The translations under genes and the position numbers were made by a program. DNA of 64,000 nucleotides. Origin: Niebla homalea. Taxonomy: Eukaryota; Ascomycota; Lecanoromycetes; Lecanorales; Ramalinaceae. Under the pieces are notes generated by a model. That model saw only the letters and a list, made by a program, of their open reading frames with translations. It searched no databases and was not told the DNA's origin. The stretch lies in assembly GCA_019925105.1 (NCBI GenBank), contig JAHGAU010000014.1, positions 1 to 64,000 of the forward strand, given 5' to 3'. Below, piece after piece: positions 1-64,000 of the stretch (the stretch's first letter is position 1; every line of letters begins with the position of its first letter).

Positions 1-2190
1 TATAATCCTTTAATAATTACTATAAAACCCCTTTATTTATTCTTTATAATCTTTTTATTTATTTTTTTCCCTTTTTTATAATATCTTTTATAACTCCCTT
101 ATAATCTTTTTATTTACCCTTTATAACCCTTTTGAAATTCTTTTTATAACCCTTTTATTTAACCCTTATAATTCCTTTATATAATTATAATAATACTTTA
201 TAAAACCCTTTATAACTTCCTTATAATCCTTTTATTAATTTCTTATAATCCCTTATAATACCTTTTTTAATAACCTTTATATCCCTTTTATAACCTTATT
301 ATAATAATTTTCATAATACGCTTTTAACCTTTTTATAACTTAATTATAATAATCCTTATAATCCTTCTATAACCCCTTTATAATTCCCTTTATAATTTAT
401 TTATAATTTACTTTATAATCCTTTTATTTATCTTTTATTTATCCTTTATTTATCCTTTATTTATCCTTTATTTATCCTTTATTTATTTTTTATTTATTTA
501 TTATTTACTTTTTATTTACTCTTTAATTACTTATTATTCTTTATTTTTTATTATATTTTATCCCTTATTAATTATCGTTTTTTTTATTCCTTATTAAATA
601 TCCTTTTTTATTTATCCCTTATTATTTATATTTTTTTATATATCCCTTTTTCTTTATCCTTTTTATTTATCTTTTTTTATTTTATTCTTTTTAATTTATT
701 TTTTATTATTTTCCTTTATTATTTCCTTTTTATTTTTATATTTAACCCTTTTTATTTATATTTAACCCTTATCCTTTTTATTTTATTTTTTTTATACTTA
801 AATACCTTTTTATTTTTTATTATATGTTTTTTTTTTAATTCTTAACTTTATTTTTATTTTTTACTTTTTATTTTACCTTTTATTTTTATCTTTTATTTTT
901 ATTATTTACTTTTAACTTTACCTTTTATTCTTAACCTTCCGCTTTACCCTTTTTATACTTCTTATATTCTTTATTATTATTTTTAATTTAATTTTATCCT
1001 TTATTATTTACCCTTTAATTTATCCTTTATTAATTACCCCTTATTATTTACCCCTTATTATTCACCCCTTATTATTTGCCCCTTATTATTTACCCCTTAT
1101 TATTTATCCCTAATTATTTACCCTTTCTTATTTACCCTTTATATCCTTTATTTATTCTTTATTTACCCTTTTTTTCTATTTATTAATATTACCCTTTATT
1201 ATTTATATTTAACCTTACCTTCTACCCTTTATATTTAATTTTACCCTATATTTTTAACTTTTATCCTTAATCTTTCCACGTTTCTCGCGTTCTTTATATT
1301 GTTAATTATTATTATTTACTTAATTTTAAAGTTTTTTAATTTTTAATAAATATTTATTATTATTAAACCTTCCCTTTTTATTATTTACTTTTTTTTATTA
1401 AACTTTCCTTTTTAATTTTATTTTATTTACCTTTTATTATTTAATTACGTTTTTATTTCTTGTATTTAACTTTATGCTTTAACCTTTTTTTTATTTACCC
1501 TTTAATAACTTTAATTATTAATATTCTTTATTTCCTTTTTATTTTTTAATTAATTTTTGATTAATTTTTTTCTTTTTATATTTCTTTATCTTTTTACTTT
1601 TATTAATTCCTTTACCCTTTTTAAATAAACTTATTAAAGCTTATATACCTTTTTTTTATATCTATATTTTTTTTTATTTATTATATTTACCTTTATTTTT
1701 TACATTTTACCGTTTATTATATATTTTATATTATTTACCTTTTATTATTTAATTTTTATTATTTAACCTTTATTATTTATTTAAACTTTTTACTATTTAT
1801 TTAAATATTTACTTTTTATTATTTCATTAATTATTTACCCTTTATTATTTATTTATTTATTCTTTATTATTTAATTAATAATTTACCTTTTTTATTGATT
1901 TATTTACGCTTTATTATTTAATTATTTACACTTTATTATTTAATTAATCTTATACTTTTTATTATTTAAGTAAGTATTTACCCTTTATTATTTAATTTTA
2001 TCCCTTATTATTTATTTAAGTATTTATTACTTATTATTTAATTAATTATTTACCCTTTATTATTCAATTTACTATTTACCCTTTATTATTTAATTAATTA
2101 TTTACCCTTTATTATTTAATTAATAATTTACCCTTTATTATTATAATAATTATTTACACTTTATTATTTACCTTTTATTATTTACCCTTT
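1..2190. repeat. G-depleted AT-rich degenerate minisatellite
   Basis: This stretch is almost entirely A, T and C on the plus strand, with very few G. Short degenerate tandem units can be read. About 421-490 has an 11-bp TCCTTTATTTA unit repeated about six times. About 1,035-1,130 has a 14-bp CCCCTTATTATTTA unit repeated about six times. Elsewhere there are looser TTTATTATTTACCC-type units. No open frame or gene is visible. The C-but-not-G composition means the minus strand is G/A-rich. It looks like an old tandem array that has been mutated towards AT. Confidence 0.75.
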
Positions 2191-2490
2191 ATTATCCTTA
2201 TTAAATTAAGGCCTTAATAGATAAATAATTAATTATCTTATTAATATAAAAGGGTTTTTCCCGGTTAAAGGTTATAAATAATAGGGGTTAAATTAAATAA
2301 GGATTTCATTAAAAGTCTTAATATAAGGAGGCGACGTTAACGGTTATCCTATATTAAGATATTTAAAAAATTATTTAAATAAAAAAATTAATAAGAAAAA
2401 GGAAATAAGTATTATTTATTATTATTAAGTAAAGAATATATTTATTAATATAATCCGGATTATAATAATTCCGGTATTATTATAACCGTT
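1925..2490. repeat. Direct repeat copy 1 (partner near 3,877-4,391)
   Basis: The segment starts in minisatellite sequence and runs into a mixed-composition block containing TAAGGAGGCGACGTTAA and TCCGGATTATAATAATTCCG. The same order of motifs recurs near 3,877-4,391 in the same orientation, with scattered A/G and C/T differences. The differences are mainly transitions, as expected if both copies were hit by RIP. The copies begin about 1.95 kb apart. They could be long terminal repeats of a dead element or a simple segmental duplication; I cannot tell which. Confidence 0.65.
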
Positions 2491-3200
2491 ATTTTTTTAT
2501 TTTTTTAAATTAAAAGATAAATAAAAAGGATTAATAATATTCCGGATATATTTAAAAATATTATAAAAGTAAAATTATAAAATATATAGCTTTATATTAT
2601 TATAGATAATAATAAACGGATTTTTATTTTTCCGATACCGTTAAGAAGTTAAAGTTTATATAAAAAAGTTAAATTATTAAATTTCCTTAAGGAATAATTA
2701 AATAAAAAATAAAAATTAACGCCGGGAAATAAATTTAATTATTAATTATTAAGAATTTAAAATAATTTAAAAATCGATAATTAAATAAGGAATTATTGGA
2801 TTTAAGTAAATAAAAACTTATTCTATAAGGTTTATTGGGCTTTATAATTTTATTATTAAAAATTTTTAAATCGGTTTAAGAATTACTTTATAAATAATTA
2901 CTTTAAAAAATAATTACTTAAAGGTTAATACTTTTAATTATTAAAGTTTCCCCGGAAAAAAAATAATCGTTTAAAGCCTATAATCAATTAATATTAAATA
3001 ATAAGTTAAATAAAGCCCGTTTTATAGCCTATATTAAGCTTTATATTTTTCCTATATAAAATTAAAGGATCTAATTTAAAAAATTTTTTAAATTATTTAT
3101 TTTTAAAAATAAATAATTTAAGAATATAATAAAAATAAAACGGAATTCCCCCAGCGGAAAGAATAAATAAGTAAAAACTATAATTATTTAAAATTAAATA
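2491..3200. other. RIP-like AT-rich DNA between the two direct repeats
   Basis: This is AT-rich, stop-filled sequence of mixed purine and pyrimidine content, unlike the C-only minisatellite around it. C survives mostly in CG, CC or CT context. It may be the internal part of a dead element flanked by the repeat copies, but I could not read any protein motif in it. Confidence 0.4.
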
Positions 3201-3876
3201 ATAAACTTATATATCTTTTTTAATTATTTTTCTTTTTTTACTTATTATATTTATTTATTTTATTTACTTTTTACTTTTTCTTTTTTATTATTTATTTTAT
3301 ATTTTATATTTTTTTTTATTCAACTTTTATTATTTATTTAAACTTTTTATTATTTATATATATATAAACTTTTTATTATTTTATTAATTATTTATCTTTT
3401 ATTAATTATTTTATTTTATTTTTTATTATTTCTTTAATTTAATATTTTTTATTATTTAAATAATTATTTATCTATTATTATTTATTTAACCTTTTTATTA
3501 CTTAAAATTAATTATTTATATTTTATTATTTAATTACTTATTTACCTATATTATTTAATTAAATCTTTACCTTATATTTTACTTTATATTATATAATTAA
3601 TTTTTTACCTTATAATATTTACTTTTTATTATTTAATTTTTATTATTGATTTAAACGTTTTATTATTTAATTAAATATTTACTTTCTATTATTTTATTAA
3701 TTATTTATTCTTAATTATTTATTTATTTACTTTTTTTTTTTATTTAATTATTTTCCCTTTATTATTCTATTATTTACTTAACCTTTATTTTTAACTTTTT
3801 ACCCCTTATTATTTAATTAAGTATTTAACCTTTATTAATTAATCAGTTATTTACCCTTGATTTTTATATTAATTAT
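3200..3876. repeat. AT-rich degenerate minisatellite, second block
   Basis: The composition and units (TTATTATTTA, AATTATTTACC) match those of 1-2,190, again with very little G on the plus strand. It leads directly into the second copy of the direct repeat. No gene is visible. Confidence 0.6.
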
Positions 3877-4391
3877 TTATACTTTATTATTTAATTAATC
3901 TTATACTTTTTATTATTTAAGTAAGTATTTACCCTTTATTATTTAATCTTATCCCTTATTATTTATTTAAGTATTTATTACTTATTATTTAATTAATTAT
4001 TTAACCTTTTTTTATTTAATTTATTATTTATTTTTTATTATAAAATTAATTATTTATGCTTTATTATTTACCTTTTATTATTTACCCTTAATTATTTATA
4101 TTAAACTAGGGTTTAAATATATAAATAACTAATAATCTTATTAATATAAAGGGGTTTTTACCGGTTAAAAATTATAAATAATAAAAATTAAATTTAATAA
4201 AAACTTTATTAAAAAGTCTTAATATAAAGAAGCGACGTTAATAGCTATCCTATATTAAAATATTTAAGAAATTAATTAAATAAAAAAATCAATAATAAAA
4301 AGAAATAATTATTATTTATTATTATTAAGTAAATAATATATTTATTAATCTATTCCGGATTATAATAATTCCGATATTATTATAATTTTTT
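3877..4391. repeat. Direct repeat copy 2
   Basis: This is the partner of 1,925-2,490. Shared landmarks in order are AATCTTATACTTTTTATTA, AAGTATTTATTACTTATT, GCGACGTTAA and TCCGGATTATAATAATTCCG. It is slightly more AT-rich than copy 1 (for example AAGAAGCGACG against AGGAGGCGACG), so copy 2 appears more heavily mutated. Confidence 0.65.
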
Positions 4392-4489
4392 TTATAATTT
4401 TTTTTAATATTTATTCTTTTTTATTTTAACTTAAATATTTTTATTTATAATAACGTTTTTCTATTATTTTATTATATTTAATTTTTAAT

Positions 4490-5235
4490 TAAATAATTTA
4501 ATTAAAAACTTAATAAAAAGATTAATAAAAGGATTAATATAAAACTTAATAAATAACTTAATAAAAAACTTAATAAAAAGCTTATTAAACGGCTTAATAA
4601 AGGCCTTCTTAAAAGTAAAGTAAGGGTACAGGTAAAGGGCTTTACTCAGCTCTCGGATTCTTTATGCAAATTACGGTATTTTTGGGCCTATTGCGGTGGG
4701 GGCACCCTGTAAAGTGCTTGCTAAGAGGCCTGGTAAAAGGCCTGGTAAAGGGCCTGGTAAAGGGCTAAGTAAAGGGTTTGCTGGGGGTGCAGGTAAGGGT
4801 GCAAGTGAGGGTACAGGTGAGGGTGTAAGTGAGGGTGCAAGTAAGGGTAGTGGTGCACTTGCAGGTGAAGGTGCAGGTGAGGGTGGTGGTAAGGGTAATG
4901 GTGCACTTACAGGTGAGGGTGCAGGTAAGGGTGGTGGTAAGGGTGGTGGTGCACCTGCAGGTAAGGGTGCAGGTGAGGGTGCAAGTAAGGGTGCAGGTGA
5001 GGGTACAAGTGAGGGTGGTGGTCAGGGTAGTAGTGTACTTGCAGGTAAGGGTGCAAATGAGGGTATAAATAAGGGTATAAGTAAGGGTAGTAATACACTT
5101 GCAGGTAAAGGTGCAGATAAGGGTGCAAGTGAGGGTGCAGGTAAGGGTGCAGGTAAGGGTGCAGGTGAGGGTGGTGGTGAGGGTGGTGGTGAGGCTGCAG
5201 GTGAGGGTGGATCACCTTTAATGGTAAAATCTTAA
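4490..5235 (+). repeat. Minisatellite of 12-bp and 6-bp units with a RIP gradient
   Basis: From about 4,700 to 5,220 the plus strand is a G-rich array of 6-bp words of the form GGTRNR (GGTGCA, GGTAAG, GGTGAG, AGTAAG). It grades at its 5' end into 12-bp CCTGGTAAAGGG units. Further 5' (4,500-4,610) the same 12-bp period continues as CTTAATAAAAAG, which is what CCTGGTAAAGGG becomes after C-to-T and G-to-A change. All frames across the GC part are open; the plus frame from 4,696 reads as Gly-Ala-Gly-Lys/Glu repeats. I regard this as a repeat, not a gene, because openness in several frames follows from the unit. Expression cannot be excluded. Confidence 0.8.
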
Positions 5236-5280
5236 TCCTTTTATTTCTCAACAACCACCCTATAAAATTTTATTAACAGA

Positions 5281-5500
5281 GGCTTATTTAAATACGCTTA
5301 CTTCACTCTATAACTCTTATATATAAAGTTAATGGATTAAGTAAATAACTCTAAAGATGTATTAAGATGAAGTATCCGTACTTTATATAAAGTTCAGATC
5401 CAAGACTTAGTAGATGACTCACTGTATACAGCCTCTCCTATTGGTCAGCTATCCGTACTTCACATGAAGTCCAGACATTAATAGTGTTAGCATTTTAATA
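5281..5500. repeat. Partly un-RIPed repeat relic with duplicated 25-bp motif
   Basis: Two copies of a motif containing ATCCGTACTT lie about 75 bp apart (near 5,376 and 5,451). The second copy reads ACTTCACATGAAGT, an inverted repeat. The first differs by C-to-T and G-to-A changes (ACTTTATATAAAGT), so it looks like a RIPed version of the second. A CCTATTGGTCAGC stretch lies between them. It is probably a fragment of a retrotransposon LTR, but this is not proven. Confidence 0.4.
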
Positions 5501-8250
5501 AGGGTTTATATATACGTTCTTATTAAAAAGAATAGTTTAAATATAAATAATATTAAGAAATTAAAAATAATTAAGGATAATAAGAACTTAACGTAATATA
5601 ATCTAAGTATAAAAGAAGCCGAGTAAAATATAAATTCTTTATTTATTTATAGTCTATTTAATTTCAGTTTTATTTAATATTAATATTTTAAACTTAAGTT
5701 TTATTACTTTCTTAAAATAAATTATAGTTTAAAAAATAAGTGAATATTTTAATTTAAGTTTAAATTAACTTATTTTTATAGGCCGGAAGTTTTATATTAT
5801 TTTGTATTATAATTATAAAATAATTTAATTTAAAGCCGTTTATAAGAGTTAATAATAATTAATAAATAATTTACGGCTTAAGATATAATAAATAAAAGTC
5901 TATAACTATCTGATTATTTATATTAATTTATATATAATAAAGAAGGTATACTTTTTACCTTAATTTATTATAAGTATTATTATATTAATTAATTTTAAAA
6001 CTAATACTTTTTATATTTATTTCCTGTTTTTATATTATTATTTTATAAAAAAAGAACGCGTAATTTAATAAAATAAAATAACTTATATTAAAAGCCGGGA
6101 ATTCTTTAATCTTAAGGATCCTAATCAAGTAATATTACTTAATCTTATATATTAATAAAACGATTATAATTTTAATAAGTAAAATTAAAATCCATTAATA
6201 AATATTATTATTATTAAGGAAATATATAATTTAATTACTTTTAGCTTTAACGATTTTATACTTAAAAGTTTTAAACGGATTATTCTTATTATAAATAAAT
6301 CAATAATATTATTAAAAAGCTTTTTTTTTATATAATAAATAATAGATATAAAATTCTTATAAAGAAGGTAAATATAATAATTAATATAAAATATCGTAAA
6401 TAAGTTTATTCTTATAAGATTTTTATTAATACTTTAGATTTTCATTTATAAGGTAAATAAGCAATTAAATTTTGTAGCGTTTTTTTATAAATAATTTAAT
6501 ACTTTAAATAAATATAAAGATTATTATAATTAGTTTTAATATTAAATTTCAATAAATTAAATTCTTAATATTATACTTTATTTTTATATTAATTTTTAAC
6601 TTAATATTTAAGTAATTCTTTATCTTTAATTAATTAATTTTAATTTATAATATATAGATTATAATTCAAACTTTAAATATAAAATATTTACCTTTAAATA
6701 TTTAAATTAACTATATATTCTTCTATATTAATTTTACTTTCTTTATATATATAATATAGAGAAAAGATATTAAATTCTTATTATTAACTGAATTATAAAA
6801 AACGGAATAATAGGGTTTTTTACGTTAAAACTTATTAATAAGGAAATACTCCGTAACTTCTTATAATACCTTTATCCCTCAAAAAAAAATTTAAACGTTT
6901 TTTCATTTATTATTTCCTTAATAATTTTTTTAATAAGTTATATAAATTATATTTTCAATATTAATAAGTTTAAGGATTTTTAATATCGGCGGATCTCGTA
7001 TAATACGTAATTTATCTTTAATTAATATTTTAATTTCTTACTTTAAAATATACTTATATATTTTACCTTAAACTTACGGATAATACGCTATTTCAATCTT
7101 ATCTTTTAAGGGAATTTTCTTATAGTCTTTTAATAAGCTTTTTAATTTTTTATTTTAAAAGTCTTATTTCTATGAGCATACGTTTTAAGGAATATAATTA
7201 AAACAAAAACCATATAAAATTAAGAATAATTATTATAAGTTTATTAAATTATTAAAGTAAGAAGTTTAGAAATATATTAATTAAAATTAAAATAATAAAT
7301 TAACGTTAAAGTTTACGCGAAATTACTTTATAATAATATTTTACTTTAATCCTTTTTTATTTTGCTTACGTATAAAGTTGATATGCTCTTAAGATTTATT
7401 AAATAAAGAAAAATATAAAATTTAATTCTAAAAGATTTCTTAAAGGAATAATATAAAGGATAAATATTTATATAATAATTAAATAAATCTTTATTAACCG
7501 TTATTATCTTTAATATATAAGTATTATTAAACGTTTTTTTAATAAAGAAATTAATTTTAATCTTATTAATTTTTAAAATAATTATTTATCCCTTTTTTAT
7601 TTAAGCTTTATAAGATATTTATTATATTTTTTAATATATTTAATAATATTACTTTAATACCTATAAATCCTTTTATAATTAACGAGTAAAAACCGGTATT
7701 AAAGCGAATAAATTAATAATATATTTATAAAAAAGCGACTTAAAAAGATTTCTTTATATAATAATAAACTATTCCTTAAGTTACGTAATATTTTAATAAA
7801 CGAATTTTCTAAAAAACCGAAAAAAGATTATTAACTTAATAAAGCTTTAAAAAAGGTATATTACGTTATAAAGCTTTAAAAGGTTAATTATACGTAATTT
7901 ATAAAAGATATAATAAAAGGCTATAATACCTTAAAAAGGACGGAACGTTAAAAATTAAGTATTATATAATAAATAAAACTTATAAGAAGATAAATAAAGG
8001 AAAAAGTTTAAAGTAACTTTCGATTTAAACTAATATAATTAAGTAAATATTATTCTTTTTCCTTTTAATTCCGATAAATATAAAGATAATTATAAATATA
8101 TAATTAATACGTACTATAGTATCTGGCCAATTAATAAGCTAGGCTTTTACTTAATAATAAAGTTTTAATACGGAGTAATTTTTTAAAGCAATTATAGCAA
8201 TAAATAATTAAAATAAACTTACTTTTTATTATTGTAAATAATAATAAAAC
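5500..8250. other. Unclassified RIP-degraded DNA
   Basis: Sequence of extreme AT content with stops in all frames. CA and TG dinucleotides are conspicuously scarce while CG survives. This fits RIP of a repeated element. I tried both strands for reverse transcriptase, integrase or transposase motifs and found none I could defend. Confidence 0.5.
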
Positions 8251-8395
8251 TGTTAGCGCCTATGCGCACCCCGCAGGGGTGGCCTACCGGGCCTAACACC
8301 CCTTATATGGTAATAGCGGCTTACCCCTAAGCGCTATTACCTGCCCAGGTTCGCTACTTTTACCCTTCGTGGCCGAGTGGTTATCCGTCCTAACA
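8251..8395. mobile_element. Un-RIPed solo LTR or MITE-like insertion with 4-bp target duplication
   Basis: A GC-rich 145-bp element stands alone in AT-only DNA. It begins TGTTAG and ends CTAACA, an inverted terminal hexamer with the TG...CA ends of an LTR. It is flanked by AAAC on both sides (8,247-8,250 and 8,396-8,399), a likely target-site duplication. Inside are two hairpins. One is CACCCC-GCA-GGGGTG (8,267-8,281). The other is a 14-bp stem from GGTAATAGC to GCTATTACC (8,309-8,341) with one bulged base and a CCCC loop. A tRNA A-box-like TGGCCGAGTGG lies near its 3' end (8,370-8,380). Its short length may have let it escape RIP, or it inserted later. Confidence 0.65.
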
Positions 8396-8399
8396 AAAC

Positions 8400-9470
8400 T
8401 TATTGTTTATTCTATTATTTTAACTTTAATATATTAATATTATCCGTAACGATTATAAAGAATTATATTATAAAACGCTTAAAAGAAATTAAGCTTAACT
8501 TACTTAAAAATCTCCCGAATAATAAAATTAAAATCTTATTAATAATAAATTATTAACTCGTTAATAATAAATAATTATATATAAAAATTATAGCTTATTA
8601 AATTCACTTTAATTAAAATTATTATAATATTTTAATCGCCTTTAAGTACGTTAAAGGTATTTATAATAATAATTAAATTACGTCCGTTATAAGTAAGGTA
8701 ATTATAAAATATAGCTTAAAGGATCGTATTATAACCGTTATAATTAATAATATAAGTAACAATAATATTATAATAATTATATTACGTTAAAAAATTAATT
8801 TACGGTAAAGAATTTTTATAAACGTTATTAAAAAGGAAATATCGGCATTAAGGTAAGCTTTAACGCAATATAAAATAAAATATTTATTATATTTAATATA
8901 TATTATTTAGCTTTTATTTAAAGCCTTTTTAATTTACCTTAAAGTTAATCCTTAAAATAATAATATTAAATATTAATAAAAATATTAACTTAAAGCTAAA
9001 AAAATAATAAATAAAAGTATAAATATTCTTAAAATACTTATAAAAATAAGATCAATTTATAATAATTATTATATTAATTTAACTTATTTTAAATTCAGAA
9101 AACGGCAGTATATATAAATATAAATAATAAACGTAAAGAAGCTTTTATTTAAATCCAATAAAGAAAATTAAATACTTAAGTATTTATAATACTTTTAATA
9201 ATAATTATAAGTAAGAAGTATTAGAAGGTATTATTAAAGTTTTTTTAAGACGTAAATACTTATTAAAACTTATCCTTCTATATATTAACTTTCGTATTAT
9301 TATTCCGTAAAAATATTAATTAATTCTTTAAAGAAAATAAAGAGATTAATTAAGTTCTAAAGCTTATTAAGTTAAAATAAAGTTATATAGGATATTTAAT
9401 AAAGCTTATTTAATTATTTTATTAAGTTATTAAATTAATAAGTAAAAGCTATTATATTATACGGTGGAAG
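8400..9470. other. RIP-degraded DNA upstream of the LINE
   Basis: AT-rich, stop-filled sequence with scarce CA/TG and no readable protein motif. It may include the 5' untranslated part of the LINE that begins coding at 9,471. No boundary is visible. Confidence 0.4.
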
Positions 9471-11300
9471 ATGGCGACGAATAACGGGACCCCAGAGGTC
9501 AGAAACGATATACGCGTATATAGCTTAAGTAATAGTAAGGATAATACCTTAAATACGATAAGCGGAAGCGGAATAATAGTAAAAATAAAGGGGGAGGAAA
9601 GGTAAATAGCTTAAATTAATAAGAACGGTAATAAGTCATATAAATAACGCGATAAATACGAGATAGAAAGGTTTTAAATCGAATAAAGAGTTTACAATTA
9701 ATAAAATACGTATAAAAGGATATATATAACGCGTAAAAATATTATTATTAAGGGTAATAAATAAAGGGCGGAGGGGACGAAGACGGTATACGGGGACGGA
9801 TAAAGGGTAAACAGAAGCGTAAAAAGCTTTATTAAGTATATATAAATTAAGAAAAAGCTAAAGGAAAATAAAAAAATATTAAATAAATAAGAATAAATTA
9901 TAAAAAAAAAAAAAAATTATTAAATATATGGAAAAAAAGTAATAAAAAAAAAAAAGCGGTAAAAACGTTAAAAAACTTCTTTATAATTATATAAAAGGAT
10001 ATTATATTAAAAACCTAATTAATACTATAAATCAGGTTACGGGGAATAAGAGACTTTTACGTAAATACGGAAAGAAGTTTAAAGGAGTTAAAGAAATTAC
10101 GTAGAACTTAAAAAGCAATAATAAAAGCGTTAACGGACGGAAAAAAAAAAAAAAAAAAAAAGATATATATAAAATAAAAAAATAACGGGGGAGGCTTTAA
10201 AGAAAAAAGTAAAAATAAGCTAAGTAATAAAAGCCGTAAAGGCGGCGTTAACGTTAATAATAAAAAAGATAAAAATAAAAAAAAAAATAACGGTATTAAG
10301 GAAAATGAAAATAATAACCGTATAATTATCGGGCGAAAAAAAAAAAATATAACGGTAAAGGCAAACCCACTATAATTAATAAAGGCGTTTAAGGTAACGG
10401 AAAAACTATTAATAGAATAAATTATTATAATATATAAACTATAAAGCGGGGATATCCTCCTTAATATAACCTTATTAAAAATAAAAAAAAGGTTAAAAAA
10501 GTTGAAAAAATAAACCGGTAAAAAAAGGTATAAAACGGTAAAAATATTAAAATAATCCTTTATTATTACGGTAAACAAAATATACTTAATAAAATTTATA
10601 AGGAAGGAAAAGGAAATTACTTTAAGGCGGATAAAGAAAAAGAATATAGTCCTCTATTTTAAACTAAAAATTATTAATTATAATCTCTTTTTTATAATAA
10701 GGAAGTTAAATATTTTTAATTATATAAAGAGATATTTTATGGTTATTTTAAACGTAACGTTAATAAAGATATATAATAATATCCTTAATAAAAAGGTAAT
10801 AAAAAGTAAGTCCCTTAAATTAATAAGACCTTAAGATTAAACGGCGGATATTTATTAATATTTTAAATATTAAGGATACGGGCATATTATTATAAGGTAC
10901 CTTAATAATATAAAGTATATAGTATATATTAAAAAATATAATATATATAAATACGTTAATTTAATAATAAAAAGTTTAATATAAAATACGTTAAAATACG
11001 TAGCGTATAGTAATAATAATTATTCGGCGTAAGACTTACGGTATATAATAAGAATAAAAGAAATTTAACGTAAGGAAATTAGGATAACAGTTAAGGTTTA
11101 ACGTTATAACTTATATAAACTTAAACCGATAAAATAATTAAAAACGATCTTAAAACGTAAATAAAGCTTATTAAATAAGGAAAAATAAAGTATAATAATT
11201 AATAACATAAAAAAAAGGAAGTTTATAATAATATTAACCCTTAAGGCCGGCCGCTTAACCAGGATTATTATTATAATAAAAAGATTAAAATAAATAACGC
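9471..11300 (+). pseudogene. LINE ORF1 (gag-like), RIP-inactivated
   Basis: The ATG at 9,471 follows a short relatively GC-rich patch and opens MATNNGTPEVRNDIRVYS, with no stop for about 44 codons. After that, stops occur at positions where Gln codons are likely. The frame becomes Lys-rich with poly-A runs near 9,901-9,960 and 10,139-10,160. The position upstream of the endonuclease fits ORF1 of a Tad-type LINE. I do not see an intact zinc knuckle, so the assignment rests mostly on context. Confidence 0.5.
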
Positions 11301-11399
11301 TTAACCTTAAAAAAAGATTATTTATATAAATAAAAGTTAATAAAAAAAGCTTAACGGACGTTAATATTTAATATATTTACGTTTTTAAGGATAATATAA

Positions 11400-14300
11400 T
11401 ATAATTTACGTAAAGAAGTAATTAAAACCGTAATATTAATATTTAAATTTAAGGAAATAAAGGATATTAATATTATAATAATATAAGAGCTATTATATAA
11501 TCCGTATATTTATTTTTTAATTAATTTAAAAAATAATTTTTATTTAACCTTTAAAAATAATAAAATAACGCAAACGTATTTCTTTATTAATAAAAAATTA
11601 AATATAAATAGCTAGGACATTACTTATTATAAAGGGAACTTATATATATTCCGGATTATATAAAAAGGGGATATTAAGGGTAACTTAAATATTTATAATA
11701 CGTATAATCCGTTACCGGTTAATAAGAAAAAACCCTTTATAATCCTATTACTTAAGGATATTATAATTATATTTAATAAGTATTTCTTAATAAAGGATTT
11801 TAATCTTTATTATACTTAATAAAATAAAGAAAATTATATAATTAATTATATTAAATTCAAAAAATTATTAATAATTATTATATAATTTAATTTCACGTTA
11901 TTAACGTTAAAAGGGATTATTATATAAAAAAGCCGTAAACTTAAGATTATAATTAACTTAATATTTAACTTAAAAGGTATTATTAACTTAATTATAATAT
12001 ACGGACCTTAAAAAGACTTAAAATATAATTTAAATTACGTCTTAATATAAATAACCTTAAATTAATCCGTTAATATAACTCCGTTTTTACCGTTTAAATA
12101 AACGTAAAAAACAATTAAAGAAATTAAAATATTTATAAAAATAATAAAAATAATATTTTAATTAATAAAGCTTTTTTAATTTAATAGTAAGGAATAAATT
12201 TACCGTTTTATAATACGGGTAATAAAGGCTTTAAATGAAGTAATTAACGTAATAATTTTAATAATAAAACCGTTTAAAAAAATTAAGACTTATTAAAATA
12301 AAAAATATATAAAAATAACTATAAAGGTAAAAGCACTTATAAAATAAATTATTAAATATAAAAACCGGGAAACGCTTTAACAATTAAAAAATGCTTAAAA
12401 AGAAAAGGAGAGAATTATTCAGAAAATTAAATAAATATACTTCCGGGCTATAATATATAACTTAACGGTTTCTTTTTATAATATTTAAAAATTAATAAAA
12501 TACGGTAAAAATAGAATAAGAAATTTAAATTTATTTTTAAATTTTTACCTTTAAAAAGATTAAATAATATAATAACGGATACCTTTAATAATAAGATTAA
12601 AGCCCTTAAAAAAGCGTTCCTTTTTTTATTACCGGAAGTTAATTTAATAAATATCGATAATATTATATATTTTAAATTAATAATAATAAGTAAAATAATA
12701 ATTTAAGAAATAATAATTAAAATAATTAATAAATTAAAGAAGGATAAGGCTTTTAAACTTAACGGTATATTAAATAAATTCCTATTTATAATAATATTAT
12801 TATTTAAAAAGATTTTTATTTATTTATTTTAAGTTTATTTTAATATAGGTTATTACCCCCGTAAATTTAAGGAAATTAAGACGATTATCTTTAAGAAATT
12901 AATTAAGTTAAATTACTTAGAAGTAAAATCGTATAAACTTATAGTACTCCTTTATACGTTAAGGAAAACTTTAAAAATAATAATTATAAAAATCTTAAAT
13001 AATTACGTAAAAGAATATAAATTACTTTTTAATTAATAAATAAAAATAAGAAGAAAACGGTTAACGGAGATAACTTTTAAAAACTTAATTAATAACGTAT
13101 ATATAATATAAAGTTATAGGAAGAAATACGTTATAAGTTTTCTTTCTTTAAATATTATAAAAATGTTTAATAAAATAAATTATTAAAGGTTATTATATAA
13201 TTTATGGAAAAAAAAGGTTTTATTTTTCTTTATAAATTAAATAGAAAGTTTCTTAAATAACCGAGCGATATTAATTAATTTAAAATAGAAAATAAATATA
13301 ATAAAGCCCGTAATAATAAGGATTCCCTAAAGATTACTTATTTCCCCGGTTTTATTTTTATTCTTTAATAATTTATTTATTAAAGATTTAATAAGGTTAA
13401 AATAGAAGGTTTAAGTAAAAAGCTTTATTAACGATATTTACTTTTTAGCCTATAATACGTTTATTTATATAAACTATTTAAAGCTAAAATAAGCTTATAA
13501 AGTCTATTTATAATAAATAAAAATATATAAGGCTTAATTTACTTTATATAAGTATAAGTTTATTTATATAATAAAGAACTTAAAGCTATACGATATAATA
13601 ATTACGGTAAACCTAAATAATATAGCGGTAAAACCGGAGGTTAATATTAAGGTATTTAGCTTATAAATTAATAAAAAACTAAATTAAAAAAATTATATAA
13701 GAAAGGTTTAAAATAAAAAAAATTTTATAAAAAAGGGGCCTTATTTACCTTACGGTATTAACGTAAGGAGCTACCTTATAGAAGGTTAAAGCCGTTTACC
13801 AGGCGGTTATAAAGCTTATAATAATATATATAATAATTATTTAATATATATTTAAAAATACGTTTAAATATAAGAAAAAGCCCGTTTAATAATTATAAAA
13901 GGTTTAAAACCGATACTTAAGAGTAATAAGTAAAGTATATAAAACGACTCCCGTCCCGGTATTAAAATCCGAAATCTTTATATTATTAATAAAGTTAACC
14001 CTTAATTAAATAATTACTTAAATAAGGCTTAAAAAAGGTATGAATTTAATTATGTTAATAGGAAATGAATATATTCATTAAAACTATAAAAAACCGCGGA
14101 TAAAAAAACGTAAAAAAACGGTATTTACCCTTTTTATAAAATTTAAATTAAAGTAAGTTAAGAAAAAGGTTAATTTAACTTACGTTTAAAAAGTTAACGT
14201 AAAAGTATATAGACTTTTATTTAAAGTAAAAGTAACGGAGGAAAAGAAAACCGTAAAAACGAAGTTAACGGTAATTACTTTATAAATTAAAAAGAAATAA

Positions 14301-14900
14301 ATAAAGCGTTAATATAAATATAAAGAATTAATCCCTTAAGGGTAACGGTACCCGGTTTTAAATAGCGATAAAATTATTAATAAGTATCTCCGGCGTTACG
14401 GGATTATAAGGAAAAATAATAACGTATTAATAATTTAACTCCGGATAAATAAAAACGGCTTAACTTATTTTTTCTTTATTATATACGTTGGTAACCGGAT
14501 TAACTTTAACTATAAGTATAAATAACGGAAATAAAACGCCGTATATATATTAATCTTTTATTTACTATTTAAGGAGCTTAAACCGGGGTTAATTAAAAGG
14601 ATAAAGATTAATAATTATCGTTAAATACTTATTAATAAAAAAGGTATTAAAGTAATTATTAAATTCATAATAACTACAAACTTATTATTATAATTTAACT
14701 TAATTAAGGAAATAAATAAAAGAATTAAGGATTTAATTAAGAAACCTCGCCGTTGACCTAAAAGTAAAAAGTAATAATAAGAAAATTATATTTAATAGGG
14801 GTTAAAGGGGCTATAAATATTAAAGTAATATAAAAAACGATACTATATTAATTGGTAAAGTTATATAAATAAAACGATAATAATATACGTATTAATAAGG
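11400..14900 (+). pseudogene. LINE ORF2 (endonuclease-reverse transcriptase), RIP-inactivated
   Basis: Three blocks are recognisable. (1) An apurinic-endonuclease-like block at about 11,420-11,830 has readable fragments such as FINKKL, DITYYKGNL, NIYNTYNP and a LIKDFNL element matching the LxGDFN motif. (2) Reverse transcriptase at about 13,040-13,260 has RKRLTEITFKNL and SFLSLNI, equivalent to the GRSTETAL and SLLSLD blocks. (3) From 13,319, RIP*RLLISPVLFLFFNN is equivalent to GIPQGSPLSPILFLF. A further NDIYFLAYNT near 13,432 matches the VDD-containing active-site block, with the first Asp changed to Asn. Stops and Arg/Leu substitutions match RIP of Gln, Gly and Ser codons. It cannot be functional. 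Confidence 0.8.
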
Positions 14901-15218
14901 ATATTTAATAATATAATCGGAATTTTAAAATTTTAATATTAAATAAACCCGTAAAGTAACGGAAAAGCAATAAGTTTAAAAGCAACCTTTAAGTGGATTC
15001 AGTCGTAATATTATAGGTTTTCTTAAAAAAGTATATAAATAAATTCTTACTCTTTAAATAACCATAAATACTTTTAACCCTTAAGATAAAAATAAAAACT
15101 AGGTAAATACCGGTTTTTATTTTTAATATAATAGATATCGGGTTTTTACGGTTATTAATAAGGTTAAATAGCCGAGTATTAAGGAACGCCGGAATTAGCC
15201 TAACTAGATCCGTAATAT

Positions 15219-15241
15219 AAATCAATCAATCAATCAATCAA
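15219..15241 (+). repeat. ATCA microsatellite at LINE 3' side
   Basis: Five tandem ATCA/AATC units lie immediately after the last LINE-like sequence. LINEs of several clades end in A-rich or simple repeats, so this may mark the 3' end. It could also be an unrelated microsatellite. Confidence 0.6.
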
Positions 15242-16560
15242 ATTAATAAGTATTATTAAAACGTTAACGATTTCTTTAATCTTTAAAGTTTATAATAAGC
15301 TCTTTAATTATATTAAAAGATAGAAAAATCGTTTACGCCGTAAGCGAGTTTATTAAAAGAAGGAGCTTATATAAAGTTTAAAAAACGTATATATTAAATT
15401 ATTTAAGTACTATAATAAACGTAAAGCTCTATTAATAACCTATATAAATAAGTAATACTCTTATACCCTTTAAGTATTAATAAGATCTCTAAGATTAACG
15501 ATTAATATATTAAGTAAAGTAAAACCCTTTAAGTTAATATTTATAAAAGTATACTTTAAGAAACTTTTAATACGTATTAAGTAATCCTTAATTTTAACTT
15601 ATTAATTAATCGAAATTTGAGTAAACGGCTTTACGTAATAAAGGACTTAGACTTGTTCTTAAATAAAGATAATATATTTAACGACCCCGTTAATAATGAA
15701 TTAGAATAATATATAGTATACGGTAAATTTATATTAATCTTTATATTTATTTAAGTTATTAATTTATAATAATACCGTTTTAAGATTATAAAGATAAAGT
15801 TTTAACTTAATAAAAGTAATTATTTTATAAGTTATTAATTCTATTATAAATAGCCCGGGGTATTCTCTATAATACCTTTATTAAGGTTGATTATAAGTAT
15901 TAATAATAATTATTAAACGATATTATAGCTATTAAAAAAACTTTTACTTTATAACTTTTCGGGCGAAGATATTAATTTATTACTATAAGTAAAAAGAAAA
16001 TTAGTTAAGCTAAATATATAAGGATTTAAAAGTTAATAATAAGGACTTTAAAAATTAAAACAATAAAAATTAAAAGAAATAAAAATATAATATTAATATA
16101 ATAATAACGTATATTAATAATAAAGATAATAATAATAATAATATTAACGATAATAATAATAACTTAAAAAACTTAAAGGGTCTTTTATAAATATATACGG
16201 AGAACCCTTAACGTAATTTAAAGCTAATTAATAATTAAATTAATCTATAACCTTATAGATTAATAAACTGATAATTATTTAAATAAATCTCGAGAACTTA
16301 ACTCTTTTTTAATGGTTAAAACGTCCTATATTTTTAAGTTTAAGGATAAAATAAAGGAGATTATTATTATTATTATTATTAAGCCTCCTTAATTATAATT
16401 AAGGTTAATAAGAGTAAATAAGGCGTTTTAATTAATTTAAAGCTTAATAATAATAACTATAATAAAATATATAAATACTATTTAAATATAAAAAAATAAA
16501 TCAATTATAATTTTAATAATATAATAATATTTCCTTAAGACCTTTATAATTATCTTTATG
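15242..16560. other. Unclassified RIP-degraded DNA
   Basis: AT-rich, stop-filled DNA with scarce CA and TG. It includes a run of ATA/ATT-rich trinucleotides near 16,080-16,180. A frame near 15,620-15,680 gives a short readable segment (SKRLYVIKDLDLFLNKDNI) that might come from a transposase, but the match is too weak to classify. Confidence 0.4.
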
Positions 16561-16599
16561 TTAATCGTTATAATTATGTCCCTTAATAAAAAGAATACT

Positions 16600-16762
16600 T
16601 ATCTTATCCGCTACCGGTATCTTGGTATTTCCCGGTACCATACCGTCCCATACCGTTTACCACCGGTACGGGATAAAAATACCTTTTCCCTTTCCCGTAC
16701 CGGTCCCGTACCTATACCGTACCTTTCCCGCGGTATTAATCCCGTACCGGTTGGGGGAGTAT
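16600..16762. repeat. CCGTACCGG-type palindromic minisatellite island
   Basis: A GC-richer island is built from variants of TACCGGTAC, CCGTACC and CCATACCG. Several words are self-complementary (CCGGTACC, CCGGTAC). Units overlap and vary in spacing. Similar arrays occur in or near terminal parts of fungal DNA transposons, but no transposase is readable next to it, so the origin is open. Confidence 0.55.
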
Positions 16763-16864
16763 CAACTATAACGTTATTGTTAATGCCTATCCTCTTAAAT
16801 TTACCCTTAAGGGCCGTTAAGTGGTACCTTTTAAGTTACTCGGGAAGACGTAAGGTCCTTTAAA

Positions 16865-17090
16865 CCTTAAGCAGCGTATAAATATTATAACAACCCTGGA
16901 AACTGCCAAAATAAGGGAGGCTTTTAAGGGCTCCAGACCGGAAGCGTAAGGAGCAGTTATTAAAGCCTTTATAATAAGTGGTATTTTACAGGGTAAGACT
17001 TAGGGTAAGGGTAAAGATAATAGGAACGGTGAGGGTAAACGTAATAAAAACGGTAAGGGGAATAATGAAGATTCTAATTTAAATATTCAA
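16865..17090. other. Partly un-RIPed G-rich island
   Basis: This island keeps CA, TG and G-runs (for example GGGCTCCAGACCGGAAGCG and GGGTAAGGGTAAAG). It is less mutated than the DNA on either side. The GGTAAGG words resemble the minisatellite at 4.7-5.2 kb. No gene can be read. It may be a fragment of the same repeat family. Confidence 0.35.
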
Positions 17091-18505
17091 GAAATAGAAA
17101 ATTTCCTTAAATACCAAGATATACCGTTCTTTTTTATATCTTTATTAAGCTTAAGGTCAGAAAAGGCTTAATACGGACGTTAAGGTAATCCTTATAAATC
17201 GGTATAAACCTTTAAATTAACTTTAATTATTTTGATATTAAATAGTTAAATCAATTAATTAATACGTAAATTAAAAAGCATAAATTAAATAATATTTTTA
17301 ATAATATTATTATTATAATTAAATCCTTAAAGAATAAAGTAATTAATAAACTCCTTATTCTTAAAGACCTTTTTAAGCCGGAATAGTATTTAGTAATGAT
17401 TACTTTAAAGGTCCAATAAAACGGTTTACCGGGGTATTAATAAGATATCCACTTAATGATTAAGATTAATATATTAAACCATACGTAATCCCTATCCTTT
17501 AAACGTTTAATTATAGCTATAAATATTTTAAATATAATACCTATTCTTTATCGGATTAAGATACTATTATTAAAAAAGCAAAATATATACCGGCATAATA
17601 AATATATTATTATTAATAATTAAATAAAAGATTTATAATAAGTTTATTATTATACGTTTAAAGTTTATATAAATCTTAAAGGCTTATATTATTATATACC
17701 TTTAAACGGATAATATCGGGGGCGATATTTTTATTTTATTAATATTATTATTAAAATATAAATTAATATTATTATAAATAATTAAGTTATTATAAATTAT
17801 CTTTTAAACTTTTAGTTTAAGTAAATAAAAGAATAATGAGATTTTATAATAAATAAAAAGGATAAAACCTTGATAAATAATTCTTAAATAACCTAAGCTT
17901 TATTAAATAAAGGTTCAATAGGATTAAAGAGAAATAACTCCGTTACATTAAGTTAAAATAATTAATGAGAATAAGTAATTATGGTAATAACTTTTAATAA
18001 GCTTACCCTTAGATTTAATACGTCCCGTAACCGGTCCTTTGGTTACTTTAATTAAAGCCTTAATTATCACTTTAAGTTAATTTTAATACGACTTAAAATA
18101 AACAATAAGAACCATCCGGTTTAATATAATTAATATCTTAATTACGTAGCTTTAACTTTATTATAATTATTATTTAAAGATTATATTAATTCTAAGGATT
18201 TTAATTATAAAAGCTTTAATAGGTAAATAAGCCGGTTTATAAATAATAAGTTTAAAGGGCTTAAGAAGCTTATAATAAATTAAAACATTAAACTTTAAAT
18301 ATCCTTAAAAAGTTATTTAACAATATAAATTAACGTCGTAAAGCTCGGGGTGTAAAAATAATACTTAATATATTAAATAATTTAAGACGTAATATTAAAG
18401 CTTATAAACCCGTATACCGTAATATATAAGTTAAGATAAACAAAAAGCATATCGAAAAATACCTTATTAAAGAGTAATAAGCTTAATATTAAGTTAATTA
18501 ACCGG
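17091..18505. other. Unclassified RIP-degraded DNA
   Basis: AT-rich, stop-filled sequence with CG retained and CA/TG scarce. No transposase or reverse transcriptase motif could be defended on either strand. Confidence 0.4.
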
Positions 18506-18513
18506 CTTATTAA

Positions 18514-18569
18514 CCGGCTTATTAATAAGCTTATTAATAAACTTATTAATAAGCTTATTAATAAGCCGG
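18514..18569. repeat. Perfect 27-bp-arm palindrome (potential cruciform)
   Basis: The left arm 18,514-18,540 begins CCGGCTTATTAATAAGC. The right arm 18,543-18,569 is its exact reverse complement and ends AATAAGCCGG. Only two bases (AC) separate them. Each arm is itself made of CTTATTAATAAG units, so the arms are internally palindromic too. Flanking TTAA and GGTTAA extend the symmetry with a small mismatch. This could form a cruciform or a double hairpin. Confidence 0.85.
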
Positions 18570-18855
18570 GGTTAACGGTAATAATATTATTTAAGTCTTA
18601 AATAATAATGAGAATAATATCCCGAGTAATAATAACGAAGGTAATAAATAGAGAGAGTATTATAAGGTATTAAATATATAGCGTATAATTAAAGCCTTAT
18701 ATAAATTAATTAATAAGGACGCTTTATTTATATATATTTCGTTATTTATTATTTAAAAATACCATATATACGTTGGAGAATTTAAGTATTATATACGGAA
18801 TTATTACGTTTACTTATTATACCTTTATAGGGACGTTAATAACCCGTATATATCA
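18570..18855. other. Unclassified RIP-degraded DNA
   Basis: AT-rich stop-filled sequence following the palindrome. No gene and no motif recognised. Confidence 0.35.
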
Positions 18856-19400
18856 GTAAATCTGCGACCTGCTTAGATCGAGTAGCCAAAAAAAAAAGGA
18901 ATTTATTCACTTAGATCGCTCGTAAGTTACTTACGAGAATCCCAGAAAACTTACGAGCGCTCCGAGCGGTCCCGAGCGGGTAAAAAAAAGTTTAAAAAAA
19001 CATTTAAAACGGTAAGATTACGATTTTATTTTTTATAGATTTTTTTTATTAAGCTTTCTTGGCAACGGGTATAGCCGTAACCTCCCCTATAAGCCGTAAT
19101 ATTCAACGTTTTTTAAAATTAATTATAGATTTAAGTTTTTTAGCTAAAAGTTACCCTGGTAGCTAGTAATTTATCCTTAAGGGGGGGGGTGTTAAAGGGG
19201 GTAATTTAATTAAAAAACTTTAAGTTAAAAAAAAAAAAGTAAAACTTATAAGAATCCAGGAAACTTACGAATAAGCCGGATATTCGCGAGCACTTAGAAC
19301 ACTTAAAGGCCAAGCGAGGGGGATATAAACTCAACCTGCTTAATCTGCTCGCTTATACTTAGAGTGCTTATATACTGGTTTACAAATTTGCAGATATACT
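18856..19400. other. Semi-GC island with repeated and palindromic motifs
   Basis: Motifs recur at both ends of this stretch. CCTGCTTAGATCGAGTAGCC near 18,859 and CCTGCTTAATCTGCTCGCTT near 19,337 are related. GAATCCCAGAAAACTTACGAG near 18,938 and GAATCCAGGAAACTTACGAAT near 19,251 are direct repeats. A 9-bp inverted repeat CTCGTAAGT-T-ACTTACGAG lies near 18,920. There is a run of nine G near 19,182. It looks like a small nonautonomous element or an element end, but its limits are not clear. Confidence 0.4.
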
Positions 19401-20540
19401 TCAAAAAATATTATTAAAAAATACCGTAATTTACTTGAAGAATATAGTATTTAAGCGATAACTTTTTCTATATACTTAAATTTATAAAGTTACCATATAT
19501 ATTTCTTAAGGTTACCCTTAAATTAATATTTAGCCGGACTATAACGGAAATGTTCTTTAATTTTATTATTATACTTATTATGCTTTATAATAAAGTAAAT
19601 AAAGCTACTAAAATTCCCTTAAAAAGTATCCCGGTAATAATAGAAATAACGTTTTATCTAGGCTTTAAGTATATTAAATATAAGTTTAATAAGGTTATAA
19701 TCCGGTAAATACGGAGGTAAATAACGAATAAGATAGTTTTTAGTTTTAACGGCTTAACGTATATAATTATTATAATAAATGTTAACGTTATTTAAGTAAA
19801 TTACGTTATAAAGGTTAAGGAAGGCGTTATAATACGGTAAAAGTTTATTAACGACTTATTCATAAATATAATCGTTATTAAAATAACCTTATTTAAGAAT
19901 AATATAAGGTAAATAATTATTTATTAAGTATATTAATATAAGAAATTATATATCCTTTCGGTTAATATTAATATAATAATAAACAGGATTATTAATTAAT
20001 CCGTATATTATTATACGTTAATAGCTTTATTATTTAAAGTTATATTTATTAAAAAAAATAAGTTACTCCGCCCTTATTTAAATTATATTTACTTATTAAT
20101 CGTTTTATAGTATTTGACTTTAAGGGCTAACTTATTAAAAAGTATAAGGGGATATATCCATTTTTTTTATCTGCCGGTTAACGGTTTCCTTAAATACCGT
20201 AATATTTTATTCTTCCTTTAAATATACCGTTAACTTATCTTAAAAGGTATAAAAACGTTATTTAAGGTACGTCCGTAAGCTTTTTAATACGGCCGGATAA
20301 AGCTTATAATTTAAACTTAAATAAATAGCTATAAAAAATAATAATTATTTAATTATTATTATACGGCCTTCTAATCTATATATTATTAATATAAAAGTAA
20401 TTATCTTATTAATAATAACCTAAGGCTTCCAATAATACTTATAAAGGAAATAAAAGTCGCTACGATCGATTTTTCAGTAAAATATATTAATATTAATAGA
20501 GAATTCAATATTATACTTAGAATTAATATTACCGATTTAA
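19401..20540. other. Unclassified RIP-degraded DNA up to the isochore edge
   Basis: AT-rich stop-filled DNA. Composition changes abruptly to balanced GC at about 20,540-20,600. No coding motif recognised. Confidence 0.4.
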
Positions 20541-20543
20541 ACG

Positions 20544-20757
20544 TATGCGATAGCTATTAAGGTAGATACAAATCGACGTTGGTAATTTGTATGGTAATCG
20601 CATATAAAACCCTAAAGTGGGTGCGCGCAAAAGATAATGCCAAGGATTCCCAAGCAACTTGACCACGCTAATACTTTCCCCATGAGGACTAGCTCCCGGG
20701 GGGTTCTTGGCGCACACACCTACCATGAGTGCACCATCATAGCTACCTTCATAGCTA
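20544..20757. repeat. Nested inverted repeats at the AT/GC isochore boundary
   Basis: TATGCGAT (20,544-20,551) pairs with ATCGCATA (20,597-20,604). Within it, ATACAAAT (20,566-20,573) pairs with ATTTGTAT (20,585-20,592). In addition, ATAGCTATTAAGGTAG (about 20,550-20,565) pairs at 15 of 16 bases with CTACCTTCATAGCTAT near 20,742-20,757. The structure lies at the point where AT-only DNA gives way to normal coding composition. It may be a small inverted-repeat element. I found no convincing target duplication. Confidence 0.55.
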
Positions 20758-20926
20758 TTATTCATTCATTACTAGGACCTACTCCAGTACCCTGACACTA
20801 CTAATGACACGGCTGAGAACTAGCTGACATGTTTGGATGCAACTGCTCTCACGGACACCTTACAACAAGGAATCTACCAACGCCACAGCTCCAGTATTCA
20901 ATCTTCTCATCATCCAAGATTCCCCC

Positions 20927-23900
20927 TCAAGCGACGTTCGATGCCTGGTACAACGTCGAGCTAGACGCAATCTGGCGAGCCGTCGTCGTTATGGGCACAC
21001 TTGCCATGACCTCAATGACACTCACCGTCGCCTTCAGCTCTCGCAGCGCCCAATTCACAAGCTCGATGGCTGTCAGAGAGTCGACCCCATAGCTATGCAA
21101 GAATCTCCCCGTATCGATCTCCGATTCTGCCGTCTGCAACATCTTCGCAAGCCGACCAACGAGTGCATCCGTCACCACCTTTGCAGCTTCCGGCATCGAA
21201 GCCGCCTTCGACAGTAGCGTTTGTGTCGAGTTCCCCGGCTTCTGGCTCCCATTACCGTCCCCACTCTGCTGCGCTCTGACTCCTGTCCTGGCCATGATAG
21301 AGAAGCGAGCATCTCGTTGGAGGTAGAAGGGAGTCGAGATGCCGGCATCCAGAACGCTCCCCCCAGTAGCAAGTCCAGTGAGAACTTGCGGTGCCACGTC
21401 GCCAGTCATGTCACCCACAATGACTTGCTTGAGGAGGGCATGAAGCTCAAATTCCCAGATCCCATAAGGCTTCTCCCACTCGCGTAACGAATCAGTTATG
21501 CCTTTCTCCGCCAGGACGCCAACATCACGCATGATTCCTAGGTCAAGTGTCACAGCGTGTAGGCCCAAGGATCGGCGGTGATATGCCATGGCATCCTGGT
21601 ACGCCCCTGCTGCCGCGTAGTTGCTTTGACCCAAGTTGCCAAATGTAGCTGCAAAGGAGCTCAGGGAGACGAAGAAGTCAAGGTCTTTAAGATTTAGGTG
21701 GATGTTCCAAGTTCCCTGGACCTTGGGCTTCACCGCCTGAATCCAGTCATTGTAGCTCATTTTCATAAAGAAGACATCACTGAGGACCATGGCGCATTGA
21801 AGCACGCCGCGGATCGGTCCAATTTCCATGAGACATTTGGATATGGACTGTCCCACCGCCGCTGGATCCGCCACATCGCACACGTAGGCTTGAGCCCGCA
21901 CCCGGCGACTTCTCAAGTCATGAATGAGCCTTTGCGCCTCGGCTGAGGAATCTCCAGACCGGGAGAGAAAACAAAGTCTGCGTGCGCCTAGGTCCACGAG
22001 CAGGTTTGAGATGCTCCTTCCAAGCCCGCCAAAGCCGCCAACAATCACGTAAGCGGCATTGGAGTCCAATTGAGTTGCTTCGGCTTTCCTACGAATGACC
22101 GGAATCGGGCTTGTGTCTCCGAAACTGAGGACGACCTTGCCAAGATGTTGACCCGATTGCATCAACCGGAATGCCTTCTCGACATCGGAAATTCCGTAGA
22201 CCTTCACCGGCGTTATAGGCCGGGTGATCTTCTGTCGCTGAAGCTCGAAAGTCTCGAAAATGATCTTGCCCATCACATCTGGACGGTCTCTTTCGAGATG
22301 GTTCAGGTTGAAGAAGGTGTAAGATGTGCTCTGCAGGAAAGGCCGCATGTCGAGTCCTGTGTTGTCAAGGATATCCTTGATCCCAATCTCAATGAACGTG
22401 CCAAAGGGTGCAAGGCAGTGCCAAGTCTGCGTGAGAAACTCGCCAGAAAGTGAGTTTAGTATAACATCGACGCCTCGTCCACGAGTCAATCGCTTGATAC
22501 CCTTCACGAAGCTCAGGTCTCGTGATGATAGTATCCTGTCATTCGAAAGCCCATATTCCTCGCGCAATAATTTGCGCTTCCGGCCGGAGCCCACCGTGGC
22601 GATGATATCCAGTTGGTAATGTTGCGCGATCTGAATGGCGGCCTGACCTACACCTCCAGCAGCTGCATGGATTAATATAGATTGACCCTTCACTACTCGC
22701 GCGAGCTGTACCAGCGCGTACCACGCCGTACCGTGGACCACCGGGATGGTCGCGGCCTGCTCATATGACAGGTTTTCCGGGACCAGCGCGCAGAAGTCAG
22801 CTTTACTTCGATGAATACTTCTATGTGAGCCGTGTCCATACATCGCAACGCCGTCTCCGACCTTGAGCTTCCGAACTCCAGAGCCCACACGCCGGACTAT
22901 ACCAGCAGCATCGAAACCGAGTAGTCTATCGGGGATCTGGCCCATGACAACCATGACCTCGCGGAAGCTATGAGGTTAGCATTTTTGTTCACTGCAACGG
23001 ATCATAACTCACTTAAGCGCTGTAGCCTTCACGTCTATCTCAACTTCATCCGCCTCGAGCTCCATCATGGGCAATTCATCGCTCTCGAAACAGAGTGAGT
23101 CCATCATTCCGGGATTCTGGATAAAAAGCTTAACTGGGCCACCCGCCTGGCTGAGAGGCACCATGTCAACGAAGTCGGGAGCATTTGGCAATAGAGCATG
23201 GATCTGCTTGTTGACAACGAGGTCCTCTTCTATGCGGCTTATAGATATTGTGTTGTCTTCTATCCTGAATTCATCGTCCTCAGTCCTTGATCTGGAAACT
23301 CGAGCTATTGCTGAGCCGAGCCACTCGAGAGATGAGGATGTCGCAATGTTGGTGTGTACTGTTCGGAACGAGATGCTAGGGTTCTCATTGCGGACGACAC
23401 GAGCGAGACCACTAACCATGCCACTACTTGGACCGTCAAAACCGACGATCCATAATACTTTTTGGACCTCGGTCATGAACTTCTTCAGTAAGCCAAAGTC
23501 TTCTTCACTCATATCACTGAGCATTGGTCGTTCAAGCTCCAGGAGAGAGATGCAGGCCTTGTCTTTCATGGTGGAGAGATCAGATCCCCAAGAAAAGATG
23601 GTCGTCTGGCAAGAACAATTTGCAAGAGCTTCAGATATCTTCTGGCTGGCAGCATGGGCTTTTTCGGAAAGACGCGCTGGCTGTATGATGAAAATCTCCT
23701 CCTGATCGTGACTTCGATGTGTGTCCACGGCAGCTCGTGCAATGAGCAACTCAGCCTGACGCAGGCTAGGATTATCAACATCGCTTAGCGCGAGATGCAA
23801 TTTCAGGTCGTCTCGGGCCAGCGCGGGCCTCAACGAGTTTGCCCTGTAACACAGCTTGTCAGTCTGGACTCTCGCAGGCACGTAAGGCTATGCGCACCGT

Positions 23901-26900
23901 GCGCCACCCGCTTCCGTCAACATGGAGAGGTACGCTCTAGGGCTGCTGATATCAAGAGCGCAAATGTCACCTCCTTCTTTCAGGAGGCTTCTAACGTTAG
24001 CGAGCGCAGTATCCGGACGCTCTGAAATATTCGCGAGGTCAAAGGCCAGGATAACGTCAAATTTCCGACCTGGCGCTCCTTGGATTTCTGAATCTTTATC
24101 TGCATCAAAGATGATGTACTCGACTCCACTTTTGAGCTTCTGGGCTTCCGCCAGTGTCCCAGCGCTTGACAATGCAGTTGTATACCGAAGAGTCTGCTGT
24201 AAGACGTCAAGCCCCGGTATGTGATTAAGCATAGATACAGGCGCAACTTGAGCCGGAGTTGCTGATAACTCAAGAATTGAAAACTGCGGGTCAGTGAAAT
24301 GGAGTAAACGAAGATACTAAGCAGGTCAGTATAGGCATCTCATCAGCGAGCTTAGGGATCCTTACTTCGCCAAGCTGCCTCAACAAGAGCTTGATGGCCG
24401 CGCTCTGCATAAGATGACCAGTTTGAGAAGCTATAGCTTCAACGTCGGAATCTGATTTGTTTGCCATCAGGTGCCCTTTTAGTCCCTTTGAAAGGTTTTC
24501 TACTTGGACAATATCGATGTTGCACTCGCTAGGTGAGTGCGTATGATCTAAAAACCCTTGGCGAAGATGGTCTGGGCTGTCTGTAATTTGATTCTGGGAC
24601 TGCATCCGCTCCCAAAGTGCCCTTTTCGTAGGTGAGACCTGATCGACTGCAACAGTCTTCAGCGCATGGTCGATACAAGTGAGCGCATTTGCTTCATCAC
24701 GCCAAACCAGGTTCGTTAGACCGTCCTCACCTTCTGATCTACACGCGTCTTTGATCGCTCGCTCTGTTTCTTCGGCTGAGAGTAGCTGGATTGCTGGCTT
24801 CCACGTAAGCTTACTACAGAGGCTCCTGAGCCCCACGTTGTTCTCAGACGCTGAACCTGAGATCCCAATCTCAGTACACACGAAGCCAATAATCTTCACA
24901 ACCGGATGAGCAGCGTCCTCGGCAAACACGATGATATCGGCCTTTAATTCTTTGAGCCCATGTGTTTCCGCGTTCGAGAATCCGCCCATGCGAGCTCCAG
25001 TCTGGAAAGGAACGTCTGCTGAGACAAAGACTTCCTCAATGGCTCTAGGTACCATTGCCTGCCTCAGATCATCATCAACCCTTTGGATCGCTGCGAAAGC
25101 GCCGTGAAACATGGCATCAAGGGTGCCAGGGTGAATCACGTGTGGCCGCTTGGTTGCTTCGGCAGTGACTGCGGCGTATGTCTCAGGGACTTCTACGGTA
25201 CACAAGCTCTTGCCATTGCCGCTTCTGATTTCTTTTAAGTTCTTGAAGACTGGGCCGTACTTTAGACCAATAGCGGCAAGATTACGATAAAAAACTTCCG
25301 GGGCAATGTGTTGCTTGCATAAAGAAGCCGCCTCCCGGCATCTGAGCTGCAGATGTTCAGATTCGACTTCCCATTCCTGGCTCAAGCTAGAATCTTTGCC
25401 CTGCTCGTAGTCAATCAAGAGGAGTCCTGAGCAATTCCGTTGTGGAGTTTCAGCGTTGGGTGATGTGGTCACCACAAAGTCTAACCACGTATAATCACTC
25501 TGCCGTGTACCGGTGAAGTGGGGTCTCAATTGGACAGCGCACTCTATATCTGTGTCCTCTGAAATGATCAAAGCAGTCGTCAACTGCACGTCTCTAAGGT
25601 GGAAGCCTGCAATCTTCCGGTGAGGATCAGCAATCTGATGGGCAGCTTCGAAAGCCATGGCCAAGAAGCCAGCACCAGGGTACAAAATGGAAGATCCAAT
25701 CTGATGATCCGATAACCAGGGTTCCTCCGACAGTCTGATGAACTTTCTCCACAAGTATTCTCCCGGTGCGAAAGAAGAGCTGGGTGCCCCCAAAAGACTG
25801 AGAGGTGGTTGCTTTCGGTGCCGGAACTCCCTCGCGAGTCGCGACTCCTCCCAATAGCCCTGAGAATGATTCCATGGATACGAGGGTAGATCAACAAGTA
25901 GGCTGATGTTTTCCTTGCAGCTTTCATTATTGACAGAAAGTGAGTTGATTAGGCCGCCTCGGGTGAATACAGCACCCGCGAGGGCTTGAGCCGTCTGAAG
26001 TCCGTCCTGCTCTCTTTGCAAGACAGTCTCATATGGCATATTGGTGATACCGTGAGTCTTCAATGTCTGAGTTGATGGCCCTTGCAGCGCAGGATGAGGC
26101 CCAATCTCGATCAGCAGGTCGACTGCATTTTCTTCCCCGCGTCTGCCATTGTTCTGCACGGGGCGCACCATGTCATAGATGGCCTTGGCGAATTGCACGG
26201 GCGAGGTGAGGTTACGTACCCAATTGGCAGCACCAAGCTCGTCCGGCCGGATTTGACATCCAGTGACGCTCGAATGCATTCGACATTGTCCGGTTGGCGT
26301 TTGTGTTTGAAGATCGCTTATATGTTCGAAGTAATCCTGAGCTACGACCTGCATATGAGGCGAATGGTAAGCAGTATCAACCTTCAACTTTCGTGCAAAG
26401 ATTCCGTTTTCCGCAAATTTGGCCGCCATCCTATCAATGTCGGCCTTGTCGCCCGAAAGTGTCACACTTGAGGGTGAATTAATGCAGGCTAGCACCACTT
26501 CACCCTCGTTCTCAGCTTGGGAGATCCACATCTCGGCTTGCTTAGGAGATAGCCCTACAGCCATCATCGATCCTGAAATGTCTGGTGCGACCTCTTTGAG
26601 AGCCGTAGAAACGATTCCACGATAATATGCGACCCTCCACGCATCCTCGCGACTCAGGGCACCAAGGCAGTAAGCTGCCGCGATCTCACCGCTGGAGTGT
26701 CCCGCGACCGCCACGGGGGTGATGCTCCAAGTCCATAGGAGGTCCACCATGGCAACTTGTAGCACGGTGCAGATCGTCTGGCTGAACACGGCGAGATGCA
26801 GTCTGGATGAGAACTTCCCCTTCATCAGTTCGTCTTCCACCGCCCATGCACATGAGCAAGCCTCTCTAAGGTGTTGATCTGCGGCTTGGATGCTTTCTCG

Positions 26901-28949
26901 GAAAGCAGGATAGACCATTAACTCGACCCCCATCCTTGGCCATTGTGCGCCTTGGCCTGTGAAGACGAATCCAATACGGGGATTATCACTGGCTCGAGTT
27001 GCTGATAATATCTCTTCGTCCTGCAAAACTCCGAGGAGATGCTCGATTGATGTTGCGGCGCAGCTCGTCCTCCATTGCAGAGTAGCCCTCCGGCTCAGCG
27101 TGAAAGACAGGTCGGAAAGATACGCTTGGGTGTTGCAAGTCTCATCTTCTAATCTGCTCATCAGATGATCAGCCAAAGCTTTTTTGGTACGCGTCAACCC
27201 TTCCTTATCCTGGGCACTGAATAAGAAAATACGAGAGTCAGCTTCTGCGCCTCCATCATTGCCATTGTTCTGAGGCCTCTCGTCCACTTCTATAGGGTTC
27301 TTCTTGTAAAGTCTCTCATCTCGATTGATGTCATCCTTCTTGCGGGATCTGATTTTAATGTTCGTGGCATCATGGGATACTGCCTTCTGTGTCGACTTTG
27401 CACCATAATTAGACACGCCGTCAAAGACGCCGTGTGCATGTTCAGAAAACCTTCTCTTGACGGGTGAGGAGGGAAAACCACTGATCGAGCTCCATTTCAT
27501 CCGTTCACCATTTTCGAAGGCTCGTCCTGATATCTGGGTGTGATGCATCCCTTGGACCTCAAAGCTCTGCAGATAATGGTATGCGTCATCAAGGATCGCA
27601 TGCGCATTTGTTCCTCCATAGCCAAAGGAGTTCACGCTGATCCTTCGCAACCTAGAAGCTGGCCATGGAGTCAAAGCAGTCGCTACCTTTAAACCCCACT
27701 GTTCAAACTTGATCTTTGCATTTCCTTTCTTATAATGGATTGTTGGTGGGATCACACCGCGTTCGAGTATCAGAATGGATTTAAGTATACCAGCGAGGCC
27801 AGCGCAAGCCTCCAAGTGACCAATATTGGTCTTTACGGATCCTATGTAAAGAGGGTCGTCAGACGGACGGCCTTTGGAGACTGTCTCGGATAGAGCCAGT
27901 GTTTCTTCTGTGTCGCCAGCCTGAGTCCCTGTGCCGTGAGCTTCTACGTACCCCGTGCTCCTGAAGTCCAAATCTGCAGCAGCATACGTATCTCTAATCA
28001 AGGCCGCCTGTGCATCCGCGCTGGGAAGCGTGAATCCTTTGGTGTGTCCATCTTGGTTACTCCCTGTACTTCGAATGACGGCACGAATTGGATCCCGACC
28101 CGTAACCGCCTCATCGACCCTCTTCAGCACGATAGCCGCAATTCCCTCGCCCCGACCATAGCCATCGCTTGATTCGTCGAAACTTTTACATTTGCCATCC
28201 GGCGACAGAAAGTGCTGGTTAGAAAGAAACATGAACATCTCGGGGTTCAGAAGAAGATTGACCCCTCCGACAATAGCCGTATTACACTCCCCAGACCTCA
28301 AGCTCTGGCAAGCTAAATGCAGAGCCACTAGGCTCGACGAGCAAGCAGTATCCAAGCTGAAGCTCGGCCCGTGCAGGTCGAAGAGCCATGATATTCGGTT
28401 GGCCAAGGATGTTTTCGTACTGCCACTGTAGGTGTACATGGGTGCTGTATCCGGGTCTTTAAAGAGCAACTCCCTGTAATCACTGGTGTGGTGGCCAACG
28501 AAGACGCCCGTCTTAGAGCCGGCGACATCCTTGATGGATAGCCCTGCGTTTTCGAGGCTTTGATAAGCGACCTCGATCATCAGCCGGTGCTGCGGATCCA
28601 TAGAGGAGGCCTCTGCCTTCGAAACCCCGAAGAAGTTGGCGTCGAACTTGGTGATGTCGTCTTTTAGAAAGTGGGCCCCTCTCGTAATGCTGGTGTTCAC
28701 GTTGCCTGAGGTGGAGTGGAAGGCCTCAACGTTGAATCGTTCTCTAGGTATCTCCGACCAAGCCGCTGGGGATCATAGATCACCGTTAGCGGGGTCTCAC
28801 TTCCAGTTCCATCTCTCAGCTTTGCACTTACATTCTCCATGGCAGATCGACTCCCAGAAATGATCAAGTGTATCACCATCTCCAGGAAAGCGGCATGACA
28901 AGCCCGTGACGGCCACGGAACGACCATCACGTCGAGATTGCGTGGCCAT
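20927..28949 (-). CDS. Highly reducing type I polyketide synthase (KS-AT-DH-psiMT-ER-KR-ACP)
   Basis: It builds a reduced polyketide chain from malonyl units. Exons (minus strand) are 28949-28832, 28765-24366, 24316-23898, 23843-23013 and 22967-20927. All junctions are GT-AG and in frame, giving 2,602 aa. The start MATQSRRDGRSVAVTGLSC is just before the conserved KS opening. The KS has DTACSSSL (Cys about 181), EAHGTGT (His about 316) and NIGHLEAC (His about 356). The AT has GHSSGE (Ser about 730). The DH has His about 1060 and LDAMFH (Asp about 1256). The methyltransferase region lacks a SAM-binding glycine motif (ILELSATPAQ near 1520). The ER has HAAAGGVGQ near 2023. The KR has GGFGGLGRS near 2233 and Tyr about 2373. 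The ACP has GVDSL (Ser about 2553). The DH motif HQIGSSILYP has Ser where HxxxGxxxxP expects Gly. No release domain is present. The divergent ACP-TE gene at 29,558 may supply it. Confidence 0.95.
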
Positions 28950-29557
28950 TACTCGATGTATGCTGAAAAGTTTCTTGACTGTTTAGGATATGAAGAATAA
29001 GCGACGGCCGAGACTAGGTCAGGCTGGCTCTAGTACCTTATGAGAGGATCCTGAGTCCAGTATCTACTCAAGTTAGCATATCGTACTTATAGTGACAAGG
29101 CATCAGACGGATTGAACTCAAAACTTGTTACTTGAGGAGGATGTGCACGAGATAATAGCATGATCGGAAATGCACAGGTTTTGGGGAGGCTGAGAGCTCA
29201 TAGGTAATTCGTGGTGCTACCCTCACAACTGTGTCGCTGATCATAGTAAGACAATCGTTCCCGGTCATTTTCCGCTCCTCGCAGCGCACGGATCGTCATT
29301 CACGCCTGTAACAGCGGCGTCATAGCGTCTAAGCTCAAGATGATTTAGTTCCTGGCATAGTATTCACCATGCTTGGTCAGCCTGATCGGCTTGAAATCTC
29401 GGCCTCGGTACATTCTTATAGCAAATAGGAAGGCATCAAAAAATCGCCGAGTCATTGCAAGTAATCTTTCAAGGGCTTTTGCGGTTGCATATCTAGGTGG
29501 TGACTGATAACGTGCGCATCCTCTAGAATAGTCAGCTCGACGCAGCAGGCCGATTCG
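28950..29557. promoter_or_regulatory. Bidirectional intergenic promoter region between PKS and ACP-TE
   Basis: About 600 bp separates the divergent start codons of the PKS and the ACP-thioesterase. No coding sequence is seen. Shared divergent promoters are common in fungal metabolite clusters and suggest co-regulation, but I cannot name a specific regulator site from the sequence. Confidence 0.55.
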
Positions 29558-30851
29558 ATGTCTGCTGTGATCAGGTCGAAGATGCTCAATAATGATCAAG
29601 TCCTTGCGGTATTCAAAATCATAGCTGATGAGATTGGCGTCACTGAGGACAACGTATACGACACCGATGACTTCTCCCTTTTCGGGCTTGACGATGTCCT
29701 ATCTAAATCAATCACGGAACGCATCAAGGAGCAGCTCAAGCTAGACTTGCCCTCCACCCTCTTCCAAATGAACTCAAGCGCCACGGATGTTCGTGATTAT
29801 CTCAAAAAGCAGGATGAGAACAGAATCCAGGACGTCGGATTACCTCTTCCAGCCAGTAGAAGCGGGAAGCCGAACAACCGCAAGGAACGAACGATCAAAT
29901 CCAGGGCTCCTCCACTGTCCATCACCCTGCAAGGCCACCCTTCGACCGCCCACAAAATAATCTTCCTGCTCCCTGACGGCAGTGGCTCCGCAATGGTATA
30001 CTCGCAGTTTCCTCAAATTGCCCAATCCGTCTGCTTGGTCGCATTCAACAGTCCCTTTTTGACTGTCCATACGCCCAACAACAAGGGAGAAGATCCGATC
30101 TCCTTCAAAAAGACCTCCATCGAGTCCCTCTGCCTCATCTGGGCCGAGGAGATCCGGCGCCGACAGGCCTCGGGGCCATACATCCTTGGCGGATACTCGG
30201 CGGGCGGGTACTACGCCTTTGAGGTGGCTAAGCATCTGAGGCGCGCGGGCCAGGTGGTGGAGAAGTTGGTCTTGATTGATACGCCCTGCCGGCTGGAGTT
30301 TGGGGCACCACAGATGGAGGCTATCGATTTCCTCAGCGAGCGTGGGATGCTAGGCGGTCAGGGCACGGCAAGGAAGGCGCCTGATTGGTTCTTGAGACAC
30401 TTCCGGCGCACCATCGAGGCCGTGGAGAGGTACATGCCGACGAGCATGGCTCGGGAGGAGGAGAAGCAAGCAAATGCAAAGGAGATGCCAGAATGCTTCG
30501 TCATTTGGGCGACGCAGGGGGTCTTTGACGAAATCGATGTGGAGCCTTTAGAGATAAGGCTAGATTGGAGTGCTAGCATTACTAGATTCATGCTGGAGGG
30601 AGGGAAGAAGCTGGGGTCCGACCTGCACGGCTGGGATCGGATTCTGCCGGACGCGACGATCTGGGAAGGTCAGGTGCCTGGGAATCATTTTTCATTGGTG
30701 CACCGGCCTAATGTAAGTCTCCATGGAGAGCCTCAAAAGCTCTGTGAGTGAATCTGCTGACATCTGGTAGTGCAATGCTTTTCAAGCAATCTTTCGTGAC
30801 CTATTGCAAGACGTCCCAGATCGAAGGCAATATGCATGGCAGCTTCGATAA
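29558..30851 (+). CDS. Stand-alone ACP-thioesterase didomain with ACP Ser-to-Asp substitution
   Basis: The likely role is release or editing of a polyketide chain. Exons 29558-30712 and 30771-30851 (GTAAGT...GGTAG intron) give 411 aa. Residues about 10-85 resemble the last ACP of a non-reducing PKS, but the motif reads FGLDDVLS. Asp46 stands where the phosphopantetheine Ser of GxDSL belongs, so this ACP should not be loadable. Residues about 130-405 form an alpha/beta-hydrolase thioesterase with LLPDGSGS, the nucleophile elbow GGYSAGG (Ser214), VLIDTPC (Asp241) and GNHFSLVH (His377), so a full triad is visible. Splicing restores a sensible C-terminus ending AWQLR; without it the frame ends soon after the triad His. 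A second in-frame ATG at 29,582 is possible. It is divergent from the HR-PKS, which lacks a release domain, so it may act in trans. Confidence 0.9.
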
Positions 30852-32708
30852 GTCTCCAAGACGTTACTCACGTACCTTCTTCAAATGCAGATTCTTCACC
30901 GCTGAAATGTAAACAAGTTCTTTACAACTGGGTGACTGTTGGCAATACTGTGTAGGATATATTCCTCTTGTCCCCACCGTAGAAATTGCCAAACCCCCGA
31001 ACCTCTTTTTCTATAGCCCTCATTTACCATCCTACATAACACCAAGGATTCTGAATCCAGATATCTAATCTCTTCAGATCCCAGTCTGCACTGCGATTCT
31101 GACTGACCAGATCGGACCTGATGAGATCGTGAAGGTCCTGTATCAGACCTACCACAGTATATTACACCGACCACTTCGCTAGCTGCTGAAAAGAGATTCC
31201 AAATTGAAGTTTCGTATGAGTAAGATCGTGGGTAGGTTGGTCCGGAATACTATGACTGCTATAGATCGAAGGAACGATGGCTCACATGTTTGACTGATCC
31301 TACCCAAATATCTATCTGGTTTCAAACTCTGAATTGGAAGTGGGATCCTACACAGCGTCCCACGGTCAGAAATCTTGACTTTGGCGCGGCTTTCAGCCTA
31401 ATCGCTGCTGTACGACACGGGTTTGGGACGGCCCACCCAAAGTGGAGAGAATTTTGCTCATTCAAATGTGTCTGCTGGCCTTGTCTTTACCCCAACAATG
31501 CTGCTTTTACACCTCCAGCTTCATGGTAAGAGCGTTAATGAGACGCATAGTCAAAGAACTTTCCTTCTCAACCCACGCTCTAATTCATAGTCATGCCTTT
31601 GTCGCAAAGATTATAGAGCTTGGAGCAGATATCGCCTGATGTCCTATTCTGCGCTTAGGTATGGCCACGGCGGCACAGAGAGGTATATGATGATGGTGCT
31701 CTCAAGCACCCACTTCCAGAGACTTCTTGAACCTCGAGTATGTTTTAAGACGCGCTGGACCTCTCACAAAAGTGTTTACCCTGACTTACTTGACTCAGGC
31801 TGCGGACGGTGTAAAGAAGCTTCATACCAATCAAGTTCTTTGTGCGAGTGAAAGAGATCAAATCGGCAAGTGGATTGAGCCTTGCCTCGAGCTGTCGTAC
31901 GCAATCTCTTGGTTTGCCTCTCTGCCAATTGCACATCTTGGTGACAAGGAGTGGGCTCGGTAAGGTGCTCGCAAAGGCTATGCTGAAATTACGAATACCG
32001 AGCCTCAATTCTCGCCCTAGCCTAGAGGCTTCGCGAGTTAACCTCCGAGGACAGAGGAGACTCGATAAAATGACAGAGAATTCTGTACGATCAGCTGTTT
32101 CGGACAGAGGGCGAACTTTTCGCTGTTTAAGGGGTCGGTTTCTGTAACGAGTATGTCGATTTTCGTGAAAACTTTTTGCTCGTTGGCCTGGAGGTACTAG
32201 GAGAAGGAGGATGGTGGGTGGAGAGGCAGTGATGCGGACGTTTGTTAAGGCTAAGATTATGGCACTGTGGGTTGTAAGGGTTTGACAATCTGTACTGTAT
32301 GTGCTATGAGGGGGAGATGGAGGAATTGTAATGTGTTAAAAGGTTGGGGATGATGCGGACAGATGATTTCTTTAACTATAAGACCCGTTGGCTGATCGAT
32401 TTCTTCCTTCCCTGATCGCTTCGTTGCTGTGAAAGGTGATCGGCCAGCAGATTTGAGCTTGTCCCTGTGGACGAATTCGCTCTGGTCTCAGTAGCCTGTC
32501 TTAGCCCCAAACATATTAGGCGTGTTCGCGCCCTTGGTACATTTGCTTGAATGTCTACTGTCCAGTGCTCACCACGTTAAGAGCGAGGTGACTCATTCCG
32601 GTGCGTTCCTTTCCCAAAAATGAAGACAAAGCCAACCCTTTTCGTGTCACAAACAGCTAGTCACTTGAACAACTCCAGCATAGAAGCTCATCGTCTCGTC
32701 ATCCTCCA
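30852..32708. other. Intergenic, no supported gene
   Basis: Balanced composition. Only short open frames are present, none with family resemblance or a plausible exon chain. It probably holds the 3' end of the ACP-TE transcript and the 3' end of the facing metalloprotease gene. Confidence 0.5.
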
Positions 32709-34203
32709 TCATGGTAAGTTGTAACCCAACGCCATCACAGCGGCCTGTAGTCCGGCGGCATTGAAGTTGGGAAGCACGCTGGGCGGCAGATCATCTACAA
32801 CGTCAGGCAGAGTATTGTTGTGCGGTATACTGCTGTCCTTGGTTGATCCGATGCTTGACTGCCGCTTCGAATGGTAGTCCATCTGCTCCGGCCGCGGAAG
32901 CTCCCTTTGCGTCTTTCCGTTGGAGTAGTTGATGAGGGGATACTCTCGGCACGCCAGGGCGACGGCTGGACGAGATCGTGAGTAAAGGCGCACCATCTCC
33001 ATAGACTGATGGAAAGAATGGGTTGATTTTGACTTACAAACGGCATAGTACGCGTAGTTGTTAGGGTTGTTAAGCTGAAAGTCGGCGTTCTTATAGCAGA
33101 GGTTGTTCAGATCATATTCCTCCGTCCTGAAAGGCAGAGGGTGTGGGACATAGATATGAGCCAGCTCATGCAGGATGATCGAGAATTGGTTCCTGACGGC
33201 GTCCTTGTGGTTATCGTATATGGTCGAGTTCTTCGTATAGTCCACTGTTGGGCAATTGGCTCCGGCGATTGGGAAGGGTGGATAATTACTGAAAAAGGTG
33301 GGACACAGGAAAAGATTGCCCCCGTTTTCCTATATCTCAGGTCGCCGAGTCAGCATGGTATTCGAAAGTTGAATCGGGTGAGCCCAAGGAAGGTACAAGC
33401 TCGCTTGTCTATTGCTGGACAAGGTGTTCGGCATCGCTGAGCTTGTACGGCGTGGAATACCTCGGATCCCTAGGGACGAATAAAGGCATGGTTTCCGAAT
33501 TATACTTACGAATGCAACACCGCCTTTGTTAGAGCTACACGTTGTCAAGCTGTTCTGGATGTAGGGACCACTCTTCTCGTTGATACAGATAAACATCGGC
33601 CGATTGATTGTCTCACCACTTTGGGTTTGAGTGGCACCGTTGGTTATATCGGTGAACACTCGCTGCACCTTATTCCTGTGATTATTCTTGAAGAAAACTA
33701 AGAAGGGATCTTGATGCGGATCCGGGGTTGGGTTGCCCATGGCCGAGATGACTGGATTCGTGAGGACGTCGCCCAAGTGCGAAAACAATGTTATCAAATC
33801 CTGCGCTTCTTCTGGGAGGCAACCCGCAAAGACATAAGGCCCATTGTTCTGGAAACATAATTCGGGATTAGTAGGTGCGATATCAAATTCACTGCATAGA
33901 TTTTCAGGGATGTCTAGAAGAGCTTCGTTCATGCGGAAGTGCCATTGAGCTCCTCCAAAATTTTGGAAGAGTCTACTGTGCTCTGGGTTCACGTACACTA
34001 GGAGGATCTCAGATTCAGTGTTACCTGAATACTGGAGCGCTCAAAATATGGATTGGGAGACGGGCACCGACTTACAAGAGAGGCAGACCGTAAACCAGCT
34101 CTGTCTGACTGTACTGGCGATCTTCAAGGGCTGGTGAGGTCATGGAAATAGGCGCTGTGAGCAGTAACAGGGAAAGAGCTTTCATGGCTATGGTGCCGGC
34201 CAT
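32709..34203 (-). CDS. Secreted M35-like (deuterolysin-type) zinc metalloprotease
   Basis: This is a likely extracellular zinc protease. The ATG at 34,203 opens a hydrophobic signal-like segment (KALSLLLLTAPISM). The main exon runs from about 34,050 to 33510 (readable SEILLVYVNPEHSRL onward), then 33329-33042 and 33005-32709. The third exon carries HELAH, the zinc-binding HExxH, followed by an Asp-containing stretch and NPNNYAYYA, which matches the conserved end of aspzincins. Junctions 33510/33329 and 33042/33005 are in frame; the latter uses a GTTTGT donor. The first junction is not resolved: the strong GTAAGT donor after GLPLL does not give an in-frame join to any obvious acceptor. Either a weaker donor is used or there is a one-base lesion. 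Confidence 0.75.
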
Positions 34204-36254
34204 GTTGGTGCACCAATTCTGCTTCAGACAAAGATTTCGAAGACAGCTCCCTCCCTGTAAGAAACTTTTACGCGTTATTCGCTCGACATAAAATGCCCCT
34301 CAGGCTCTTATATAGATCGCTCTAGACTGATGCAATGAACAGAATCATGTTCCTAGTTGAAACAGCGCTAATAAGCCCCATGTTAATACACCCATGTCGC
34401 TCTTTCGAAAATGATAAGCTGCGCTATTATGATCTGCTGCCAAGGTGCCAATGGAAACTAAGTGAGGAAACTCTTCTACGCCTTTAGCCGCAAAAGGTTG
34501 ACTACGCATATTGCGACGTCGTGGAAGGAGCAAAGCGCTCTTAAAGCGACCCAGAGCGTCTCAGCCAAGGAGAGTCGATCTCGCTTGGATCAGACACACA
34601 GAGAAAGAAACATGAACATCCTTTACCACCAGCAGATGAGTCAAGCAAATAGTGTGTAAGGGCATCAAAGTATAAGCCCAGAGCACCCTCATCTTAGCTC
34701 TTACAGCTCAAGCCGCTCTTCGATTATACGATCTTTGGGACGTCTCCTGGCAACAACAACCGTGCGAGAAGCACATTCTCTTCATTTACCTCGACGAGCA
34801 AAGACCTGACCACGAATCAATCGCCAGCTAATGAGCGCGGTCTGTATTGCGGGTGATTTCAATGGCTTCATTCTTGGACACTGTCGGCCTAGCTGGAAGC
34901 CAAAGCATTGAATAGCTTACCCTCAATGACATAAACACCGAAATCACTCGTCTCCAGGGCAGACAAGTCGCTACTAAAAGAGCACACTGAGTACGTGCAG
35001 ATCCTCAGGTCACTTGAAAACCCAGGGCCGCTTCTACATGGGGCCCAACCAGGCCATTCTGTACCAAGACAAGCGTTATCAGGCTTTAGGCTCGACTTAG
35101 CTGCATGAGCCCCTTTAGGGCAGGTTCAACTCCGATTATTTCTCGTGGCCCCATGCAGTCAGACTCGCCCCAATGGCAGCTGAATTTAAGCCGGTCTGAT
35201 ATGGATAATTATATATGATTGCTGATGTGATGGTATCTGCGCTTGCAGTCTCAGGATCTGAGACGCACCGGATGCAATTTGGATCCCGGTAAAAAAGCTC
35301 TGAAAGCCAGCGTAATATACAGTTGTGTTGAAACTGCCAAGGCTACTGAGCCTCAGTCTCGCCCTGGCATGTTACGACACACTACATAGTACATGTGGAT
35401 TCCACAGGTTGGAAATTGTACTATGAAAAAGGCCCTCAAATTCTCAGCACTCAACAAAGCTTGGCCGTCTATTGAAGTTTGCGATGCAGTTAGAGATCTA
35501 TCAATGTGCAAGAGCATCTACTGGCTATGGTGCCAGTGGTGCCAAGCACTCTTACAGGACTCCTTCGTGGGGATGGGGGGTCGCAGAGCCTACAAAAGAT
35601 CAAGGTGAATCTTCTTACATTCAGGATGTCGAATTTACCTACCAAAAAAGGCCAAAAGCAACAACTTCGTGCAGCTGCAGCATGAAAATTAATTTTACAT
35701 GAGAGTATACTAGGCATGAAAGGCGTCTGTGATTGGGCAGTATGGCTTGCAAGCCAGGGTCCCCAGTGTCTCTGCTGGTGCGTGGGAGACCGATGTACAT
35801 GTCAGAGTGTAGACAGCAGGTAAGAAACGAGTTTCAGTGCTTCTTGATGAGCCATAGATCTCATCAAGCATGTCAAGATGTCTCAATGTAGGGGAATCTA
35901 GTGGAGTCTTCTTTTTCGCCTTGAACTGTCATACAAACGAAAATTCGGTGTGCAGGAGGTCCTTGCCGATAAGCTGTATTTTTATTTCGATGAGCTGTGG
36001 AAAGATGACTTCTGGCTTGCAAGTGGCAGTAAGAATTTGTGTTTGCGGGTAAATGGAGCCTTCGCGGCAATCTTCGGTATTTGAGGGGAAATGAAGCTTT
36101 ACGGCAGTCTTCGGCCGATGCTGATCATAGAGATAAGGATTCAGGCTGCCAGATCATCTCTGTTTCCAAGACAGCTTTCTAGGAGCGAATTAAATAATCC
36201 TCCAACTTTTCGAGGTGCAGAAGAGCCTTCTTGCGCGAATTTATCAAGAAAGCA
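34204..36254. other. Intergenic, no supported gene
   Basis: About 2 kb with only short, unrelated open frames on both strands. It probably includes the promoters of the metalloprotease (left) and the O-methyltransferase (right). No RNA gene or repeat is recognised. Confidence 0.5.
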
Positions 36255-37485
36255 ATGGCCACCCAAACTCACCAACGGGACGTGAATACTGATTATACGA
36301 CAGCTGAGACGAAGGTCGATGACCCCAGTATCTTTCTGACACAGATCTTGGTCCAGCAGCAACAGTATGCCTGTCTGAAATGGCTCCACCATTTTGATGT
36401 ACTCTCGAAAATCGACAGCTCACCCGACCGGGTGTCAGTGTCTTATCAAGAAGTTGCGCGGTTGGCTGGAGTACCCGAACGGACTCTGCGAGCGGTCACT
36501 CGCATGGCAATGACTTCTGGCTTTCTTACAGAGACTCCCAAAGGTCATCCTGCCCACAATGCCCTGTCCAGAGCTATTCAGGAGAATCGCCATCTGCGCC
36601 ACTGGCTTCATTTTGCCCTTAAGGTTAACGTCCCTACGATGGAAAAATTGATTCCGGCAGTGGAAAAGTGGGGTGAATCCACGCAGAGCAATCACACAGC
36701 CTACAACCTCTTCCGAGAGACCGAGCTCCCATTCTTCCAATTTCTCAAAACAAGGCCAGAGTTGGGCCTCGAATTTGATGAGTTCATGGAAAGCCAGGCC
36801 AAGACACATGCCGGCGTTCGAATCGAACATCTGCTCAATGGATTTGATTGGGCGGCCCTTGGAAAGGCCTTGGTGGTTGATGTCAGTCCTGCCGTGAAGC
36901 GTCTCCCTTCTGTTCCCCGTCGTTTTGACACTAGCCTTGGCTGACGCTTACTAGGTTGGTGGCAACGCTGGCGCAACCGCAATTACACTTGCCGAGGCTT
37001 TTCCTGACCTTCACTTTGTGATTCAAGACCTGAAAGGTCCTATCGATACCGCTATGGACAAGCTTGCGCAGCTGCCTAAAGAGATTTCGAGGCGGATAGA
37101 GGCCCAGGAACATGATTTCTTCTCCCCTCAGCCAGTCAAAAAGGCAGATGTGTACCTGCTACGACAGGTCCTCCATGATTGGAAGGATCAAGACGTAGCC
37201 AAGATTCTGAAGCAGCTAGTAGAGGCCGCTGGGCCTAATAGCCGAATCCTGATTTTCGATATAGTTTTACCAACTCCAGGATCTGGTTCGAGAGATCTGG
37301 AGGCAGCTCTACGGCAGAAAGATCTTATGATGCTTCAATGCTTTAATGCAAAGGAGCGGGAGGTGGCGGAATGGCAGACTGTCTTGCAGGAAGCACATCC
37401 ACGTCTTGAGATCAAAGCCATCCGGAGACCGGAGGGAAGTCACTATTCTGTCATTGAGACTTTCCTGGGCCGAGATCCTGCATAA
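36255..37485 (+). CDS. Class II (COMT-like) SAM-dependent O-methyltransferase
   Basis: It transfers a methyl group from SAM to a hydroxyl of a small molecule, typical of fungal polyketide tailoring. Exons 36255-36881 and 36955-37485 (GTCAGT...ACTAG intron) give 385 aa. The start is the ATG opening MATQTHQRD; upstream codons in frame have no ATG. The N-terminal half has the winged-helix dimerisation fold features (YQEVARLAGVPERTL). The intron falls exactly inside the SAM motif, which is restored as LVVDVGGNAGATA. Catalytic His is in LLRQVLHDWKDQD. About 5.4 kb beyond the ACP-TE and on the same strand, it could methylate the PKS product, though the unrelated protease lies between. Confidence 0.9.
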
Positions 37486-38314
37486 GGTTGCTACAGAGCA
37501 CGTAAAGCAGGTTAGGATTCAATATTGAGTCGCTCGGCGCAGCGTATTCGCGTAGCATTAGACGATCATTCGGAAAGCTTTTTACGTGCACCTATAGATT
37601 CTAAATTGATGCCAGGAAAGGTCGCAGCACATGTCAATTATCCATTCAACTGGATCTGCTCTGTTCAGTATATTCACATTTTAGAAGCGCTTTCACAGCT
37701 ACGGCAGACCGTACACTGAGGCTTTGCTCCGAGTACCTGATCTGTTCGCCCTCATCTATGGAAGACTAGTAAGCAAAGGCAGTTAGCGTCCAAGCTGTCA
37801 TGATCGGTATACTCGTCGTTGGTCCATCCATCATTACGGAGCATGTGAGCAAGGAGTACTGGCCCAGTCTGCGAGGATTGAATTCAAAAACATGAAGTCC
37901 TCACCCCTTACCCCACTCTGGTACTGTAAGAACATGACGAGCCCCTGCCAAGCTCCGCATCATGAAGGCGTGACGCTTCACGAACTTGGAAATTCAGATC
38001 CGTGGCTTGGAGGGCATAAAAACTTCGATTCTTCCAAAACACAGCAGAAGAGGATTCTAGCCGAGGAAGACAAAGAGAAAAAGAGTAGAACGACCAAGGA
38101 GACTCTCCGAGCCTCGTAGCGGGTTCGGTGCTTCTGATCGGCGATCGTGTGGGTTTGGTCTCCGTTCCTGATGCTGCACTGGCGCCACGCCGCGGCCCAC
38201 GCCGCGTTTTTCTTCCTGAACGCGGACTTTTGCTCGATGCGTTGCGTCTTGGTTAAGTGGCGCTCCTTGAGGGTCATGCTACTGCCAACGGATCTCTCTG
38301 GCAAAAGCCTCATC
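37486..38314. other. Intergenic, no supported gene
   Basis: Short open frames only. The gene to the right faces inwards, so this lies between two convergent 3' ends. Confidence 0.5.
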
Positions 38315-39577
38315 CTATCGTCGCTGCCCACCATCATTGAGATTAGGGACTGGTATTGCTGGAGCGGGCTGGGCGAACAGATGTGGGATCTCGCCGTGAT
38401 CTGCTCGCTGATGTTGCTGGTGATGCCATGGGTACTCCCTCAGAGGTTGGATCTGCCTACCGAAGGGGAAGCGTCTGTTGTCACCGCCATTGTTCGGATG
38501 GTAGATACAGCCGGAATTGTGACCGACAGCATCCGTGCGGAGTATTATATCATAGTTGGCGCGGCATTGCCAGCAATATTCATACCTGCACCGTTGGCAA
38601 GTCATGTGGTCGCAACCTCCTGTCTTTTCGGTCGGGCAAGCGCACCGAGGACACTGCTTGGAGATCTCAGCAATCTTCGTGGCACTCTCCCGTTCTTCTG
38701 TCGCTCTTGCTTCCTCGAGGACCTGCATGTTCTCCCTACAGGTGACGAAAGGGTGCCATTTGGTGTCACAATCGATACAAGTGCGCCGCTCGCACTCGAA
38801 GCATACCATGAACGGGGATCCTTGTTGAACCGAGACTTCCTGTACATTCTCGCATGGAGAGTGGCGACAATGTTGAAAGGTCTTCTCATTTTGGAACAGT
38901 TGCTGCATAAGTCGTTCGTTGTACCTATTGGCAGTCTCCTTCGGCGCATACTTGTTCACATCTTCAGCGTCCATGATCTCTCTACAGGCTTGGCTAGGAC
39001 ACCTGATTTGATCCCAGATATTGTCTCGGAACTGGACGTCAATATGTTGCGACAAACATTCTAGACATATGTCGCGATCATGATTGCAAGATTGCGTGAT
39101 AAGAAGGCGTGGACCCTTGGGTTTGGCTAATGACTCCATGCAGCTGATGCAGTCGTTAGACGCAGTGGCTGGCAAGAGCCGGACAGAGCGAATGGGTTCG
39201 TCGACGTCGATTCTCGGCACATTGAAGACGTTCTTTAACCCTAGTCCCCGAAGGATGCGACGCTCCACTCGAGAGCTGGTCAACTCTCCGCCAAGCAGAA
39301 TGCGTAAGGACACCTGGCGAACTGGTGAGTGTAATGCCGGTAATGTTGATTCATGGCAGAGTGTCTGGTAAAGCTCTGGAGTGTTAGGCAGACCACAATC
39401 TCTGGCAAGAAGGTGAATCGCATGAATGTAATCGATCTTCCTTCCTTCATGGAGGCCGCCAATGCTATAATGTTGTAATATAGTATACAAATGCCTGCGT
39501 GGTAGTTCGGTATAGGTACGACCGAACAGCACATGAGGAATGCCAGCCCCAATGTAATGCGATTTTTCGAGAATCAT
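38315..39577 (-). CDS. RBR (RING-IBR-RING) E3 ubiquitin ligase
   Basis: Single-exon gene of 420 aa. Such proteins receive ubiquitin on a catalytic Cys and pass it to a substrate. From residue about 143, RING1 shows CISCMESL...CNHDRDICLECL. An IBR-like Cys-rich block follows (CFECERRTCIDC). RING2 reads CPRCACPTEKTGGCDHM then TCQRCRYEYCWQC; the Cys in GGCDHM is at the position of the catalytic Cys in Parkin-type ligases. The first 140 residues have no recognised domain. The C-terminal tail is low-complexity with His/Gln/Pro. Likely cytosolic. It is not an obvious part of the metabolite locus. Confidence 0.92.
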   Translation of the reverse strand: MILEKSHYIGAGIPHVLFGRTYTELPRRHLYTILQHYSIGGLHEGRKIDYIHAIHLLARDCGLPNTPELYQTLCHESTLPALHSPVRQVSLRILLGGELTSSRVERRILRGLGLKNVFNVPRIDVDEPIRSVRLLPATASNDCISCMESLAKPKGPRLLITQSCNHDRDICLECLSQHIDVQFRDNIWDQIRCPSQACREIMDAEDVNKYAPKETANRYNERLMQQLFQNEKTFQHCRHSPCENVQEVSVQQGSPFMVCFECERRTCIDCDTKWHPFVTCRENMQVLEEARATEERESATKIAEISKQCPRCACPTEKTGGCDHMTCQRCRYEYCWQCRANYDIILRTDAVGHNSGCIYHPNNGGDNRRFPFGRQIQPLREYPWHHQQHQRADHGEIPHLFAQPAPAIPVPNLNDGGQRR

Positions 39578-41472
39578 TACGATGATTTGTTCACGTCGCT
39601 GCTAAATGACGCGGGGTTGTAGAGAATAGTTGTTTGCCTAGTGATAGTGAGGCTTGTGGAAGCAGTGGAGTGAGTGAAGTGGAATCTGCACGGGGTGTAT
39701 ATCCTGTGTCGATCGAACAAAGAGACGGTGGACAATGGTATCTAGCAGCGCATTCCTCCTTTGTCATCGGCCGCCTGCATGAACATAGCGAGTCACCAAC
39801 GCCAGTACGAACACAAAGGGCTGTTCCAGCTGTTAGAAACGCGGTCACATGGCTTTCGCTTCAATAATTATATTCATTGCGTAAGGGCAAGCGGTCTAGC
39901 GCCTCACAGACCACTGTTGATTTAGTCTGTGAAAGGACACATTTTCCAAGAAAAAACTTGCAATTTAGTCGGCGGCATCATCATTTGGCGGGATTGTGGG
40001 GATGCTAGAAGAACAGATGCATGTTTAGGGCGTATCAGGCTCAACATCACAACCGCATCGTACCAGCACGATGTTCGCTGTTGATGCATAGGTCTTGTGA
40101 GCAGATCTTGGAGCTTGATTGATGCCAGGCTATTGAGCTCTGTTCACAGTGCTGAAGCTGTCCTTATACTTCAAGTGATTATGAAGCCTTGGCTCCTGCT
40201 GATCATCATCGACTATGACGGCGATAGCTTTGACGCTTCGCTCTCAATGGGATTGACCTCAAGGTCTTATTATTGCCATCGCTGAACACGACGCTGGGAC
40301 AGTCTTGGCTGTGGCATTGTGCATTGGTGTGAGTCGTGCTCATGCATGATACAAGTACACCGAATCAAATGATCGTCAGCTGCTGTAGGCTCCTGTGAGT
40401 TACTTGGTAGACGATCCTTAAACCTCTTGCAAAGAGATGTGGCTATCGCAACCAACACAGATCAATTGACACGAACCAAATGCTGCTACGTTTCAAAAAT
40501 CGTATGAAATGTCGTGTACGTGGTACCATGATCTACCCTCACTTGCTTCCATCCAGCAAGCCGTCTTCCTGATGTAAGATATGTAGTCTCTGACTTGTCG
40601 GTCCTACCATAGGCCCCAAAGTTGCGTCCCTTTCGTGTGCACAGAAGCAAGGCGCTATTACCGTAAACCCTTTCTTTGGTCGATCTCTGCATTGTATCCA
40701 ATCTTGCCAATGTCGATGATGTCCTGCAAACTGCGCCAAGCGTTGACTCTCACAAATAAAAGATCCGCCGAGCCAGAGGATAAAGGGGATGCCCTTGCAT
40801 ATGTGGCGCCATGTGGAGCAGAGCCGGATGGTTTAAGACAGTGGGCAGGCTGTCCAGGGAAGATTTTAGAACAAGACGTTCACAGAAGGATTCGATGCCT
40901 TTGGTAGCTGGCACTGATCAGCTCGCCGAAATACATTCAGGTGCCAGCTGTTGACTCCAAACCGGGATTCCTCTTCATGAGATTAGACAGTGCCTCCAAG
41001 GCGCAAATGGACAGCGGAGCATGTTGGCCCTGAGAGGAGCGCCAAATAGGCTGCTAATCGCAGCGGAGGCAGAAGATGCTTAAGAAAGTCCTCTGAGGGG
41101 TATCGACACATCAATCGTTCAAGGAACCTATTTGACCCTCGTCCACTTTTGAAGGATCTGGGGCTTTTAGTGGAGAGAGTTGGATGCGTGGACCTCGCTG
41201 CCATCGTGAGAAGAGTTGACAAGAGAAAATACAAGCCAGACTGATGATAGTAGACTGGATGCTGGTCGCTGCGAGGTTCTATGCAGGATGCCTTTGCATG
41301 TGCCAATCTGAATGCTACGAAGCTTGCAATAGCCGCCCTTGCCGCGCCATGTACGCATATGGAGAGTGTGCAAGAGCAGTCAAGATGTTTTGACGATCTG
41401 ATCAAATGGATTCGGCAGTCTGATTCAACACACATGAGACTCAAGGTATCAAGTCAAATGCATACAAGCCAG
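39578..41472. other. Intergenic, no supported gene
   Basis: Balanced composition with scattered short open frames on both strands, none with exon-like continuity or family resemblance. Promoter of the RBR gene is expected at the left edge. Confidence 0.5.
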
Positions 41473-42325
41473 TCACCTCGGCACCGGACTCTGCGCCAAC
41501 TCGAACCGATTCGCCTGGACCTCGACCTCAGGCCGGAGATCCTCACCGTGGGCCTAATGCCTTGTATCATTGTCCTCCTTTTGCACGTTGCCTTGCTGCT
41601 GCATCATTGGTAGTGCCTGCCCAGACGCAAACCCATTGTCCGATGCGACCTTTTGATCCGGCACGTGGTTGTAGACCTGCTGATCCCGCCATGTACTAGC
41701 GCTCTTGCTCCTCTTTCGCTCCAGCGCCCACAGCGCCGCTAATGCTAATGCAGCAATTCCCAAAGGTATCCCCACGCCAGCGCCAATACCTGCCCTCTCG
41801 CCCTTCTTAGAAGGATACGCTGGAGCTGTTCTCGCCGTGGTCGCCGCTGCTATCGCCGCCTTTGTTACTGCTGCGGTTGTTGAGGCAGGTGTCGCCATCT
41901 CTGCAACGGCAGTGTGATAGTAGGGCGACAACCTCGACGGCATCTGATTTTCGCGTAAAGTGATTTGCCCAATGGTGACTTGAAAGGCGTCGCTGTCGCA
42001 CGCGGGATCGGTGCAGGCCCACTCGGTTATGGAGCACTGGTAGAGATTCTTGGCCTGACCCGGCTGGCTGGCTTTACTACAAAGCTGCGGGCAATTGGGG
42101 TAGTTGATATTCTGGTCCGCGCACGAGTGCCGGGCTAAACATGCTGACCAGGCAGTAGCCGTTGTTCAGGCACAGGTCTTTCGTTCCCAAGCAGGCAGAT
42201 GGACTCGTGGCTTTGCATGGAGCCGTGCCTTCTGCGACTTGGCCATGGAGGAAGTAGCATGTGGCGTTGTTGGATTGAGCGTTTGTACTGGACAAAAATA
42301 CGCTGGAGAGGAGGAGGCAGAACAT
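41473..42325 (-). pseudogene. Cys-rich extracellular, single-TM fungal protein; frameshift and early stop
   Basis: The ATG at 42,325 opens a signal peptide (FCLLLSSVFLSSTNA). A Cys-rich ectodomain follows (CYFLHGQ, PCKATSPSACLG, DLCLNNGYCL). After a one-base frame change near 42,130 it continues as SCADQNINYPNCPQLC and YQCSITEWACTDPACDS. A Ser/Thr/Ala stalk leads to a TM segment (GIGAGVGIPLGIAALALAAL) with a basic ERKRSK stop-transfer, then a cytoplasmic tail. The frame stops at TAG (41,554), yet the same frame continues as AHGEDLRPEVEVQANRF and ends at TGA 41,473. The architecture matches a widespread fungal family of unknown function. A 66-nt intron (GTCAGC...CCGCAG) could bypass the frameshift but would remove conserved Cys residues. 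Confidence 0.65.
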
Positions 42326-43280
42326 ATACTGGTTGCCGTGTGGGCAAGATGGCGCTCCCGAGAGGATTTTGCTGTCGATTCTGGGACCTGAAGTAGAAGA
42401 GGCGCGTAAAGGCTGCTGCTGGAGTAGCAAGTAACCTGACGATTGAAGCAGGGCACGGGACGCGCACACCGAGAGCGAATTGATCAGCTGCATAGGAGTA
42501 TGTCAATAGCACGAGGGGAGAAGCGGCAGAGAAGCAGCACAGAAGGTCGGAGCAGACAGATGGGGATGTCGTGGGCATATCATTGTGAGCCAAAGGTGGG
42601 AGCATTTTCACCTCAGCCTCCAAATCCTTCGCCTCGGATGGTGAAACGTTAGCGGCAAACACTGAGCCTTCAGCATTTCATAGACGTTCTCATCCATGAT
42701 GAGCGCACTGCGAGGGCAAGTATGCTGACTCCGATGATGCATAGAAGGCTTGCAAAGCTTCTGTGTATGGAGGATAAGAGGAAAATGAAAGCGCCGAGCG
42801 CCAAAAGAGCCTCTTTAATTCAGCGCCTGCTATGACGTCAACCATCCCCTACTAGCGTCAATAGCCTATCTAAAGTCATTATGTCTACTGCTTGTCAAGC
42901 ATTCGCTAACCTGAGAGGCTTGGCTTATCTCTGAGTCCAGAATCCTGCAACATAGAGCCCTGTCACATCGCAGGCGTCGGCGGCAAGCATTGAAACTGTA
43001 CCAACAAAGTGAGCGGCCAGAGCAGCCACATTTTCTGAAATAACAGAGTAAGGGAGTTTAGTATGAGTATCCTGTTTGTCATCGGAAATACACAAAAACG
43101 GTGAATTTGGGCATCTCTGCAGGCTATGTTACAGATGTTGCGGCTGATTACATGACGCATGGTATAGCTCTTCTTGGAAGTAATGCAAGGGTCTGGGAAG
43201 CAATGCACGAGGTCAAAGAACAACCATGTCGCGTTGGGGTTGTGACGTTGCCAGTCACTTAGCAACAATTTCTTGTGCAG
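42326..43280. other. Intergenic, no supported gene
   Basis: Upstream region of the Cys-rich gene and 3' flank of the TIR-like gene. Only short overlapping open frames. Confidence 0.45.
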
Positions 43281-45841
43281 TCACACACTCTGGAGTTCGG
43301 GGTTCGGCTGCAGGCCAAGTCTGATCCTCCCTACCGCACTCATCTTGTCATAGGTCTTGGTCTCCATCCTGAGTACTGTCTCTCGGTACATCGTGTTGGT
43401 GGTCCAGTCCCAGGAGCACAACAGTGTCCTCTGCATGCCACCTTCACTCCCGCAAGCAATAGCCGCGATTGGGGGGTTGATAGCACTGAAAAGCGTGACC
43501 GTCATGGTAAAAGTATCAACCAGGGTGAAGATCTTCTCCCCATTTCGCCGGAGGTTGCTGATTTGATCTCTGACGTCCTCATCTATCAGTGGGTCCTGTC
43601 CCTCGCAATGATCGGAATATTCTTTCATCTTGAAGAAATTGTGACGTGATAGAGAGCTCCCGGTCGTGCTCCATGAGAGTCGTTTTAATTCGGCCCCGAA
43701 AAGGCATCGCTCAATGTCAGACAGGCTCATATGACCTTCCACGCCTAATAACCAAGGCTGTGCAGACCAGACTTTTCCCATGTAAAGCCATTTGATCAAT
43801 ATTGGTGATGGCATAAAGATCATTGATGCTAGGCCCAAAAAGATGACTCCGGGGATAGTTGTCAAATGAGATCCACTGCCCGGTCCCCCTGAGCTGCTCC
43901 GATCCCCTGAAGGGCTCTGATCCCCTGAATGGCTCACAGCTAGGGGAATGATCCCCATTAGGAGAAGCGGACTGAAGATAGTGAGTGCAATACGGGCGCA
44001 CACGCGCTTGAATGTATCGTGCGTACGAAGCATCACCCGCGGAAAAGATTTCCAGCGAATGTTGGCGGCTCGGGCACCATCGATGATGATCGTATCATCC
44101 TTACCAATGCCGCAGATTTGCGTCTTCGGATAGATGTCCCACAGAGAAGCGTTCCAAGCATCATTCATTGAATACCAAGGATCTCTCTGCTGCCTAGGAA
44201 GGAGACAGATCAAACGCTCGAGCAACAGATTGCTGTCATTGGCCAAGGAAAGGCGAGCGAAGGCTTGGAATTCCGAATCGGTGCTGCAAAAACAGGGTCT
44301 CTGTCGGAGGAAGCCCATCAGTGAGTAGGATAGATCCCCTTGAAGGAATTCTTTCGTTCTGCGCTTCTGCAGGCACTTAAACGCGGTTGTCGTGAGCTCT
44401 AGAGGACTCATGACCACGGAGCCTTCAAGGTGGTCAACCAGCTGACCAACCACGGGGGCATCTCGCCACAATCGCGGGAACTCTCGTCGATTGAAGTGCT
44501 GTTTCGGCTTAATGTCGAGACTTGTTTCCTCCTTGTACAATCCCGGGGACTTGATGTAGACTGGAATCTGGTCGTTACCAGGACTCAGCAACATCTCTGG
44601 CAAGGTCCAGATTCTGTCGCCCCATTCCTCGAGTAACCCCCGATGCTCATTACTTGATTGACTTGCGACAGCTATTACCACCTGGAAACAGCCACGGACT
44701 ATGTCGCAGATCGTCCATACCTTCTCCGGATTCCGTTTCGGATCTTCTAGGCAGCCGCAGCCTACCCAGTACGCCTCAACACCTGCCTCCTGGGCTGCAT
44801 GTCTCCCCACGGCATGCAAGTAGTCATAGTCCGCTTTTTTGAATTGTTGAGACGTATACGAGACAAAGACATATCTGGGTTGAGCTTCACGACCGCACTT
44901 TTGCCTCCATTCGGACACGTTAACCTTCCACTGCTTTCTCAGAAGGTTGCCCTTCACACTCGCATCACTCTCACGATCGTATTCTGCACGTTCTGCTGTC
45001 GTGAATTGTGCTTCTGCCAGCTCTTCTGTGGCGAGGTATAGGATATCGGGCTCGATCAATCGCGCGATCTGACCTAGTGAGGGTTCGTATAAGGCAGCAC
45101 GAACTGGTTTTCTCTCGATCGATCGAGACTTCTTGACATCATTTTACTGTTTCGGGGCGTTCTCGAATTTGTTGCGGGACTCGTATGCATACTGCCAGTC
45201 CTTATACGGCAGCGGCTCATAGAAACCGTTGTAACGAGTTTGTGTCGTGATCGGCATTGGATTGATCAACTAGATGTGGATGTGAGCGGGTAGGCTCTCA
45301 TATCAGTATAAGTCGATGGACACCTACTAGAATTGCTATGGCGATACAAGCAGGCAGCCAAGTCAGGACGGCCAGCCCTCTTCCCATTATGGCCCAATTT
45401 GCTAGGGCGAAGACCCAAGGGGCATGGCCACTAACTTTCTTGCTGTCGTACGAGGGCGTAACAGAGCTCGGCGGTGAGTCCGGGCTGCGTTGCACAACCA
45501 AAGGGGCAGGGCGCCCGTCCTTAGGATTAATAAAGCGGGTGTCCCTTTTGCCCTTGAAAGGTCGCTTGAAGATGTCACGGTGATGGAATATAGGTGCCTT
45601 ATAATTATTTCAGTGTACAGCTCTTATAAGGAGAAGTGCCCCTGCCATACCTTGACACTCCAGTGTACATTTTCTGTCAGCACGCCTGCTTGGCCTGCTT
45701 GCTCCCGTAGATCCTCAGAGCCCGAGACCACGTCGTCTACAGCTGACGATGAGGATTGTGCATCTATCCTGTGAGTGCCAAAGCCTTGAGATTGGTTTAT
45801 CCGCTCCAAGGGGATGTAGGAGGACTGGAGAATTTGGTCAT
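43281..45841 (-). pseudogene. TIR/HET-like membrane protein with one in-frame stop
   Basis: The long frame 45059-43281 (592 codons) has a TIR/HET-like fold near its start: YVFVSYTSQQF (about 64-73), a GVEAYWVGCG strand, a FQVVIAVASQ strand and RIWTLPEMLLSP. Glu about 155 could be a TIR-type catalytic Glu. Two TM segments follow near 360-380 and 408-428. Upstream exons join in frame: about 45841-45651, 45597-45328 and 45269 onward, adding another TM segment (GLAVLTWLPACIAIAIL) and YNGFYEPLPYKDW. The only break is TAA at 45,146-45,144. The same frame continues (NDVKKSRSIERKPVRAALYE) into the 592-codon frame. A CAA-to-TAA change would explain it; a 36-nt intron is possible but too short to be likely. 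The true start codon is not found. Resemblance to incompatibility/immune-type proteins is inferred from fold motifs only. Confidence 0.6.
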
Positions 45842-46076
45842 CTTATATTCTCAGAACGGTATCAATGCCCTTGCAGGGTAGAATAGACAGAGCATACCGA
45901 GTTACGAAAGCCCCTCATCCTCGCGCTTCTGATTGATCTTTGGATAGAAGCCGTGACTCTTCTCACCAACTTTGCAGAGGGTCCTCTACGGCAGATCGCA
46001 GAGCATCTCTCTGAGGACCACCCAGGCCAGGCACTGTGGGTACAATCGTTTACCGCAACGCGTCTTAACAAAGTGT

Positions 46077-47330
46077 TTAGCCCCTTGATTTCTTGCCTGC
46101 GCCGCTTTTCCGACCCTTATTGGCTTGTTTTTTCGAAGACCCTCCTTGTGAAGCTGTGCTGCTGGGCTGCTTCTTAGATGGCTTCAAGGACTCGTGAGGC
46201 TCGTGTTCTCCACCGTGGTCGCTATCCCTATCCGCTGATTGAGTGGTGTAATCGTGAGGATTATACTCACCTCCGTGATCGTCTTCCGCAGGCTGTTGGT
46301 GCGGATCGTTGTTCTAACGTTTAAAATATGTTAGTGAACGGTCATGCTTACATGCTGCGTAGGTATGTGGATGATGTGACTTGAATACCATTTGAGAGTG
46401 TACTTTAGAATGTTCGCAAATACTTAATGTTGGAGGTACGAAAGTTTTGTAAACGAGCCTGACGATGGGTCTAACGACAGGTGTGCAGAAGTGATGAAGG
46501 TCCTGGTCTGAGCCTAACCTTATAGACGCAGATGTGCTTACAAGGTAGGTTCACGTCGCCTCCAAGGCGCATAAGCTGAACACCCTTCAGGGGGCACGCG
46601 TTGAACGTCGTTTCGGACCGTTGCTTTGCTTGTTTGAGGCTCCAGATATTGGGTCAGCACACGTCTGTAAGGACTTTGATTGGCTGGATTGGCAAAATTA
46701 CGTGCCGATCCCGACGCCCGGTTTACGTGAGGCTTTTGTTGCTCACCGTTAATGTAAATGGCAGGACACCACTTACGGTACAAAGCCGAGAACTATGGCA
46801 CATAGCCTGGATGAGACTATAATTGTGGCCCTTTCTACGTCCAATAAGTCTGCCGTAAACGCCTCTTTCGTATTCGACCAAGACATCAATCACGACGTGA
46901 TTGACCACCTAGAAGAGGGCAACACTATTACCGGCTGAGAAAGGAACGCCGCTGTTCGATCCAAACTTGACGTTCTTACCCTTGGCATGGTACGGTGATT
47001 GATTGTATTCGTGAAACGGCACCTCCGCTTCGACTCCACCTTCTCTCAACTGATTGCTCAGCCTTGCCGCATCAAACTTCGGCTTTAGGCTGAGATGTCT
47101 CACACGTATGGTGCATGGTTCGGGTGCACGAATCCGGGACCCATCCCCCCGGTACAGGTGTAGATCACGTCCAATGATGAGCGGCAGAACTGCAAGTGCA
47201 AGTGGGATGATGGATCGACGTTTCGACACCTGGATCTCCTTGAAACGAAAACATCATAGTAGCCTGGCCGCTGTAATCTTGGGATACTCCGCAATTTGTC
47301 ATGGCTTCATTCGTGTACGATAGTTGCGAT
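46077..47330 (-). pseudogene. Unrecognised multi-exon gene, probably disrupted
   Basis: Exon-like blocks on the minus strand have coding character. The block 47229-46912 contains a hydrophobic segment (IIPLALAVLPLIIG) and ARLSNQLREGGVEAEVPFHE. The same frame after a TAG (46,911-46,909) continues as VVNHVVIDVLVEYERG. The block 46792-46542 reads FSALYRKWCPAIYING and ends at a GTAAGC donor. The block 46313-46077 is a Lys/Ser-rich tail ending GKKSRG. The TAG is preceded by a pyrimidine-rich stretch and could instead be an intron acceptor, but no matching donor keeps frame. The join of the last two blocks is also out of frame. I do not recognise the family. Confidence 0.4.
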
Positions 47331-47650
47331 GCGAAAGCAGGATTCGGGCAGAATCTCAAAGGCAATCCTTCCCTGGTAGATCCAAGTCAAGTCCAGGTGA
47401 ACGTTCTGGACTGGCCAAACACCGGTAGGTCCCTACCGAATGCAGTGGAGCTGTGGTCATGATCTTCAGCTTGTGAAGTGATTTCCTGACGATTCTATCT
47501 TAGCTCACATGTCTCCTCAAAATCAATCACGACCAATAACTTTGCCTGCCTCCCAACTAATCACACTCGATGAGACAAGACTTCGTATAGTGTAAGTAAT
47601 GCGCTGATAGTGTGTGTAATCATCAAAACTCAACCAAAAGGCTTGCACCT
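47331..47650. other. Intergenic between divergent genes
   Basis: About 320 bp between the unknown minus-strand gene and the plus-strand CorA-like gene. No motif recognised. Confidence 0.4.
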
Positions 47651-48998
47651 ATGGATATCCCCAATGCGACAAGCTTCCGGACTCTTCAGGCGATATTTTC
47701 ACATTATGAATTGCCCGCCGAATTCGTGCAAGAACAACGGAGCAAGGTGACTCATTCATTCGCGTCTTATCCTGTTGATGAATCAACCGAAGGTAAGACC
47801 TTGGGGGACCACAGAAGAGGTCTGGCTCTAACTTCTAGCGTCAGTCTGCTGGGTCCACTCGTTGTGCAAGAATATCGAGGTTCGAAAGACGAACAATGGT
47901 ACCTATTCAGTGCAAGACCCTCGAGGCACCGACGTGGGCCAGAATGACGGGACTTGGGCGACTGACGGGACTTGGGCGCGCTCAGCGTACTTTTTGAAAT
48001 GGAGAAAGCCCTCCAGTACCGGTATCCCTCGAGAAGGCACAATTGAGCTAGTCATTTTCAGCCCATCGCAGTCACTAAGATTAAATTTGCAAGGACTCTT
48101 GACTCGCACTGAGTGGAAGCAAGCACTCCTCGATCCGTTCTGCTTATTTGTGGTCATACTGGAGCATACATTCCGAGAATTGGATGCCGCAATCTGGGCT
48201 GTGAATAGAGTATTCACGCCTGTGGAACACGTTCGCGATTCCAATGACCTATGTGATCTCCGCCAGCTGATATATCTTCAGAGCGTACTCGCGTCAGCGG
48301 AGCAAGGTACACAAGAGCCGCATTTTGACTTTGTAGGGATACACAACCTAGCAAAACATGTCATCTATCTTAGGGAGAGTTCCCATGCGGCGTGGTCAAC
48401 CGCCAATCATGTATGTGCTCGGCATCTCCGCCTACTGGTGCAACGGGAAAAATCGCAAGACTTCGATCTCACGCAGAGTATTCACATGTTACTTCAGCAC
48501 AAGGCCGGTCTCTTTGAAGTGTGTAAGCTCAGGGTAGAGACATTGGATAGCCGTGTGAAGAACACCATCAATCTAGTGAGTGGCCAGTCCCAGCCCCAGA
48601 GTATACACTGAGTTGATATGCAGGCTTTCAATACCGTCAGCCAACGAGATAGCAATGTTTTGAAGGCTGACAGCCAATCTATGAGGGTCATCGCAATAAT
48701 GACAATGTTCTTCCTCCCAGCAGCGACCGTCGGAGTGAGCTGGCGTATCTACATCCACCCACTGATCAAGAGTCGCTGACGTGAATAGAGCATTTGCGGC
48801 AGTGGTTTCTTCAGCTACAACACCAGTGGCAATAATCTTGAGGTCTCGACCGACTTCAAATATCTTTGGATGATTGTAATACCCCTGACGGTCGTAGTCT
48901 TCCTCGTATATGGTTTTTGGAGATGGCTTCGCAGGAGGAGTGTCCTTGTTGGAATGAAGCTCAGAAGGCTACTATCCTCAGTAGATTCAAAAGTCTGA
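47651..48998 (+). CDS. CorA-like two-TM membrane protein
   Basis: Exons 47651-47792, 47839-48575, 48624-48734 and 48789-48998 join in frame (all GT-AG) to give 399 aa. Residues after the first intron read ASVCWVHSLCKNIE. A long helical region (FRELDAAIWAVNRV, HNLAKHVIYLRES, LKADSQSMRVIAIM) leads to two C-terminal hydrophobic helices (IAIMTMFFLPAATVG and WMIVIPLTVVVFLVYGFW). This is the arrangement of fungal CorA-like Mg2+ transporter homologues. The GMN loop typical of true Mg2+ channels is not present; the loop reads SGFFSYNTSG. Substrate is therefore unknown. An 18-bp tandem duplication gives NDGTWATDGTWA near 47,942-47,977. Confidence 0.85.
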
Positions 48999-49658
48999 TG
49001 CTGACATTGGAAGGTAACAGTCGATATGTACAGCCTTTTCTCTAATGCCACTTTTAGTCACTCGAGACGTTTCTCTGGTGCACCCCATGACATCTCTCGC
49101 AACCCTTGCCGTGCTAGTCCTGAAACGAGCACTTGAGCATGCATGATGAACAATGGCCAAGATATTCAATGAGTGCCGAGCAAGGCGCAGCCACTATGTG
49201 ATCTCACATGCCAAGCTCGAAATGTCGTCAGCCAATCACTTGGCAGTGACATTTCCCCAGGTTCCACGCAATCACCCCGCAAGATCACGACATGAACACA
49301 TGGCCAAGCTTGACTTGCTAAGACCTTTGACGTCCTAAACCTGCAATTTTTAAGCCCGAAAACAACATAACGGGTCTTGGTATGGCTTTCACGCTCCTAG
49401 TGGGTCCATTTCGTCCGGCTGCGAGGGCCAAGCCATAGCTCGCCATGCGCCGAGAATGTGACTGGCAATGACAAGCACTCGAAGGTCCTCTTGAACGCCA
49501 TTACGACATGTCCGTGCGCGTTGGGCAGGCTGTATGAAATGTATGTAGCCCCCATCCGTTCCTGCCTGCGTCGCTTCACCCAAGCTGTATTCTGCTCTGG
49601 AAACTCGCACTTCGTGGGTCCCCGGCGTAAAAACTTTTCCGTTGCTCAAGTCTTGACC
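48999..49658. other. Intergenic, no supported gene
   Basis: About 660 bp between the CorA-like gene and the MFS gene. It probably holds the MFS promoter. No feature recognised. Confidence 0.45.
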
Positions 49659-51821
49659 ATGGCCCATCGCAAAGCTGACGAGGAAGTTGGTGATTCGGGC
49701 GATGGATTCTTCAATTCATCGCCCTCACCAAGTGCTGAGAAGGATGACCGTACCTACGGGGGCCGGCAAAGTTCCGTAACAACAGCCCAGATCCAGAATC
49801 CGCTCTCCGGTATGAGCCATGAGGAGCTCATGGCCGATGTGGAGAAGTTTGCAAAGGAAAAGGACCTCATGGACTCACTTGACGAGTTGCAAAAGGGCGC
49901 TCTAATCTCCCAGAAGCGGTCGCGATTCGAGACCATTGACTGTCTCTCTGAGGATGAAAAACTTTTGATCAGGAGAGAGAAGAGCAATCGGTGGAAGCAG
50001 CCACTGATGATGTACTACATGACAAGTATGCTCTGCCCCCAATGTCACATCTTCTGGAGGGCATGATTCTAATGTTGACGTCATGTAGTCCTTTGCGCCG
50101 GCTCTGCCATCGTGCAAGGCATGGATCAGTCCGCCGTGAACGGGGCTCAAGCCTTCTACTTCCCGTATTTTGGTATAAGTGATAACGAAGTGTGGAAACA
50201 AGGCCTCATCAATGGTGCTCCTTATCTGTGCTCGGCTGTCATTGGTTGTTGGACGTAGGCAGTTTCCCCTCTTGAGATCATTCTCAGCGCTGACAGAATC
50301 TTCCCGTCAGCACAAAGCCTCTCAACTACTATTTTGGTCGCCGTGGCTGCATATTCATCTCTTGCTTCGTTTCGATTGCAGCTTCAATTTGGATGGCTGT
50401 TGTAGACCAGTGGGCATATGATATTCGTCGCAGTTACCTCCGACTGATTTTCCTCTACAGATGGTGGAATCTGCTCCTCGCAAGATTCATGCTTGGCTTT
50501 GCTGTGGGTGCAAAATCCTCCACTACCCCCGTCTATGCTGCGGAATGGTACGCTCAATTGCCATTTGACTCCACAAACGGCGTGCTAATGGAACATTTCA
50601 GTGCTCCGCCCGAGATTCGAGGCGCCTTGGCGATGCAGTGGCAAATGTGGACCGCATTCGGAATCATGCTCGGCTTCATTGCTGGCGTAGTCTTCAGCGG
50701 CGTTGAGATACCAGCTGGCGTGGTCGATTCGCAATGGCGCATCATTCTTGGCTCGACTGCCATTCCTCCGCTGTTCGTCTGCGCCCAGGTTTACCTCATA
50801 CCTGAGAGTCCTCGATGGTACATGAGCAAGGGCAGATACAAGAAAGCCTTCGCGGCCTTGCAGCGCTTCCGCTGGAGCAAATTGCAGGCCGCTCGCGATC
50901 TCTATTACATCCACAAGCAGATCTCGATCGAGTACGAGATGCAGGAGGGTAAGAATCTTTGGAAGGAGTTTTTCATGATCCCACGCAACCGGAGAGCCGC
51001 GCAAAGTTCGTTCTTCGTGATGTTCATGCAGCAGGTAAGCTTCACCAGCAGTTGAACGTACAAACAACGTAGCTGAGAGCTCCAAAGTTCTGCGGCGTGA
51101 ACGTGATCGCGTATTATTCGACGGTCATCTTCCAAACCTCCGGCTTCGAGCGTAATCCAGCGCTGCTTGTATCAATGGGGACGGGCATCGTCAACTGGCT
51201 CTTCGCTCTCCCTGGTACGCGTTCAGCCCCCGCTATCACCACTTGTAACTAACACCCTCAACAGCGGTCTACACGATCGACACCTTTGGTCGCCGTAATC
51301 TTCTCCTTGTCACCTTCCCCCTCATGGGCATCATGCTACTCATCTCCGGCTTTAGCTTCTTCATTCCTGAATCCAACACCACTGGCCGCCTCGCGGGCGT
51401 CGCAACAGGAATCTATCTCTTCATGGTCGTTTACAGCCCTGGCGAAGGTCCCGTCCCTTTCACGTATTCAGCCGAAGCCTTCCCGCTCTACATCCGCGAA
51501 TACGGGATGGCGTTCGCTACCGCCACAACATGGGGCTTCAACTTCATCCTCTCGCTCACCTGGCCGGCGCTGGAGTCTTCGTTTACAACGACGGGTGCGT
51601 TCGGGTGGTATGCGGCATGGAACTTCTTCGGGTGGGGATTCGCGTATTTCTGCCTACCGGAGACCAAGGAGAGGACGCTGGAAGAGCTAGATAGTGTGTT
51701 CAGCGTCAGGACTAGGGATCACGCAAGGTATTATCTGGAGAGTCTGCCGTGGTACTTCAGAAAGTATGTGCTCTTGCAGAGGCTGGAGAGGAGGAAGCCG
51801 CTTTACGCGACTGAATCTTGA
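49659..51821 (+). CDS. MFS sugar/inositol-type transporter
   Basis: A proton-coupled solute carrier of the sugar-porter family in the plasma membrane or an organelle. Seven exons: 49659-50025, 50089-50254, 50311-50409, 50461-50547, 50602-51034, 51073-51214 and 51265-51821. All are GT-AG and in frame, total 616 aa. The long hydrophilic N-terminus (about 110 aa) is followed by QGMDQSAVNGAQ, YYFGRRG (the RxGRR-type loop), PESPRWYMSKGR after TM6, and PETKERTLEELD after TM12, all family signatures. Closest in character to fungal myo-inositol/polyol transporters. Several introns are under 65 nt and one uses a GTGGGC donor. Export of the polyketide is less likely than solute uptake for this family. 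Confidence 0.9.
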
Positions 51822-52855
51822 ATCTGTCTCTCAGGAATTTTTTTGGTCAGGATAGGGTTGAAAAGAAAGAACTTGGGTCGTAATGGATCGGCCACGCACA
51901 AGTAGGATCGAGCTTTGGCGTTGCGAACTTTCCAGTAGGAGGATGTAGTGCGAAGGACTTATGACCATAGGACGAACGAAATGAAGTGTATCACCCATTC
52001 CAAACGCATGCACGGTCTGCTATCATTCGCTCTTGGCTCCATCCGATGAGCATCTGAGATAGCTCGTATTTCTGGAGCATTTCTGCCTCTTCCACAGAGC
52101 TCGAGAACGACACTCCAAGTTTGGCATCAGAGTCCAAAAGATTATGCAGTGCTTTGAAAGCTGTGATTCTCAGGATACTGCCGCCACTCGCTTGGTCTTC
52201 AATGAAGTACCCCTCCGCTGCGGATTCTCTCCACAGGCACAGGAGGCTCCATCATCTGCCTTTTTTTTGGAAGGCTCCGCATGCTGGATGTGTGAGGTAT
52301 CTCGCTTCCGGGCTACTTGGCGGTAGGATACGGTGACTATAAAACAGCGAATCATGGACCCTCGCTGCTTGAAGATGCAAGGCGATGGTAGCTGGAGTGG
52401 ATTCTACTTGCGGAAATTGCTAGCGGGCAGCCGTACCCTTAGTAGTCCGAGTATCAAGTGGAGCTCTTCTAGGGGTAGGGTGGGGTGCACAAGGTCATAC
52501 CTCCCTCCATGCCTTCGGGAATCACATCTCCTTCATTTGAATTACCATGTGCGATGGATCACTGTTGAATGCAATATCACAAGCATTTCTAAGATCCAAA
52601 ACAAATCACCGTCATTAACCTTTTCAATCCTGGAAGACTATGCACGTACTTTCCTACTTGTCTCCGTCCGGCGCGGTCTGAAATAGTCTTGTCTGATGCA
52701 TGAGTTGTGAATATCGACTGCTTATTTCGGTCCCATGTCACGCGCATAGACTCGCACCAGCCTCAATCAGATCACGTACGAAGCGAGAAGGTAGGTCAGG
52801 TTTCCTATCTATCCAAAGTCGTTCTACATTCGCACTTCATACTTTCCTCGATAAC
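51822..52855. other. Intergenic, no supported gene
   Basis: About 1 kb with only short frames. No repeat or RNA gene recognised. Confidence 0.45.
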
Positions 52856-53918
52856 ATGTCCTCATCCTCTTCAAATGATAGGACGCTCTTCTTGTTGGAT
52901 TTCGGCATATCTCAGGAATCAAACGAGCCCTCCACCACGGTCGACTGATTCGTGCAGCGGCGAACGGAACAGAGTTTCAGCTGCTGATCGACAACCTCTA
53001 CCTCCCGGATGCCATCGACTTTTATGACGAAACACGCTGCTTGTAGGAATCTAGTACGGGTTCGCCTGGCGTTCAGGGTGGCTCAGTGCACTCGTTTTCT
53101 GTTGACGGCACAGACGTGCAACAGATTGTCCCTCATGGCGTGCCCAATACTCCAAAGCAAATCATGCTTGATCAGGTTCATCACAAATTTTACCTCTGCG
53201 ATAGGGAGGGTATGAGAATCGTTCGATGCGCGCTGGACGTATCGCAAATCACGGACCCTGTAATGAATGGGGACGCGAGTCTGCCTGATCAGAAGCATGA
53301 TCAAACACGATGGTGCGTTGGACTTGCGATAGACTGGAAAGCGCAAGAGATGTACTGGACGCAAAATGGTAAGGACTCCGCTTCAAGTCGTTCATGCCAA
53401 TTCAAACTGGCCATGCATCTCAAGGCCGTTTAATCGTGCTGATTGAGCGACGTTCGCAGGGCCTAATCGTGGTCGTCAAGGTCGGGTCTTCCGAGCAGAC
53501 CTCCAGATTCCCGCTGGCTACACAGCTGCTACTAGACCTGGTATCGAATGCGTCATCGAGAAATTGCCCGAGCCGGTACCTAACGATTGATCCTACGAGG
53601 GGAGTCTTGTGGTAGACAGATCAAGGTGATGTGCCTTGGGGCAATAGTCTCAATTGCTGTGCTCTCGCCCGATTCGATCCGGTTGAGCAGCCGCTGGAAG
53701 GCACTACCCTGGCACCACCGCCATACAACGTCAGCATCCGGAGTTTGCATGAAGCTATTGGTCTCAGGCTCGATGCCAAGGTTGATCGCATATATGTGAC
53801 AGACTTGGGAGGTTGCGTGTGTCATTTTGATTTAGAAGGCAAAGGAGAGCAGAAGATGTACGAGGACCTGGGCAATTACACAGGATTAACCCTGGTCTAT
53901 GGCGAGGACTTGGTTTAG
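52856..53918 (+). pseudogene. YWTD-type beta-propeller protein, broken by stops and frameshifts
   Basis: The family is a six-bladed propeller with YWTD/WTD repeats. Readable blades: RTLFLLDFG (from 52,856); in another frame GRLIRAAANGTEFQLL (from 52,939); a TAG at 53,044; GGSVHSFSVDGTDVQQIV and KFYLCDREGMRIVR; then CVGLAIDWKAQEMYWTQNG. An intron 53,369-53,459 joins in frame to GRQGRVFRADLQIPAG. A one-base frameshift near 53,577 separates LPEPV from LTIDPTRGVLW. A TAG at 53,613 sits where YWTD-type repeats need Trp (LW*TDQGD), as from TGG-to-TAG. The rest runs intact to TAG 53,916-53,918 (RIYVTDLGG). Several independent lesions make this a clear pseudogene. Confidence 0.82.
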
Positions 53919-54693
53919 GGGCCTCAAGGATAGCCCCCGGAGTGGTCAAACGCGCACTGAAAAGATCACGTTTATTCACGCTTCTATTCAGAACAGATTC
54001 GAAACAAATTCAGTGTTTGCCAAATCTCATACCAAAAAGACTAAAGTCGTTTCTTTTATCTCCATGAAGTATTACTTTTGCTGCTCCAACAAACGTCTGT
54101 TAATGTACTTCAGTCTATCCAAGTTTTTTGGTTCGCTTTTCAGATGAAAGATGTTTCATCCTATTGAATCCTGCTAGATTGATTCGACTTTGAGACCCTG
54201 GTAGCGTACTCTCCATCATCGAAGACAGCGGGAAGTTTATGGCTGATAGCTCGTAAAAGGACGCTGACCATTCGTGGAAGTGAAAGGCAAAAGGTTGCCA
54301 CAGAGATTTCCCATGTTAAGCATCATATCGGCATCACAAGAGTCCGTGTCAAGGCTCCGTTAGTAGATATTGATGTTGATCCGGTCAAGGTCGAACCCTG
54401 AGGTGCGTACGATTGAAGGATCTATTGAGACTTCTAGTAAGCCCCACGTTCAGATAGGGCAAGGGTACTCACAGCCAGTGGGTTTTCCGGAAGTGTTGGC
54501 GGTACAGGAGTGTGGATTCGGACCTAAGTCCATCCGGCCACAGAGGCAGGCAGCTGTAGTGCCTCTTGAGTGCATGTGGGTCTGAATTGTGGTGTTGAAC
54601 ACAATCCCATCAAGAATCGTATGAATTGACTTCAAAATTGGTGGTAGGGTGATGGGGCTAATCTACAATCAGAGACTCGACTTGTAGGCCCCC
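53919..54693. other. Intergenic, no supported gene
   Basis: Short frames only. Lies between two convergent degraded genes. Confidence 0.4.
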
Positions 54694-56138
54694 CTAGACA
54701 GACCGATTTAAAGTCCTCACTTGCATGACGTCTCGCCGCTGAATTCTCACGATGAAGGGCGATCTACGATTGATGCTTTGTCCATAAGAGTGATAGAAGC
54801 CGCTATCTAATCGAAATATGGGCATTGCCGACCATCTTCCGATATTGGCATGGGTAAAGTCTCGCGTGAGATGAAAGGGAACTTCAAATGAAATTGCCCT
54901 CGAATCTTTTACGAATGCCAAAAGAGAATCATTTTGCCCAAAGTAAGACAACAAAGTCCAGATTGGATCTCCACGACTCGTACGATCCGAACACTGACTG
55001 TCCTGAAATCTCACGTTTTCATAACGGCTACTTCATCAACAAAGATGTAAGCAGAATTGGACAAGCAGGCCTTCAGGACTAATCACCATAAAGCTTTCTC
55101 GATGGATCCAGGACAGCGAACCCTCGTGGAGGTTGTCTGGCAATGCTTGAAAAGCGCGGGAACTATGTTTCAAGACAGCTCTTACTAGAATAGTGGAAGG
55201 AGCTTGATGAAACAGAAGCTCCATGAACGTATTCGTACTTGGTGGATTGTCTGTATCTCGGAAGCTTTTGCTTTGAAGACGCCGAGGATGTGCGAAATCA
55301 AATGTGCCTAGCTGCAATCCTGCTGATTACCTCCTAATACATCATGAATTCAAGCTCCGTCTTCATACGGATCGTGTTGGAGCATGCCATCACTGTCTCA
55401 TCAAGTTACCTGCAATGGAGCGTCGGTATTGTCATCTGCTGAGCAAGTGTAAAAGCTTCCATTCCCGGAGCACCCTGGCTCTTGCACGGCGCCGAGCTTC
55501 TCGAATCGGAGTGAAAGGCTGGCATACCCGCGCTCGAAGATCTTTTCACTTATCCATACGTTAAAAGATGATAATCCATGTGCCTTGAGGTCTTCCTCGA
55601 TAACTTTGAGAACTGAGAACGCGATCTTCCCTCATTCGTTAGTCCACGCTCTAAGCGACCCCAAACATGAGAAGATAAGACCTACGCCGCCCGTCAACAT
55701 CGGTTTCGAGAAAAGTCTGCTCTCAAAAAAGATGTGCCAATTACGGCTGGATTGGGGGTCAGGAACGCGTACTCCTACTTTTCGTGGGAGTATGTCGGTG
55801 CCACTGTAGTGCTCTTCGAGCTCCTTTTGGAAATTTTGAACAAACGCCACGACGTCTTGGGTCCGAACGAATGGTCTGTCAGCCTTTATGTAGACTTGAA
55901 CATAGGTCATCGCCGCGAGGGGATCCACGGATAATATATAGCCGAATGGTGTCGATGGCCATGGTGTAAAGCCAACTGCTGTCGAGTTTGAAGAGATTCC
56001 TTGACTCGTCTGGACGTTCGTCGAGCCGGATATCCCACCCAGCGTCGGATTGTTCCGTATCGTTGCCGCAATGACTGTCCTGAATGTGGAGATCGAGACG
56101 CCCAAGACAGCTAGAAACAGCTGAAGCCATGGAAGCAT
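54694..56138 (-). pseudogene. Unrecognised secreted protein gene with in-frame TGA stops
   Basis: The ATG at 56,138 opens a signal peptide (WLQLFLAVLGVSISTF). The frame stops at TGA 55,634-55,632, but the very same frame continues with good coding character (GKIAFSVLKVIEEDLKAHG, YASLSLRFEKLGAV, CSGNGSFYTC). It meets a GTAACT donor at 55,409 whose acceptor at 55,312 joins in frame to LGTFDFAHPRRL. A double TGA (55,038-55,033) again interrupts a frame that continues (DPIWTLLSYFGQNDS) to a final stop at 54,694. CGA-to-TGA changes would explain the breaks. The family is not recognised; no domain or Cys pattern is evident. Confidence 0.6.
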
Positions 56139-57006
56139 CGTGAGATCAACGACGAATCTTGAGCGGTTGGCTTCGACGCTGGCCCGATGTTATGTTGTAT
56201 CTTACCTGAAAGATTGGCATGTAAGGCTAACTTTATCAATCGCTTGTCCTCAAGACATCAAGACACGTCGCCCCCCGCCATCTGCGCCAATAGCGTGCAT
56301 CACATTCCGTATATGCGCCACAATTTTCGAGAGCGTCCCATTGGTCGGCACCACGTGAACCTTGAGACAGTCTTGGCTTATAGCTCCGAGCAAGATCATC
56401 TCTGTTTCCCCCATTAAGCGGAAAGCGCAGACTTAAAAATGTGTACCTACCCGCTTATGCTCTTACCCCTTCGCGTACACGCGGGACGATTCTGTGGAAG
56501 CACTGGAGCTGTCTATTATTCCCCATTGCATACTTAATGAAGCATGTGGAGATGAAATGATTGTTGGCCATAGTAACTGATCGCAAGGTAAAGACAAGAC
56601 AGATTATGAAGGATCCGCTGCGATCAAACACCACTTTACCACAGGAAGGACGGTCTCACTTTACCTCAAGCCTCGAATTACATCACGGACTGCAGCAACC
56701 TTTAGTCAGTTCCTTCATCCCCATTGCTGCTGCTACTGCTGCTGGACGAGCCACTTCCAAATCCATGTCATTCGCCATGACCGCCATGGCTACTGTGTCC
56801 TCCCATCCCTGTTACTCGCAGGTCAGCCAACTCCAGTCCAATACTTCACTGGCCTTTGTCTCGGCACTTTGGATCCCTGGCTGGGCCTTTCAATTCAAGA
56901 GCATTTCACAGGGCACTCCCGCTTAATGCTCTCACTCTAGCTTCATGGATGTCCCACACGCAACATGGGGGGTCAATACCAATAAAAGAAAACTCACCAG
57001 CCTGCT
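56139..57006. other. Intergenic, no supported gene
   Basis: About 870 bp with short frames only; promoter of the gene at 56,138 is expected at the left edge. Confidence 0.4.
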
Positions 57007-57488
57007 TCATGTCTTTTTCTTCGCCTTTCCCATCAATTTCCTCCCAGATGCCCCAGTGGCCAGCCCACCCGCAGCGCCGATCGACATATCATTCTTGTCC
57101 TTCTTGGGTTTCCCATACTTTTCCATGACAGGCCCACCAGGTGGCATCGACTGCCCTCCGTACTGCGCCGGGTCAGGGTGTTCTGTCTGCTTCTTGCCAG
57201 AGCCAGTTCGTGGTATGTCCAATGATTGGCGGAGGAATCCCAATGGGCAGTCCAGCCAGATGGGACAGCTGGGGTGAGGTTTTGTCCGGCCCCGTCGGTG
57301 GTTGATGCTGTGAAATTGAGAAGATATCACCGCTGGGAGGAACGTGGTAGCGGTCAAGAGAAAGAAGAAGTGAGTTTGAATAGACCTGAGGGAGCGGCGG
57401 CGGCTGCTTCTTCCTTCTTCGCCTCGTCTGGCATATACTTGTTCTTAGCATCGCTGAATTGTTTCTTGTATTTCTTCAGGAATGACAT
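57007..57488 (-). pseudogene. Small WW-domain protein with one-base frameshift
   Basis: Exon 57488-57386 opens MSFLKKYKKQFSDAKNKY, with an Ala/Glu-rich stretch. The GTCTAT...TTCACAG intron (57,385-57,308) joins in frame to the rest. A WW domain follows (VPSGWTAHWDSSANHWTYHEL). It loses frame near 57,200-57,209, where one missing base would restore SGKKQTEHPDPAQYGG. The tail GPVMEKYGKPKKDKND and GAAGGLATGA then reads to the stop at 57,007. WW domains bind Pro-rich peptides. The type WW plus Gly-rich tail is common in fungi and of unknown role. The frameshift could be an assembly error. Confidence 0.65.
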
Positions 57489-59660
57489 CTTGAAAGACGG
57501 CCAAGTCTGCAACCGTGGCAAAGCTGGTGCAGATGGTGGATCAAAGGGATGAGGTACTTGTGAGATGGAATTGCAATCGTTTGTGGGCATTTCGGGCTCT
57601 CTTGAAACGAGAAAGCCTCTCGCTTCTCCTTCACTGTTGTAAGCACTATCATAAGCGGGATTATTTGGCAATGTTGCGCCATGGTGAGGCGCAGTAAAGT
57701 GCGTGCCGCTATTCGTCAACCATACACATATCACGAAGTATACTAGCAACCAAGCTTTGGTAAGTTAGGATCAAGCCTTGGAAAATAGACGAACGTCGAC
57801 TATCGCATGCGATGATTGATGGATATTGAGTAGGGAAATCACTAGTCAGGGGCTCAAGTAGACCGTCAGCCCTTGCCATGAGGCCGAACTTCGTATCTCT
57901 TTACGCTGGTGACTAAACAAAGGAAAGCTCGCAGCAATCGAAAATGGTGCTAACAATGACATTACTATGAAAGTGCCAGGGAGCATCATCAATTGCAAGT
58001 CCGCTACTGACCTGACATTGTTAAAGGACACCACGAGGTTCCACTACGCGATTCGAACCACGACGGACATCAATGAGAATGGAACACAACAGGGAGAGAG
58101 GGGCTGATTTAAACCATCTCACGTTGATTCTTACATTGAAAATCCGCATCTATTGGATCAGCGAGCATGGAGACGCCATGCTGTTAAACATGGCCTATGA
58201 TTTTTGGTTCGCATCACCTGGGGTCATAGAATAAAGTCAATTGAGGATCATTTTGGATCCGTTTTCAAGTTTTCCATTGGAACTTAGACTTGTAAAACTG
58301 CCATGCGTTACAACTCTTCCAGCTCTGCATCGCTTGAAGTATACTTCTACCGCCATGAGATTCACATTTGAAGGCTCTCAGGCGCATGTGATGAGACACG
58401 TGATGTGTCGAATGCCCAGAAGATATCGTAACCTGATGGTCGCGACTGCTCGAGCCTACTGTCATACCTTGCCTGAAATGTCCTTGGATGAGCATCTGAC
58501 GCTCAGTCATGAATAGAGATCTGAGGTCATGAGATCCCATGCAGAAGAGGACGAAAGGCGAGACGTCGACAGCATAACCCTAGAGGCTTCAGTGTTATTT
58601 GTCCAGTGGCTTGTAGTGGTTGTTTCCCGGGTACCTCAGCTCACTGGATCATTTCTCAGATTGCAATTGGAGAGATCCAAACGTCTTGAGCTTCAGCACA
58701 TTTGAGACAGCTCATTGTGTTTTCACTGTCATTGGGGACTTGGTGGTGGACGGCCTAAGCCATATCCTTTGGGTCGCCCATTTACTCCACATAAGCGACC
58801 ATACGTAAGCTGGATTGAGCTCTTTCACGTAGCAACATCCTTCTGGGGGGCTCAACTGCGATCACTACAGTCACATCTTGAATCCAATCCTGTCAACCCG
58901 GGCAAGAAGCGGACTGCCCAACCAATCCGGAATGCGCTCAATACGCACTTCACGGACCTTCTAGACTAACAAGTGGATCAAATCCTCTCAGCAGAAAAAT
59001 TTCTGCATACAGAAATGACAGATATCAGCGAAATGGATCAAGAAGCTTAAGAGACCGAGGACCACATCTAGTCGTCTCAGACTTTCATCCAACCGCTCCG
59101 ACCGAGTTACCATTCATTTTCGAGCCTCGAGCAGACGACGGCGCTGTGGGATGGGGTCAAGGCATTCAAGGCTCGGAACGACCCTCGACTGCGTACCACT
59201 GGTTTCCATTCCAGTCACAACCGGACTCTTGGTACAACGATCCAATTCGTGGGCTTGGAGTGGAGACCGTCTCGCGGCTCAGCTTCAGGTTTTGGGACCG
59301 CCAGCGAATGTCTGCCATAGGACTGAGCAACCTTCTTCGTAAAGACGCTGGGACGGGCATGGCTTACGGCGGGGGCAATATAGGCAAGATGAGAGTTGGC
59401 CAAGTCAGTTCCGCTTGACGCAGCCTGAAGGTCGATGGGGAAAAGGTTGACACCAGATCCGACAAAAGGTGGCCTTGCGGCTTGAGTAGTTAATGTAGCT
59501 CTTGGCGCGAATTCGACTTTTGTACATTGTTGCATTCTTGATTTGAAGGTCACAGACACAAAACCAATCAGAGCTGATTTACAAACACGCTGACGGTGTC
59601 TGCCCCGAGGCATAGCTAAGGCAAGGCCTGAACCAGAGGGTTTCTGGTTGATAATCTGCC
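57489..59660. other. Intergenic, no recognised gene
   Basis: About 2.2 kb. A plus-strand frame ending near 58,969 (ELFHVATSFWGAQLRSL) and one at 59,146-59,418 have some coding character, but I find no start, splice chain or family, so I do not call them. No RNA gene recognised. Confidence 0.4.
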
Positions 59661-60272
59661 TCAGTCCACGTCTTCATTGCTTGCCGTGGTTTCCTTGGTT
59701 TTCTTGCTCGTGAGCATCGAACACAAGGATTTGTGATTCCTCCATGCACTCTTCCGACATGCTCTATTGCAGTACACAGCTGATCCGCAACCAGCACACC
59801 TATTGGAAGCAGGCTTGCCGCAAACATCACAGGTCGAATCTCCACTGGCGCCCACTTGCTGTCCCGTCCCATTCTCGGCTGCTCGATTTGCATAGGCCTG
59901 GCCGATGGTACCTTGCATGTCATTCGAAAGTTGCCCCTCGCAAAGCTGTGCACCACATGACGGCATGGCCATAACGATGACCATGGGCTCCGGCAGGTGG
60001 AGACAGACCATAGGGGATTTCACGGCGTTCTTGGCGGCCTTGCCACACTTGACACAGGGGTGAGAGATCTTGGCCATCACGTCATCATGGTTTTTGACAT
60101 TCGCGGCATTGAAAGTGTCCAGAAAGGTATCGTGGTAATTCTTGTCTTGGGCTTGGGCAGGTGTCTTTGAGCACAGCCAGGCAGGGACAGGATACACGCG
60201 TGTGAGGTCATAGCAGTCGTCGCCATTGTAGATGCGGTAGTGGAATTGTGCGTTTCTGGTGGCGGGAGCCAT
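59661..60272 (-). CDS. MYND-type zinc-finger protein
   Basis: Single-exon gene of 203 aa, ATG at 60,272. The C-terminal MYND finger is complete: CDVCGKPASNRCAGCG, then YCNRACRKSAWRNHKSLC, matching the C-x2-C ... C-x2-C ... YC-x3-C ... H-x3-C spacing. A second possible zinc site upstream (CVKCGK ... CGAQLC) is seen near residues 73-112. MYND fingers mediate protein contacts, often in chromatin or signalling factors. The first 70 residues (FHYRIYNGDDCYDLTRVYP) have no known domain. It appears intact. Confidence 0.88.
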   Translation of the reverse strand: MAPATRNAQFHYRIYNGDDCYDLTRVYPVPAWLCSKTPAQAQDKNYHDTFLDTFNAANVKNHDDVMAKISHPCVKCGKAAKNAVKSPMVCLHLPEPMVIVMAMPSCGAQLCEGQLSNDMQGTIGQAYANRAAENGTGQQVGASGDSTCDVCGKPASNRCAGCGSAVYCNRACRKSAWRNHKSLCSMLTSKKTKETTASNEDVD

Positions 60273-62586
60273 GCCTCAAACGATGCGTGCGATAGACGTA
60301 GGAAATATAGGCACGCCTGAAGTGAAGAGTAGAGAGATCGAGTAAAGCAAGTTATGTTAGTCTCAGCGAAGTTGCAAACCTGAATGGAGAAGAAAATAAA
60401 TTGATGATTGAAGAAAGACACGCTGCCATACGAGGAAAGTGAACCGAGGAAGAGTGGAGATCTTGTTAGCGCGACTCTAGCGCGTTAATGAGCTCAGGGG
60501 CAAGAGCCAAGAGGGGCAAAGGAAAAGGGGCTCCACCGCCGCATCCATTTCACACTTTGCGTCCTCCTGGGGGGCAAAACACTTGGATACAAATGCGATC
60601 AAGGTATCCCGGTCCGTAGGGTCACCTATCTCTCGTCAGCCTTGATCTTCAATGCAGAATTAGGCTAATTCTTGATCAAGCTCGCCGATCAGCTCCAGCG
60701 CTTCTAGTCCTGTCAGGTGATGGCGAGTGCTCCCATCTTGTCAGGTATATATGTTTAGAGGTCAGAGTTCATGTGAACACTCGGGCCTCCACTTTGCGTT
60801 CGCACGAACGGCAATGGCCCTCAGGAAGGATACATTATCAGCATATCCTGTATTAGTAAAGGACATTTCACATGAAGCTTCCAACACCTTGGATGCCCGT
60901 TCATCTCTTACCTACCGTCAGCCCGTCACAGTAGGCTTCGCTCTTGATATGTCATTCGGTCGCATGAAATTCTTCCCGTGAGCTCGTAACAACGTTACGA
61001 TAATCAAGTACGTCAACTGTAACCAACTCTAGATCAGGCCGCTCCATCATTCCCTTCATCCAGCTGAGTCTGTGGTCTTCAGTGCAATGAACAGATATTC
61101 GACATGGTATATCGCTCACACTCTCTCGATCCTGCAATTATCAAGGGGCAAAGACAGACTGTCTGGGCGTCAGAAATCAAGTAAGCAAGGACCGCCACTT
61201 CATTTGCTGCCCCTGCTGTATGACAAATGGACGGCATTTCTTATGTCCTCCGGTTGTTGATCTCGTCAGCTTGCAGGTCTTCTTCTATATTCATGGCATT
61301 TACTCAAGACGACCAGGATAAAACCGCTGAAGGTCAGGTCATCGACTATTAGACCTCGCATGAAAAGCCATCACTTGAGCTTAATCAAATATGTTAAGGT
61401 GACAATAGAGTACAGCTAGTACCATCTACAGTTCCTCCAGATCCTGCTGCAATTGTTGAAAGCTCCTAAGGTCTCACATCTAGCTTCATACTCTCGTTGT
61501 CTGTGTCTCCGTCAAGTCAATTTACTTTCAAGGTATGAAGGAAACAGCGCTGCGAAATCAGTGCATGTCATGGCCAGAAGCGCTGGGTAAGGGTACGGCA
61601 TTCGAAATAATTTGATGCAATTTCCGTTCCTTTGCTGGAAGGGAAGTACCTGCAGTTCCCAACCGCGTTAAACGGGTTGCTGTCAATAGCTGCGGAGTGG
61701 CTGTCAGATACCATCAATCATGAATCAGACTATTACTGACGATAAAACAAGTACCTTGGCGCTCAAAGAAATAACTCAGGGAAGGCTTGCATCGCCCTCG
61801 AGGAGCCACGCAGAGGCAAAGACTCTCTAATTGGTATTCCGTACTCCGTATCCACATCTGCAACAAGACACCAATTCTAGTCATCGAAGGCCTCCCTCTG
61901 AAGGACGAAGGCCCAATGAATGCTCCCGCAGCGACAATTTCTGTGGTTGCTTTTGCACACGGCCGACGGAACCCGTCTCATACGAAACATGAAGCGTTTG
62001 AAATTCTCTCCCTGCACGATTTCAAGAGCGCACACGATGAATCTCATGATACCGGAGCCTGATTCTTAATCATGCAGCTTATACCTTAGGATTTTCAAGT
62101 CGCGATCTGTGTTTCGATGTCACGACTGCGGTGGCCAAGAGACGGAACCAATCTGATGCTGCGCCGTGGAAATTTGACATGCCGCGCCGACCGTTCTTTT
62201 ATCACCACGAATATACTTGTTGCCGTGCGGACCCAAGGGGATGCTTACACGCAAATATTCCAGCTGAGGGAAAGCCAGGGCCGGTAGAAGGTGGGTCCGC
62301 ATTAGATTTAGATCATTTTTGCAGAGTATACATGAGCTCATGGATGGTTGATAAGGCATATGGGTACCCTTGCTTCTCCTCATCAAGCATTCCACTGTCT
62401 TATTCCGTCGACTGCCTCGTCGCCCCCTTTTCTTCGTGCCAGCACTTAATCTCCTTGTCTACCTTCTCATTCTGTGAATATGCAATTCCTCGGCGTGACA
62501 CTCACATCATGCCTCATCACCACCCCGATCGGCAATCCGGTGCACCAACACCTCGGCCAATCTGACCGGTTCGAATCTAGAGATTA
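60273..62586. other. Intergenic, no supported gene
   Basis: About 2.3 kb. Short frames on both strands without family resemblance. A GGTTCGAATCT at about 62,571 resembles a tRNA B box, but no A box or acceptor stem pairs with it. Confidence 0.45.
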
Positions 62587-63622
62587 ATGCCAAGGCCTCC
62601 TGGTGATGCTTGTAAGAGCATACCATTGGCAGCTGGACAGGCCTGGTGTGGAGGCTGCAGCGGCGCTGATACATCAAATTCTAACGCAGGGACTAGTCCC
62701 GGCTCTGGCACTGGCTCTGGCTCTGGCTCTAGGATGGGCGGCGCATCACAACAACGGCCAGCTCAACAGAAAGCTGGAAGCAACAACCCGCATACACGAA
62801 CACGGGAGCAACACCGGCCACTGGCGCAAAGGCCCCAGCCACTGGAGGCAACACCCCAGCCGCTGGAGGAGGCAGCACCACCCAAACCACCAAAGAACAA
62901 AGTCCAGAAATTAATGGTACCGATTGCACCGGCGAAGGCGATAACGAGGAGCAAGGCGATCAAGACAAAGACCATGGCGACAACGCCGCTGGCTCGACAC
63001 TCCCAATACTACAAAATCAGACACCCAAAGCAGTGACATCCCAAGCAGCCGCACCAGCGACAACAACAAAACCAGCAGCAATGCCACCAAGTCCACCACC
63101 CCCAGCGGTGGCGGCACCGGCCGCAAAATGCAAGCGACAGTAACCGAGTACGGCACCTGCCAGACCCAAGGCAAGGCGTGCAGTCTCACCGGCACGCCCG
63201 GCAAACAACCCACGGGTGCCCCATGTCCGCCAATCTGATCCCGGGGTACGGGTCCCGGTCTGTGTGGGACGTATTGGCGGGTCTCGAAGCTGCGCAGTCT
63301 TGTTTTTCGGGGGGGCAATGGCGCGCCTGCCGTTGGCGGCGCGTTGAAGAGCTCGCGGGGGAATGGGATGGTGGTGCTGATGAACGATTCGTGCGCGCCG
63401 GGGGCGGATCAGACGGAGCCTGATGCGGTGGGGCAGGGTAATCAGAATTGTGGGGCGGAGGGGGGGAAGGATAGGTTGGGGAGTGATACGGTGTTGGATC
63501 TTTGCACGGAGACGGATGCACCGATGATGGTTTGGGGGATGGCTAAGGCAGGGATGTCAGTGGCGGAGGTGGAGGAGGTGGATTGTGGTGAGTGGCTGGG
63601 GGCAGTGAAGAAGGCGAGCTGA
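62587..63622 (+). pseudogene. Secreted double-psi-beta-barrel (expansin/GH45-like) protein, broken
   Basis: A Gly/Ser/Thr-rich stretch with GSGTGSGSGS (6-bp repeat near 62,700) changes frame repeatedly (TNTGATPATGAKAPATGG, then NTTKSDTQSSD). The C-terminal domain is recognisable: TVTEYGTCQTQGKACSLTG, GAPCPPI, then TGA at 63,236-63,238. The same frame continues as GTGPGLCGTYWRVSKLRS, NGMVVLMNDSCAPG, VLDLCTETDAPM and VAEVEEVDCGEW, ending at 63,622. The VVLMNDSCAPG, DLC and EVDC elements match fungal expansin-like/GH45-like barrels. CGA-to-TGA would explain the stop. No good start codon or signal peptide is left. It would have been a cell-wall-acting secreted protein. Confidence 0.6.
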
Positions 63623-64000
63623 AGCGAGGGGGTCTCGCCGCTGTGTGCTTGGGATGGGGGGATAATTTGGCTGGCATTACACGAAAGGTGATATGAAGAT
63701 GTGATATAATCGATATTGGTATTGAAAGGCTAAAGCTCCCTATGCTGGCATACTCCTCGCCATATTAGTCCATCCGTGGGTATCATGGTGCCGTAATATC
63801 ACAACGCCAGGCTAAAAAAAATAGACACACTTCATATCGTAATGGCTCACGTTCGCCTTTATCTGCGTTCGCCGTCACACCATCATGCCTTCCGCTTCCC
63901 CTGCCTATCTTGTCCCTTTTCAGGTGACAACTCTTCCAAGTCAGCTCTTCTAGCTTCATTCCCAAAAATTCGATCGCGCAACAACTCTTCCGCCCCTGGT
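63623..64000. other. Terminal 378 bp, nothing recognised
   Basis: 3' flank of the barrel-protein relic. Only short frames. No repeat or RNA gene. Confidence 0.4.

Follow-up and report, generated by a model that had tools for sequence, protein, structure and literature searches.

Pairing of a highly reducing polyketide synthase with a serine-less ACP-thioesterase in Niebla homalea and other fungi: a probable trans-acting release enzyme

A free-standing ACP-thioesterase encoded beside a highly reducing polyketide synthase (HR-PKS) in Niebla homalea is, to judge from its sequence and those of its relatives, probably the dedicated trans-acting release enzyme of that synthase, with an acyl carrier protein (ACP) domain that has lost its phosphopantetheine serine and would be kept as a docking adaptor. 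The gene, here called pseudoACP-TE, lies within the window, the whole stretch of 64,000 nucleotides that was analysed, which forms the start of contig C14 (JAHGAU010000014.1) in a 50.6 Mb, 52-contig assembly (GCA_019925105.1). The features concerned are the following.

20927..28949, minus strand: HR-PKS, KS-AT-DH-(degenerate MT)-ER-KR-ACP, 2602 aa (spliced model and Pfam)
28831-28766, 24365-24317, 23897-23844 and 23012-22968, minus strand: HR-PKS introns
28950..29557, unstranded: divergent intergenic stretch of 608 bp between the HR-PKS and pseudoACP-TE starts
29558..30712, plus strand: pseudoACP-TE exon 1, residues 1-385 (Pfam PP-binding and Thioesterase)
30713-30770, plus strand: pseudoACP-TE intron, GTAAGT...TAG
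30771..30851, plus strand: pseudoACP-TE exon 2 and stop (in-frame splice; spliced C-terminus like that of homologue P0010)
29591..29833, plus strand: pseudo-ACP domain, about residues 12-92 (AlphaFold model; Pfam PF00550)
29693-29695, plus strand: GAT codon for Asp46, which replaces the phosphopantetheine Ser (gene model and alignments)
29906..30712, plus strand: thioesterase domain, residues 117-385, with the triad Ser214/Asp241/His377

The pseudoACP-TE gene (29558-30851, plus strand, one intron) encodes an ACP-thioesterase of 411 aa, in which Pfam recognizes a Thioesterase (1.4e-17) and a PP-binding domain (2.3e-6); its best-matching named relatives belong to lichen-forming fungi, for example Lecanora helva. 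No FSH1 family match was returned by Pfam at E up to 1, only PF00975, PF00550 and general hydrolase families, and NCBIfam added nothing specific. Among 25 scanned rows Thioesterase PF00975 was found in all, with no methyltransferase family among the matches listed. The first-pass annotation of this locus had described an intact thioesterase triad, and this is borne out: Ser214, Asp241 and His377 are invariant in a 25-row alignment, and among 121 rows (the query and the best 120 of 170 homologues) Ser214 occurs in every one, Asp241 in all except P0023 (Asn), and His377 in all bar P0013, P0023 and P0030, short records that have a gap there. It had also read GLDDV at the ACP site, with Asp46 for the serine, and on this gene model and alignment agree, the residue sitting within FGLDDVLSKS. 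Despite loss of the attachment serine, the domain is predicted by AlphaFold to keep the ACP fold, with helices at residues 12-26, 46-60, 68-71 and 75-92 (block pLDDT 78-91), helix II opening at residue 46.

The neighbouring HR-PKS is read from a minus-strand splice (28949 to 20927) free of stops through 2602 codons, with KS, AT, DH, ER and KR domains identified by Pfam and an ACP with an intact serine in GVDSL. As had been claimed, it has no release domain: the protein ends 53 residues past the start of the GVDSL motif, and there is therefore no space for one. Its methyltransferase region lacks a SAM motif, as do, in a simple motif scan, all 11 long HR-PKSs paired with such a thioesterase (this one included); loss of the motif may not be general, given that the fragment P0331 matched it and a methyltransferase appears among the precomputed Pfam entries for P0260.

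Across positions 1-20000 of the window GC content is 13-27% at the contig start and up to about 50% near the HR-PKS 3' end, with a GC skew of -0.86 in the first 2 kb, and this AT-rich start looks like a repeat/RIP-type or subtelomeric block. Two adjacent open frames occupy 32712-34040 (minus strand), one of which weakly matches M35 metallopeptidases (0.0011, under the cut-off). Two adjoining frames at 36201-37482 (plus strand), of which the second encodes an O-methyltransferase (PF00891, 1.2e-23), may be part of the same cluster as the gene pair.

Alignment of the GxDSL site across homologues, a check proposed with the original reading, confirms loss of the phosphopantetheine serine as a family-wide property of free-standing ACP-TEs rather than a local oddity. 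The free-standing set comprised the query and the best 120 of 170 homologues of similar length (E up to 1e-10; 121 rows), and the fused control the best 120 of 1064 relatives of the non-reducing PKS (NR-PKS) of the same genome, retrieved with its ACP2-TE region, together with five own paralogues. Serine occupies the site in only 2 of the 117 free-standing rows that hold a residue, and is absent from the other 115, query included, as against 124 of 125 ACPs preceding a fused NR-PKS TE, where the one exception, P0185, looks misaligned. Weighted for redundancy, serine frequency is 0.02 in free-standing and 1.00 in fused proteins (the latter without P0185). Both P0185 and P0074 are unreliable at the site and were kept in the serine counts; P0185 was omitted from the tree and conservation analyses. 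Over the 121 rows the residues are D 39, P 24, T 9, N 7, K 7, G 7, A 5, R 4, V 3, H 3, S 2, L 2 and one each of C, F, M, I and Q, with a gap in 4. The rows without an ACP are the fragments P0027 and P0030, and P0112 and P0118, which begin at the TE and are either real TE-only forms or records in which the first exon was missed.

Several simpler accounts of Asp46 were considered and rejected. A sequencing error or single-strain mutation is contradicted by Asp in P0013 (89% identity across 59% of the query) and in all of P0001-P0011, as well as by the breadth of the loss. That the ACP-TE is part of a longer NR-PKS is at odds with the HR-PKS, which in the window runs the opposite way 608 bp upstream, and with the serine contrast. 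The earlier remark that GAT lies two changes from every Ser codon, and so does not reflect a simple RIP event, is correct but beside the point, because the serine is lost family-wide and many residues occur at the site. RIP or decay is further countered by a decayed NR-PKS tail in the same genome, whose ACP still reads GIDSL, the opposite pattern to pseudoACP-TE; this tail, at about 5900-7800 of contig C42:24000-33900 (L013), consists of PT-ACP-ACP-TE pieces with stops.

The view that pseudoACP-TE is the severed C-terminal end of an NR-PKS is supported by both phylogeny and alignment, and upholds what had been proposed from its appearance. In a tree built from TE columns alone (71 of 115 usable free-standing rows, 35 of 124 usable fused rows), all free-standing ACP-TEs fall on one side of a branch with SH-aLRT 96, beside the NR-PKS ACP-TEs, and the nearest fused sequences include P0173 and the own-genome NR-PKS on contig C1. 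With the ACP2-linker-TE of this last protein, residues 9-390 of the window protein align unbroken at 40% identity. The single clade and the one-piece alignment fit one severing event, which would have left an NR-PKS with nothing but its last ACP and TE, and a later loss of the serine. The two serine-bearing members, P0055 and P0082, are nested within the clade next to non-Ser members, and the site therefore looks free to vary. One member, P0038 (Arachnomyces sp. PD_36), is a 620-aa form with a nucleotide-sugar-dehydratase-like domain (PF16363) past the TE, either a real fusion or a gene-model join. Searches beyond fungi yielded no relative in viral contigs (31 candidate stretches) and, in prokaryote genomes, 191 candidate stretches, of which 38 are bacterial loci that match part of the query at 26-51% identity, chiefly in the vicinity of the TE nucleophile.

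Free-standing ACP-TEs are recurrently linked to HR-PKSs in other fungi, as read from contigs of identical exact size and from locus numbers rather than from DNA. With an HR-PKS list made up of the best 120 of 2614 matches to the HR-PKS main exon, 16 of the best 120 free-standing homologues share an exact-size longest contig with an HR-PKS match; among equal-sized lists, the same comparison gave 0 for free-standing TE against NR-PKS and 0 for HR-PKS against NR-PKS. Nine of the 16 shared contigs are 11-135 kb long. Locus numbers follow directly on one another in Lecanora helva (003274/003275), Cudoniella acicularis (5307/5308), Ascochyta clinopodiicola (002038/002039) and Drechmeria coniospora (03826/03827); those of a Pyricularia sp. 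differ by 7 (08705/08712). The pairs of P0033, P0038, P0039 and P0064 are weaker, resting on 0.56-4.05 Mb contigs and no tag evidence, and a second Lecanora helva match (P0340), on the same long contig at a distant locus number (002849), was left out of the count. The 104 of 120 homologues that are unpaired tell neither way, as both lists hold the best 120. In an HR-PKS tree built from 73 of 121 rows, the 17 paired synthases (own included) and 46 others share one side of a split (63 versus 10 rows, support 100), with Men1 on the opposite side. Mapping the paired label onto this tree takes 12 changes, so pairing may not extend to the whole group; an unmatched member of the 63-row group may still be paired and was not counted as unpaired.

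If the pseudo-ACP were a tolerated leftover, merely aiding folding or solubility of a TE that acts on the HR-PKS alone, in the manner of LovG-type enzymes, then weak constraint on the domain would be unsurprising, and the family does show some: conservation per column is 1.87 bits in the ACP, 0.70 in the linker and 2.69 in the TE, and at TE identities of 0.5-0.6 ACP identity is 0.35 in free-standing against 0.47 in fused proteins, this faster evolution at equal TE divergence indicating weaker constraint than in fused ACPs. The two TE-only homologues (P0112 and P0118) point the same way. We nevertheless regard this account as unlikely, since the domain stands far above the linker in conservation, PP-binding is detected in 24 of 25 scanned rows (query included), and the ACP tracks the partner synthase. 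Identities of pseudoACP-TEs and their HR-PKSs correlate with r 0.83 across the 17 pairs (a value reached in 0 of 20000 permutations) and 0.775 over the 11 distant pairs. By part, correlations over all 17 pairs are 0.79 for the ACP, 0.53 for the linker, as expected from species relatedness, and 0.81 for the TE; in the 11 distant pairs that of the ACP holds (0.70), as does that of the TE (0.76), whereas that of the linker vanishes (0.02). With TE divergence removed, the partial r of the ACP is 0.375 (8 of 5000 permutations as high; 0.390 and 84 of 5000 in distant pairs), compared with 0.140 (516 of 5000) and, in distant pairs, 0.012 (2255 of 5000) for the linker. The TE with the ACP removed gives values above those of the ACP (0.450; distant pairs 0.531), and part of the partner correlation can come from shared species ancestry.

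An editing (type II-like) thioesterase would also be free-standing, and could use the pseudo-ACP as a targeting domain in clearing stalled HR-PKS chains while another enzyme carries out normal release, for which the search of the cluster was non-exhaustive. This we consider distinctly improbable. Among the 17 paired HR-PKSs (own included), 11 have sufficient length to include the ACP, all of which retain its serine, and 10 of these end right past it, at 49-55 residues beyond the motif start (the tail of P0256 is longer), and the linkage recurs in distant fungi. Within the window, a scan of 10 ORFs to the right of the gene, a subset of those there, turned up no further thioesterase or alpha/beta hydrolase.

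D, T, N and G are helix caps, so that several of the common residues at the site suggest that only the fold is kept. A domain posing as a holo-ACP, with Asp46 mimicking the phosphate of the phosphopantetheine arm, can be set aside as very improbable, for although Asp outnumbers every other residue (39 of 121 rows) and occurs in 23 of the 24 best matches, Pro, Thr, Asn, Lys, Gly, Ala, Arg, His and others are found elsewhere, and HR-PKS-paired members carry D, N, A, F, T, K, H or R.

In the preferred reading, a release enzyme docked by its pseudo-ACP, the HR-PKS would build its reduced chain on its own ACP and, there being no release domain, the TE would have to take the finished chain in trans from that holo-ACP, whose GVDSL serine is intact. 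Ser214 would then attack the thioester, with release by hydrolysis or by (macro)lactone or ester formation. Studies on NR-PKS TEs describe reported or proposed roles in several of these release types (PMC5591372, PMC9318984), and the type used by pseudoACP-TE cannot be read from sequence. Because its serine is lost, the old ACP would be apo and no competing carrier; its shape may instead bind the HR-PKS where an ACP or a partner PKS would ordinarily dock, which would explain its retention, and the docked domain would hold the TE close to the loaded HR-PKS ACP. The docking role first suggested for the pseudo-ACP thus gains from the family-wide serine loss, the constrained fold, the 16 of 120 linked homologues and published pseudo-ACP precedent; docking and release themselves are what we infer from these.

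Such precedent comes from fungal methyltransferases. In that of tricholignan A, from work by Chen et al. in 2019, the apo pseudo-ACP is reportedly essential and is said to have been proposed to bind the PKS. For the fungal pseudo-ACP-MT UsgM (ustilaginoidin), one report states that the pseudo-ACP is important for function, and describes a Cosmosporella protein of UsgM-like didomain layout in which D-P-L replaces D-S-L (PMC12036058). The window protein resembles both in being a separate didomain with a Ser-less ACP before a trans catalytic domain, encoded with an iterative PKS; it differs in being a thioesterase, in having a highly reducing partner and in a presumed role in release rather than methylation. 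A Ser-less ACP fold directly before a TE is also described for Mycobacterium tuberculosis Pks13 (PMC9210659, PMC11649247), but there it acts in cis within a bacterial megasynthase, whereas the pseudo-ACP and TE of the window form a separate protein. Homologous to the window protein are the C-terminal ACP2-TEs of fungal NR-PKSs such as Men2 and TpeB, whose HR-PKS partners are Men1 and TpeA; in the Tpe pair, the TpeA chain is proposed to reach TpeB, whose TE makes esters (PMC9318984). Unlike these, the window protein lacks the NR-PKS body (there is no SAT-KS-AT-PT fusion) and its ACP lacks the phosphopantetheine serine. KU42 and KU43 are HR-PKSs with a fused C-terminal TE that releases the chain, in cis behind an active ACP, in contrast to a separate TE behind a pseudo-ACP. 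LovG-type hydrolases belong to another, FSH1-like, alpha/beta-hydrolase family. LovG and FSL2 are separate enzymes releasing an HR-PKS chain, for which the accessible text mentions no ACP domain (PMC6274466); the TE of the window carries a pseudo-ACP. In the open-access literature searched, a scope outside which most subscription journals lie, no account of a pseudo-ACP-TE working with an HR-PKS came to light.

Work on fungal natural products repeatedly meets the practical question of how HR-PKSs without a release domain free what they make, a question that a recurrent pseudo-ACP partner makes testable; such a partner may also guide genome miners in matching a TE to its HR-PKS, and offer a natural docking part for engineering. 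The comparisons made here suggest that a change from carrier to adaptor, known for methyltransferases, has probably occurred in a likely release enzyme across a wide range of fungi. It is an evenly balanced prospect that this constitutes a Pezizomycotina-wide release system, in which one HR-PKS clade without cis release relies on a captured NR-PKS fragment whose carrier became a docking adaptor by giving up its serine. If so, a carrier-to-adaptor switch would have built a new two-protein assembly line, which could be used as a transferable handle to equip HR-PKSs with a TE.
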